Assembly (NCBI GenBank): GCA_018005585.1 | Contig: JAGMZX010000025.1 | Span: 1-48,804, forward strand | Direction of reading: 5' to 3' | Source of the DNA: Candidatus Hydrogenedentota bacterium | Lineage (GTDB): Bacteria; Hydrogenedentota; Hydrogenedentia; Hydrogenedentales; JAGMZX01 | DNA length: 48,804 nt | In this document: piece by piece, positions 1 through 48,804 of the stretch | Numbering within the stretch: the first letter of the stretch is position 1 | Layout: every line of letters starts with the position of its first letter | Made by a program: the position numbers and the translations under genes | The notes under the pieces: generated by a model | Seen by the model: only the letters and a program-made list of their open reading frames with translations | Database searches by the model: none | What the model was told of the DNA's origin: nothing

Positions 1-712
1 TCACGAAGCGGCATAGGTCATCGACGTGGCCGTGCGTGTCGTCGCCCGCAATGCCCGCGCCCAGCCAAATCACATTTGTCACGCCCAGACAGCGGCGGAA
101 TACGTCTTCGTAATTCGCGCGGCTGAAACCGGGGTTTCGCACCTGCGCGCGCGGGTCGAGCAGGCATTCTTCCGTAGTCAGCAGCGAGCCGCGGCCGTTG
201 CCGTCGATGGCGCCGCCTTCGAGGACTACGCGCATGGAGGCGGCGTCCCCGCCGCCTGGTTTTGAATCCGCACGCGACGGGGACGTCGCGTCTACCGTGT
301 GCATTCCCAGCAAACGCGCAATGTGCCCGGCCCACGCGGCATCGCGCGCGAAATTGTCGTACTTGGCCCAGCCGTTGAAACCGAAGCGCACCGCAGTCAG
401 GCCCCTCTCGGGACAAAGCACGAAACACGGCGAGATGTCGCGCATCCAGCCGCGGTCGAGCGGTGTCTGCACAAATGTGATGGCCGTGCTGTCCGCGCCC
501 GCGCGTTTCAGGACACGCCGCGCGCGCGCCTCTTGCGCCGCCGACTGCACGGCGAGGCAGATGCGTTCACCCGGCAGCATGTGACGCGCGATTTCGGCGA
601 AGACCCAGGGGATTGGCTGGAACTTGCCGGGCCAGTCGCTGGTATTCGCGGGCCACGCGAGCAGCGTCGCCGCGTGAGGCTCCCACTCCGCCGGCATCCG
701 CGCCGCAGCCAT
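1..712 (-). CDS. aguA: agmatine deiminase (partial, C-terminus outside window)
   Basis: Converts agmatine to N-carbamoylputrescine plus ammonia in the cytoplasm. I translated this frame by hand because it runs off the left edge: 237 residues are visible of a family length near 350. The start ATG at 712 gives MAAARMPAEWEPH, followed by the family's LAWP and DWPGKF blocks. The substrate-binding WMRD (D92), LEGG (E165) and the catalytic GDDTHGHVDD block (residues 223-232) are all present. The nucleophilic cysteine lies near the C-terminus and is beyond the window. A Ser/Gly/Asp-rich stretch at residues 141-158, just before LEGG, looks like a short lineage-specific insertion. It starts 2 nt after the aguB stop, so the two are cotranscribed and catalyse consecutive steps. 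The agmatine call is supported by that neighbour; a general peptidyl-arginine deiminase is the alternative. Confidence 0.9.
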   Translation of the reverse strand, partial: MAAARMPAEWEPHAATLLAWPANTSDWPGKFQPIPWVFAEIARHMLPGERICLAVQSAAQEARARRVLKRAGADSTAITFVQTPLDRGWMRDISPCFVLCPERGLTAVRFGFNGWAKYDNFARDAAWAGHIARLLGMHTVDATSPSRADSKPGGGDAASMRVVLEGGAIDGNGRGSLLTTEECLLDPRAQVRNPGFSRANYEDVFRRCLGVTNVIWLGAGIAGDDTHGHVDDLCRFV

Positions 713-714
713 GG

Positions 715-1614
715 TCACGAATCCTCGAGGAAACGCTGGTCGAGCCCCTGATACGCGTCGATGCGCCGGTCACGCAGGAAGGGCCAATTGCGGCGGATGG
801 TTTCGATGTGCGCGAAATCGGCTTCGGCGATGAGGACTTCCTCGCGGTCCTCCGACGCCTGGGCCAGCATGACGCCTTGCGGGTCCGCGACGAAAGACGA
901 GCCCCAGAACTCGATGCCGGCGGACTCCGGCGCGGGCCGCTCGAGGCCGACGCGGTTCACCGCCGCGACGTAGACGCCGTTTGCGATGGCGTGGCCGCGC
1001 TGCACCGTGATCCAGGCGTCGCGCTGTGCCGCGCCGTAGCGCGCCTTCTCGTGCGGGTGCCAGCCTATGGCGGTGGGAAAGAACAGGATGGATGCGCCCC
1101 GCAGGGCCATGAGCCGCGCGCCCTCCGGGTACCACTGGTCCCAGCAGATGAGGACGCCGATACGGCCGTATGCCGTGTCAAAGACGCGAAACCCGAGGTC
1201 GCCCGGCGCGAAATAGTACTTCTCGTAGTACGCGGGATCGTCCGGGATGTGCATCTTGCGGTACAGGCCGGGCACGGCGCCGTCCGCGTCGATGACGGCC
1301 GCGCTGTTGTGATACACGCCGGCCGCGCGCTTCTCGAAGAAGGGCACGACCACGACAACGCGCAATTCCGCGGCGAGCTCCTGGAACAGAACCGTGGACG
1401 GGCCCGGGAAAGGTTCCGCAAGGTCGAATGTGCGCGTGTCTTCTTTCTGGCAGAAATATTGCGAGCGGTACAACTCGGGCAGGCAAACGACCTGCGCGCC
1501 CGCGGCGGCCGCGGCGCGCACCTGTTCCGCCGCTCCGCGCATGTTGGCCGCGGCGTCGCGGCCCATCGACATCTGGACCAGGCCGATCTTGGCGCGCGAT
1601 GCCGTCGCCGTCAT
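715..1614 (-). CDS. aguB: N-carbamoylputrescine amidase
   Basis: A nitrilase-superfamily amidohydrolase of 299 residues that hydrolyses N-carbamoylputrescine to putrescine, CO2 and ammonia. The catalytic triad is visible: E47 in LPELYRSQYF, K120 in YRKMHIPDDP and C157 in ICWDQWYPE. The segments PAYYEKYYFAPGD and GWHPHEK are typical of the AguB branch rather than of general nitrilases. The ATG at 1614 overlaps the proB stop as ATGA (1611-1614), so translation is probably coupled. The stop is 2 nt before aguA. Together aguB and aguA form the bacterial or plant-type agmatine-to-putrescine route. No arginine decarboxylase gene is in the window, so the agmatine source is unknown. Confidence 0.93.
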   Translation of the reverse strand: MTATASRAKIGLVQMSMGRDAAANMRGAAEQVRAAAAAGAQVVCLPELYRSQYFCQKEDTRTFDLAEPFPGPSTVLFQELAAELRVVVVVPFFEKRAAGVYHNSAAVIDADGAVPGLYRKMHIPDDPAYYEKYYFAPGDLGFRVFDTAYGRIGVLICWDQWYPEGARLMALRGASILFFPTAIGWHPHEKARYGAAQRDAWITVQRGHAIANGVYVAAVNRVGLERPAPESAGIEFWGSSFVADPQGVMLAQASEDREEVLIAEADFAHIETIRRNWPFLRDRRIDAYQGLDQRFLEDS

Positions 1615-2771
1615 GGTTTTTCCGCGCTCCCGCCGGTTGCGTTGTGCAGCAGCACCAGATTGTCGCGATGGATGACCTCGTCGAAGTCCTTATGGCCCAG
1701 AATCCCCTCGATTTCGGAGCTCTTCCGGCCGCGAATCCGCCCGATGTCGCGGCTCGAATAACTTACGAGGCCGCGCGCGAGATGCTGGCCGGCCGTGTCG
1801 CTGACGAGCACCGCCGCGCCGACGTCGAATTCGCCCTGCACCTCGACAATGCCCGCGGGCAGCAGGCTCTTGCCCTGTTTCGTCAGCGCCTTGCGCGCGC
1901 CATCGTCGATGACCAGCCGCCCCTGCGTCACGCGCCCAAACGCAATCCAGCGCTTCCGGTGCGAGAGCGTCTCCCGCGCAGGCGCGAAGACGGTGCACGG
2001 CGCCGTGCCTCCAAGCACGCTGTGGATGATGCCTTCGATGTACCCGTTCGCGATGACGACCGGCACGCCCGCGACAGACGCGATCCGCGCCGCTTCGATC
2101 TTCGTTTTCATGCCGCCGGTCGAGGCGATGCTGCCCGCGCCGCCCGCGCCGGCTTCGATCTCTTCCGTAATGTTTTCGACGTAGGGGATAATCTTCGCGC
2201 CGGGAAACTGCGCCGGGTTGTGGTCGTACAGCCCGTCCACGTCGCTCAGGATGATGAGCAGGCCGGCGTTGATTTTCGCGGCGATCTTGGCGGACAGCGT
2301 GTCGTTGTCACCGAAGCGCAATTCCTCGACCGCGGTCGAGTCGTTCTCGTTCACGATCGGCACGACCGTCTTCAGGCTGAACAGCGTGTTCAGCGTGTTG
2401 CGCACGTTGAGGTAGCTCTGGCGCTTGTCCAGGTCGGATGACGTCAACAGCACCTGTGCGCTGCGCAGGCCGTCGCCGTAGGTCTGCAGCAGCGTTTCGT
2501 AGTAGTGCATGAGCGTGGCCTGGCCTACCGCCGCGACCGCCTGTTTGTGGCGCAGGTCCGCGGGGCGTTTCTTCAGCCCCAGCGCGTTCATGCCGCAGCC
2601 GATGGCGCCCGAACTTACGATCAGCACGTTCAGGTCGTGCTGCCGCTTGAGCGCGGCGATCTCCTTGACCACCGCTTCCATGACCATGCCCTCGAACGCC
2701 TTGCGTCCGCTGAGCAGTTGCGTGCCGATCTTCACGACCAGCGTCTCTATCTTGTCCGGATCGAACTTCAC
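1611..2771 (-). CDS. proB: glutamate 5-kinase with PUA domain
   Basis: Phosphorylates glutamate to gamma-glutamyl phosphate, the first step of proline synthesis. It has an amino-acid kinase domain (VVKIGTQLLSG at residues 12-22, SSGAIGCGMNALG, NENDSTAVEELRFGDND, SDVDGLY, GTGGM-like STGGMKTKI) and a C-terminal PUA domain from about residue 285 (GKSLLPAGIVEVQGEF, SSRDIGRIRGRKSSEI). The frame is open up to 2984, but homology begins at KFDPDKIETLVVKIG. I therefore prefer the GTG at 2771, giving 386 residues, close to the 367-375 usual for PUA-containing ProB. No strong Shine-Dalgarno precedes it (only GGAAA). It leads an operon with aguB and aguA; proA is not adjacent. Confidence 0.9.
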   Translation of the reverse strand: MKFDPDKIETLVVKIGTQLLSGRKAFEGMVMEAVVKEIAALKRQHDLNVLIVSSGAIGCGMNALGLKKRPADLRHKQAVAAVGQATLMHYYETLLQTYGDGLRSAQVLLTSSDLDKRQSYLNVRNTLNTLFSLKTVVPIVNENDSTAVEELRFGDNDTLSAKIAAKINAGLLIILSDVDGLYDHNPAQFPGAKIIPYVENITEEIEAGAGGAGSIASTGGMKTKIEAARIASVAGVPVVIANGYIEGIIHSVLGGTAPCTVFAPARETLSHRKRWIAFGRVTQGRLVIDDGARKALTKQGKSLLPAGIVEVQGEFDVGAAVLVSDTAGQHLARGLVSYSSRDIGRIRGRKSSEIEGILGHKDFDEVIHRDNLVLLHNATGGSAEKP

Positions 2772-2902
2772 GACCGCGTTTCCAGGTGTTGCCCCAAGAA
2801 TGCACAGCTTACCGCGCTCCCTTGGCCAAAGACAACTGGCCCATGCCGTGTCACGCGGCAAGGATACGTGCTTCTGCCTGGATGCGAGGCGGCATAAGCG
2901 TC

Positions 2903-2931
2903 TTGGCGTTTGCCCCAAGGTATGACATACT
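2903..2931 (+). promoter_or_regulatory. putative sigma70-type promoter for the zinc-ribbon gene
   Basis: TTGGCG (2903-2908), a 17-nt spacer and CATACT (2926-2931) lie about 50 nt upstream of the GTG start at 2985. Each hexamer matches consensus at about four of six positions, so this is a moderate call. Confidence 0.35.
2920..2930. promoter_or_regulatory. 11-bp palindrome overlapping the promoter
   Basis: GTATG-A-CATAC is a perfect inverted repeat with one central base. It overlaps the putative -10 of the rightward gene and lies in the space divergent to proB. It may be an operator; a chance palindrome is also possible. Confidence 0.25.
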
Positions 2932-2984
2932 CGATGGTACGAGCGAAGTCTCATGTGGGGCGATGGACTTGGAGGGAACTGCAA

Positions 2985-3350
2985 GTGAGGCGTGAATTAC
3001 GCCGCCGCATTCTGTCTATGTGGGCGCTATTCACATTGTTCCAGAAGGGCGAGTCGCAACACGATGGAGCGGTCGCGCCCGCGGACCAGGAAGAAGACGC
3101 GCGCCCCAGGCGCATTCGCTGTCCGCAGTGCCGTTGGCGGCCCAGTGCGGGCAGCCGCTGGGTGTGCGGACCCTGTGCGGACCCCGAGCTCTTTTTCGGT
3201 GGATGCGGGACCGCGTGGAACACGTTTGATACGGGCGGCGTTTGCCCGGGATGCGGGCATGCGTGGCAATACACGGCATGTCCGCGCTGCGACGAGTGGT
3301 CGCTGCACAAGGACTGGTATGAAGCAAGGGCGGGAAGGCGCGGCAGATAG
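2985..3350 (+). CDS. small zinc-ribbon protein, function unknown
   Basis: A 121-residue protein. I chose the GTG at 2985 because GGAGG (2971-2975) sits 9 nt upstream; the ATG at 3018 is the alternative. A short hydrophobic start (ILSMWALFTLFQKG) is followed by an acidic linker and a C-terminal array of Cys pairs: CPQC, CGPC, then CPGC and CPRC separated by WNTFDTGGV and WQYTA, ending WSLHKDWY. This WNTF/CPxC/WSxHxxWY pattern is, from memory, a recurrent C-terminal zinc-ribbon domain of uncharacterised bacterial proteins. It probably binds two zinc ions structurally. It stands alone between divergent proB and downstream ahcY and has a putative terminator at 3417-3450. I cannot assign a function. 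Confidence 0.72.
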   Translation: MRRELRRRILSMWALFTLFQKGESQHDGAVAPADQEEDARPRRIRCPQCRWRPSAGSRWVCGPCADPELFFGGCGTAWNTFDTGGVCPGCGHAWQYTACPRCDEWSLHKDWYEARAGRRGR

Positions 3351-3416
3351 CAGCATTCGTGAAAGCCGGCAAGAACGGACCAGACCTCGCAAAGCCGCCT
3401 CGTCGCACTCAGCGAC

Positions 3417-3450
3417 GATGCCTTCCGGCGTTCGGGCGGGGCATCCTTTT
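3417..3450 (+). terminator. putative intrinsic terminator after the zinc-ribbon gene
   Basis: GATGCC (3417-3422) pairs with GGCATC (3440-3445), with a possible inner CCG/CGG pairing, and is followed by CTTTTCC. The loop is long and the T tract short. Confidence 0.4.
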
Positions 3451-3495
3451 CCTGAGGCCGATTTCTCGCGGGCATCTCCGTATTTCCGCTCAAAA

Positions 3496-3524
3496 TTGAC
3501 GGGTTTTTCGTATTTCCGTATAAT
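3496..3524 (+). promoter_or_regulatory. near-consensus sigma70 promoter of ahcY
   Basis: TTGACG (3496-3501), an exact 17-nt spacer and a perfect TATAAT (3519-3524). The local AT-rich tract stands out in GC-rich DNA. The predicted start near 3531 leaves a leader of about 43 nt, too short for a SAH riboswitch. This is the strongest promoter I found in the window. Confidence 0.8.
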
Positions 3525-3573
3525 AGAAGGCCCTGGATGAAAGCCCAAACCAACCCGGATGAAGGAGGGCGAC

Positions 3574-5031
3574 ATGGCCGTTGTAACGAAGGGAATCCCC
3601 GCTATCGAGGCGAATCTGCCATTCAAGGTGGCGGACTTGGGCTTGGCGGAGTGGGGCCGGAAAGAGATTATCATCGCCGAGAAAGAGATGCCCGGCCTGA
3701 TGGCGGTGCGCGCGAAATACGCGAAGACCAAGCCGCTCGCGGGTGCGCGGGTCATGGGTTCGCTGCACATGACGATCCAGACCGCGGTGCTTATCGAGAC
3801 GTTGCAGGCGTTGGGCGCGCAGGTGCGCTGGGCCAGCTGCAACATCTTCTCGACGCAGGACTGGGCCGCGGCGGCGATCGCGCAAGCGGGCACGCCGGTT
3901 TTCGCGTGGAAGGGCGAGACGCTCGAAGAATACTGGTGGTGCACGTATCAGGCGATGTGTTTCCCGGATGGCGGGATGCCAAACATGATTGTGGACGACG
4001 GCGGCGACGCGACGCTGCTCATCCACCGCGGCTACGAACTGGAGGAGCACTTCAACAAGACGGGGGAACTGCCGCCCGTCTGCCGCGACAACAAGGAAGT
4101 CCAAATCGTCGATACGCTGCTCCACACGGTGCATGCAAGCGACCCGGATCATTGGCATCGCGCGGTCGCGGGCTGGATCGGCGTGTCGGAGGAGACCACG
4201 ACGGGCGTGCATCGGCTTTACCAGATGATGGCGGAGGGGCGGCTGTATACGCGCGCGATGAACGTGAACGATTCGGTAACGAAATCGAAATTCGACAACC
4301 TGTACGGCTGCCGCGAGTCGCTGGGCGACGGAATCAAGCGCGCGACGGACGTTATGGTGGCGGGCAAGGTAGTCGTTGTTGCGGGCTATGGCGACGTGGG
4401 CAAGGGCTGCGCGCAGGCGATGCGCGGACTCGGCGCGCGCGTCATCATCACGGAAATCGACCCGATCTGCGCGCTTCAGGCGGCGATGGAAGGCTACCAG
4501 GTGATGCGCATGGTCGACGCCGCGCCCATCGGCGATATCTTCGTCACTGCCACGGGCTGTTGCGACGTAATCACGGGCGAGCACATGAAGCTGATGAAAG
4601 ATCAGGCGATTCTGTGCAACATCGGCCATTTCGACGCCGAAATCGAGATGGCGTGGCTCGAGTCGCAGCCGGATATCCGCGAGGAGAACATCAAGCCGCA
4701 GGTGGACAAGTTCCTCTTTCCCGACGGCAAGGCCCTGATCGTGCTGGCGCGCGGACGCCTCGTGAACCTGGGCTGCGCGACGGGGCACCCCTCTTTCGTG
4801 ATGTCCAATTCCTTTGCCAATCAGGTGCTGGCCCAGATTGCCCTCTACGCCGAATCGGACAAGTATGAAGTGGGCAAGGTCTATACGCTGCCGAAGAAAC
4901 TGGACGAGGAGGTGGCGCGGCTGCATCTGGGCAAACTCAACGTTGACCTGGACACGCTGACCGGGAAGCAAGCCAAGTATCTCGGCGTGCCGCCGGACGG
5001 ACCCTTCAAGCCGGAGTGGTACCGGTATTAG
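3574..5031 (+). CDS. ahcY: adenosylhomocysteinase (S-adenosylhomocysteine hydrolase)
   Basis: Reversibly splits S-adenosylhomocysteine into adenosine and homocysteine, clearing the product of SAM-dependent methylation; a cytosolic NAD-dependent homotetramer. The start at 3574 ([20 protein letters not shown]) follows AAGGAGGG; the in-frame ATG at 3559 includes the Shine-Dalgarno itself and is rejected. Length is 485 residues: the long bacterial form with the extra segment around [19 protein letters not shown] that shorter forms lack. The NAD-binding [11 protein letters not shown] is at about residues 271-281, and the C-terminal FKPEWYRY supplies the Lys and Tyr that reach into the neighbouring subunit's NAD site. 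It is expressed from the promoter at 3496-3524 and is probably monocistronic, with a large hairpin 10 nt after the stop. Confidence 0.97.
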
Positions 5032-5040
5032 GCAAGACAG

Positions 5041-5083
5041 TACGGTGCGGGCCGCCACCCTTTCATGAGGGCGGCGCACTGTA
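5041..5083 (+). terminator. large hairpin downstream of ahcY
   Basis: TACGGTGCG (5041-5049) pairs with CGCACTGTA (5075-5083) apart from one G-T wobble, and the inner CCCT/AGGG extends the stem with small bulges around a TTCATG loop. There is no T tract, so it may be a 3'-end stabiliser or factor-assisted terminator rather than a classical intrinsic one. Confidence 0.45.
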
Positions 5084-5186
5084 TAGAATAGAGGATATCG
5101 CCGGTTGCACGCGGCCGGTTATGGTTTTCGCGAAGCGCGCCAAGCTGGGTTCCATGGGAACCGCTGCACGCGGGAGGATAGGGCCC

Positions 5187-6278
5187 ATGGCGGAAATGGA
5201 CCGGTATTTCAAGCTGATGGTGGAGCACAACACGTCGGACCTGCACCTGTGCACGGGGTGCCGGCCCATGTTTCGCAAGGACGGTTCTATCGTGCCGCTC
5301 AAGACGGCGGAACCGCTCACCAACGACCAGGTGTCCAGCCTCTTGTTCGAGGTGATGCCGGAGAAGAACAAGGAGGAGTTCCGGAAGACAAACGACACGG
5401 ACTTCGCCTATGAATTGGCCGGCGTGGGCCGGTACCGCATGAATATCTTTCGCGACAACAAGGGGATCGGCGGCGTGGCGCGGCTGATCCCGTCCGAAGT
5501 GCTCACGCTTGACCAACTGAAGGCGCCGGAGGTTCTCAAGAAATTCTGTCAGCTCAGCAAGGGGCTTGTGCTCGTGACCGGTCCAACGGGCAGCGGCAAA
5601 TCGACGACGCTCGCGGCCATGCTCGACCACATAAACAAGACACGCAACGACCACGTTATCACTATTGAGGACCCGATCGAGTTCGTGCACCGGAACCAGC
5701 GGTGTCTGATTAATCAGCGGGAAGTCGGGGTGCACACGGACAGTTTTAAGCGGGCGCTGCGCGCCGCGTTGCGGGAAGACCCCGATATCGTGCTGGTGGG
5801 CGAGATGCGCGACCTCGAAACGACCCATATCGCCATCGAAACCGCCGAGACGGGCCACCTTGTCTTTGGGACGCTGCACACCACGACAGCTATCTCGACG
5901 GTGGACCGCTTGATCGACCAGTTCCCGCCCGAGCAGCAGCAGCAAATCCGGCTGATGCTCGCAAACACCTTGAAAGGCGTCGTGGCCCAGAACCTGCTCA
6001 AGAAGAAGGGGGGGGGCCGCGTGGCCGCCCTCGAAATCCTCTTTGTGAACGCCGCGGTCGCCTCGCTCATCCGGGAGGCCAAGAGCGCACAGATCATGAG
6101 CATCATGCAGACCTCAAAGAAGGAGGGGATGACCCTGCTCAATGAGGAACTCCGGCGTCTGGTCAAAGAGGATATTGTCGAACCGGAAGAAGCGTATCGC
6201 AAGGCGGTGGACAAGGACGGCCTCCTGAAGCTGCTCCAATCGGACAATATCAAGTTCCAGGCGCCGCAGGAGGACTAG
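5187..6278 (+). CDS. pilT: type IV pilus retraction ATPase PilT
   Basis: A hexameric secretion-superfamily ATPase that powers pilus depolymerisation and twitching. The 363-residue product starts at 5187 (MAEMDRYFKLMVEHNTSDLHL), 9 nt after GGAGG; the open frame extends to 5016 but that part overlaps ahcY and lacks family similarity. The Walker A GPTGSGKST is at residues 132-140, followed by ITIEDPIEFVH (Asp box), a Walker B region LREDPDIVLVGEMRD and the His box TGHLVFGTLHT. GEMRD is the PilT signature. The C-terminus has the LLNEELRRLVKEDIVEPEEA helix, comparable to the retraction-linked AIRNLI region of classical PilT. No other pilus genes are in the window; the MshEN-containing gene nearby fits a regulatory link. 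Confidence 0.95.
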   Translation: MAEMDRYFKLMVEHNTSDLHLCTGCRPMFRKDGSIVPLKTAEPLTNDQVSSLLFEVMPEKNKEEFRKTNDTDFAYELAGVGRYRMNIFRDNKGIGGVARLIPSEVLTLDQLKAPEVLKKFCQLSKGLVLVTGPTGSGKSTTLAAMLDHINKTRNDHVITIEDPIEFVHRNQRCLINQREVGVHTDSFKRALRAALREDPDIVLVGEMRDLETTHIAIETAETGHLVFGTLHTTTAISTVDRLIDQFPPEQQQQIRLMLANTLKGVVAQNLLKKKGGGRVAALEILFVNAAVASLIREAKSAQIMSIMQTSKKEGMTLLNEELRRLVKEDIVEPEEAYRKAVDKDGLLKLLQSDNIKFQAPQED

Positions 6279-6285
6279 GCGTTCT

Positions 6286-6310
6286 GCCCCCGTCGGGGCG
6301 TATTTACTTT
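6286..6310 (+). terminator. putative terminator after pilT
   Basis: GCCCC (6286-6290), loop CGTC and GGGGC (6295-6299) are followed by a T-rich run (GTATTTACTTT). The stem is short but pure GC, and it starts 8 nt after the pilT stop. Confidence 0.4.
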
Positions 6311-6331
6311 CAGCGAGAGACCGTATATACT
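6303..6331 (+). promoter_or_regulatory. promoter of the 46-residue membrane peptide gene
   Basis: TTTACT (6303-6308), a 17-nt spacer and TATACT (6326-6331), in an AT-rich patch. The predicted start near 6338 gives a leader of about 80 nt to the ATG at 6420. Confidence 0.5.
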
Positions 6332-6419
6332 ATATGTTGTGTGGCGGGGAATGTCCGGCCCGCATCCCTAGCATGCCGAGGAAGAAGCAGGAACTGTCAA
6401 GGAAGGGATACTGGAGACC

Positions 6420-6560
6420 ATGAAGCACATCAGCGTGACCTCGAAAGGCCCGGGACGGGCGCAGTTGTCCACCAGCGAGATTCTCACCATTGTAGCCACT
6501 GCCTTGTCGGCGGTTGCTACGGTGCTGGCCGCGGTCGTGCCCTTGATCGGCGAGAAATAG
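6420..6560 (+). CDS. 46-residue single-span membrane peptide, unknown function
   Basis: ATG at 6420 to TAG at 6558-6560 encodes a polar, basic N-terminus (MKHISVTSKGPGRAQ), a short S/T segment (LSTSEI) and one hydrophobic helix of about 23 residues from LTIVATALSAV to AAVVPLIG, ending GEK. GGAG at 6413-6416 is a close Shine-Dalgarno (3 nt spacing); AAGGAAGGG at 6399-6407 is an alternative. The gene has its own putative promoter (6303-6331) and terminator (6604-6629), giving a predicted transcript of about 290 nt. It lies between pilT and the MshEN/cNMP-binding protein. It is too short for most gene callers. I do not recognise a family; a small membrane regulator or a toxin-like peptide are both possible. 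Confidence 0.6.
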   Translation: MKHISVTSKGPGRAQLSTSEILTIVATALSAVATVLAAVVPLIGEK

Positions 6561-6603
6561 TCGCCGGACAAGCGGAGCGCTCGAGAAGAAGCGGGGGCGA
6601 AGC

Positions 6604-6629
6604 TGCGGCACGAAAAGTCGCCGCATTTT
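6604..6629 (+). terminator. intrinsic terminator after the small membrane peptide gene
   Basis: TGCGGC (6604-6609) pairs with GCCGCA (6620-6625) around a 10-nt loop, followed directly by TTTTG. It lies 44 nt after the stop at 6560. Confidence 0.5.
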
Positions 6630-6767
6630 GCTCCTTCTGTTGGCGTAGAGGATTTGGCGCTGCCATCCAGCTGCGCGTGTTTCCATGTGCCTTGATGACC
6701 CTGGAAGGCCGGTGCTACCATGCGATGTGAGTCAGCACGGGGCCCAGTGATTGCCCGGGAACATAGC

Positions 6768-8078
6768 ATGCTGCGTTGGACCAAGAGCGCCAAGCCGGAA
6801 GGCGTCGCAAACCCGTCGGCCTCCGCGCCGCCGCGCCCGGCCGTTGAGGCAAGGCCCGGGCCGCCGGTGCAGCCCGACGGGTTACCGTCCCGGCGGAGTC
6901 TGGCGGAGGTCTTGCTTGAGGCGGGCAAGGTCGGCCGTGAACCCCTGGACCGCGCTCTCAAGGTACAGGCGGAAACGGGTGAGTTTCTGGGCGAAATCCT
7001 GGTTCGCGAAGGCATCCTCGATGAACGCTCCTTGACGTCGTTTCTCGCCAAGTACTGCAAGATTCCCCATCTGAGCCTGCTGGACTACCTGATTGACCAG
7101 GAGGTCGTCCGGATTTTGCCGAGAGAGGTCTGCCTGCAGTATCGCGTGCTGCCCATCGACAAGCTGGGCCAGAACCTCACCGTCGCCATGGTGAATCCGC
7201 TGAACGCGGAGGCGCTCGACAAGGTGCGTGAGCTATGCCCTGACCTGCGGATCAAACCCATTCTCTGCGCGTACCAGCATTTTGTGATGGTCACGCAGAG
7301 GCTGTTTCAGGGAAAAGAGTCCGGCGGACCGATCGAATTGACGGCGTCGAGTCTGGGCCTTTGCATTGAGCGTACGGCGCCAGGTTCGGCCGCGGAGGTT
7401 TCAGCCTCCGTGGCCGCGCCCACAACTGTCCCGCCCGTCGAAACGGTGGAGGAAGAAATCCCCGAGGCCGTCGAGATACTTGCGGAAGCGGCCGAACGGC
7501 CCTTCGACCACGACGCGGTCATCGCCGGTGCGTTTCCGGCAGGGGCGGCCCCACCCGCCGTGGAAGCCGCCTCGGAGCCGGTTTTACCACCGCAGCCGGA
7601 GGCGGTGCCCGAAGAAGCGACGGGCATCATGCAGGAACTGGCCAGCGTCATGATGGACAGCATGCGCGATACGTACAGCATGCTCGCCCGTCGCGTGGAC
7701 CTGTTCCGCGGCGTAGCGCCCGAAGACGTGGCTACGATCTTCGCCAGGGGCATGACCGAAGAGTATGAAGCGGGTCATGTGCTGTTCCGCAAAGGCGACC
7801 CGGGCGACAAACTGTACATTATTTTAGGCGGCAGTGTGGAAGTCTTTGACGAAGACCGCGTGATAGCCGTGCTCAGCCGGGGCGAAATGGTGGGCGAAAT
7901 GGCTTTGCTGAGCAAGGCGCCCCGCAGCGCGGGCGTTCGCGTGCGGGAGACTACCAGCCTGCTTGCGCTGAGCGACGAAATCATCTGGAGCGTGATGCCG
8001 CGGGAAGTGTCCATGCGACTCCTCATCAATATCGTGGCAACGCTTAGCGACCGTCTGCGCCGCGCCAATCAACGCTGA
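6768..8078 (+). CDS. MshEN (c-di-GMP-binding) domain fused to a cyclic-nucleotide-binding domain
   Basis: A predicted soluble 436-residue signalling protein. Residues ~42-190 form an MshEN/GspE N-terminal domain with two tandem motifs: SLAEVLLEAGKV with LDRALKVQ, and FLGEILVREGIL with LTSFLAKY. In the MshE family these motifs bind c-di-GMP. A Pro/Ala/Glu-rich linker (~205-285) leads to a C-terminal cNMP-binding domain (~305-435). Its phosphate-binding cassette VGEMALLSKAPRSAGVRV keeps the Glu (E377) and Arg (R386) that contact cyclic phosphate, nine residues apart as in protein kinase A. There is no ATPase, kinase, HTH or other output domain. I chose the ATG at 6768 (MLRWTKSAK, weak GGGA upstream); an in-frame ATG at 6720 is possible. 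Two genes from pilT, it may couple second messengers to pilus motility; that role is inference. Confidence 0.85.
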   Translation: MLRWTKSAKPEGVANPSASAPPRPAVEARPGPPVQPDGLPSRRSLAEVLLEAGKVGREPLDRALKVQAETGEFLGEILVREGILDERSLTSFLAKYCKIPHLSLLDYLIDQEVVRILPREVCLQYRVLPIDKLGQNLTVAMVNPLNAEALDKVRELCPDLRIKPILCAYQHFVMVTQRLFQGKESGGPIELTASSLGLCIERTAPGSAAEVSASVAAPTTVPPVETVEEEIPEAVEILAEAAERPFDHDAVIAGAFPAGAAPPAVEAASEPVLPPQPEAVPEEATGIMQELASVMMDSMRDTYSMLARRVDLFRGVAPEDVATIFARGMTEEYEAGHVLFRKGDPGDKLYIILGGSVEVFDEDRVIAVLSRGEMVGEMALLSKAPRSAGVRVRETTSLLALSDEIIWSVMPREVSMRLLINIVATLSDRLRRANQR

Positions 8079-8112
8079 GGCAGGCCCTTCTGCACCCGGC
8101 CGCGCGCGGCCG

Positions 8113-9381
8113 TCATCGCCAGATATACCAGACGAGCAGGGCCGCGGGCACGACGGCGGCGATGGTGAAGGGGACGGAAATCCTCGCGAACTCACGGAAG
8201 GTCACGGGGTGTCCCGCCTGCCTCGAAAGGCCGCAGGCAACGATGTTCGCGGACGCGCCGATGGGGGTGATGTTTCCACCCAGGCTCGCGCCGATGAGCA
8301 GGCCGAAAAGAAGCAGCGAGGGCGCGACTCCCAGCGACTGCGCCATGTTCTGCGCCACCGGCAGCATGGCCGCCAGGAACGGCACATTGTCTACAAATGC
8401 GGACACAAGGATGGCGAAGACGACGAGCCCCGCATAGCCCAGGAGGGCGTTGCCGCCGGTCAGGCCCGAAAATGCGTTCGAGATGGAGTCAATCCAGCCC
8501 GTGACGGTGAGGCTCTCGACGATGATGAAGATGGCCATGAGAAAGAAGGTGGTATCCCAGTCGAGTTTGCGCAAGGTGGCAAAGGTGTGCGCGCCGCTCA
8601 GGCGTGTCTGCCACAGAAGCATGAACACGCCGAACACCATGCAGATAACGCCCGCCAGGAATGAGAATCCCGTGTCGAAGAAGGATGACACGGCGAGCGC
8701 GGCGATCAGCGCGATGAGCAGCACGGGCGGCAGCCAGGAGCGCACCTGCTCGACCGGCTCCAATTCCGGTTTCTGGGTCAGCCGGCGGAAGATGAAGAAG
8801 AGCACGAAGAAGGACGTGATAGCGCCGAGTTCGACCGCGAAGAAGATACTCGGTTTCCCCTGATAGACAAAGAAGTCCATGAAGGTCATCTTCGCGTAGC
8901 CGCCCAGGATCATGCTGGGCGGGTCGCCGATCAGGGTGGCGGTCCCTTGCAGATTGCTGCTGATGGCGATGGCGATCATGATGCTTTTCGGGTCCAGGCG
9001 AAGTTTCTGGGCCAGCGACAGAGCGATCGGCGCCACGATGAGCACCGTGGCCACGTTCTCGACGAAGGCCGAAATGACGCCCGTCATCATGCAGATGAAC
9101 AAGAGCGCCCAGGCGGTGTTCCGGGCGCGATTCACGATTACTTCCGCGAACCAGGCGGGGAACCGGCTCTCAATGAATACGTCCGCCGCGATGAGCGTGC
9201 CCACAAAGATGCCCATGACGTTCCAATTGACGGCGGTCAGGGTCTCGCGGGGCGAAAGGACGCCCGCCGCCACCAGTATGCCCGCGGCCACCACCGCCAC
9301 CAGGCTGCGAAAGCGGGGCAGAAAGACGAACAGGAGGTAGGCCGCGACAAATACCAGCAGGGCGATGTTTTGATGGTCCAT
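8113..9381 (-). CDS. ArsB/NhaD-type ion transporter superfamily permease
   Basis: A polytopic inner-membrane protein of 422 residues with about 11-12 hydrophobic segments. It shows the inverted-repeat architecture of the ion transporter superfamily: a first half with SAFVENVATVLIVAP and QGTATLIGDPPSMI, and a second with VSAFVDNVPFLAAMLP and GASLGGNITPIGASANIVA. Those paired hairpin-loop motifs are typical of ArsB, CitM and NhaD-type carriers. Substrate cannot be told from sequence: arsenite, citrate-metal, Na+/H+ or a dicarboxylate are all possible. No ars genes are nearby. It starts 15 nt after the DUF502 gene stop and is probably cotranscribed with it. Confidence 0.85.
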   Translation of the reverse strand: MDHQNIALLVFVAAYLLFVFLPRFRSLVAVVAAGILVAAGVLSPRETLTAVNWNVMGIFVGTLIAADVFIESRFPAWFAEVIVNRARNTAWALLFICMMTGVISAFVENVATVLIVAPIALSLAQKLRLDPKSIMIAIAISSNLQGTATLIGDPPSMILGGYAKMTFMDFFVYQGKPSIFFAVELGAITSFFVLFFIFRRLTQKPELEPVEQVRSWLPPVLLIALIAALAVSSFFDTGFSFLAGVICMVFGVFMLLWQTRLSGAHTFATLRKLDWDTTFFLMAIFIIVESLTVTGWIDSISNAFSGLTGGNALLGYAGLVVFAILVSAFVDNVPFLAAMLPVAQNMAQSLGVAPSLLLFGLLIGASLGGNITPIGASANIVACGLSRQAGHPVTFREFARISVPFTIAAVVPAALLVWYIWR

Positions 9382-9396
9382 GGGTTCCCAACTTCC

Positions 9397-10071
9397 TTAC
9401 AACTGATCTTCCTGAAGTGCAGGGACGGCCGCGCTGTGCCCCGCGCCGGCATGCGGCGGGCTGGCGGTCAATCGTTCCGGCCCCAGAAATCCCCCCGACA
9501 TGATCAAAGAGATGGCCTCCTCCATCGAGATTTGGAGCACAGGCGTCGTGGCCGCCGGCACCAGTTCCAGAAAGCCCGTGGTCGGGTTGGGCGTCGTAGG
9601 GATGAATACCTTGAAGTATTCGAGTCCATCCGGCCCGGTAATCCTGCCCGTGACAAACCCGAACGCCCGCAACCCGGGACCGGGGAATTCGACCAGTACC
9701 ACCTGCTGGCCTTCGCCCGGCCGCTGGTTCAAGAACAGGTCGATGACCTGTTTCGAGACGGAGTACACCGTCTTCACCAGGGGAATCTGGTCCACGATCC
9801 ATTCCGCGAGGTGAATGAGCCTGCGGCCGATGACGAGCGACGCCAGCATGCCGGTCAGATACAATGCGAGGAACAGCACCAGAAACGAGAAGAGCGCTAC
9901 CACCGGGTAGGGCATGTCCACGAGAAAGGCATGGGCCAGCGGCACGACCATGCCAACCGTTACATTATAGAAGAAAGACAGTATCAGCAGGGTGATGCCC
10001 GCGGGCACCACGACGAGGAGGCCGGAGACGAGCCGCTTGCGAATACTTTGCAGGGTGCTATCCGATTTCAT
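9397..10071 (-). CDS. DUF502 family membrane protein
   Basis: A 224-residue protein of the DUF502 family, which is widespread but uncharacterised. Two hydrophobic segments lie at about residues 15-42 and 56-82. They are followed by the family blocks AEWIVDQIPLVKTVYSVSKQV and VVLVEFPGPGLRAFGFVTG, then a FIPTTPNPTTGFLELVP motif that is the family hallmark. After LIMSGGFLGPE the C-terminal 30 residues are low-complexity and not conserved. It is the first gene of a two-gene unit with the downstream permease. Whether it affects transport is not known. Confidence 0.88.
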   Translation of the reverse strand: MKSDSTLQSIRKRLVSGLLVVVPAGITLLILSFFYNVTVGMVVPLAHAFLVDMPYPVVALFSFLVLFLALYLTGMLASLVIGRRLIHLAEWIVDQIPLVKTVYSVSKQVIDLFLNQRPGEGQQVVLVEFPGPGLRAFGFVTGRITGPDGLEYFKVFIPTTPNPTTGFLELVPAATTPVLQISMEEAISLIMSGGFLGPERLTASPPHAGAGHSAAVPALQEDQL

Positions 10072-10280
10072 GCGCGGAACCTGTGATATGCCTGAAGAGT
10101 AGATCTATGAGGAGCTGGAATCCTGGGACAGTTCATCATAGCACGGCAGCGGCGTGTAACGCGACAGGCAGGTCGCGCACTTGACGCCGTCCCGCTGTTA
10201 TGGAACCATGCATGCGCTTGCGCCGCCCGTGTCCCGCGCACGGTGGGAGAGACCCAACGGCAAGGAGGAGAGGAATCGTC

Positions 10281-10997
10281 ATGGCTGAAGTGCATCAGCG
10301 CACGTTACGCACCATACTGACCGGCACACCCGGCTTATTGGCGCTGAAGAACGGCCAACTCGCCTACGAAGTGGCCAATCCCCGTTTTTGCCAGTTCGTG
10401 GCGAAGGCCCCCGCCGAGATCGTTGGTAAGACCGACGCCACGCTTTTCCCCAAGGAAGAAGCGGAACTCTCCGCGCGCGAGGAACGGACGGTCGTTGAAA
10501 CGGGTGTCGCACGCCGCCTCGAGCAGCTACTGACCGGTGCGGAGGGGCCGCGTTGGTTCGAGGTCTCCCGGTCCCCCATTCTGGACGACAACGGCACCCC
10601 GGCTGGCGTTCTTGTCTATGCGCAAGACATCACCTTGTTCAAGAAACGCGAGCAAGCCCTCAAGGAGGGGGAAGCGCGCCTGCAAGAGGTGCAGCGGCAG
10701 GCGGCCGAGGCCGCCGACCGGGTGCGTCAAGCCGAGGAGAATTTGCAGACGCGCGAGGCGGAACTGGCGCAAGCCGGGGGCGAGCTGGAGGTGCTGAAGA
10801 CGCAGACCGCCGAATGCGAAAAACAGCGCGCGGCCCTCGAAGAGCAGCTCGCCGTGGTGCAGGACCAGGCCAGGAAACAGGTCAGTGAACTGGAGGCGGC
10901 CCTCGACCGATCCAGGACGGCGCAGCAAGAAGCGGCCAAGCTGGCCAAACAACTGCTAAGCAAACTGGACACGAAGCAAGAGCAATGCGGAAGTTGA
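10281..10997 (+). CDS. PAS-domain protein with long C-terminal coiled coil
   Basis: A predicted cytoplasmic protein of 238 residues. Residues ~10-115 form a PAS fold: GQLAYEVANPRFCQF, then VGKTDATLFP, WFEVSRSPILDDNGTPAG and LVYAQDITLFKKREQ, the last a typical PAS-to-helix exit. Residues ~115-232 are a continuous heptad-rich coiled coil dense in Glu, Gln, Ala and Arg. No kinase, GGDEF, HTH or phosphatase domain follows. I moved the start from 10200 to 10281 because AAGGAGGAG lies just upstream. It stands alone between divergent DUF502 and convergent groEL. It may be a PAS-controlled dimeric adaptor or scaffold; its partner is not evident. Confidence 0.8.
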   Translation: MAEVHQRTLRTILTGTPGLLALKNGQLAYEVANPRFCQFVAKAPAEIVGKTDATLFPKEEAELSAREERTVVETGVARRLEQLLTGAEGPRWFEVSRSPILDDNGTPAGVLVYAQDITLFKKREQALKEGEARLQEVQRQAAEAADRVRQAEENLQTREAELAQAGGELEVLKTQTAECEKQRAALEEQLAVVQDQARKQVSELEAALDRSRTAQQEAAKLAKQLLSKLDTKQEQCGS

Positions 10998-11071
10998 AAA
11001 GGGGGGCCGCCCGGTGGGGGTGGACCGGACGGCCCGGATAAGTAACCCTTGGCGGCGTATTGCGCGCCGCC
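10997..11071 (-). terminator. groESL terminator (two hairpins)
   Basis: Reading leftward from the groEL stop, the first hairpin is GGCGGCG/CGCCGCC (11051-11071) with a 7-nt loop. The second is a 12-bp stem (11004-11015 with 11024-11035, one wobble), followed on the minus strand by CCTTTTC. The second looks like a genuine intrinsic terminator. It may also stop the convergent PAS gene transcript, although no T tract exists on that side. Confidence 0.65.
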
Positions 11072-11087
11072 GTGGGGAGGGGAGCGT

Positions 11088-12752
<1,665 letters not shown>

Positions 12753-12764
12753 TTACGCCGTCCC

Positions 12765-13055
12765 TTAGTCTTCAATTACCGCGAGCACATCGTCCTCGCG
12801 CATGATGATGTGCTCTTCGCCGTCGATCTTGACTTCCGTGCCCGCGTACTTGCCCATGAGAATCCGGTCGCCCTTCTTCACCTCGAGCGCGACCCGCTTC
12901 CCGTTCTCATCGAGCTTGCCCGGGCCGACTGCCACGACCTTGCCCTCTTGCGGCTTCTCTTTCGCGCTGTCCGGAATGATGATCCCGCCGCGCACCGTTT
13001 CTTTTGGCTCTTCCCGCTTCACCAGAATGCGGTCTGCCAAGGGACGTACCTTCAT
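12765..13055 (-). CDS. groES: 10-kDa co-chaperonin GroES
   Basis: A 96-residue co-chaperonin that caps GroEL. The family start [14 protein letters not shown] is followed by the mobile-loop region [19 protein letters not shown], then [16 protein letters not shown] and the terminal [18 protein letters not shown] precedes the ATG. First gene of the operon; the CIRCE operator lies about 115 nt upstream. Confidence 0.98.
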
Positions 13056-13168
13056 GCCACTTCTCCTCCGTTTGTTCTTGTATTGCCCAGAAGTTTCAGA
13101 GCCGTGCAGCCCGGCCTACAAACAGGCTATTGCCATTTTGGCAAGACTGACCCGGCTCGTGAGCGCGC

Positions 13169-13195
13169 TTAGCACTCACTACGCTGGAGTGATAA
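13169..13195 (-). promoter_or_regulatory. CIRCE operator (HrcA binding site)
   Basis: TTAGCACTC, a 9-nt spacer and GAGTGATAA: the CIRCE inverted repeat with one mismatch to GAGTGCTAA. It overlaps the -10 element of the groESL promoter, so HrcA binding would block RNA polymerase. hrcA itself is not in the window. Confidence 0.92.
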
Positions 13196-13221
13196 TAGCA
13201 CGAGAAGGCCGCGCCTGTCAA
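13192..13221 (-). promoter_or_regulatory. sigma70-type groESL promoter
   Basis: On the minus strand, a perfect TTGACA (13216-13221), an 18-nt spacer and TATTAT (13192-13197). The -10 shares bases with CIRCE. The predicted leader is about 130 nt. Confidence 0.75.
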
Positions 13222-13564
13222 TAGGCATTAAGTTGTTGCACGATAATATTTTATAACAAGACACCCTGCAACACGCCTCGCACATGCACGCCGTCTTTCC
13301 ATGGATCGCGCCCGCGACGAGACCAGAGAGCATGCAGGAGGTTGTCAAATTGACACAAACATGCGGGCTGCACCTGCCGGATGCGCGTACGCACTCTTGC
13401 CATGCACTGGGGCAATGTTCCCGAGGCGCCTGTTGAATCGAGTCAAGCAGTCAGAAAGAGGTACGGGAACGCGTAGAAAGGCGTTGCCCCGGCAGCTGGG
13501 CCTGATTTCACCTCTTCTCCCTGTGTATAATGTATGACATTGCCTCCTCAGGATTCCGCATGCC
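13222..13564. other. intergenic region between groES and the GT2 gene
   Basis: No convincing gene. It holds an AT-rich patch upstream of the groESL -35, and a perfect TGTCAA-A-TTGACA palindrome (13343-13355) that could be an operator. A TATAAT at 13526-13531, 39 nt before the glycosyltransferase ATG, lacks a clear -35. A 34-codon frame at 13332 has no proper ribosome site and was not called. Confidence 0.5.
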
Positions 13565-14290
13565 ATGAAGCCGCTCGTGTCTGTTGTCATACCCTGCTTC
13601 AACGAGCAGGAGAACGTGCCGCGCCTTTGGGAGAAGGTTGCGGCGGTGTTCGCCACACTGCCGGATTACGAGTATGAGATTCTCTTCGTGAACGACGGCA
13701 GTTCAGACGGCACGCGCGCGGCGATGGACGCGCTGGCGGCACAGGACCCGCACGTGCGGCCATTGCATCTGGTGCGCAACATGGGCCAGTCCGCGGCGGT
13801 GTACGCGGGGATGATGCGGAGCCGGGGCGATTACGTGCTCACGCTGGACGGGGATCTTCAGAACGACCCGGCGGATTTCCCGCGTTTTCTGGAATTGCTG
13901 CAGCGATACGATTGCGTATGCGGCTATCGGGCGGAGCGGCACGACGCGCTGGTGCGCAAGGTTTCGAGCAAGGTGGCGAACGCGGTGCGCAATTGGGCGC
14001 TGCGCGACGGGGTGCGCGATTCGGGCTGCGGCGCGAAGGGTTTCCGGCGTGCCTGCCTGGTCCACCTGCCGCCTTTTAACGGTCTGCACCGGTTCATGGC
14101 GGTGTTCATTCGCGCGGCGGGATTGAGTCTGGTGGAAGCGCCGGTGCGGCATCATGCGCGGCAATTCGGCGTATCCAAGTATGGCATCGGCAACCGGCTG
14201 TGGCGCGGCATCTACGACTTGATCGGGGTGCGCTGGCTGCGCCGCCGGTTTGTAGCGGTGCGGGTGGAGGGGGAAGAGCCGCGTGTGTGA
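13565..14290 (+). CDS. GT2 family glycosyltransferase (polyprenyl-phosphate sugar synthase type)
   Basis: A 241-residue GT-A fold enzyme. It shows SVVIPCFNEQENVP at the N-terminus, VNDGSSDGT for nucleotide binding, TLDGDLQNDPADFP as the metal-binding DxD, and the DPM1/ArnC-like SGCGAKGFRRACL and GLHRFMAVF blocks. By family it should load a sugar from a nucleotide donor onto undecaprenyl phosphate at the cytoplasmic face. It lacks the C-terminal membrane helices of ArnC/GtrB types. Only AGGA 11 nt upstream serves as a possible ribosome site. Its last 8 nt overlap the start of the LAB_N gene, and a GT39 transferase follows, supporting a donor-lipid role. Confidence 0.88.
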   Translation: MKPLVSVVIPCFNEQENVPRLWEKVAAVFATLPDYEYEILFVNDGSSDGTRAAMDALAAQDPHVRPLHLVRNMGQSAAVYAGMMRSRGDYVLTLDGDLQNDPADFPRFLELLQRYDCVCGYRAERHDALVRKVSSKVANAVRNWALRDGVRDSGCGAKGFRRACLVHLPPFNGLHRFMAVFIRAAGLSLVEAPVRHHARQFGVSKYGIGNRLWRGIYDLIGVRWLRRRFVAVRVEGEEPRV

Positions 14291-14966
14291 CTGGTTTCAG
14301 GCGCCCCTCGCGCCCAAGCTGTGGGAACTGACCGGTATCGTCGGGGCCTGCATTTTTTACGGGCGCTTCTACCTGCAATGGATTGTGTCGGAAATCAAGA
14401 GGCGCAGCGTGATACCGGTGGCCTTCTGGTATATGAGCTGCGTTGGTTCGCTGATGCTGCTGGGTTATGCCGCATATATCCGGTCGCCTGTAGGCGCGCT
14501 CAGTCACTGCTTCAACATCGTCGTCTATTCCCGGAACCTCGTGCATATCTGGCGGGAACGCGGCGCGCTGACGCGGGCGCTCTATGTGGCGGTGCATGCC
14601 GGGGTGGCCGTGGTCGTCGCGGGCGCGCTGGCGCTCGCGGTTCACACGTGGTTGCGCGAATATGAGGCCACGAAGGAAGCGCCTGCCGCGGCGGCGAACT
14701 GGTTCTGGATCGGTGTCGGCGCGGCGGGTCAGGGCCTGTTCGCATGCCGGTTCCTGGTCCAGTGGGTGGCCACGGAGATGCGGCGGAGAAGCGTGGTGCC
14801 CGCGGCATTCTGGTATTTCAGCGTTGCGGCGGCCGCGCTGGTCTGCGTATCGCACCTGCAGCGGCTTGAATGGGTGTTCGCGGCGGGGACAGCCTCGACG
14901 CTGCTGGTGTATCTGCGCAATGTCTGGTTTATTCACCGGTATGGCGACGCGCCAGCGGACGACTGA
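14283..14966 (+). CDS. tandem LAB_N (lipid-A-disaccharide synthase N-terminal) domain membrane protein
   Basis: A 227-residue membrane protein made of two copies of the LAB_N domain, which is otherwise found at the N-terminus of LpxB in some bacteria. Copy 1 (~15-95) has GRFYLQWIVSEIKRRSVIP, AFWYMSCVGS and YSRNLVHIW. Copy 2 (~145-220) has CRFLVQWVATEMRRRSVVP, AFWYFSVAAA and YLRNVWFI. Each copy has about three hydrophobic helices, resembling a half transporter. The GTG start at 14283 overlaps the preceding gene. Such proteins recur beside GT2 and GT39 genes, and a glycolipid-related role is inferred; no reaction is established for the isolated domain. Confidence 0.85.
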   Translation: MCDWFQAPLAPKLWELTGIVGACIFYGRFYLQWIVSEIKRRSVIPVAFWYMSCVGSLMLLGYAAYIRSPVGALSHCFNIVVYSRNLVHIWRERGALTRALYVAVHAGVAVVVAGALALAVHTWLREYEATKEAPAAAANWFWIGVGAAGQGLFACRFLVQWVATEMRRRSVVPAAFWYFSVAAAALVCVSHLQRLEWVFAAGTASTLLVYLRNVWFIHRYGDAPADD

Positions 14967-15164
14967 AGGGACGGAAACGGTTGCCCTCCGGAAGGCGCGC
15001 CCGCGGTCGTCCACCGGAGGGGCGGCCTTGGCTTGGCGGAGGGGGCCGCGGGTCTGCTGGCCAGTAAGCAGGCCAGACGTCGGGTGCGGTGTTATCGCCC
15101 GGGGCCGCACATTCGTTACAATACCGCGCGTTGCCCCGGGTGGCGTAAGAGGAGGAATCAGGGT

Positions 15165-16109
15165 ATGTGGAAGACGTCATATGTCGTGCTGGCATGCCTG
15201 CTCGCGGGAACCTGGCCCAGCGTGGCCCAGACGGCGTCCCAGGCGCCGGTCATTCTCAACTACTGGACCCACCTCAACGACATCCTGAGCAACGAGACGT
15301 TTCGCCGCAACACCACTTCCGTGCGTCCAGGCGGGCGTTATTTGCCCCGAAAGGTGTACCCTTTCGAGAACGTGCAGCATCTGCGCGCGCGCGACTTGAT
15401 GCGGGCGGTGCAGGAGGGGATTAACGCGGCCCGGACGGCATCGTGGGGCAAGCCAGCGGAGGAGGTCCAGCGGCAAATCCGGCAGAACATTGTGACCGCG
15501 CTCGAGTACTATCCGCTGGTCGCGCAAGATGAACGGGAACTCAAGCCGTTGTATTACGCGATGGCGGATGTCAACGGGGAAGTGGAACTGCGGATGTTTC
15601 TGCTGCGCAGCAGCATGCCGGGCGCGTCGCGTCCGTCGTTGTTCGGTCTTTATCTTCGGGAAGCACTGGCGCATAACACCGGAGAGACGCGCAAGTACCT
15701 GAAGACCATCGTGGACCACGTAACGGAGAATCCGCAGGTGCAGCGAACCGCTATCGAGGCGTATTTCTACTACATGGAACTGGCCTATACGCAGGTGCTG
15801 AAGACCGACCCGGCGGTGGCCGCGTTCGCGGCAGACCGGGGCCAGGCGTTTCGCCCGGCGATGTTGATGGAGGCGGGCGCGCCCCAGCCGTCGGGAAGCG
15901 TGGCCCAGTTGCTCAAGGACTACGACGCGCAATGGTTCGATTTTGCGCTGACGCTCTCGGGCTACGCGCAGCCGGGCAGCAACCGGCCGATCGAGGTCCG
16001 CGAGGCATCGCGCGCATGCCTCGAACGGATATACCGTGAAATGCCGCTGTCGAATCGTGATGTCATAAAGGAATTGCTGGACCAGACGGCTCCGGTAACG
16101 CCCGCGTGA
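15165..16109 (+). CDS. secreted or periplasmic protein, unknown function
   Basis: A 314-residue protein. I set the start at 15165 because AGGAGG lies just upstream and the product then opens with a signal peptide (MWKTSYVVLACLLAGTW, likely cleaved near SVAQ). The mature part is predicted mainly helical, with repeated aromatic-rich helices (ALEYYPLVAQDERELKPLYY, YFYYMELAYTQVLK). It has no cysteine cluster, lipobox or membrane span after the signal. I recognise no domain. It lies inside the glycolipid cluster between LAB_N and GT39, 55 nt before the latter, so it may belong to that envelope pathway. About 200 nt of non-coding sequence precede it. Confidence 0.75.
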   Translation: MWKTSYVVLACLLAGTWPSVAQTASQAPVILNYWTHLNDILSNETFRRNTTSVRPGGRYLPRKVYPFENVQHLRARDLMRAVQEGINAARTASWGKPAEEVQRQIRQNIVTALEYYPLVAQDERELKPLYYAMADVNGEVELRMFLLRSSMPGASRPSLFGLYLREALAHNTGETRKYLKTIVDHVTENPQVQRTAIEAYFYYMELAYTQVLKTDPAVAAFAADRGQAFRPAMLMEAGAPQPSGSVAQLLKDYDAQWFDFALTLSGYAQPGSNRPIEVREASRACLERIYREMPLSNRDVIKELLDQTAPVTPA

Positions 16110-16164
16110 CGTTGCGGGCCGGTCTGTCTGTAGCGCAAGTGCAGAGGCGGCGAAGGACGCAATC

Positions 16165-18033
16165 ATGAAGCCGACAGTGCGGCAGATGTGCCTGCTGGGT
16201 GTCCTTTCTTTCTTTCTTTTCGGGTTTGGCATCAGTGGGTACGACCTCTGGCCGCCGGACGAGCCCCGCTATGCGCAGGTGGCGCGTGAAATGCGCGACC
16301 GAGGGGACTTCCTGACCCCCCACGTGAATGGCCAGCCCTACTATGAGAAACCGCCGCTCCTGTTCTGGGCCATGGCGGCCTGTTCCGCGCCATGGGGCGA
16401 TGTTACGGAACCCGCCGCGCGCATTCCATCCGTCGCCAGCGGGGTCGCGACGGTCCTGCTGACCTGCCTGCTCGCGCTGCGGCTCTTTGACCGCCGTACG
16501 GCGTTCTGGGCGGCAGTGATTCTCATGACCGGCGCGCGGTTCTGGTGGCAGGCGCGCACGGGCCAGATCGACATGCTCCTGACGGCCTGCGTCACTGCGG
16601 CGCTGTACGGACTGTGGCGCTGGGAGGAAGACCGCCGCGGCGGCTGGCTGATTCTGTGTTACGCGGCCACGGCGGCCGGCGCGTACGCCAAAGGCCCCGT
16701 GGCGCTCGTGTTTCCGCTGCTCTTTATCGCGGTATTCTACTGGCGCAACCGCCCGGCGCGCCGCCGCACGCACTGGCTGCTGGGCGCCGGCTGCGTACTG
16801 CTGGCCGTGGCGGTATGGTATGTCCCCGCGCGCGTGTTCGCGGCGGAGACGGCGGAACAGGCCGTTGCTTCCGGCATGGGCGGGAATCTGTTCCGCAATA
16901 TCGTTGGTCGCCTCTTCCTGGGCGTGAGCAAGGCTCAGCCGCCGTGGTACTACGCGACCACACTACCGGTAGACCTGCTGCCGTGGACGCTGGTCCTGCC
17001 TTGGGCCTTGCCCTGGGTCTGGCGGCGGCGCGCTTCCGAGAAGGCCATGTGGTTTCTCTGGTGCGCAAGCGTGCCCGCCCTGATCTTCTTCTCTCTTTCC
17101 GTGGGCAAACGCGCCGTGTACCTCCTGCCGCTATTCCCGGTCTTGGCGATATGGCTGGCCGTTTCCACGCTTGACCTGGTCGATGGGGCGCATGCCCGCG
17201 GGCGCCGCCGGATTGGGCTGGCCTGGTCCGTTGTCTTGTTGCTGATGGCCGGCGCCCCGGTCGCCCTGCGGCACACGGAATACGCGGCGCTTGCCACGCG
17301 GCAGGTGACGTATTTCGCCGTGCTCGCGGGGTGCCTCGGCCTCGCGCTGCTTGCCGGGAGCCTGCTCACGGACATGAAGCGCCTGCATGTGGCCCTGGCG
17401 GCCTCTTTCGCGGTGCTGGCCACGGCTGCCGTCTGGGCAGTGTTCCCGGTGGTGAACACCGTGAAATCCGCGCGCGCCATCTGTGCGCCGGTCCGTGCGC
17501 TGGCGGACGCCGGGGCGGACTTCCATCTGTATTCCGTGGGATTCTCCCGCGAGGAATACGTCTACTACAGCCGTCATCCCCACGAAGAGGTGTTCACGAA
17601 CCTGGTCGGAAACGTACCCGCCGATTCCAAGGCCCTGCTGCAAGCGGCGGAAACGCAAAAGGCGGCCCGAAAGCGTATCGCCGGGGCAGTGGACGGGGTG
17701 CCCGTCGCCAATATCGCCGCGGTGACCGTCGAGGAACGCGCCGCGCTGCGCCATGCCATCGAAAACGCCATCGAGAGTGCCGAAGAGGATATCCAGGCCC
17801 TGCGCACCTTTGAAAAGGGCCTGACCGAGGAAATCGACGCGTTCGCGGCCCTGTTTGCCGCGCCGGACCCGGCCTTTGTGTTCGTGCAAGAGGAGGACTG
17901 GCGCTGGCTGGTGCCGTTGTTCACCACGGTTCCGGCCTATCATGTTGTCCAACATCGGGAGGTCGGGCGGCGCGAGGTGCTCCTGCTTGCCAACGACGCA
18001 GCCATGCGCTTGGCGGCAGGGACGGTCCTGTGA
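16165..18033 (+). CDS. ArnT-like GT39 family glycosyltransferase
   Basis: A 622-residue integral membrane transferase of the PMT_2/ArnT type, which moves a sugar from undecaprenyl phosphate to an acceptor on the periplasmic side. The first loop carries WPPDEPRYAQVAREM with the catalytic Asp/Glu, then YYEKPPLLFW. Further hallmarks are ARTGQIDMLLT and YAKGPVALVFP, and SVGKRAVYLLPLFP. About 11-12 helices fill residues 8-435, followed by a periplasmic C-terminal domain. The latter contains an unusually helical, charged stretch (~485-560). AAGGA precedes the ATG. In context it should use the lipid-linked sugar made by the GT2. The acceptor, lipid A or another glycolipid or protein, is not identifiable. 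Confidence 0.87.
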   Translation: MKPTVRQMCLLGVLSFFLFGFGISGYDLWPPDEPRYAQVAREMRDRGDFLTPHVNGQPYYEKPPLLFWAMAACSAPWGDVTEPAARIPSVASGVATVLLTCLLALRLFDRRTAFWAAVILMTGARFWWQARTGQIDMLLTACVTAALYGLWRWEEDRRGGWLILCYAATAAGAYAKGPVALVFPLLFIAVFYWRNRPARRRTHWLLGAGCVLLAVAVWYVPARVFAAETAEQAVASGMGGNLFRNIVGRLFLGVSKAQPPWYYATTLPVDLLPWTLVLPWALPWVWRRRASEKAMWFLWCASVPALIFFSLSVGKRAVYLLPLFPVLAIWLAVSTLDLVDGAHARGRRRIGLAWSVVLLLMAGAPVALRHTEYAALATRQVTYFAVLAGCLGLALLAGSLLTDMKRLHVALAASFAVLATAAVWAVFPVVNTVKSARAICAPVRALADAGADFHLYSVGFSREEYVYYSRHPHEEVFTNLVGNVPADSKALLQAAETQKAARKRIAGAVDGVPVANIAAVTVEERAALRHAIENAIESAEEDIQALRTFEKGLTEEIDAFAALFAAPDPAFVFVQEEDWRWLVPLFTTVPAYHVVQHREVGRREVLLLANDAAMRLAAGTVL

Positions 18034-18136
18034 GGTTGACGTCCGGAGTCTTGCCGGGGCCGGGTATTGTCCCGGGGAGCCGGCGCAGAGGACTGGCCCG
18101 GTCACAATGCTCATCAGAACGGACGAGCACGGCATC

Positions 18137-18165
18137 TTGAAGGGTTGTTTCCGCTGCTGTAGCAT
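18137..18165 (+). promoter_or_regulatory. putative promoter of the epimerase gene
   Basis: TTGAAG (18137-18142), 17-nt spacer, TAGCAT (18160-18165). The predicted start near 18172 would leave a leader of only about 15 nt containing the GGAGGA ribosome site. Confidence 0.38.
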
Positions 18166-18186
18166 GGCGGGGAAGGAGGAACGGGC

Positions 18187-19251
18187 GTGAAGAACATCCT
18201 GGTGACCGGCGGCGCGGGGTTTGTTGGGTCATGCCTGGCCTTGGGCGTGAAGGCGCGGCGCGAGGGGATGCGCGTCGTTGCGCTGGACAATCTGAAACGG
18301 CGCGGTTCGGAATTGAACCTGAGCCGGCTGCGCGCGGGCGGGGTCGAATTCCTGCACGGTGACATCCGCAACCCTGAAGACCTGGAAGCGGCGGGTAAAG
18401 TGGACCTGATCCTGGAATGCAGCGCGGAGCCGTCCGTACTGGCGGGCTACGACGGGTCGCCGCAGTACGTGCTGAACACGAACCTGACCGGCACGCTGCA
18501 TTGCCTGGAGCACGCCCGCCGCCATGGCGCCGCACTGGTTTTCCTGTCGACAAGCCGGGTGTATCCCATCGAAACGATAAACCGCTTGCCGTTGGAGGAG
18601 ACGTCGACCCGGTTCGAACTGGCGAAGGCGCAGGACACGCCCGGGGTCTCCGCGTCGGGTTTTTCGGAGGCGTTTCCGCTCGACGGCGCGCGGTCGCTTT
18701 ATGGCGCGACGAAGCTGTGCTCGGAACTGGTGCTCCAGGAGTATCTGGCCATGTACGGGCTGCGCGGCGTGATCAACCGTTGCGGCGTCATCGCGGGGCC
18801 GTGGCAGATGGGCAAGGTGGACCAAGGCGTTGCGGTGCTCTGGGCGGCGCGGCACGTTTTCGGCGGAACATTGAACTATATCGGTTTTGGCGGCACGGGC
18901 AAGCAGGTTCGCGACCTGCTGCATGTCGAGGACCTGCTCGAACTTGTCCTTTACGAAATCGGCCATCTGGATGCGCTGTCAGGCAGCGTGTTCAATGTGG
19001 GCGGGGGGCGCGCGGTGAGCCTGTCGCTGCTCGAAATGACTCGCGTTTGCGAAGAACTGACCGGGAACCGGCTCGAGATCGGGCGTATCCCCGAAACGCG
19101 CGCCGGGGATATCCCGATCTATCTGACCGACCACGGTCTTGTAACGTCGGCGACGGGATGGCGGCCCAAACGGGATGCAAGGGGTATACTGGAAGACATA
19201 TGCCGCTGGATTGCGGACCACCGGGATTCCCTGGCGGTGATCCTGGGTTAG
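18187..19251 (+). CDS. NAD-dependent sugar-nucleotide epimerase/dehydratase (TyvE-like)
   Basis: An extended short-chain dehydrogenase of 354 residues starting at a GTG behind GGAGGAAC. It has the Rossmann motif TGGAGFVGS at residues 7-15, STSRVYP with the catalytic Ser/Thr region, and SLYGATKLCSELV carrying the YxxxK pair. The block NRCGVIAGPWQMGKVDQGV strongly resembles CDP-paratose 2-epimerase (TyvE) and close relatives, which act on CDP-deoxyhexoses. Substrate specificity is inferred only; UDP- or GDP-sugar epimerases of the same branch are alternatives. It follows the GT39 gene on the same strand and may supply the modified sugar for the glycolipid cluster. Confidence 0.83.
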   Translation: MKNILVTGGAGFVGSCLALGVKARREGMRVVALDNLKRRGSELNLSRLRAGGVEFLHGDIRNPEDLEAAGKVDLILECSAEPSVLAGYDGSPQYVLNTNLTGTLHCLEHARRHGAALVFLSTSRVYPIETINRLPLEETSTRFELAKAQDTPGVSASGFSEAFPLDGARSLYGATKLCSELVLQEYLAMYGLRGVINRCGVIAGPWQMGKVDQGVAVLWAARHVFGGTLNYIGFGGTGKQVRDLLHVEDLLELVLYEIGHLDALSGSVFNVGGGRAVSLSLLEMTRVCEELTGNRLEIGRIPETRAGDIPIYLTDHGLVTSATGWRPKRDARGILEDICRWIADHRDSLAVILG

Positions 19252-19435
19252 AGGTCGCGGAACGGCCCGTTCCACGGCGTTGAGATGGGTCTTGCAGTTG
19301 ACGATGCCGCGCCGGAACAGGCGCGGAACTTTCGATGAAAGGCGCGTATTCATGAGAACAGGCGGGCGCAGCGGCGACTCCCGGTTCTCGCGCGAGCCAC
19401 CAGGTGCGTTCCATAAGGAGCGAAGGGGTACGGAA

Positions 19436-22400
19436 ATGAGCATCCGGCATTTTCTCAAACGTTCACGTCAAGCGCTCGTTATTCTCGCCTTTGCGGCGGC
19501 GCTCGCCTGGCTGGCGGGGCCGTACCGGCAGTCCGGGGAGGAGGGGGCAGGTGTTCGCGCTGAAGCGCCCGCCCCCGCGCCGGACGCCGCGGCGCCCGCT
19601 GCGGAGAATGCCGCGGACGCGGCGACGCCGTGGCTTGATATCGTGGGGCGCGTTCCGCTGGAAGGCGACTTGTTCGACGGGCGTCTCTTCCTGTTCTTCA
19701 ATACGGCGATCCAGGCTCCGTTCGATGCGGACGGCAATCTGCTGCCGCCGCTGCTGCTGGAACCGGCCCTGCCGGGCGCATTTGCGGTGAAGGAGAACTG
19801 CGTGCAGTTCACCGCGGAGAATCCCGCGAATCTCGGCGCGCTCATCCTCGGGGTCCGTCCCAGCGAGCAGTTGCGCGGCACGGACGGCCGGGCCCCGAAC
19901 CCGGCGGCCGCGCCGATCAACCTGCTCACGCGCGCGTACACCGCGGAGCGGATGTGGGTAATCGAGAAATCGGGCGATGCGCTTGTGCTCGGGTTGAACT
20001 TCACGTTCCTGCCCGACATGACGCAGCTGGCCGCCTTCCTCACCATCGTGGACAACGCGCAGCAGTCTGTGGCGTTCACGGTCGAACTCGGCACCAGCGA
20101 CAAGGGCGCCTATGCGCGGGTGCGCCTGCCAGGCAACGTTGCGTTACCGATCACGATCACGGTGGCGCCGGGCGTGCCGGACGCGAGCGGGCGCGTCGTC
20201 ACGCGCGAGGGCAAGCAGTTTATCTACCCCATGAAGGACCCGCTCCGCGTCGAGCGTCTTTATCTGGACACGTCCCGCGACGAACAGTCTAAACTGTCCT
20301 TCAAGTTTTCGGGCAAGGTGGCGCCCGCGGATCTTACCGCGCGCCTGCACGTCAACTATCTGAGCGACGGCGCGAACCTGCCCTTTACCCTGGAGGGGGA
20401 GGGCGCTGCGCGCGAACATGAGGTCCTGCTGACGGAAGAGGTGCAGCCCGGCCAGACGATTGTAGTGACGCTCGACGCGGGTTTGACCGCGGAAGATTTC
20501 TCGGTCATGCGCCAGCCGTTCAGCAAGCAGTTGAAGCGCGAGACGAAGCCGCTGCGACTGGAATCGCACTGGTGGAACAACCTGGGGAAGGACGGCGTCG
20601 AACTGCGCTTCTACCTGAACGAACCCGTCAGTCTCGACGCGCTGCGGCAGCACGCGGCATTCGAGCCTGAGGTGCCCGGCCTCGAATTCGTGCATGAAGG
20701 CTGGTCTTCCTTCTCGATCCGCGGCGATTTCCGTTCCGAGGGCCGCTACCGGCTGATCCTGCAGCCCGGCCTCGCCGATAACTCGGGCAACTACGCCGTA
20801 TCAGAGCGCGAGGAGATCGCGCTCGACATCGTGCCGCGCGCCGCCGGCGCCGGGTTCGGCTACGCGGGCAAGTATTACTTTCCGCGGCGGCAGGGCACGG
20901 AATTCCTGATCGAATCCCGCAACCGCAGCGAAGCGCAAATCACGGTGTCCCGCCTGTTTCCCTCGAACATCGCGGTTGCGCTGGAGGCCATCGAAGACGG
21001 AAGCGGTTCGTGGGAGTTTGACGACCGCTGGGCGGAAGTCCTGAAGACGACTAAGGTGGTGTTCCGCGACGCCCCCGACGCGCTCGTGCGCACGCCCGTC
21101 GAATTGCGCGCCCTGTTCGACGACAACTGGCGCGGCGTGTTCCGCCTGAGCGTGGATGACGGCGGCTCGGGCAAGATCGTCGTCTGGACCGATATCGGCG
21201 CGCTGGCGCATTGGCAGGAAGACGAGGTCGTCATCTTCGCCCATGACCTGACCACGCTCGAACCGATCGCGGGCGCTCAGGTCACCGTCTATTCGCATAA
21301 GAACCAGGTGGTTGGGACGGCCAATACCGACGCGCAAGGCATCGCCCTCGTGCGCGGACTGAACCCGGCACTGGGCGCGCCGCAGGTCGCCGTTATCGAG
21401 ACCAGCAAGGACTACACGTTCCTCGAGCTCGAACGGCGCGAGGACGACCCCGTAACGTACAACGAGGATATGCCTGCCTTCGACAAGGACGGTTACGACG
21501 CGTTCCTCTACGCGGACCGCGACCTCTACCGTCCGGGCGAGACGGTGTACTTGCACTGGCTGGTGCGCACAAACTACGGCGATGCGCTGCCCAACGTGCC
21601 GCTCAAACTCACGGTGAACCGGCCGAACGGTTCCGTGTATGTCTCGGAAGCCGTGGCCCTGTCTGAACTGGGCACGGGCGGGCGCTCCTTGCAGACGGAC
21701 AAGTCGGACCCGACGGGCCGGTACACGGTGCAGCTCAGCGCGCCCGGCGACCCGTCGCCGATCGGCATGTACTACTTCAGCGTGGAGGAATTCGTGCCGA
21801 ACCGGATCGCCGTCGAAACGGCGCTGGACCCGGGGCTATGGACGCCTGGCGGGCAATACCCGATTCATGTTCAGGCGCGGCATCTGTTCGGGGCGCCGGC
21901 GGCGGAGCGCAAGTGCGAGGCGGAAGTGGCGCTGCTGAAAGGCGATTTGAAGACGGAACAGTGGCGCGAATACCGGTTCACGAACAGCGAAGAATACAAG
22001 GGCGAAATCGTGCCCGCGGGCTCGGCGCAGACCGATGCGGAGGGCAAGGCGGAATTCACGTTCAACGTGGAACTGCCGGGCGAGGTCACTTTCCCCGTGC
22101 GCGCGCTGGTACGGGGCCGCGTCTTCGAACTGGGCGGGCGCGCCGTTACTTCAACGAGGGAAACGACCGTGTTTCCGGGCGAGGTATGCCTGGGCCTGCG
22201 TTGCGCGGAAGCGGCGGACCATCAGGGTGTCGAGGTGTTCGTCGCGGCAATCCGGCCCGACGAATCGCCCGCGCCCCTCGAAAAAGTGAAGGTCATCCTC
22301 GAACGCGAGGAATGGAGCTACTACGTCCGCGCCTATGACGGTTATAACGATTGGGAATGGACGAAGGTATTTGAGGAAAAGGACAGCCGTGACGTGCCGT

Positions 22401-25213
22401 TGACCGAAGGACGGGGCTCGACGGTTTTTCCACTGTCAGGCTGGGGATACTACCGCGTGAAAGTAGTGTCCGACGCGACCACGCAGTACAGCGACCAGCA
22501 GTTCTACGGCTACTGGGACGGTCGCGTGGAACTGGTCGACCAGGCGCGGCCCAGTCTTTTGAAACTGACCCTGAACCAGCAGGAATATACCGTTGGCGAA
22601 GAAGTCGAGGCGCGGCTTGAATCGCCGTTCGACGGCGTCGGCTACGTCGTGGTGCAGGGCGAAAACATCAGCCGCGCGCAAGCGGTGCAAATTGTCGATG
22701 GCGTTGGCTTGGTGCGTTTCGCGGTCGGCGACGAAGAAGTGCCGAACGTCTGGATCGAGGCAACGGTTGTGCACAAGGCCGCGGAAGACTCGGCGCACGT
22801 GTATCCTTACGCGAGTTTCGCCATGGCCAACGCGGTAGTGCGCAATCCGCGGCGGATGCTCGCCGTGAGTTTCCCGGGCCTGCCGGAAGAGACACGTCCC
22901 GCGCAAGACTGGCAGGTGGCCATCGAGACGCGCGACCACGCGGGCGCGCCGGTGGCGGCGGAAGTGACGGTGGCCGCTGTCGATGAAGGCATTCACGCGC
23001 TGACGGACTATGCGACGCCAGAGCCGTACGCGTGGGTCATGCGTTCGCGGCAGCCCGATTTCAGCCGGGCTCACTACTACGACCGCGTGGCCTACGACTT
23101 TGGCAAGACACCTATCGGCGGCGACGCTATCGCGAGGCGGTTCGGCAAGGACGCGCCCTTTGTAGGCGACAACTGGATCAAACCCGTCGCGCTGTGGTCG
23201 GGCGTGGTGCGCACCGATGAAACGGGGCGCGGCCTGGTGACGTTCTCGCTGCCGGAGTACTCGGGCCAGTTGCGGCTTGTGGCCGTGGCCTGCACGCAGG
23301 GCGCCGTCGGCGCGACAGGGCAGGACATCTATGTGCGCCGGCCCTACATGTTGCGCACGAGCATGCCGCGCTTTGCGCTGCCCGGCGACCGGTTCCAGTG
23401 CCGCGCCGCCGTTTTCAATACGACGGCCGCGCCGTGCACGGCGCGCATTTCATGGAAGGCGCAGGGCGCCTTGACGGGAGGCGAAGGCTCGAAGGAGATC
23501 GCCGTCGAGCCGTCGCGCGACGCCTCGGCCCTGGCCGAGTTCGCGGCCGGCATGGCCATGGGCCAGGGCGCGATCCTCTGGCAGGCGGAGATTGTCGACG
23601 CCGCGGGCGCGGTCGTCGAAACCTTGAAGGAGGAAGCGCCGATCCCGGTGCGGCCGCCCGCCATGTATCAGACAACGCACGAACTGGCCGTGCTCGGGCC
23701 GGGCGAGAGCCGCACGTTCAAGAATGCGCAGTACATCGACGCGGCGAATACGACGCTCGACATGTCCGTGAGCGCGGACCCGACCTTGCGCTTGCGCGAT
23801 GCGCTCAAGTACGTCGTCGGCTATCCGTACGGATGCGTCGAACAGACGACGTCGCGGTGCCTGCCCATGTACCTGCTGCGGCGCGACACGGCGCTGCTCG
23901 GGGCGGCGTTGGAGGCGCAATGGCCCGTTGACCATTACCTGCAGGCGGGCGTAGACCGCCTGTTCTCGATGCAGACCGGCGGCGGCGGACTGGGCGGCTG
24001 GCCTGGCGCGGCGACGCCGTACGCGTACGGGTCCGTATATGCGTGTCATTTCCTCACGCTGGCCCGGCGCGACCACGAACTGAAGGTGCCGGAGCAGCCA
24101 TTCAAGGCGCTGCAGGACTACGTGCGCGCGGTCGCGAATGACTGGGACGACTCCTCGGACACGTACGAGAACTATCACGGGTATTCGGCCCTCTATATGC
24201 GCGCCTACGCGCACTACGTGCTCGCGCTGGACGGCGACATCGAGGCGATCCGCGGCATTGAGCGCTTTGACACGCTAAGCCTGCCGGCGGCGGCGCGTTA
24301 TCTGCTGGCGGCAGCCCTGGCGATGAACACGCAGGACACCGACCGCGTGAAACTGTACCTCAGTTCAGCGCCGTCGGAACCGTACGACGTCACGGAGCAG
24401 GACGGCACGCTGAACTCCGATATCCGAAACGAGGCGGTGCGGTTGATTGCGCTGCTGCAGATAGACGGGTCTGACCCGGCCTGCTTTGAGACCGTGAACA
24501 AGCTCACGCGCTACCTGGAAACGCACCGGTACGGCAGCACGCAGGAGACCGCGTTCATCGTTACGGCGCTGGCCATGTACTACGGGCGTCTGGAGGAGCA
24601 ACTGGGCAAAGCCGCGGCGACCATCGTCACGCCGAAGGGCGACAGCGTTCAACTGGACCTCGGCGCGGGCTATCGCGGGAAACACGAAGGGCCCGGCGGC
24701 CTCTTTGTGGTGACGAACACGGGCGTGGGCCCCATCTTCGTCAGTTTCACCGTGGGTGGCACGCCCGCACAGGCGGAGACCCAGGCGATCTCCGAGGGCT
24801 TCCAGGTGGTGCGCGACGTGCGTTCGGTGCGCGACGGCGCGGCGGTCTCGGGAGAATTCCGGCAGGGCGACAGCTACATCGTCGAGATCACGCTCCAGGC
24901 GAGCGACGAATCGAAGAACGTGATCGTAGACGACCCGCTGCCCGCGGGGTTCGAGATCGAGAATCCGCGGCTGGACCCCGACCTGCTTGCTGGCGTCGAG
25001 ATACCCGAAGCGATGACGCCGACCTATCTCGAAGTGCGAGACGACCGTTACGTGGCCGCCTTCGACGCGCTCGCGGCAGGCGAGCATCACCTGTACTATA
25101 TCGTGCGCGCGGTCACGCCCGGAACCTTCCAGCGTCCCGGTGCGCGGACCGAATGCATGTATGACGCGGCGGTGCGCGGCACGTGTGTTCCGGAGACGAT
25201 CGCGGTCAAATAG
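19436..25213 (+). CDS. bacterial alpha-2-macroglobulin, thioester type (YfhM-like)
   Basis: A 1,925-residue periplasmic protease trap. I took the ATG at 19436, giving MSIRHFLKRSRQALVILAFA, a basic start and hydrophobic helix that is a signal peptide or anchor. No lipobox cysteine is present, unlike YfhM. An N-terminal block of about 690 residues precedes the MG2-like YADRDLYRPGETVYLHWLVR (from 692). YYFSVEEFVPNR, a bait-adjacent region and WSGVVRTDETGRGLVTFSLP follow. The thioester is intact: YGCVEQTTSR with C1467 and Q1470. The C-terminal domain has ITLQASDESKNVIVDDPLP. By family it covalently captures attacking proteases after bait cleavage. PBP1C, its usual partner, is encoded 3.2 kb downstream on the same strand, with an M16 protease gene between. 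Confidence 0.92.
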   Translation: MSIRHFLKRSRQALVILAFAAALAWLAGPYRQSGEEGAGVRAEAPAPAPDAAAPAAENAADAATPWLDIVGRVPLEGDLFDGRLFLFFNTAIQAPFDADGNLLPPLLLEPALPGAFAVKENCVQFTAENPANLGALILGVRPSEQLRGTDGRAPNPAAAPINLLTRAYTAERMWVIEKSGDALVLGLNFTFLPDMTQLAAFLTIVDNAQQSVAFTVELGTSDKGAYARVRLPGNVALPITITVAPGVPDASGRVVTREGKQFIYPMKDPLRVERLYLDTSRDEQSKLSFKFSGKVAPADLTARLHVNYLSDGANLPFTLEGEGAAREHEVLLTEEVQPGQTIVVTLDAGLTAEDFSVMRQPFSKQLKRETKPLRLESHWWNNLGKDGVELRFYLNEPVSLDALRQHAAFEPEVPGLEFVHEGWSSFSIRGDFRSEGRYRLILQPGLADNSGNYAVSEREEIALDIVPRAAGAGFGYAGKYYFPRRQGTEFLIESRNRSEAQITVSRLFPSNIAVALEAIEDGSGSWEFDDRWAEVLKTTKVVFRDAPDALVRTPVELRALFDDNWRGVFRLSVDDGGSGKIVVWTDIGALAHWQEDEVVIFAHDLTTLEPIAGAQVTVYSHKNQVVGTANTDAQGIALVRGLNPALGAPQVAVIETSKDYTFLELERREDDPVTYNEDMPAFDKDGYDAFLYADRDLYRPGETVYLHWLVRTNYGDALPNVPLKLTVNRPNGSVYVSEAVALSELGTGGRSLQTDKSDPTGRYTVQLSAPGDPSPIGMYYFSVEEFVPNRIAVETALDPGLWTPGGQYPIHVQARHLFGAPAAERKCEAEVALLKGDLKTEQWREYRFTNSEEYKGEIVPAGSAQTDAEGKAEFTFNVELPGEVTFPVRALVRGRVFELGGRAVTSTRETTVFPGEVCLGLRCAEAADHQGVEVFVAAIRPDESPAPLEKVKVILEREEWSYYVRAYDGYNDWEWTKVFEEKDSRDVPLTEGRGSTVFPLSGWGYYRVKVVSDATTQYSDQQFYGYWDGRVELVDQARPSLLKLTLNQQEYTVGEEVEARLESPFDGVGYVVVQGENISRAQAVQIVDGVGLVRFAVGDEEVPNVWIEATVVHKAAEDSAHVYPYASFAMANAVVRNPRRMLAVSFPGLPEETRPAQDWQVAIETRDHAGAPVAAEVTVAAVDEGIHALTDYATPEPYAWVMRSRQPDFSRAHYYDRVAYDFGKTPIGGDAIARRFGKDAPFVGDNWIKPVALWSGVVRTDETGRGLVTFSLPEYSGQLRLVAVACTQGAVGATGQDIYVRRPYMLRTSMPRFALPGDRFQCRAAVFNTTAAPCTARISWKAQGALTGGEGSKEIAVEPSRDASALAEFAAGMAMGQGAILWQAEIVDAAGAVVETLKEEAPIPVRPPAMYQTTHELAVLGPGESRTFKNAQYIDAANTTLDMSVSADPTLRLRDALKYVVGYPYGCVEQTTSRCLPMYLLRRDTALLGAALEAQWPVDHYLQAGVDRLFSMQTGGGGLGGWPGAATPYAYGSVYACHFLTLARRDHELKVPEQPFKALQDYVRAVANDWDDSSDTYENYHGYSALYMRAYAHYVLALDGDIEAIRGIERFDTLSLPAAARYLLAAALAMNTQDTDRVKLYLSSAPSEPYDVTEQDGTLNSDIRNEAVRLIALLQIDGSDPACFETVNKLTRYLETHRYGSTQETAFIVTALAMYYGRLEEQLGKAAATIVTPKGDSVQLDLGAGYRGKHEGPGGLFVVTNTGVGPIFVSFTVGGTPAQAETQAISEGFQVVRDVRSVRDGAAVSGEFRQGDSYIVEITLQASDESKNVIVDDPLPAGFEIENPRLDPDLLAGVEIPEAMTPTYLEVRDDRYVAAFDALAAGEHHLYYIVRAVTPGTFQRPGARTECMYDAAVRGTCVPETIAVK

Positions 25214-25247
25214 GCCAAGTGCCGGGACAGCGCCCGTGCGATGCCGG

Positions 25248-25270
25248 CGCAATAGCCTCGTTGCGTTTTT
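25248..25270 (+). terminator. putative terminator of the macroglobulin gene
   Basis: CGCAA (25248-25252) and TTGCG (25261-25265) form a short stem with an 8-nt loop, followed by TTTTT. It lies in the 74-nt convergent gap before the M16 gene end. Confidence 0.45.
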
Positions 25271-25287
25271 GCCGGGGTGTGCCGCGT

Positions 25288-28086
25288 TCAGTTAGCGCCG
25301 GATGTCACGTCGGGAATCAGCGACGGCGCAGCGACGACCGTCACGGGCGCGATGCGTTCGAGTCCGGCTTGCAGCCGCTGCGCGGGCCCGGTCACGACGA
25401 TGACCAGCTTGCCCGTGTCCACCGTAGCGCGCGCAAGCGCGGCGCAGGCCGCGGCGTCGGTTGCGGCGACGGCGTCCATCATGCGCTGGAAATAGTCCGG
25501 CGGCAGGCCTTCGGATTCGAGCAGCCACACGTCACCTGCTTCCTGTTGCGGCGTTTCGCGCCGCGCGGCGAGGCTGCCGGTGAGGAAGGTCTTCGTGTCG
25601 CCAAGTTCCTGGTCGTCGGGCGGAACGTCGCGCAGGCGCTCGAACTCAGCGAGCACGGTTCGGATGGCCTCGTCCACGGCATCAATGTTCGTGAAGGTCC
25701 CGGCGCCGAACTCGCCTGCCAGCCGCTGCGCCGAATAACCGCCCCACGCGCCGTAGGTCAGGCCTTTCTCGACGCGGACGGCCCGGTTGATCCGGCTGCC
25801 GAAGGCATCGCCGAAGTAGCCGCTGGTCACCTCTGCCGTGAAGTATCCGGGGTGGCTGCGCGTGATGCCGCGCTGGCCGATGCGGATTTGCGCCTGCGTC
25901 GCGGGCATGTCGACGATGTAAATGTGCGTCGGCGCGGGTTCCGGCAGCGGCGGCAGGACCGTTTCCGGCTTTGCGCCCTGTGCCTGCCACGCGCCGAAGG
26001 CCTTTTCGGCGAGCGCGGCGGCCCGCTCCATGTCGATATCGCCCGCGAAGATGAGCCATGCGGCATCCGGGCGGGCGTTGTCCGCCCACCACTGGCGCAC
26101 ATCATCCGGTTCGAGCTTGGCCACGTCGGCAACCTCGCCGCGGACCGTGCGCGCGTAGGGATGGTCCCCGTAAAGCCTGCGCCGGTATTCGCGCGCGACG
26201 ATATAGCCCGGCTCCATGGCCTGCACGATGAGTTCCGTGGCGACCTGCTGCTTGAGCTTGGCCAGTTCCTCGCCGGGGAACGCGGGACGCAGCATCGCCT
26301 CGGCCATGAGGTCCACGGCGCGCTCCGCGTGTTCGGTCAGGCACCCGGCATAGATGGCCGCGCTGTCCATCGCGGCGATGCCATTCATGGAAATCGCGTA
26401 GGTCTCCAGTTCGTCGGCAAACTGTTGCTCGGAAAACCGCGCCGAACCCCGGGTGAGCATGCTCATCGTCATGGCCGCCGCGCCCGGCTTCGCCTCGGTC
26501 CACGCGCCGCCGCGCAGGTGCAGTTCGATCGATAGATAGGGCACCTCGTGATTCTCGACCACGATGACCCTGACGCCGTTCCCGAGGACGCGCGACTGCG
26601 CCTTTGGCGCGGGGTCGTAACTGAGCGCGGCCGTCACGGGCGGGGTTTCCGGCCAGTCCGCGGGGCGCGTCACGCCCGGCCTGCCCGTGGGCGGCGGCTG
26701 CAGTTCCGGCGTGGGCGCCTGGACCGGTGTTTCTTCGATGCCGCCGGAGAACAACGTGCCGAACAAATTCTGCGCGACGCGAATCTCCGTGGCCTTATCG
26801 GGCGTGAGATAGGTCCGCGCAACGCGCAACAGGTCCGCTTCCGTGCAGCGGCGAATATCTTCGATACGGCGGTTGACGCGTGCGGTGTCGCCTTCGATCA
26901 CGCATGCCTGGCCGAGCGCGGCCGCCTTGCTGTCGGCCATGAGCCGTTCCGTTACCAAGTCGCGCAGCAGGTTGTTCCGCGCCTTTTCGAGTTCGCGCGG
27001 CGACACCGGCGCTTCGCACAGCCGGGTCATCTCCTCGAGCAGCGCGGCCAGCGCCGCGTCGCTCTTGGTTGACAGCGGCAGCAGCAGCGCGCCGATACCG
27101 AGACCACCGTCCCGTTCAAGGAACAGGGACATGCCCTGCGCCGCGACCGCAATCTGGTCCTGGGCCACGAGGCGGCGGTAGACGCGGCTGCTGTGGCCGG
27201 AGCCGGCAATGTGCGCGAGCAGCGCGAGCGGCGCGTAATCGGCGTGGTTCACGGGCGCCGTCGGGTAATAGAGCGCCACGACTGGCGCGGGCGCCTTCTC
27301 GGGCCGGAACGTGAAGGCGCGGCGCGTTCCCGGCGGCAGTTCGGCGGCGGCCACGCGCGGCGGGTCCGCGGCTTGCGGGATCCACCCGAAATACCGTTCC
27401 GCCAGCGCCATGGCCCTGTCGTGACCGACCGCTCCGGCGATAATCAGCGTTGCGTTATTCGGTACGTAATACGCCGTCCAGAAGGCGCGCAACTCGGATA
27501 CCGGCGCCGCGCGCAGATGAGCGATCATGCCCAGCGGCGTCCAGCGGTAGGGGCGTCCCTCGAAGACCACCGGCGGGATGTCCAAGAGCAGCGTGCCGTA
27601 GGGCTCATTCAGCGCAAGCCGCGATTCCTCCTCGACGACGCTTCGCTCCGTGTCGAAGGATTCCTGGTCGATTTTGAGGAAGGTCATGCGCTCGGCTTCG
27701 AGCCAGAGCGCGAGTTCAAGCTGATTTGCCGGGAGGGTCTGGAGATAGACCGTCTGGTCGAAACTGGTGTAACCGTTGTTATAGCCGCCGACACGGTGGA
27801 TGTAGTCGAAGTGGCCCGTGGGCCCGAGGCGGTCCGTGCCCCGGAACATCATGTGCTCGAACATGTGCGCAAACCCCTGCCGCTCCGGGTTCTCGTCCTT
27901 CGACCCCACGTGATACCAGACCTGCACGCTCACAATGGGACAGGAGAAATCTTCGAGCGTGATCACTCTGAGCCCGTTGTCGAGCACGCGTTCGCGATAA
28001 TCGAACGCGCCCGAATCCTGGGCGAAGGCACGGCATACCGCAACCGTAAAGACGAACGTGAAGATGACTGATTGTGCCGCGCGCAT
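25288..28086 (-). CDS. M16 family zinc metallopeptidase, two-domain, secreted
   Basis: A 932-residue pitrilysin-clan protease. A signal peptide (MRAAQSVIFTFVFTVAVCRAFAQ) directs export. The first half carries the inverted zinc motif HMFEH (H74, E77, H78) within RQGFAHMFEHMMF, and the downstream ERSVVEEESRLALNEPYG supplies the third zinc ligand. The second half repeats the fold (GAAAMTMSMLTRGSARFSEQ) but lacks HxxEH, as expected for the non-catalytic partner. PEKAPAPVVALYYP and GVRVIVVENHEVPYLSIELH mark the other M16 subdomains. GGAGGGAGG precedes the ATG. It lies antisense between the macroglobulin and PBP1C genes. It probably degrades peptides in the periplasm; its substrates are unknown. 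Confidence 0.93.
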   Translation of the reverse strand: MRAAQSVIFTFVFTVAVCRAFAQDSGAFDYRERVLDNGLRVITLEDFSCPIVSVQVWYHVGSKDENPERQGFAHMFEHMMFRGTDRLGPTGHFDYIHRVGGYNNGYTSFDQTVYLQTLPANQLELALWLEAERMTFLKIDQESFDTERSVVEEESRLALNEPYGTLLLDIPPVVFEGRPYRWTPLGMIAHLRAAPVSELRAFWTAYYVPNNATLIIAGAVGHDRAMALAERYFGWIPQAADPPRVAAAELPPGTRRAFTFRPEKAPAPVVALYYPTAPVNHADYAPLALLAHIAGSGHSSRVYRRLVAQDQIAVAAQGMSLFLERDGGLGIGALLLPLSTKSDAALAALLEEMTRLCEAPVSPRELEKARNNLLRDLVTERLMADSKAAALGQACVIEGDTARVNRRIEDIRRCTEADLLRVARTYLTPDKATEIRVAQNLFGTLFSGGIEETPVQAPTPELQPPPTGRPGVTRPADWPETPPVTAALSYDPAPKAQSRVLGNGVRVIVVENHEVPYLSIELHLRGGAWTEAKPGAAAMTMSMLTRGSARFSEQQFADELETYAISMNGIAAMDSAAIYAGCLTEHAERAVDLMAEAMLRPAFPGEELAKLKQQVATELIVQAMEPGYIVAREYRRRLYGDHPYARTVRGEVADVAKLEPDDVRQWWADNARPDAAWLIFAGDIDMERAAALAEKAFGAWQAQGAKPETVLPPLPEPAPTHIYIVDMPATQAQIRIGQRGITRSHPGYFTAEVTSGYFGDAFGSRINRAVRVEKGLTYGAWGGYSAQRLAGEFGAGTFTNIDAVDEAIRTVLAEFERLRDVPPDDQELGDTKTFLTGSLAARRETPQQEAGDVWLLESEGLPPDYFQRMMDAVAATDAAACAALARATVDTGKLVIVVTGPAQRLQAGLERIAPVTVVAAPSLIPDVTSGAN

Positions 28087-28438
28087 GGGAACCCTCCCTC
28101 CGTGCCCTCAGACACGCAAGACATCCTACAGAATCCATCAGCGGCGCCGCCACTGCATTGCGGCATTCCAGGGTTGGCTTGTTCAAAGGGGTTGTCTCAC
28201 GCCGGAGCGATGGCCGAACACCGTACTGTCGGCCGAATTTGGCCGGTGTCCAGATGGGCCCCCCGTTTCCGGCGGTATCGCCGGGGCATGGGCCGGGGAG
28301 AACCGAGGCCATGCAAGGCGGTTTTTCTGAACCTTTTGCCAAGCGGGAGGATTACACAGGCGCGCGGCCGCGTAACGGCAAGGGTGCTGGCCGGATGGTT
28401 ACAGTATAATGCGTGAGAGCGGATTCCGGATGCTCGCG
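28087..28438. other. divergent intergenic region between M16 and PBP1C genes
   Basis: No credible gene. It contains the M16 ribosome site, a perfect 6-bp hairpin CCGGCG-GTAT-CGCCGG (28269-28284), and a TATAAT at 28405-28410 without a good -35. That -10 includes the first possible PBP1C ATG (28409), which argues for a later start codon. Confidence 0.5.
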
Positions 28439-30751
28439 ATGAGTTTACGGCGGAACATTTCGGTAAAGGCGAGGCGCTTCCTGCGCGCGCTGGCGGCGCT
28501 TGCCGCGGTTGTTGCGCTGCTTGCCGCCTTGTCGCTCGCAGCCGGCGAGTGGCTGCTGCGCAGGCCTTTTGACACGGCGCCGTATCTGCGCGTGCGTGCT
28601 TCGGGCGAGATGGTAGACCGCAATGGCCGCCTGCTTTACGCGTTCTTGAACCCGGATGAGCAATGGTGCTTTGAACGCGGCCTCGACGATTTTAGCCCTT
28701 GGCTGATCCAGGCGACCGTGGCGGCCGAGGACCAGCGCTATTACGCGCATCACGGCGTGGACCTTTGGGCGATCGGCCGCGCGGCCACGCAGAACCTGTT
28801 TGGCGGGCGTGTCGTCTCCGGCGCGTCCACGGTCACCATGCAGGTAGTGAAACTGACACAGGGTGACACGCGTTCGGTCGCGGGCAAGGCGCGGCAAGCC
28901 TGGAATGCGCTGCGTCTCGAAAGAAACGCCAGCAAGCAGGCGATCCTGCGCAGCTACCTCAACAATGCGCCGTACGGCATGAACCTTATCGGCGCGGAAG
29001 CGGCGGCGCGCCGGTACTTTGGCGCGCCCGCTTCGGAATTGACGCTGGCCGAGGCGGCGTTGCTCGCCGCGCTGCCAAAGGCGCCCGGAGGGTGCATGCC
29101 GCTCGCCCACCCGCGGCGCGCGCGCGCGCGGCGCGACTATGTGCTGGGCCGTATGCTGGCCGAGGGATTCATCACGCGGGACCAATACGGCCGGGCCGTC
29201 GCGGACCCGGTTGCCGCGCGCTGGCATGAGTATCCGCAGCTGGCGCCGCATCTGGCCATGCGCCTGCGCGACGCCATCAAGACGGAAGGATGCGTGCGGG
29301 TTACCCTCGATGGCGTGGTGCAGGCGCGCATCGAGGACATGCTCAGCCGCGCACTGAACCGGTTCGAAGGCGATGTGACCAATGCCGCGGCGGTGGTTGT
29401 GGACGCGGCCTCGGCGACGCTGCTCGCGCGCGTGGGTTCCGCGGACTTCTTCCACACGCCGGGCGGCGGCCAGGTGGACCTGTGCGCCGCCGCGCGATCG
29501 CCGGGTTCGGCGCTCAAGCCGTTCCTGTATGCCCTGGCGATAGACCGGGACGTGCTCTACCCGCCGGAGATGCTGCTCGACGATACGATGGATTTCGGAT
29601 CCTACAATCCAGGCAATTTTGACGGCGAATACCGGGGCCTGATCAGCGCGACGGAGGCGCTGAGGCTTTCGTTGAACGTGCCTGCCCTGATCGTGCAACA
29701 CCGTATCGGCGCAGCGCCGTTCCAGCGGTTTCTGTGCGGGCTGGGGCTGAATACGCTGACGAAAGCGCCGGAACAGTACGGACTCGGGTTGACCTTGGGC
29801 AACTGCGAGGTGCGGCTCGAAGAACTGGCGGGCGCCTACGCGGCGCTCGCGAATCTGGGCGAATATCGCCCGATCTCGTATCTTGCGGGCGCCGCGCCCC
29901 GGACTGCAACGCGCGTCTTGTCGCGGGGTGCGGCGCTGGCCCTCTACACGATGCTTGAGCAGCCGTTTCCGGTCGAGCCGCGCGAAGGCCTGGTCCGCGC
30001 GCGGGGCGCGCAGCCGCGCGTCTGCTGGAAGACGGGCACCTCGACCGGCTACCACGACGCGTGGGCCTTCGCTTTCAACCGTCAGTACGTTGTCGGCGTC
30101 TGGGTCGGCAATAACACGGGCAAATCGTCGCGGCGGCTGGTCGGCGCGCAGGCGGCGCTGCCTATTGCGGCGCGCGTGATCCGGGCCCTGCCCGCGCTGA
30201 ACACGCCCGCATGGCCCGCGCTGGACGCGGACGTGCGCCGGGTTGTCATCTGCGCCGTTACCGGGCTGCCCGCGGGTGAGCACTGTCCGAATACCCGCGA
30301 GGGCCTCGTCGCGCGCAAGCAGTATCTGCACCGGCGCTGCGACGTGCACCGGCCCGGGGCGGATGGCGGCACGGCTGCGCGGTGGCCCGGTTCGTCCATC
30401 GGCTGGGACCTGGCGCGCGTGCGCACGCCCGACGCGGCGCAGGCGCACGCGGGCACGCGGCAGAACCTGCAGATTCTGTCTCCGACGGACCGGGGCAAGT
30501 ACGTGTTGACTGGCGAGACGCGGGGCGACCTGGTGCGGCTCAGCGCCTCGACGGGCGGCGAGGAACCGCTACATTGGTATGTGGACGGGCGCTATCTGGG
30601 CGAATCATCGGGGACAGCAACGCCGATGAACTGGAAGCTGGAGCCGGGCACGCACGTCGTGGCCTGCATGAACAACGACGGTGAAACGGACGAGGTGCGC
30701 TTCGAGGTCGTGCCGCCCAGGCCGTTCCTGGACCTCAAGAAAGGGGTGTGA
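28439..30751 (+). CDS. pbpC: penicillin-binding protein 1C (bifunctional transglycosylase/transpeptidase)
   Basis: An inner-membrane-anchored peptidoglycan synthase, 770 residues from the ATG at 28439 (MSLRRNIS). In-frame ATGs at 28409 and 28430 are alternatives and no start has a strong ribosome site. One signal anchor (~13-38) is followed by a GT51 domain with the catalytic Glu in VAAEDQRYYAHHGVD and STVTMQVVKL. The transpeptidase carries RSPGSALKPF (S357, K360), SLNVPA and KTGTS (K531). The BiPBP_C beta domain forms the last ~90 residues (LQILSPTDRGKYVL, WYVDGRYLGE). PBP1C and thioester macroglobulins are a known genomic pair, thought to repair wall breaches while trapping invading proteases. 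Confidence 0.94.
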   Translation: MSLRRNISVKARRFLRALAALAAVVALLAALSLAAGEWLLRRPFDTAPYLRVRASGEMVDRNGRLLYAFLNPDEQWCFERGLDDFSPWLIQATVAAEDQRYYAHHGVDLWAIGRAATQNLFGGRVVSGASTVTMQVVKLTQGDTRSVAGKARQAWNALRLERNASKQAILRSYLNNAPYGMNLIGAEAAARRYFGAPASELTLAEAALLAALPKAPGGCMPLAHPRRARARRDYVLGRMLAEGFITRDQYGRAVADPVAARWHEYPQLAPHLAMRLRDAIKTEGCVRVTLDGVVQARIEDMLSRALNRFEGDVTNAAAVVVDAASATLLARVGSADFFHTPGGGQVDLCAAARSPGSALKPFLYALAIDRDVLYPPEMLLDDTMDFGSYNPGNFDGEYRGLISATEALRLSLNVPALIVQHRIGAAPFQRFLCGLGLNTLTKAPEQYGLGLTLGNCEVRLEELAGAYAALANLGEYRPISYLAGAAPRTATRVLSRGAALALYTMLEQPFPVEPREGLVRARGAQPRVCWKTGTSTGYHDAWAFAFNRQYVVGVWVGNNTGKSSRRLVGAQAALPIAARVIRALPALNTPAWPALDADVRRVVICAVTGLPAGEHCPNTREGLVARKQYLHRRCDVHRPGADGGTAARWPGSSIGWDLARVRTPDAAQAHAGTRQNLQILSPTDRGKYVLTGETRGDLVRLSASTGGEEPLHWYVDGRYLGESSGTATPMNWKLEPGTHVVACMNNDGETDEVRFEVVPPRPFLDLKKGV

Positions 30752-30765
30752 CGCGCCGCGCGGGG

Positions 30766-31623
30766 CTATTCCCCGGCTGCCCGCGCGGCCGTGTATTCGC
30801 GGATGCGGAAGGCAACGGCGGAGAACACGACGAAGACAACCGAAACGATGAACAACGTGAGCAGCGCGTCCTGGTTCTCTATGGGGATGGCGTTCTTTTG
30901 AAAGCCAAGCGCGGTCTGCTCGAAGACATCCTGGGGCCGCGCCACGTCCGATTTCGGGTACAGGGTCTCGAGGTATTTCTGCAGGGTAAGAAAATCGACC
31001 AGCCCGGGAATCTGCATGGCGACACGCTGCCAGCCGAACAGCAGCAGGAGACCGTAGATAATGGGGCGCTTCGAGAAGGTGCCGAGGAACAGGCACAGCG
31101 AACCGTACGCAAGGATAGCGAGGGTCAGCACGCCGCAGTACTGCAGCAGGCGCAGCACGTGCGCCGCGGTGAATTCCAGGTTTGCCAGGCTGCGGCAGCC
31201 GGCAAACACCAGCGCGGCCGATACGCACAGCAGGCTCGCGCACAGGAACACGTAGGCCAGAAAACGCCCGACAATCCATGCGGACCGGGGCAGCGGCCGC
31301 GTGAGGATGTAGGCGATGGTCTGGGTCTCCACGTCCTCGCCGACGAGCATTCCCGCGAAAAACAGAGCGAGCACGGGCGCAAGGATGCCGACGTAGAGGT
31401 CTTCCATCATGCGGACGAAGGTTACGTCCCCGAGGGCGGCGAAGGGAGTCCTGGAGAGGAACGCGAGCGCGGGCGGCAGGAGCACGGGCAGCAGCGCAAT
31501 TGCGGCGGCCAGAATGAGGCGGCTCCGGCGCAGCATCATCACAACGGCATGGCTGAACGCCACGCGCACGTAGCCCGGATATCCGATAACCGGCGGCGCG
31601 GCTTGCTCTTGCGCGGCGGACAC
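30766..31623 (-). CDS. ABC-2 type transporter permease
   Basis: A 285-residue inner-membrane permease with about six hydrophobic segments. It has the ABC-2 features of a cytoplasmic lead, GEDVETQTIAYILTRPLPRSAWIVGRF, an amphipathic coupling-helix motif common to this class. A hydrophilic periplasmic loop (~195-245, LQKYLETLYPKSDVARPQDV) precedes the last helix. It is the last gene of the run, 9 nt after its ATPase. By family it exports a lipid, drug or polymer; substrate unknown. It converges with PBP1C with a 14-nt gap. Confidence 0.85.
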   Translation of the reverse strand: MSAAQEQAAPPVIGYPGYVRVAFSHAVVMMLRRSRLILAAAIALLPVLLPPALAFLSRTPFAALGDVTFVRMMEDLYVGILAPVLALFFAGMLVGEDVETQTIAYILTRPLPRSAWIVGRFLAYVFLCASLLCVSAALVFAGCRSLANLEFTAAHVLRLLQYCGVLTLAILAYGSLCLFLGTFSKRPIIYGLLLLFGWQRVAMQIPGLVDFLTLQKYLETLYPKSDVARPQDVFEQTALGFQKNAIPIENQDALLTLFIVSVVFVVFSAVAFRIREYTAARAAGE

Positions 31624-31632
31624 GGCGGTCTC

Positions 31633-32550
31633 CTAATGAATCAGGTAATCGAACACTGATTGCAGGTTGTCGTCGGCGCACGCTATCGAGCGTATGCCGA
31701 GCGTTTCGTCCAGCATGAGTTCGTTCAGCTTCTCGTAGCAATGATTGGGGTCGCGCGTGCGCAGCGTGGCGCGGCCATCCTCGAATTGGATTCCGATCGT
31801 GGACGGTTCCGTGACGAAATGGGCGGACACGCGCCTCGGGTCGCCGCATTCGACCGTGATCGTGTGGGGATGTTCGTCGATGAGGTCGCGGATTTCGCGC
31901 ACGTGGCCCTGCGCTATCAAGGCGCCGTGGTACAGGAGCACGACGTTGTCCGTGGCGCGCTCGATCTCGTGCAGCACATGGCTGGACACCACGACGCTCC
32001 GGCCTTCGTCGCCAAGACGGCGGATCAACTGGAACATCTCCTCGCGGCCTTCGGGGTCCAGGCCGCTCATGGGCTCGTCCAGGAGCAGGAAACCGGGGTT
32101 TGTGGCGAGGGCCTGTGCGATCTTGATGCGCTGGCGCATGCCCTTGCTGTATTCGCGGATCGGGTCGTGCATGCGCCCGGTCATGTGCACCTGTTCAAGC
32201 GCGTCGTTCGCGACCTTGCGCGCGGCGCGGACCGTCATGCCCCAGAACCGGTTCATCCAGTAGACGAATTCGAACCCGCTCATGTTCTCGTAAAACTTGT
32301 CCGTTTCGGGGCAATAGCCGATGCGCCGCAGCACCCGCCGGTTGTTGCGCGGCGCTTCGCCGAAGACTTCGATCTCGCCCCGGCTCGGCCGGTACAGGCC
32401 CAGCGCTATCTTGATGAAGGTGCTCTTGCCCGCTCCATTCGGCCCGAGCAAGCCGGTGACCCCTTCCTCGATAACCACGCTCAGGTTGTTCAGCGCCACG
32501 ACCTCGCCGAACCATTTCGAGAGTTCCTTGACTCGTATTACGGCGCTCAT
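31633..32550 (-). CDS. ABC transporter ATP-binding protein (partner of 30766-31623)
   Basis: A 305-residue nucleotide-binding protein. The start at 32550 (MSAVIRVKELSKWFGEVVAL) overlaps the upstream permease stop as ATGA. Walker A is GPNGAGKST, the signature is YSKGMRQRI, Walker B is FLLLDEPMSGLD and the switch is SSHVLHE. A C-terminal extension of about 85 residues (ITVECGDPRRVSAHFVTEP onward) is typical of export-type ABC-2 ATPases. The open frame extends to 33015 but that part is a shadow of the permease. It pairs with the permease immediately downstream. Confidence 0.93.
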   Translation of the reverse strand: MSAVIRVKELSKWFGEVVALNNLSVVIEEGVTGLLGPNGAGKSTFIKIALGLYRPSRGEIEVFGEAPRNNRRVLRRIGYCPETDKFYENMSGFEFVYWMNRFWGMTVRAARKVANDALEQVHMTGRMHDPIREYSKGMRQRIKIAQALATNPGFLLLDEPMSGLDPEGREEMFQLIRRLGDEGRSVVVSSHVLHEIERATDNVVLLYHGALIAQGHVREIRDLIDEHPHTITVECGDPRRVSAHFVTEPSTIGIQFEDGRATLRTRDPNHCYEKLNELMLDETLGIRSIACADDNLQSVFDYLIH

Positions 32551-33431
32551 GCGGCGACCTCCGCCCGGCGCACGGCGCGGCAGATAATCCAGAACAGGAC
32601 CGCGCAGACCGCGCCCAGCACGCCCACCGCCAGACCCAGGTCGATGCGCGTGAGGTAGCCGCGCTGCTTGAGACAGGCAATGCCGATGCGGTCCACAACC
32701 GTGGGGATCGAGACGACGAGGTATTCCGGGTCGCGCAGCATCTGGGCAAGCAGCACGCCCATGCCCGAACTCGCGATAACGACCATGAACACGGCGATGG
32801 CGGCGTAGCGCTGGCTGCGCGAAAGCGCCGACGCGGCAAGCACGCCCAGCGCCGCGGGCGCCACCATCGCGCTGGAGAACGCGAAACTCGCGGGCGCCCA
32901 CCACCACGTTGCAGCGAACTCCGCCGCGTCCGCCATGAGCGCATTGTGCAGGACCACGAGCAGCGCGGCGGGCAAGGCGGTCAACGACAGGCCAACGGCG
33001 GCCAGGGCGCAGCACTTGCCAAGCACGTAATCGATCCAGGTCAGCGGCTTCGCGAAGTAGACTTCCATCAGGTTATTGACGAAATCGTTGCCGATCGCGC
33101 CCGACCCGGAGTAAATGAGGGTCAGAAACACGATATACGACTGGAAGTGCAGGAACATGTAGAAGAGGCGTTCGTCGACCAGGAAGGCGCGCTGTTGCAG
33201 CAGGAACCGGAGTTCTGTCTGCTGAAACAAGGCCATGTTCTGGCGGCTGAAATCATAGAGTACGACGACCAGCACGTAAAAGAGGAGGTGCAACATTGCG
33301 AGCAGCACAAGCCCCTTGAAAATGCGCGCGCGGGCGAGCAGGCTCAGTTCCTGCGCGGCGACGGTCCACCACCGGAAGCGCCTGCGAAGCGTCCCGTCGT
33401 ACTGGCGGTAGGTCTGCGGGTAGATCGGCAC
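32547..33431 (-). CDS. ABC-2 type transporter permease (first permease of the pair)
   Basis: A 294-residue membrane protein with about six helices. It opens MPIYPQTYRQYDGTLRRRFRWW, a cytoplasmic lead seen in ABC-2 permeases. The coupling motif GSGAIGNDFVNNLMEVYFAKPLTW includes the residues expected to touch the ATPase. A long periplasmic loop (~62-92) lies between the first two helices. It starts 2 nt after the stop of the upstream ATPase and overlaps the next one, so each ATPase has its own permease. Confidence 0.87.
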   Translation of the reverse strand: MPIYPQTYRQYDGTLRRRFRWWTVAAQELSLLARARIFKGLVLLAMLHLLFYVLVVVLYDFSRQNMALFQQTELRFLLQQRAFLVDERLFYMFLHFQSYIVFLTLIYSGSGAIGNDFVNNLMEVYFAKPLTWIDYVLGKCCALAAVGLSLTALPAALLVVLHNALMADAAEFAATWWWAPASFAFSSAMVAPAALGVLAASALSRSQRYAAIAVFMVVIASSGMGVLLAQMLRDPEYLVVSIPTVVDRIGIACLKQRGYLTRIDLGLAVGVLGAVCAVLFWIICRAVRRAEVAA

Positions 33432-33433
33432 GG

Positions 33434-34342
33434 TTACGCCTTTCCCAGCGCCTTGAGGAAGACTTCTTCCAGCGAGGTGCGCACCGGCTGGAAGTGGCGG
33501 ATGTGCGTCTTCGCGGCGCGCGCCGCTTCGAACAGGTCCCCGGGGCCGTTGCCCGCGGTCACGAGGAGACTGCCGGCGCGGTCCTTTTTCCAGCGGGCGC
33601 CGCGGCGTTCGAGCGCGGCGCAGAATTCGGACTCGTGGTCGCGCACGCGCACTTCGAAGTGGTCGTCGTGTGCCGCCGTGAGTTCGTCGATGCGGCCTTC
33701 GCGCACGATCTTGCCATTGTTGATCATGACTACGCGCTCGCAGACGTGCTGCACGTCCGGCAGCAGGTGTGAGGAAAGCAGGACGGTGACGCCGCGCCGT
33801 TCCGCGATGTCGCGGATTAAATCGAGCATCTGGATGCGCCCGGTCGGGTCCAGGCCGTTGGTCGGTTCGTCGAGCAGCACGAGTTTCGGGTCGTGAATGA
33901 GCGCCTGAGCAAGTTTGACCCGCTGCAGCATGCCGGTCGAGTACGTCTCCATGAGGCGGTAGCGGCTGTCGCCGAGGCGGACGTAGCTCAGCACCTCGTG
34001 CGCCCGCTCCATGGCGTCTACGTACGTCATGCCGATCAGGCGCCCGCAGTAGGTAAGGAAATTGACCGCACTGACCTTCGGGCTCGAAACCTCGCGCTCG
34101 GGCATATACCCGATGCGGAGGCGTACCTCCAGCGCGTGCCGCGGCATGGCCTTGCCGAACAGCGAGACGCGCCCGCTCGACGCGCGATTGAAGCCGAGGA
34201 GCGTCCGGATAAGCGTGCTCTTGCCCGCGCCGTTCGGCCCGAGCAGGCCGACAGCGCCGCCTTCGATGGCGCAGGTCACGCCATCGAGCGCAATGAAGTC
34301 GCCATAGGCGACCACCACATCTTCGAGTTCGACCAATGCCAT
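33434..34342 (-). CDS. ABC transporter ATP-binding protein (partner of 32547-33431)
   Basis: A 302-residue ATPase. Walker A is GPNGAGKST, the signature is YSTGMLQRV, Walker B is LVLLDEPTNGLD and the switch is SSHLLPD. The C-terminal domain (~220-300) is the usual export-type extension, ending SLEEVFLKALGKA. I took the ATG at 34342 (MALVELEDVVVAYG) because family alignment begins there, although no ribosome site precedes it; a TTG at 34408 is in frame. It follows the large carboxypeptidase-regulatory-like gene by 101 nt on the same strand. Confidence 0.92.
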   Translation of the reverse strand: MALVELEDVVVAYGDFIALDGVTCAIEGGAVGLLGPNGAGKSTLIRTLLGFNRASSGRVSLFGKAMPRHALEVRLRIGYMPEREVSSPKVSAVNFLTYCGRLIGMTYVDAMERAHEVLSYVRLGDSRYRLMETYSTGMLQRVKLAQALIHDPKLVLLDEPTNGLDPTGRIQMLDLIRDIAERRGVTVLLSSHLLPDVQHVCERVVMINNGKIVREGRIDELTAAHDDHFEVRVRDHESEFCAALERRGARWKKDRAGSLLVTAGNGPGDLFEAARAAKTHIRHFQPVRTSLEEVFLKALGKA

Positions 34343-34443
34343 GGATGCAGCCGCGCAGGGAGACTGGCGCGCCTTTTCCTCGATTTCTCCGGCCTGGAGT
34401 ACGGTCAAGGCTCTCGAGAAAGCCGCGTAGCCGATTCAGCCGG

Positions 34444-37395
34444 TCAGAACACGTTGACCACCAAGTCTACGGGAATCACCTCCTGGCCCGCCACTTCGAT
34501 CAGCGTGCTGTGCACGAACCGGATCTCCGCGCCAAACACGTAGTATATGTCCAGTTGGTACTGACCCGGCGGGATGCCTTCGATCAGGAAGAAGCCCGTC
34601 CCGTCTATGACCCCGCTGGGCAATTGGAAGAAGTCGGAAGACAGGCCCAGCAGGCTCGTGGAACCGCCCAGCGCCAGCGGCGACGCGCCCGGATAGCGAA
34701 GCGCGGCCAGCCCGCCCGGCAGTACGCCCGCAAGCGACACCGGCGGCGGGGAGCACGTGCCTTCAATGACTGCGCCTTCGTCCGTATCGAAATTGACGGT
34801 AGTCACCCCGCCGTCCGTGACTTCCGCCTGCCGCATGCGCATGTTGACCACGGCGGAGATGTCGCCGCTGAACGGGAGCGCGGTCACGCCGTAGCTGCCC
34901 GGCGCGAGACCGTCGATGCGGTAGTCGCCGTTAGCGTCGGTTTCGGTCACGCGCGGCTCGCCGTCGCCAAGCGCCGTTACGACCGCGCCTTCGACGCGCC
35001 GTCCGTTGTAAGCGACGTAGCCCTCGATCGAACCGCCGAAGGTGAGCCGCAGTTCGATACCGGTCGCGTTCCCGAGTTCTTCCAGAAAGATGGTCTCGCT
35101 GCGCGCGGCGGTGTACCGTTCATGCCGCGCGACGGCGACGTACTCGCCCGCCGGCAGATTCTCGAAGACGAACGCGCCGTCGTCGCCCACGCGCATCGAG
35201 CGGCCCGAATCGCCCCCGCCCATGGCGGCCTGCGCGGCCTCGACGGGGGTATCCGCGTTGAGCAGTATCACGAGCGCGCCTTGGGGACTGCGCCCGTCGG
35301 CGGTGGTGACGCGCCCTTCGATGCGGCCGCCGTCCTCGCTCACGTACAAGTCGATGTCCTCGAGCACTTCCCCGGCCTCAACGCTGACGACCTGCCGGCC
35401 TGGCGTGTATTTGGGGGCCGAACCTTCGATGCGGTACGCGCCCGGGCTCAACTGCAGTTCATAGCGGCCCGCGGGGTCATTGAAGGCGAGCGATTCGGGC
35501 GTCTCGAAGAGGCGCAACACGTCTGCGCTGCTCTGCGTCTCCTCCGCGAGCGGCGTCGCGCTGACCGTGTATTGCGGCGGTGGCGCGCTGGTCCCTTTCA
35601 CGAGGACGCGGCCGCTCACGATCCCCGTGGCGTCGAGCGTTACCCGGATTTCGCGGTCGAGGAGGACGTTGCGCACCGTCTGCGCGCCGTAACCGTCCTT
35701 CGATGCGGTCAGAACGTACAAGCCGGTCTCGATGTTCGTGAATTCGAAACGCCCCTCGGTGTTGGTCGACGTCGTCTGCGATGCGTCACTGAGACTTTCG
35801 GAGCCTAACCCGTTCAGGCGCACGTCCACACCCGAGAGCGGCTGCCCGCCGCTCTCGAACACGATCCCGAAAATGGAATGCTGGCCCGACTCGACGGGAT
35901 ACAGGATTACGTCCACGCCGGACAGGCTGTTGTAGCCGTCGGAGTAAATGGATTCGCCGAATGCGCTGAATTTGTACCCTTCCTTTCGCCCGAGAATCTG
36001 GTATTCGCCAGGCGGCAGTTCGCGAATGGTGAAAACGCCCCTGCCGTCGGAGTCCGCGCCGCGGAATGCCTGCGGCGTGCGCATCGGCGACAGGAGGCTC
36101 GAATAGGCCGGAATGCACACGACGTTCGCCTGCGGGATGGGCGTGCCCTTGGGCTCGATGACGCGCCCCGTGACCGTGCTCCCCGTGTAAAGGAACAGGT
36201 CCACCTGCACCTCTCGGGTTCCGGCGGTGAGCGCAACCTCCTGCGACAATTGCGGCGCATATTTCTCCGAGACCGTATAGACGCGCCACGTCTCCTCGAG
36301 CGGCACGCCGAGCAGCTCGTAGTAGCCGTCTTCTTCGGACCGGTCGCTCACGGGCGGCGCGCGCCGCACCATGGCGTTGAGCGCCTGCGACACGACGCTC
36401 GCGGACGTGCACAGCACCACTTCGCAGCCGGTCACGGGTTGCTTCTCGACGGACTGCACGTAGCCCCAGATGACGCCCGCGGCCTCCACAGTGAAATTGA
36501 CGTTGTTCAGCCGCTGCGTGGGGTTGGCGATAGTCACCTTTTGATACGGCAGTTCCTCCGCGGCGCGGTAGGGGGTGTCGCGCAGTTGCAGCGTCACGCC
36601 GCATACGCCGACGCCCAGCCCGGAGACCGTGTAGTTGCCGTCTTCGTCCGTGGTCGCCGGGGGCAGCGGGGAGTCCTCGATCTGGACGCCAATGCCCGGC
36701 GCGCCGCGCGAGGAGCCGGATTCCGTGACCCGGCCTGCAATGGACGCGCCGGTTGACAGCGCGGCATCGACGACCGACTCGCGGTGCTCCGCATCAAGCG
36801 TCTCGGCCTCGCGCGTAGCGGGCAGATAGCCCTCCTTTACGATAAGCACGCTATAATCGCCCGGCTCGGTCACGCGGATTTCGTAGACCCCCTCGGCGCC
36901 GGTCCTTTCCTGCCTGGTGAACTCGAGCCGGTCTTGAACAAGCCGCATTTCGCGCACCCGATCGAAGTTGCGCGCATGGATGGCCTCGAGATGCTGCGCT
37001 TGCCAGCCGGCCCGCTCTTCGGGCGTCCAGTTGCGGCGCACCTCGACGCGCACGTCCGCGAGCGCCGTTCCCGACTGGGCGTCGGTGATGCGGCCGCGAA
37101 TGACGAATGGGGGCTCTTCCGCGGCAGGCCCGGCCGCGGCGGGCGCGGCCGGTTCCTCGGGGCGCGGCGCGCGCATGCGCGGTTCCGGGGGGGCGGGTAG
37201 CGGGACGCCCGGTTCGAGCGGGGTGGAATCGCGGTCGGGACGACCTTCGAAAGCGACCTGGGACGGAGGCGGGGGCGGGGTCTTGCGGGGCGCGAACATA
37301 AGCGCGAACGCCACGAGCGCGGCCAGCAACAGCACCATTACCGCCACGATTCGCAGTGTGCCGAAGGACGAACCCTTGCGATTCGGACGCGACAT
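34444..37395 (-). CDS. large membrane-anchored carboxypeptidase-regulatory-like (beta-sandwich repeat) protein
   Basis: A 983-residue protein with one N-terminal transmembrane helix (~15-35), a Pro-rich spacer (~38-95) and then roughly eight to ten repeated beta-sandwich domains. Each shows the pattern GRVxxxxGxPxxGAxVxxxxxG...TxxxGxFxxxxLxPGxYxLxxxxxGY, for example GRVFTIRELPPGEY-like and GDYRIDGLAPGSYGVTALP units. By family such transthyretin-like domains occur in surface receptors, TonB-linked proteins and peptidases; no catalytic domain is present here. AAGGAGC lies 10 nt before the ATG. It sits 104 nt after the small membrane protein of the ECF operon and before the ABC genes, so a surface or periplasmic sensor or target role is possible. 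Confidence 0.85.
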   Translation of the reverse strand: MSRPNRKGSSFGTLRIVAVMVLLLAALVAFALMFAPRKTPPPPPSQVAFEGRPDRDSTPLEPGVPLPAPPEPRMRAPRPEEPAAPAAAGPAAEEPPFVIRGRITDAQSGTALADVRVEVRRNWTPEERAGWQAQHLEAIHARNFDRVREMRLVQDRLEFTRQERTGAEGVYEIRVTEPGDYSVLIVKEGYLPATREAETLDAEHRESVVDAALSTGASIAGRVTESGSSRGAPGIGVQIEDSPLPPATTDEDGNYTVSGLGVGVCGVTLQLRDTPYRAAEELPYQKVTIANPTQRLNNVNFTVEAAGVIWGYVQSVEKQPVTGCEVVLCTSASVVSQALNAMVRRAPPVSDRSEEDGYYELLGVPLEETWRVYTVSEKYAPQLSQEVALTAGTREVQVDLFLYTGSTVTGRVIEPKGTPIPQANVVCIPAYSSLLSPMRTPQAFRGADSDGRGVFTIRELPPGEYQILGRKEGYKFSAFGESIYSDGYNSLSGVDVILYPVESGQHSIFGIVFESGGQPLSGVDVRLNGLGSESLSDASQTTSTNTEGRFEFTNIETGLYVLTASKDGYGAQTVRNVLLDREIRVTLDATGIVSGRVLVKGTSAPPPQYTVSATPLAEETQSSADVLRLFETPESLAFNDPAGRYELQLSPGAYRIEGSAPKYTPGRQVVSVEAGEVLEDIDLYVSEDGGRIEGRVTTADGRSPQGALVILLNADTPVEAAQAAMGGGDSGRSMRVGDDGAFVFENLPAGEYVAVARHERYTAARSETIFLEELGNATGIELRLTFGGSIEGYVAYNGRRVEGAVVTALGDGEPRVTETDANGDYRIDGLAPGSYGVTALPFSGDISAVVNMRMRQAEVTDGGVTTVNFDTDEGAVIEGTCSPPPVSLAGVLPGGLAALRYPGASPLALGGSTSLLGLSSDFFQLPSGVIDGTGFFLIEGIPPGQYQLDIYYVFGAEIRFVHSTLIEVAGQEVIPVDLVVNVF

Positions 37396-37499
37396 CGCGC
37401 CGGATGCTCCTTGCGTCGTGATTGCGGACAGACCCGCTGCGACGCAAATATCTCAAGCCAATGTTTTCACGACCAAGCCGCGCGGGGCGGGCAAGCCAG

Positions 37500-37904
37500 C
37501 TAGTGTCGCCGCATACGCTCGCGCAGCGGAACAATCACCAGAAGCAGCGTGCCAAAAGCGAGGAAAAGCGTCAGGCCAAGCGAATACGCGCCCGTATAGC
37601 CGGTGAAGTACAGGGCCAGATTATGCACGATGTAGTCCAACTGCCCTTTCGCGCCCGGCGCGCCGTAATCGGCCACGTGACGCAGATTGGTGAACGCGAC
37701 AAACAGCGCGCCGCCCAGCAGGATAGCCACGAGCGCCACGCACATCATCGCCATGCTGGCCCGGAACCGGGCGCGCTCGCGGTCCATCAACGCCTGCACA
37801 TCGAGGCGCCGCATGACGCGGTCATGCAGCGCGGGCGGTGTCGGCAGCATGGGTTCGCTGCGCAGCGCCGAGTCGACCAAGGCGTCCAGGTCTTCATTCC
37901 GCAT
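37500..37904 (-). CDS. small two-span membrane protein, possible anti-sigma factor
   Basis: A 134-residue protein. The cytoplasmic N-terminus (~1-48, MRNEDLDALVDSALRSEP, ALHDRVMRRLDVQALMDRE) is helical and charged. Two hydrophobic helices lie at about 50-71 and 107-126, separated by a hydrophilic loop of about 35 residues. It overlaps the ECF sigma gene by 11 nt, which is the usual place for an anti-sigma factor. It lacks the HxxxCxxC zinc motif of ZAS anti-sigmas, so it would be a non-ZAS type. AGAGG precedes the ATG. The anti-sigma role is inferred from position and topology only. Confidence 0.7.
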   Translation of the reverse strand: MRNEDLDALVDSALRSEPMLPTPPALHDRVMRRLDVQALMDRERARFRASMAMMCVALVAILLGGALFVAFTNLRHVADYGAPGAKGQLDYIVHNLALYFTGYTGAYSLGLTLFLAFGTLLLVIVPLRERMRRH

Positions 37905-38493
37905 AGCGAAAAACCTCTTTGCTCACGATCTTCTTGAGCTGCTTGCGCGCGCGATGCATCCAGGTCTTCAGAGTGCCCATCGGGATACTCATCGTATCCG
38001 CGATCTCTTCATACGAGGTGCCGTTCAGATAATACAACGTCACGATGGTGGCGTAACGGTCCGGCAGCAGCGTGACGCAACGCCGGACCAATTCGGGGAG
38101 GTCAAAATTGTGGCTCGGATGCACCGCCGCCTCGCCAGTATGCTGCGGCTGCAACGGGACCTCGCCCCGCTTCTTGCGGCGGCTGAGTTCCGTCAGGCAA
38201 ACGCTGCACGTCACCCGGTACATCCAGGTGGAAAAACTGCACTCGCCGCGGAAACCCTTCAACAAGCGGAACGCCTTGATAAACGCCTCCTGCGCCATGT
38301 CTTCCGCAAGCGCCGGGTCGCGCATGAACCGGTAGGCTACGTTATATACGATGTTCTGATGCCGCCGGACCAGTTCCGAAAACGCTTCCCGGTCGCCGCG
38401 CTTGCTTCTCCGGACAAGGTCAAGGTCGGAGGTCTCTGGTGCGGCAAGGCCCTGGGCGGTTGCGGTCATCACCGCACTCGCGGACGGCGTCAT
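37894..38493 (-). CDS. ECF sigma factor
   Basis: A 199-residue sigma70-family protein with regions 2 and 4 only. Region 2 is GDREAFSELVRRHQNIVYNVAYRFM, then AEDMAQEAFIKAFR and FSTWMYRVTCSVCL. Region 4 is LPDRYATIVTLYYLNGTSYEEIADTM and PMGTLKTWMHRARKQL. There is no extra C-terminal domain. AAGGAG is well spaced before the ATG at 38493, which overlaps the DUF4097 stop as ATGA. By family it directs RNA polymerase to extracytoplasmic stress promoters and probably autoregulates. Unusually, it is the second gene, after a secreted DUF4097 protein. Confidence 0.94.
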   Translation of the reverse strand: MTPSASAVMTATAQGLAAPETSDLDLVRRSKRGDREAFSELVRRHQNIVYNVAYRFMRDPALAEDMAQEAFIKAFRLLKGFRGECSFSTWMYRVTCSVCLTELSRRKKRGEVPLQPQHTGEAAVHPSHNFDLPELVRRCVTLLPDRYATIVTLYYLNGTSYEEIADTMSIPMGTLKTWMHRARKQLKKIVSKEVFRYAE

Positions 38494-39407
38494 GTTTCGC
38501 TCCTTCCAATAAGGATATCCCCGGCAAACGTGCTCAGGGTGAGTTGTGTCTCCGATTGACCGATAAAACCACGCAGTTCCGTTGGTTTCTGGCCTCCGGA
38601 GAGCGGCACGACCTCGAAGTCACTTCTTACAACGCCCTGTCGGGTGATGGCGTTGACTTCCGCCGAACACCCCGGATGCATACTAAGTGTAATATCTCCG
38701 TTGGTCGTGGTCAAGTCGCACCCCCGCACGCCGGGCCGGGGCAGGCGCACGTCGATATTTCCATTCACCGTGTTGGCCACCAGCAGGTGCCCTCCGAAGA
38801 TGGCGCGCACATTCCCGTTGACCGTGCGCAGCATAGCCTCCCGCGCCGCGTCCAGCAGATCGATACGCCCGCTGGTCGTCTGGGCCCGGACGATGCCCTG
38901 GGCACTGCGTATCTCTATGTCCGACACCGCACTGCGCACATTTACGTCGCCGCAGTTCTCGCCTACGTAGATATTGCCGCGCGTGGTCTCGATTTCCACG
39001 TTCGTGCCTGCCGGGACGCCAATTTCATACGCCACATTGAGGTCGACGGCGCCGGGCCGCGGCTTGGGCTCCGTCACGAGACGGAGGCTGTCACCCTCGA
39101 CCTCCGCCTTGCACAACGACGCCACGTGACGTTCCGCCGTCTCGCGGTCCTGGTAAGAACGCACATATGCCGAAATGGTGGCCGTGACATCGACCTGGGA
39201 CCCATCGTGCACCGTGACGCGCACGGCCCCGTCCGTATTGACCAGGGAAATATGGGAAATCTGGCCGAACTGGCGCGTCCACGTGGTGCGTACGTCGGGG
39301 CGGCACACCTCGCGCGGCAGGAAATCGGCCAGTACGCCGACCGTGAAACTCTGCACCGCTGCCGCGATAAGCACCGCCGCCACGGCGCTACGAACGAAAA
39401 GGTTCAT
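38490..39407 (-). CDS. DUF4097 (beta-strand repeat) exported protein
   Basis: A 305-residue protein starting with a signal peptide or anchor (MNLFVRSAVAAVLIAAAVQS). From residue ~50 it consists of short parallel beta-solenoid-like repeats with the DUF4097 pattern: NTDGAVRVTVHDG, TTRGNIYVGENCGDVNVRS, TTSGRIDLLDAARE, TVNGNVRAIFGG, NTVNGNIDVRLP, TTNGDITLSMHPG. Function of the family is unknown; members often sit beside sigma or anti-sigma genes, sometimes as the anti-sigma partner's extracellular arm. It is the first gene of the ECF operon, with no clear ribosome site. Upstream is an AT-rich divergent region (39408-39480). Confidence 0.85.
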   Translation of the reverse strand: MNLFVRSAVAAVLIAAAVQSFTVGVLADFLPREVCRPDVRTTWTRQFGQISHISLVNTDGAVRVTVHDGSQVDVTATISAYVRSYQDRETAERHVASLCKAEVEGDSLRLVTEPKPRPGAVDLNVAYEIGVPAGTNVEIETTRGNIYVGENCGDVNVRSAVSDIEIRSAQGIVRAQTTSGRIDLLDAAREAMLRTVNGNVRAIFGGHLLVANTVNGNIDVRLPRPGVRGCDLTTTNGDITLSMHPGCSAEVNAITRQGVVRSDFEVVPLSGGQKPTELRGFIGQSETQLTLSTFAGDILIGRSET

Positions 39408-39546
39408 CTTCGGGCCCGCTCGTTGCTATACTCTAAGCTGCTATAAAGACTAATACCGCTGTGGACCAGGTTTCATTCCAGGGCGGGACCGTGCGGCGAA
39501 ACTCGCCTTGGTGCTCGCCGGTCGAACAGGAGGAAAAGTAAGCCTG

Positions 39547-39969
39547 ATGTTGCGGATGATCGTGCTCATGTTGCCGTTTCTGCTGGTTGTTTCTACGATC
39601 CTCTTCGCGCTGGTGCGCAGTATCGGACAGGTCTGGGTGCGCCACCGCGTGCAGATGACGTTGTTGGAGCACCTCGAGAGGCGGCCCGAGCTGGTGGAGG
39701 AATTCCAGGAAATCCAGGAATTGGCGGTGCGCGCCCAGGAGTCCGAGCCTTCAACCTGGAAACCGGATTATATTCTGACGGGTGTTATCCTGGCGGTGCT
39801 GGGGATGATTTGCGCGGTCGTCTGCGCCGCGGTGGGGGGAAGCCTCACAGCGACGGCCGCCTACTTCGGCGGGGTCCTGTGCGTATGTCTCGGATTCATC
39901 ATCGCCATGGTTGGCCTGCTGGTGCGGTATCTCTCGCACAATGTGGTGAAGGGCCTGCACGACAAGTGA
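39547..39969 (+). CDS. small membrane protein, unknown function
   Basis: A 140-residue protein with three hydrophobic helices: ~4-24, ~75-96 and ~102-124. A charged helical segment links the first two (RRPELVEEFQEIQELAVRAQ), probably cytoplasmic and coiled-coil prone. I used the ATG at 39547; AGGAGG is 14 nt upstream, which is long, and the nearby CTG/GTA codons do not improve it. It is divergent from the ECF operon and 105 nt before another unrecognised membrane protein. No family is recognised. Confidence 0.65.
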   Translation: MLRMIVLMLPFLLVVSTILFALVRSIGQVWVRHRVQMTLLEHLERRPELVEEFQEIQELAVRAQESEPSTWKPDYILTGVILAVLGMICAVVCAAVGGSLTATAAYFGGVLCVCLGFIIAMVGLLVRYLSHNVVKGLHDK

Positions 39970-40074
39970 CCCGGCCCGCCGCGTCCCGATACCGTGCATG
40001 TTTCCCGTTTCCATAGTGTATAGTGTCTTATCGCGTGTTCAGCGCGCGGAAATTGGAGCAGGGGACGCATAAGA

Positions 40075-41202
40075 ATGGCGCCGCGAGTCGTCACGTGTGC
40101 CTGCGGACAACAGATGCGCCTGCCGGAACGGGCCGTGTCGGGCCGGGGCCGCTGCATACGCTGCGGCGCGCTTATCCGGATCAAAACTGAAACCCCGCAG
40201 GCGGACAAACTGCCCCCGGCCCCATCGCCGGAATCCTTCGAGTCGGATGACCCCATCACGGAAGCGCCGCCCGCAACGGAAGAGACCTTGCCCCGCCATC
40301 CGGCGTATGCGGACCTGACCCCGCCGCCGCGCGATGCCAGGATGGAACGCCTGGAGGCGCTGTGGGGGGACGAAACGCCCGAGTTGGCGGCGCAGGCGGG
40401 GCAGGCCGGGCCGATCCGGCCGCCGGTTACGGTTCCCCGGGACATTGCCGCTGCCGTTTCGGTTTCCCAATGCGCCCGTTGCGGTCGCGCGTTCCGCGGC
40501 GACTGGGACCAACACGCCGGAGAGGAGGGGACGCTCTGCACGATTTGCGCGCGCCAGTCGCCGGAACCGACGCCCTGGGACCCGCCTTCGGGCGGCCCCA
40601 CCATCGCGCCGCCCAGCAAGGCGGAACTGCGCGAGATGCGCTCTGTCCAGGAACGGCTGGAACGGGAGAAACAGCCCCGGAAGGAACGGCGCGGCCTCGT
40701 GCCGTTCCTGATATTCGCGGGCGTGGTGATGTTGCTGATTCTGGTATTGCCCGTCGAGGACTGGTTGGGCCGGGCGGCGATGGAGATGAAGGAGCATCCT
40801 CCCGAAGCAATCGACACGCGGTGGGGCTGGCCGCTTCGCGTCGTGAGTCTGCTGCTCGTGTTCCTGAGCTACTATATCCCCGTTTACCTGACGTTCAAGG
40901 AATCGGGCCGGCTTGATTTCGACTCTTTCTTGTCAAACGCCCTCTATACGTCCAAGTATGCGCTGGGTTTCTTCATTGTCGAGGTTTTTATCGGCAGTTT
41001 TGGCGGTCTCGGCGGCCCGATACTGCTCATGGCGCTCGTGGTGACGTTCAAGCTGTTGATCCCGCCGCTGATACTTTGGGCTTTCGTGGGTTTTTCAGGG
41101 CGCGAGATATTCCACCTCTACGTCTTCCTCTGGATCACCGCATTGATGGTCTGGATGCTGGAGAGACTCCTGACCGGCGGCATAGCCGTGCTCGCCCAAT
41201 AA
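40075..41202 (+). CDS. membrane protein with two cytoplasmic zinc ribbons, unknown function
   Basis: A 375-residue protein. The N-terminus has a zinc ribbon (VTCACGQQMRLPE... RCIRCG, residues ~7-30), then a long Pro/Glu-rich linker. A second ribbon (CARCGRAFRG ... CTICA, ~133-158) follows. A charged helix (RSVQERLEREKQPRKERRG) leads to about five hydrophobic helices (208-370) with SYYIPVYLTFKESG and GSFGGLGGPILLMALV. The first ribbon resembles the zinc finger found in many Planctomycete-type hypotheticals. GGAGCAGGGGA precedes the ATG. I do not recognise the membrane domain. The combination suggests a membrane protein with a zinc-bound cytoplasmic adaptor arm. Confidence 0.75.
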   Translation: MAPRVVTCACGQQMRLPERAVSGRGRCIRCGALIRIKTETPQADKLPPAPSPESFESDDPITEAPPATEETLPRHPAYADLTPPPRDARMERLEALWGDETPELAAQAGQAGPIRPPVTVPRDIAAAVSVSQCARCGRAFRGDWDQHAGEEGTLCTICARQSPEPTPWDPPSGGPTIAPPSKAELREMRSVQERLEREKQPRKERRGLVPFLIFAGVVMLLILVLPVEDWLGRAAMEMKEHPPEAIDTRWGWPLRVVSLLLVFLSYYIPVYLTFKESGRLDFDSFLSNALYTSKYALGFFIVEVFIGSFGGLGGPILLMALVVTFKLLIPPLILWAFVGFSGREIFHLYVFLWITALMVWMLERLLTGGIAVLAQ

Positions 41203-41299
41203 GGGCGCACGCCCGGCGCCGCACGACAGGGACGCCCCGCGGACGCGGGGTGCGCGCGGCGCGCTCAGGCACTGTCCATCCTGTCCGCAGGGCTTCCCC

Positions 41300-42493
41300 T
41301 TATTTCAGCCAGCGCTCGAACCAGGCGATGGCGTCGTCCTGCGCCGGAACTTTGAGCGAGTGCGGTTCGTTGTAATAGTTGCAGACAAACCGGTCGGGCG
41401 CGCCCATCCGCTCATAGACCTCCGCGATGTGCGCCGCCGCCTCCTGCGCTCCCTCGGCCGGGAACAGGTGGTCCTGGCTGCAGTGAATCATCATGAAAGG
41501 CCGCGGCGCGTTCAGCGTTACCACGTCGGGCAAATCCAGCCATGCGTACTGGCCGGGCACATAAATCATCCAGGTATGATGCCGGACGTGATTGCGCAGC
41601 AGCGACCGGTACGTGCACATCCATCCCGCGACCACGCCGGCCTTGACGCGGGGGTCGAGGCCGAACGTATGCGCGCTGCGGTAGCCGCCGAGCGACAGGC
41701 CGATACAACCCACGCGCTCCGGGTCCACCTCGGACCGCGACAGCAGGTAGTCCAGCGAGGCCTTGTCCCCCTGATACTGGATGCCGGGCCATGTGGCGCC
41801 CGCCGTGAAAATCGTCTTGGCCATCAGCGGCTCGTGCCGCCCGGCAATGGGATTGAACGCGCGGATGTAATCGTCGGAGCCGGGTTGCTTGCCCTCCAGT
41901 CCCGCGGCGTATTCGGCCGGAAGCGACGCGGGGTCCAGGCGCTGCGACCCGAAATAGAAGGCGTCGGGCGCGAACACGACGTAGCCGCGCCGGGCCAGTT
42001 CGTCGCCGACGGTGCGCCCGCCATAGGTATTCTCGATGAGCTCCTGAAGCGCAGGCGGCGGGTCGTCCATGGCTACGACTTTCTCTTTCCCGAAGTAGTA
42101 GAAACCGCTGTGGTCATGCAGCGCCAAGATAGCCGGCGCGGGCGCGGTCAATCCGTCCGGGATGAGCAGGTAACCCTCGGTTTTCCGGCCTGGCGCAATG
42201 GAAATCCGCACGTGATGCCGCGTGTAGCCGTCCTTCGGGACGGACGCAAGCGTTTCGGCGTCCGGCGGCACGCCTGGCGGCGCGTAGGCGAGCAGCTCTG
42301 CCATCTTCGCGCGCCCCGCCTGACGCCACTGCTCGACATCCGGCCATGACCCGGACAAGAACGACAACGCGATGGGGCTGGACTGCGCATAGGCGTCCAG
42401 GAAGGGAAAATACGAACCCGTGTCGCTGGGCGACATGGTCTCGGGGTTGGCGTGCAGGGCAATGGGGATCATCAGGAACAAAGCGGTCGGCAT
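41300..42493 (-). CDS. alpha/beta hydrolase (dienelactone hydrolase / acetyl xylan esterase-like)
   Basis: A 397-residue serine hydrolase. The nucleophile elbow is GLSLGG (S267), the acid is D341 in SQDHLFP and the base H378 in NEPHSL. LALHDHSGFYYFGKE forms the oxyanion region, and RTVGDELARRGYVVFAPDAF the core strand. A short hydrophobic N-terminus (MPTALFLMIPIALHA) could be a signal peptide, so export is possible. GGAG lies 8-9 nt before the ATG. The N-terminal ~85 residues are family-specific and of unknown role. Its closest named relatives act on acetylated sugars or small esters; substrate is undetermined. It is divergent from the TauE/SafE gene. Confidence 0.85.
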   Translation of the reverse strand: MPTALFLMIPIALHANPETMSPSDTGSYFPFLDAYAQSSPIALSFLSGSWPDVEQWRQAGRAKMAELLAYAPPGVPPDAETLASVPKDGYTRHHVRISIAPGRKTEGYLLIPDGLTAPAPAILALHDHSGFYYFGKEKVVAMDDPPPALQELIENTYGGRTVGDELARRGYVVFAPDAFYFGSQRLDPASLPAEYAAGLEGKQPGSDDYIRAFNPIAGRHEPLMAKTIFTAGATWPGIQYQGDKASLDYLLSRSEVDPERVGCIGLSLGGYRSAHTFGLDPRVKAGVVAGWMCTYRSLLRNHVRHHTWMIYVPGQYAWLDLPDVVTLNAPRPFMMIHCSQDHLFPAEGAQEAAAHIAEVYERMGAPDRFVCNYYNEPHSLKVPAQDDAIAWFERWLK

Positions 42494-42521
42494 GGCGGGC
42501 GCTCCTCACTCTCTCGCGCGT

Positions 42522-42552
42522 ACTATACGCGACGGCGCGCCCCGTTTCGCAA
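42522..42552 (-). promoter_or_regulatory. weak putative promoter of the hydrolase gene
   Basis: On the minus strand, TTGCGA (42547-42552), 19-nt spacer, TATAGT (42522-42527). The spacing is longer than ideal. Confidence 0.28.
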
Positions 42553-42572
42553 GCGTCTGGCGTGAGATCAGC

Positions 42573-42601
42573 TTGTTTCCCGCCGCGGAAAACTGCATGA
42601 T
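42573..42601 (+). promoter_or_regulatory. weak putative promoter of the TauE/SafE gene
   Basis: TTGTTT (42573-42578), 17-nt spacer, CATGAT (42596-42601), with a predicted start about 25 nt before the ATG. Confidence 0.28.
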
Positions 42602-42631
42602 TCCCGCCAACTTCTAACGAGGACGCCGAAG

Positions 42632-43366
42632 ATGGGAGTATACGTATTCGGCATGGCGGTGGCGTTTCTGGCGGGCATGATCCAGGGATGCGCGGGGTTC
42701 GGACTCGGTCTTGCAAGCGTGCCCTGTCTCATGCTGTTTGCCGCGCCCGCGGTTGTGGTCCCGACGGTGCTGGGCATGAGCATGGTCAACAGTTTCGTGA
42801 CTGCGTTGCACGCGCAGCGGCATTTGTTGTGGCGGCTCGTGGGCATGCTGGCCCTGGGCAGCATCGCGGGCATACCGCTGGGCGTGTATGCGCTGCGCGT
42901 TATCGACCCGAACATAATGAGCATCGGCGTCGCGGTGTTGATTCTCCTCTTCGTGGCAGCGATGGCCACCGGTTGGACCCGCCCCCTGCGGCGCCCGCAG
43001 CGCGCGCTGTTGCCCCTTGGCTGCGTGTGCGGCATCCTCGCGGGCAGCACCTCGATGAGCGGGCCGCCGCTTATCCTGTTTCTTGCCAACCAGGACACGC
43101 CCAAGGACGTCTTCCGCGCCAACCTCATCAGCTATTTTTTCCTGGAAGGCGTCTTCACGCTCATGCTCTACCTGGCGTGGGGCATGTATACCCTTGAGGT
43201 TGCGCGCCTCACCGCGGCGCTGGTCCCGGCTGTGCTGCTCGGGACCACGGTGGGCATCCGGCTCTCGAAATACCTGCCCGAGGCTGTCTTCCGCCGCATT
43301 GTGCTTATCGGCCTCACGCTCATCGCCACCGTGCTCCTTGTCACCAGCCTGGGGGCCACACTCTGA
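42632..43366 (+). CDS. TauE/SafE family permease
   Basis: A 244-residue membrane protein of about eight helices in two similar halves. It begins VFGMAVAFLAGMIQGCAGFGLGLASVP, with the family's hallmark Gly-rich first helix, and later GILAGSTSMSGPPLILFLANQ, the matching motif of the second half. TauE/SafE proteins move organosulfur compounds or sulfite, in either direction depending on the member. No sulfur-metabolism gene is nearby, so the substrate is unassigned. GAGGA is 8-9 nt before the ATG. It converges with asnB with a 10-nt gap. Confidence 0.9.
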   Translation: MGVYVFGMAVAFLAGMIQGCAGFGLGLASVPCLMLFAAPAVVVPTVLGMSMVNSFVTALHAQRHLLWRLVGMLALGSIAGIPLGVYALRVIDPNIMSIGVAVLILLFVAAMATGWTRPLRRPQRALLPLGCVCGILAGSTSMSGPPLILFLANQDTPKDVFRANLISYFFLEGVFTLMLYLAWGMYTLEVARLTAALVPAVLLGTTVGIRLSKYLPEAVFRRIVLIGLTLIATVLLVTSLGATL

Positions 43367-43376
43367 CAGGGCTGGG

Positions 43377-45251
43377 TCAAGCCCCGAGATATTCCCGCCG
43401 CCAGTGCTCGAAGAGCAGCAGCGCCCAGAGGTGCCAGGTGAGGTCGCGGCGGCCGGCGCGGTGGTCGGCTATCATCTGCTGGACGGGTTCGGGACGGAAG
43501 AAGCCGGTCCGGCGGAGCGTCTCCGGCGAGAGGTATTCCTCGACGAGCGGGCGCAGGCTGGTATTGAGCCAGACGCCCATGGGCGGGTTGAGCCCGGTCT
43601 TCTTGCGTTGCAGCACGTCTTCGGGCAGGCGGCCCCGCATGCACCGGCGCAGGAGCGATTTCGTGCGCATGCCTTTGATTTTCAGACTGGAGGGGATGCG
43701 CGCGAGCAATTCAATCAGACGCACGTCTGCGAGGGGCACGCGGGTTTCGAGGGCATGGGCCATGCTCATGCGGTCGCCGTATTGCAGAACGTTGTTCGGC
43801 AGGAACGAATGCAGGTCGATGTACATGGCGCGCGCGACTGGGTCGTCCGTATCCGCTTCGCGGGCCAGACGGTGGATGAACGCAAGCGCGTCATGGTCAC
43901 CCACGGCCCGCCGCGTGCCGGGCGTGTAGAGGTCGCGGCGTTGTTCGGGGGTGTAGTAGCTGATCCAGGCGGCGTACATGCTCACGGGGTCAAGCAGGCT
44001 GCCCGCCGAGAATTCGCGGAGCCGCCGCGGCGCGTGGAAACCCCTTGTGCTCTCGGGCAGGCGCTGCACCAGCGGATTGATGAGCCAACGGCGCAGGAAC
44101 GCCGGGATGCGCCGATACCGCTCGGCCATGGCCGCGCCCGCATAGCGCGGGTACCCGCCGAAGTTCTCGTCGCCGCCGTCGCCGGAAAGAACGACGGTGA
44201 CGTGCTTTCGGACGAGCCCGCAGATCGCGTACGTGAGCAGCGCCGTGGGATTGCCGAATGGCTCGTCGAAGTGGCGGATGATGCGGGGCAGCAACTGCCT
44301 TGCGTCGGTTTCCGCGGTCAGTTCGCGGTGGGTGGTCCCGAAATGCCGCGCCATGCCGCGGGCTTCCACCGTCTCGTCGTATAGCCGCCCCTCCGGCCCG
44401 AATCCAATCGTGAACGTGTTCACGGGGGCGCTCGTCTGGCGCAGCATGTGGTGCACGATCGTGGCGGAATCGAGTCCGCCGCTGAGGAACGCGCCGAGCG
44501 GCACATCGGCGATCAGGTACTTGCCGATGACATCGTCTAGACATGCCGACACGGCCTCAAGCCACTCGTCTTCGGACCGGATTTCCTCACGAAACGCGGG
44601 CCGCCAATAGCGGCGCTCGGTCCATGCGCCGTCGCGCCACAGGGCGAGCGTGCCGGGCGGCAACTGGCGAATGTCCCTGAAAATAGTGCGGGGCGGCACC
44701 GTGTAGAGGTACGTGAGGTAATCGTCGAGCGCGGCGAAATCCAGGACGCGCGAGACGCCCGGGGCGGGCAGCAGCGCCTTAATCTCCGACCCGAAATAGA
44801 GCGCATCGGCGCACCGCGCGTAATAGAGCGGTTTTACGCCGATGTGGTCGCGGGCGAGCAGGAGTGTCTGCGTCCGGGTGTCCCACAGGGCAAAGGCGAA
44901 CATGCCCTGCAACAGCGGGACGCACGCCTCGCCATGCGTTTCATAGGCCGCCAGGATGACTTCGGTGTCGGATTGCGTGTGGAATACGCGGCCGCGCGCT
45001 TCAAGGTCGCGGCGCAGTTCCTTGAAGTTGTAGATTTCGCCGTTGAATACGATCCAGGTGTTGCCCGACGTGCCGCACATGGGCTGATGCCCCGTGTCGA
45101 GGTCGATGATGCTGAGCCTGCGGTGTCCCAGCGATACCCGGCCGTCATTATAGAAACCCTCATCGTCCGGGCCGCGATGCGCGAGCGCGCGCGTCATGGT
45201 CTGGACCAGGGCCGGGTCGGGCCGTCCGGCTATGCCCGCAATGCCGCACAT
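43377..45251 (-). CDS. asnB: glutamine-hydrolysing asparagine synthetase
   Basis: A 624-residue two-domain amidotransferase. The class II glutaminase domain starts at MCGIAGIAG, with catalytic Cys2, which fixes the start codon; RGPDDEGFYND, HRRLSIIDL and FNGEIYNF follow. The synthetase domain has the PP-loop AFLSGGLDSATIVHH and SGDGGDENFGGYPRY. The segment FDEPFGNPTALLTYA and the C-terminal KTGLNPPMGVWLN support the AsnB family found in exopolysaccharide and envelope loci, where such enzymes may amidate a sugar or lipid-linked acid instead of free aspartate. No ribosome site precedes the ATG. A 21-codon reading frame with a good ribosome site ends 4 nt upstream, suggesting translational coupling. 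Confidence 0.94.
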   Translation of the reverse strand: MCGIAGIAGRPDPALVQTMTRALAHRGPDDEGFYNDGRVSLGHRRLSIIDLDTGHQPMCGTSGNTWIVFNGEIYNFKELRRDLEARGRVFHTQSDTEVILAAYETHGEACVPLLQGMFAFALWDTRTQTLLLARDHIGVKPLYYARCADALYFGSEIKALLPAPGVSRVLDFAALDDYLTYLYTVPPRTIFRDIRQLPPGTLALWRDGAWTERRYWRPAFREEIRSEDEWLEAVSACLDDVIGKYLIADVPLGAFLSGGLDSATIVHHMLRQTSAPVNTFTIGFGPEGRLYDETVEARGMARHFGTTHRELTAETDARQLLPRIIRHFDEPFGNPTALLTYAICGLVRKHVTVVLSGDGGDENFGGYPRYAGAAMAERYRRIPAFLRRWLINPLVQRLPESTRGFHAPRRLREFSAGSLLDPVSMYAAWISYYTPEQRRDLYTPGTRRAVGDHDALAFIHRLAREADTDDPVARAMYIDLHSFLPNNVLQYGDRMSMAHALETRVPLADVRLIELLARIPSSLKIKGMRTKSLLRRCMRGRLPEDVLQRKKTGLNPPMGVWLNTSLRPLVEEYLSPETLRRTGFFRPEPVQQMIADHRAGRRDLTWHLWALLLFEHWRREYLGA

Positions 45252-45255
45252 GACG

Positions 45256-45321
45256 TTATGGCCGCCGCTGCGGGCGTTGTGCGGCGCGATTGCGCGGCGG
45301 TCCGGGCAGGATGTCGGTCAT
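45256..45321 (-). CDS. putative 21-codon leader/coupling ORF between the oxidoreductase and asnB
   Basis: ATG at 45321, TAA at 45256-45258; the peptide is MTDILPGPPRNRAAQRPQRRP. A GAGGAG ribosome site lies 4 nt before the ATG and overlaps the oxidoreductase stop region. asnB, which lacks its own ribosome site, starts 4 nt after this stop. Peptide length is too short for domain assignment. It may exist to carry ribosomes onto asnB, or be chance. Confidence 0.3.
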   Translation of the reverse strand: MTDILPGPPRNRAAQRPQRRP

Positions 45322-45329
45322 GCGGCTCC

Positions 45330-47477
45330 TCACGGCGCGGTTCCGGTTCCGCGGGCGCTGTCCAATGCCGCGCGCGCGATGCGCGTGGCGCGCAGGCCAT
45401 GCTGGGCCGTTACGCTCAACTCCGCCTCGCCGCGCACGGCCTGGATGAAGTTCTCGAGCAGGCCGCGCATGCCCTTGTCGACCGTTCTCTTGCGGACGCT
45501 CTTTCCGGGCAAGCCGGCGATGTCGACGCCATGGAAATCGTCAATGATGATGCCGCCGTTGCCGCCGTACCACTCGATGCGTTCCTTGGGCAAAGCGGGC
45601 GCGCCCACGCAGCAATAGAAGACGTTCGCGAGGGAACCGTCGGGATAGCGCAGCGTAACGCAGAGGTTGTCTTCCGCGATGGTGTCCGCCGAGTCCGCGT
45701 CGATGCGTTCCGCGGCTACGGACACGGGATCCGCGCCGAGGAACCAGCAGCACAGGTCGAAGAAATGGACCGCTTCGCCCACGATGCGGCCGCCGCCTTC
45801 GACGGGGTCGGTGGCCCAGTGCCCGAGCGGCAAGGGCCCGGCATTGCAGCGGTAGAGAATCATCTTGGGTCCGCGCGCGCGCGCCATGGCGGCCTTCGCC
45901 TGCGCCGCATAGGTCGAGAAGCGCCGGTTGAATCCCACGGTGAGCAACACGCCCGCGCGCGAAACGGCCTCGCACATCTCCTCGCAGTCGGGGACGGTCA
46001 ACGCCATGGGCTTTTCAACAAGGATGTGCTTGCCCGCCGCGGCGGCGGCCAAGGCGATTTCCTTGTGCAGATTGTGGCGCGTGGCGATGACCACCGCCCG
46101 CACTTTGCGGTCATTCAGCACATCCGCGTAATCGGTGGTGCAATACTGCGCGCCGAACTTGTCGCCGGCCTGCTTGGCCACCGAGCCTTTCGCGTCCGCC
46201 ACCGCCACAAGGCGGCAACCGGGAATTCGTGTCAGATTCGGCAGATGAAACCCCTGCGCGAGGTTGCCCGCGCCGATTACCGCCACGCCGATTTCGCCCG
46301 CGTCTTCCCGCGCGGCCCGCAGCGTGAACACCCGGCTGGGCGCTTGGACCGTTGCCGGCGCGTCGAGACCATAGCTGAGCAACGCGGCGACCGTGTTCGT
46401 GGCGGGGTCGAGCACGGCGTCGTAGGCTTCCTGCGCGGCATCGACGGGGCGCACTAAGGATATGAGCGGCTTGACGCGAAGTCTGCGATCCGCGATGAGA
46501 CGCAGCGATTCCGCCATGTTCCGGCCTTCGGTCCAGCGCACGTAGCTGATGGGGTAATCGAGCCCTTTTTCCTCGTATTGCGCGTTGTACCGGCCCGGGC
46601 CGTAGGAGCAGGACAGCAGGAAATCGAGTTCCTTCGTGTACAGTGGTTCGCGCTGCAGTTCCATGCCCACGGCGCCGACGACGACCACGCGGCCTTTCTG
46701 CCGGCACAGGTCCAGCGCCTGATTGGTAACCCCGCTCTCCTTGGACGCCGCGCAGATGATGACCCCGTCCGCGCCGTAGCCGCCGGTCCAGTCGGCCGTC
46801 AGGTCCGGCAGTTCGCCGGGCGCGCAGACCGCGTCCGCGCCCAGTTCCTGCGCCAATGCGCGTTTCGCGGCGATCGGGTCGCAGCCGATGGCGCGGCAGC
46901 CTGCGGCGCGCACGATCTGGCAGGTCAGCTGTCCCACGAGGCCGAGGCCGAGCACCAGGAACGTCTCGCCCAGCGTGGTTTGCGCGCGGCGCACGCCCTG
47001 CATGGCAATCGCGCACAGTGCGACGAACGCCGCCTCGTCGAAATCCACGCCGTCGGGGATGGGCGTGAGCAGTTGATGCGGAACGGCGTTGTATTCGGCG
47101 TGCGAGGCGTAACCTACGCCCGCGCACGCGACCCGGTCGCCCACGCGCAGCCCGGGCGTGTCCGGTCCGGTCGCGGCAACGACGCCGGAAGTGCTATAGC
47201 CGGGCGCCTGAAACTCGAACAGCTTGTTCCTGATGACATCCAGCGTGCCCTTGACGCCGACGCTGGCCAGCTTTCGTTTCACCTTCTCGATGTTGAGCGG
47301 GTCGCGGGCCTTCTTGAGCACGTACGACGCAAGCCCGCCTTCCGACACGAACCCGGACTCCGTGCCGGAACTGATGAGCGAATGGCTGACACGGACCAGC
47401 GCCATGCCCGGCCCGATGGCGGGCGGCGGCACATCCAGCAGCTGGACTTTGCCGCCCTTCACCAAGACTTGTTTCAT
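45330..47477 (-). CDS. bi-domain oxidoreductase (zinc-type alcohol dehydrogenase + Gfo/Idh/MocA)
   Basis: A 715-residue fusion. The N-terminal ~350 residues are a medium-chain dehydrogenase: SLISSGTESGFV, RVGDRVACAGVGYASHAEY, LGLGLVGQLTCQIVRAAG for NAD(P). The C-terminal half (~390-715) is a Gfo/Idh/MocA domain: VAVIGAGNLAQGFHLPNL, ADAKGSVAKQAG, then VEKPMALTVPDCE with the EKP catalytic Lys and GGRIVGEAVHFFDLCCWF. I chose the ATG at 47477 after AAGGAA; MDTRANTGTRNPD upstream is excluded. This fusion recurs in polysaccharide loci beside asnB and heparinase-type genes. A role in nucleotide-sugar or polymer modification is inferred. Confidence 0.93.
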   Translation of the reverse strand: MKQVLVKGGKVQLLDVPPPAIGPGMALVRVSHSLISSGTESGFVSEGGLASYVLKKARDPLNIEKVKRKLASVGVKGTLDVIRNKLFEFQAPGYSTSGVVAATGPDTPGLRVGDRVACAGVGYASHAEYNAVPHQLLTPIPDGVDFDEAAFVALCAIAMQGVRRAQTTLGETFLVLGLGLVGQLTCQIVRAAGCRAIGCDPIAAKRALAQELGADAVCAPGELPDLTADWTGGYGADGVIICAASKESGVTNQALDLCRQKGRVVVVGAVGMELQREPLYTKELDFLLSCSYGPGRYNAQYEEKGLDYPISYVRWTEGRNMAESLRLIADRRLRVKPLISLVRPVDAAQEAYDAVLDPATNTVAALLSYGLDAPATVQAPSRVFTLRAAREDAGEIGVAVIGAGNLAQGFHLPNLTRIPGCRLVAVADAKGSVAKQAGDKFGAQYCTTDYADVLNDRKVRAVVIATRHNLHKEIALAAAAAGKHILVEKPMALTVPDCEEMCEAVSRAGVLLTVGFNRRFSTYAAQAKAAMARARGPKMILYRCNAGPLPLGHWATDPVEGGGRIVGEAVHFFDLCCWFLGADPVSVAAERIDADSADTIAEDNLCVTLRYPDGSLANVFYCCVGAPALPKERIEWYGGNGGIIIDDFHGVDIAGLPGKSVRKRTVDKGMRGLLENFIQAVRGEAELSVTAQHGLRATRIARAALDSARGTGTAP

Positions 47478-47532
47478 GTCTGGATTCCTTGTACCCGTGT
47501 TGGCGCGGGTATCCACCGGAAGACAGGGACAT

Positions 47533-47543
47533 TATGGACCATA
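47533..47543. promoter_or_regulatory. 11-bp palindrome upstream of the oxidoreductase
   Basis: TATGG-A-CCATA is a perfect odd-centred inverted repeat, about 55 nt upstream of the oxidoreductase ATG. It overlaps a possible minus-strand -10 (CATAAT, 47531-47536). It has the same architecture as the 2920-2930 palindrome, but a different sequence. Confidence 0.22.
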
Positions 47544-47648
47544 GGGACGGGGTGAAGGAATCGCGTCCCGGACAAACGCCGGCAATCGGACCCCGCCCGC
47601 TGCGTCTGCCCTGCCCATTTCCGGGTTTCGCCGGGCCATGGCGCGAGC

Positions 47649-48728
47649 CTAGACCGTAGCCGTGAACTCCGCGATGGCGTCGCCGATCTTCGCGGTCGAA
47701 CTGCCTTTTTCCTTGATTTCTCTCGCGGACATGCCGGGGCACTTGTCCGACTGCAGAAAGGCGATAACGGCCCGCTCGATTGCCGCGCCCGCTTCCGTTT
47801 CGCCGAGATGCTCGAGCAGCATTTGCCCGGCGCAGATGCACGCTATCGGATTGATGACGCCCATGCCCGTGTATTTCGGCGCGCTGCCGCCGATGGGTTC
47901 GAACATCGACACCCCGTTGGGATTGATGTTGCCGCCCGCCGCGACGCCCATGCCGCCCTGGATCATGGCGCCGAGATCCGTGATGATGTCGCCGAACATG
48001 TTGCCCGTCACGATCACGTCGAACCACTCGGGGTTCTTCACCATCCACATGGTCGTGGCGTCGACGTGATAGTACTCGCGCTTGATGTCGGGAAAATCGC
48101 GCGCGCCCATTTCGTGGAAAGCGCGTTCCCACAGGTCGTAGACGTAGGTCAGCACGTTGGTCTTGCCGCACAGCGCCAGCGCGTTCTTCTTGTTCCGCTT
48201 GCGCGTGTATTCAAACGCGTACTGGAGGCAGCGGTCCACCTCGTTGCGCGTGTACACGCTGCACTGCATCGCCACCTCGTAAGGCGTGCCCTTGCGCTGC
48301 ACGCCGCCGATGCCCGTGTACATGTCGGCGGAGTTCTCGCGGACCACGACGAAATCGATGTCTTCCGGGCCTTTGTCTTTCAAAGGGGTCTCGACGTTCG
48401 GATACAGCTTGACCGGGCGGAGGTTGATGTACTGGTCCAGCTCGAAGCGCACGCGCAGCAGGATGCCCTTCTCAAGAATGCCCGGTTTCACGTCCGGGTG
48501 GCCGATGGCGCCCAGGAAGATAGCGTCGTGCTGGCGCAATTCGTCCATGGCCGAATCTGGCAGCACTTCGCCCGTGGCCAGGTAGCGGTCACCGCCGAAA
48601 TCGTACGGCGCCGTGTCGAAACGGAATCCAAACCGCGCCGCCGCGGCTTCGAGGACCTTCACGCCCTCGCGGAGCACTTCCGGGCCGGTGCCGTCGCCGG
48701 GCAACAGTGCTATCTTGTACTTCGCCAT
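47649..48728 (-). CDS. leuB: 3-isopropylmalate dehydrogenase (actinobacterial type)
   Basis: A 359-residue isocitrate/isopropylmalate dehydrogenase family enzyme. MAKYKIALLPGDGTGPEV starts at 48728, with GGAG 9 nt upstream; the open frame reaches 48785 but that part is rejected. Visible features include GAIGHPDVKPGILEKGILLR, FELDQYINLRPVKLYP and the catalytic KTNVLTYVYDLW and HVDATTMW. Metal-binding NMFGDIITDLGAMIQGGMG and NAD-binding GSAPKYTGMGVINP follow. The block order matches the actinobacterial-type LeuB clade. It oxidises and decarboxylates 3-isopropylmalate to 2-oxoisocaproate in leucine synthesis. Other beta-decarboxylating dehydrogenases, such as tartrate or homoisocitrate types, are less likely. 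No other leu gene is in the window. Confidence 0.87.
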   Translation of the reverse strand: MAKYKIALLPGDGTGPEVLREGVKVLEAAAARFGFRFDTAPYDFGGDRYLATGEVLPDSAMDELRQHDAIFLGAIGHPDVKPGILEKGILLRVRFELDQYINLRPVKLYPNVETPLKDKGPEDIDFVVVRENSADMYTGIGGVQRKGTPYEVAMQCSVYTRNEVDRCLQYAFEYTRKRNKKNALALCGKTNVLTYVYDLWERAFHEMGARDFPDIKREYYHVDATTMWMVKNPEWFDVIVTGNMFGDIITDLGAMIQGGMGVAAGGNINPNGVSMFEPIGGSAPKYTGMGVINPIACICAGQMLLEHLGETEAGAAIERAVIAFLQSDKCPGMSAREIKEKGSSTAKIGDAIAEFTATV

Positions 48729-48804
48729 GGCGTAATCTCCATTGAAAATGGGGGAACGCAATCGTGGGCAGTATGAAGAGCGCACAATCCTATCACGGCG
48801 CGCG

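Follow-up and report, generated by a model that had tools for sequence, protein, structure and literature searches.

Introduction

The gtrA-gtrB-gtr(type) and GtcA systems combine a polyprenyl-phosphate sugar synthase, a small membrane protein that is a putative flippase, and a GT-C transferase, as described in passages of one report (PMC7389260). The membrane crossing of single sugars on polyprenyl phosphate is poorly settled: both GtrA and GtcA are called putative flippases in passages of the same report (PMC7389260). A review's table counts arnE, arnF, arnT and gtrA among genes associated with Und-P sequestration, and gives arnC and gtrB as independent of it (passages of PMC12826051). In ArnT, the transferase of the ArnC/ArnE-ArnF/ArnT aminoarabinose system, RYA and a motif of the YFEKP type, both located in the first periplasmic loop, are important (PMC5377068, in part). 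Among eukaryotic proteins, the PQ-loop protein MPDU1 is needed for all known mammalian dolichol-phosphate monosaccharide reactions, and in 2012 its function was still given as unknown (passages of PMC3281891). Sections of that source also give the Pro-Gln doublet as the commonest but not universal motif of PQ-loop proteins (PMC3281891).

Here we describe a gene cluster from Candidatus Hydrogenedentota, in which a GT2, a LAB_N protein and a GT39 have the same three-component architecture as the gtrA-gtrB-gtr(type) systems for O-antigen glucosylation and the GtcA systems for teichoic-acid glycosylation (as far as these are covered in passages of PMC7389260). It differs from them in having LAB_N in place of GtrA as the small protein and a GT2 without a membrane part.

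Results

The cluster lies in a window of 48,804 nucleotides, by which we mean the whole stretch of DNA that was analysed, and its five open reading frames are all located on the + strand and occupy 5.7 kb in all. The GT2 gene (13565..14290, +) encodes a short ArnC/DPM1-like putative polyprenyl-phosphate sugar synthase (Pfam Glycos_transf_2, 1.7e-31) and overlaps by 8 bp with the gene for the double LAB_N membrane protein (14283..14966, +; Pfam LAB_N, 1.3e-42, two stretches). These are followed by the gene for a secreted protein with no Pfam match above the cut-off (15165..16109, +), whose ATG start at 15165 is preceded by AGGAGG, then by that for GT39, an ArnT/PMT-like GT-C transferase (16165..18033, +; Pfam PMT_2, 2e-16), and by that for a TyvE-like extended SDR epimerase (18187..19251, +; Pfam Epimerase, 4.3e-35). 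An earlier note on this DNA had placed a GT2, a double LAB_N protein, a secreted protein, an ArnT-like GT39 and a TyvE-like epimerase here on one strand. The reading frames and Pfam matches agree with that description, and the three enzyme labels are borne out by the nearest PDB sequences, which are ArnC, ArnT and CDP-tyvelose 2-epimerase, respectively.

For the GT2, the match to ArnC has an E-value of 9.1e-35 and that to dolichol-P-mannose synthase 7.3e-14, and a DGDLQN motif is found at residue 95. No hydrophobic segment above the threshold used was detected in the window GT2 or in 12 plasmid-borne partner GT2s (13 of 13 examined); the solved ArnC chains, by contrast, have at least 322 residues. 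GT39 is nearest to ArnT (1.6e-15) and contains both PMT_2 and PMT Pfam domains. Motifs of the ArnT type are kept, with RYA at residues 35–37, EKP at 61 and YYEKP ending at 63. The two enzymes thus resemble ArnC and ArnT but score far below the NCBIfam equivalog cut-offs (137 bits for the GT2 against 529 for ArnC, and 131.4 bits for GT39 against 567 for ArnT), and LAB_N takes the slot that ArnE/ArnF occupy in the Arn system.

The LAB_N gene comprises two PF07578 domains (14334–14543 and 14715–14927). The AlphaFold2 model of its product (pLDDT 92.8, pTM 0.87) has seven helices (residues 9–39, 46–65, 69–92, 98–130, 136–167, 174–193 and 197–220), and seven transmembrane segments are predicted, i.e. 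a three-segment repeat that in doubled form gives a SWEET-like 3-1-3 layout. Repeat 1 aligned with repeat 2 at 99.8% probability, and a single LAB_N domain with each repeat at 99.9%. When a profile of 17 LAB_N sequences was searched against 177,635 PDB sequences, ten matches were listed up to an E-value of 10, and the best six of these ten were to proteins that we take, by label or recall, to be of the SemiSWEET type (best E-value 0.0042, 20.4 bits). Weak MtN3_slv matches were also found in four of the 17 members (best E-value 0.01). Together these profile comparisons suggest, consistently but weakly, a relation to the solved SWEETs and SemiSWEETs, with which LAB_N has in common the three-segment repeat, single or doubled.

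Structural comparison gave a less favorable picture. In a Foldseek search with the LAB_N model the best SWEET match had an E-value of only 0.61, which counts against a translocator. VIA-align superimposed LAB_N on PnuC (Z 9.9, rmsd 4.9, 159 aligned residues), the SWEET 5cth (Z 6.1, rmsd 6.7, 138 aligned) and the SemiSWEET 4rng (Z 5.5, rmsd 2.1, 82 of 83 residues), all at Z values below about 13, a range in which, as the tool warns, helical bundles may match by chance or through nothing more than a shared arrangement of helices. LAB_N has invariant R, Q, E and N residues. The Pro-Gln doublet is not found: an invariant Gln aligns with the Gln of the doublet but is preceded by a residue other than Pro. 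Because this Pro is missing, we classify LAB_N on its sequence as a putative relative within the SWEET/PQ-loop superfamily and not as a SWEET; its genomic partners, unlike those of SWEETs and SemiSWEETs, are glycosyltransferases. SWEET genes proper (PF03083) were not found in 40 genomes of the phylum. The model supports a predicted fold class of a transporter, and a transport role is proposed. Homology of LAB_N to GtrA (PF04138) was also considered and rejected, as there was no Pfam match and the hhalign probability was 0.5%, similar to negative controls.

The gene neighborhoods of LAB_N were analysed in 67 loci (797 kb of DNA) that were gathered by the LAB_N motif alone and searched in six frames with profiles. 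Both the GT2 and the GT39 profile had been trained on cluster loci of this kind, so the following counts may miss unrelated GT2s. Of the 38 GT2 matches, 37 shared the strand of LAB_N and lay upstream of it, 36 of these within 47 bp, and all 28 GT39 matches lay downstream of LAB_N, again on its strand. The gap between the GT2 and LAB_N profile matches was at most 30 bp in 35 of 37 cases. In Planctomycetota, in which LAB_N is a single-domain protein, GT2 was found in 11/11 loci and the order GT2-LAB_N-GT39 in 10/11. Plasmid-borne LAB_N loci, from Alphaproteobacteria, Fusobacteriota, Bacteroidota, Aeromonas and Paenibacillus, had a GT2 next to LAB_N or within its gene run in 17/19 and GT39 on the same strand in 16/19; the Paenibacillus locus contained GT2-LAB_N and no GT39 match. 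The order varies while the content is constant, as in Paracoccus (LAB_N-GT39-GT2-SDR). GT2 and LAB_N also co-occur when unlinked: among 20 genomes only G003 was without LAB_N, and only G003 yielded no GT2 match at 1e-40.

Several loci count against a three-gene unit. In the Hydrogenedentota-type set (54 loci, L073–L126, assigned by similarity and counted as loci, with some genomes giving two), GT2 was upstream in 26/54 and GT39 downstream in 18/54; contig ends truncate some of these loci. In 18/54, some of them truncated in the same way, LAB_N had none of the three partners and was followed, for instance, by GDPD or aldolase genes. The two Verrucomicrobia loci contained neither GT2 nor GT39, and two Hymenobacter loci contained no GT2. 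The synteny proposed as a check in the earlier note is seen in distant phyla, and the scattering in relatives that it had named as refuting is found in part, among the Hydrogenedentota-type loci. Co-location of GT2, LAB_N and GT39 is beyond chance, that of the epimerase is not, and the conserved unit comprises only these three of the five genes that had been described as one cluster.

The two remaining genes have a narrower distribution. The secreted protein has a signal-peptide-like start (read by eye) and its model (pLDDT 84.9) has HEAT/armadillo proteins as best structural matches, so it is a predicted alpha-solenoid of the HEAT/armadillo-like type. Its orthologues directly follow LAB_N in 10/54 Hydrogenedentota-type loci, and as a LAB_N companion it was seen in Hydrogenedentota only. 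The epimerase is TyvE-like by its closest relatives (CDP-tyvelose 2-epimerase, 3.4e-41) and by the SDR catalytic YxxxK (YGATK at residue 172), and its activity on CDP-paratose is putative. An orthologue was present in 17 of the 20 genomes searched, its own included.

Discussion

GT2, LAB_N and GT39 probably constitute a three-component polyprenyl-phosphate-sugar glycosylation system. The genes, their joint recurrence in several phyla, the predicted 3-1-3 fold and the motifs are what we observe; all reactions and the transport, as well as the nature of the sugar and of its acceptor, are inferred. The soluble GT2 would transfer a sugar from its nucleotide to polyprenyl phosphate on the cytoplasmic side of the inner membrane. 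LAB_N would dock GT2 and act as a translocator or hand-over factor, so that the sugar-lipid crosses to, or is presented at, the outer face, where the ArnT-like GT39 would pass the sugar to a membrane-anchored periplasmic acceptor. In this Gram-negative the likeliest acceptor would be lipid A or the LPS core; lipid A is possible, lpxC being present in the genome, and Paenibacillus also has GT2-LAB_N. The secreted solenoid may be a lineage-specific periplasmic accessory.

Other explanations can be weighed against this system. DPM3 is a membrane anchor and activator of DPM1, and LAB_N could likewise only anchor and activate the soluble GT2, with another protein flipping the sugar-lipid. Such a role would fit the 13 GT2s without a membrane segment, and the short GT2-LAB_N gaps suit a protein complex. 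We consider it unlikely, as an anchor would have no need for a transporter-like fold that is duplicated and keeps R, Q, E and N invariant, and as LAB_N stands beside GT39 with no adjoining GT2 in five of the 54 loci, at least one of which is cut by a contig end. The Pfam name would assign LAB_N to lipid A disaccharide synthesis and the cluster to a core lipid A gene set, which we find very improbable. LAB_N matches residues 14–196 of the 610-residue PRK01021 model of LpxB with an N-terminal LAB_N, the double LAB_N region being common to both, but it scores 76.6 where the cut-off is 1033, and the LpxB catalytic domain is absent. Moreover, LAB_N in its own genome is confined to two GT2-LAB_N loci, and GT2-LAB_N is also found in Gram-positive Paenibacillus.

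That all five genes form one pathway for a rare sugar such as tyvelose is suggested by their compact layout on one strand and by the occurrence of an SDR-family gene at 13/19 plasmid-borne LAB_N loci; in Cetobacterium, LAB_N is separated from GT39 by SDR and UDP-glucose dehydrogenase genes. The sister genome, however, has GT2-LAB_N-secreted-GT39 on contig C167 and the epimerase on contig C71 with an alpha-2-macroglobulin gene, which adjoins the epimerase in the window as well. Among the 41 sequences scanned, the epimerase accompanies the cluster only in the window, and the surroundings of its orthologues in seven other relatives contained no GT39, no LAB_N and one GT2-like match. The epimerase, counted as a member in the earlier note, is thus judged to be an adjacent gene outside the conserved unit, and we regard a five-gene pathway as improbable. 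It is also rather doubtful that GT39 is a PMT-type protein transferase and the acceptor a protein or peptidoglycan-linked polymer instead of a lipid. The two PMT-family domains, the secreted protein within the cluster and GT2-LAB_N in a Gram-positive would agree with this. On the other side, two-component genes flank LAB_N loci (7/14 annotated plasmid-borne ones), an arrangement reminiscent of regulated loci for lipid A modification. ArnT is also the nearest solved structure, and motifs that matter there are kept (passages of PMC5377068).

The three-component system may be compared more widely. LAB_N can be likened to MPDU1, a PQ-loop protein, from MPDU1's description alone, and the eukaryotic DPM1, MPDU1 and PMT genes are, to our knowledge, not clustered. 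A tentative and not very likely extension is that LAB_N would be the bacterial counterpart of MPDU1, with PQ-loop proteins as an ancient general class that moves or presents polyprenyl-phosphate monosaccharides and with GT2-LAB_N-GT39 mirroring DPM1-MPDU1-PMT. The Bordetella Lgm cluster was considered as a possible LAB_N precedent; passages of one study report that lgmD proved not essential (PMC4993483). The GlcN-PG operon gpgSDF was set aside as a precedent, as its predicted flippase is of another family, UPF0104 (PMC12713373, in part). In the main text of a SemiSWEET gene-context paper the term 'glycosyl' is absent (PMC5972207). An experimental role for LAB_N was not found in the open-licence papers searched and may be in print elsewhere. 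LAB_N is widespread, small, well conserved and tied by gene order to loading and transfer enzymes; the system would be a clean bacterial setting in which to test sugar-lipid crossing, and such a role would replace a misleading family name.

Six of the Hydrogenedentota-type loci are titled otherwise, L084 as Rhodothermaeota and L091, L113, L114, L117 and L121 as uncultured.

Cluster layout and the position of the epimerase

Domain searches agreed with the earlier note in that all five open reading frames are present on the forward strand and carry the expected domains: a GT2 enzyme, putatively a polyprenyl-phosphate sugar synthase (13565–14290), a double LAB_N membrane protein (14283–14966), a secreted protein (15165–16109), a GT39 transferase (16165–18033) and an epimerase (18187–19251) that is TyvE-like by its nearest PDB sequence. 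GT2 and LAB_N share 8 bp, and the subsequent gaps are 198 bp (LAB_N to secreted protein), 55 bp (secreted protein to GT39) and 153 bp (GT39 to epimerase). Divergent groEL/groES lie upstream; downstream, domain searches identified genes for a bacterial alpha-2-macroglobulin (A2M; 19430–25213), an M16 peptidase, convergent to it on the reverse strand (25288–28086), and a PbpC-type transglycosylase/transpeptidase (28409–30751). We take the A2M and PbpC-type genes to be a BAM-PbpC pair. The genome comprises 6.08 Mb in 288 contigs.

An orthologue of the epimerase (identity at least 52%) occurs in 17 of 20 genomes. Its proposed membership in the cluster was not borne out: in the sister-species genome it lies on contig C71, where its order with the adjoining A2M gene is kept (locus L172), and the GT2-LAB_N-secreted protein-GT39 genes are on contig C167. 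No LAB_N or GT39 gene was seen near the epimerase in the eight relatives read around it, sister included. Because epimerase and cluster are separate in relatives, two blocks meet in the window; the epimerase either is part of the second, A2M-side block or stands alone. The retained epimerase-A2M pair, apart from the cluster in the sister, points to a rearrangement breakpoint at 18033–18187; alternatively, the difference in linkage may stem from a join made during assembly of either genome.

Conservation of GT2, LAB_N and GT39

Of 40 genomes, 39 encode LAB_N proteins, the genome studied here among them, and retrieval by LAB_N motif alone gave 67 named loci (54 Hydrogenedentota-type, 11 Planctomycetota and 2 Verrucomicrobia). 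GT2 was upstream in 26, GT39 downstream in 18 and the secreted protein directly downstream in 10 of the 54 Hydrogenedentota-type loci, and 18 had none of the three, many loci being short contigs; among the 36 loci with ≥1 kb of upstream and ≥3.6 kb of downstream sequence, the counts were 17, 15 and 9. In Planctomycetota, GT2 (11/11 loci) and GT39 (10/11) were retained in unchanged order, though LAB_N is single-domain there. Both were absent from the two Verrucomicrobia loci, where the single LAB_N genes (L129, L138) have thioredoxin-like neighbors and, in L129, also a GMP-type nucleotidyltransferase. Across 797 kb of LAB_N loci, which served as an internal control, 37 of 38 GT2 and 28 of 28 GT39 profile matches lay beside LAB_N on the same strand, with profiles built from this cluster, which unrelated GT2s may escape. 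A second GT2-LAB_N pair is present in the same genome on contig C246, which ends shortly after it, and the second copy in the sister (contig C134) runs on into GT39. In three Hydrogenedentota loci with no GT2 upstream (L076, L078, L094), a glycerophosphodiester phosphodiesterase-family gene comes after LAB_N, possibly a second LAB_N context.

A tblastn search with the LAB_N protein returned 19 plasmid records, and all 19 loci, 5 of them unannotated, were read. Profile searches detected GT2 in 17/19 and GT39 on the same strand in 16/19; the exceptions were two Hymenobacter loci (GT2 absent, GT39 on the opposite strand) and a Paenibacillus locus in which no GT39 was detected. The order is GT2-LAB_N-GT39 in Azospirillum, Thalassospira and Ilyobacter, LAB_N-GT39-GT2-SDR in Paracoccus, and GT2-LAB_N-SDR-UDP-glucose dehydrogenase-GT39 in Cetobacterium. 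That content is kept while order is reshuffled argues for shared function over descent alone. Half of the annotated plasmid loci (7 of 14) have response regulator and kinase genes at their flanks. On Hymenobacter plasmids L143 and L153, the double LAB_N, encoded as one gene or two adjoining genes, has a two-component system on one side and an RND efflux operon on the other; GT39 and SDR genes lie on the opposite strand.

Role of LAB_N

The best-supported reading of GT2, LAB_N and GT39 is a polyprenyl-phosphate-sugar relay, and the three very probably act together. The relay architecture is already known; the new element is its middle component, LAB_N, which would occupy the slot filled by GtrA/GtcA or ArnE/F in other systems. 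GT39 retains the RYA and YxEKP motifs, which are needed in ArnT according to one study (PMC5377068). The secreted protein is modeled as an alpha-solenoid, with HEAT and armadillo proteins as best structural matches (Z up to 10.7, a range common for such repeats).

AlphaFold2 gave a confident LAB_N model of seven helices (3-1-3). Residues invariant in 25 Hydrogenedentota proteins include F25, R28, F29, Q32, W33, S36, E37, P45, F48, W49 and S52 in the first repeat and R156, Q160, W161, E165, P173, F176, W177 and S180 in the second; Gly, Phe, Arg, Gln, Pro, Phe, Trp and Ser positions are still invariant in 17 sequences from several phyla. Against the PDB, the profile of these 17 ranked SemiSWEETs first (E 0.0042 to 0.55), where entry 4x5m ('uncharacterized') and the 'chemical transport' entries are presumably SemiSWEETs. 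The Gln of the SWEET/SemiSWEET PQ motif aligns with the conserved LAB_N Gln, but its Pro is missing from LAB_N. Structure comparison agrees with a SWEET-type fold without being decisive, and a link to MPDU1 would be a fold-level analogy drawn from the literature. Profile comparison ruled out LAB_N as a GtrA protein; a relationship of GtrA to SWEETs is argued in one study (PMC7176098).

A direct role of LAB_N in translocating or handing over the sugar-lipid, in line with the flippase role suggested earlier, is modestly favored. It is unlikely that LAB_N is nothing but a GT2 anchor. No hydrophobic segment was found in the window GT2 or 12 plasmid partner GT2s by a simple, crude hydropathy scan, which at the threshold used detects just 3 of the 7 modeled LAB_N helices. 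In contrast to the membrane-free GT2 of the window, GtrA-domain matches in 8 of 25 relatives (L180–L187) fall in open reading frames 368 to 526 residues long and so look like GT2-GtrA fusions, judging by length and family name.

Possible acceptor

LpxC was found in the genome, so lipid A is available as a possible acceptor, and in one relative (L083) a Kdo/WaaP-kinase-like gene comes shortly after GT2-LAB_N. Paenibacillus, which to our knowledge has no lipid A, carries GT2-LAB_N with an SDR gene; the system is therefore not bound to lipid A.
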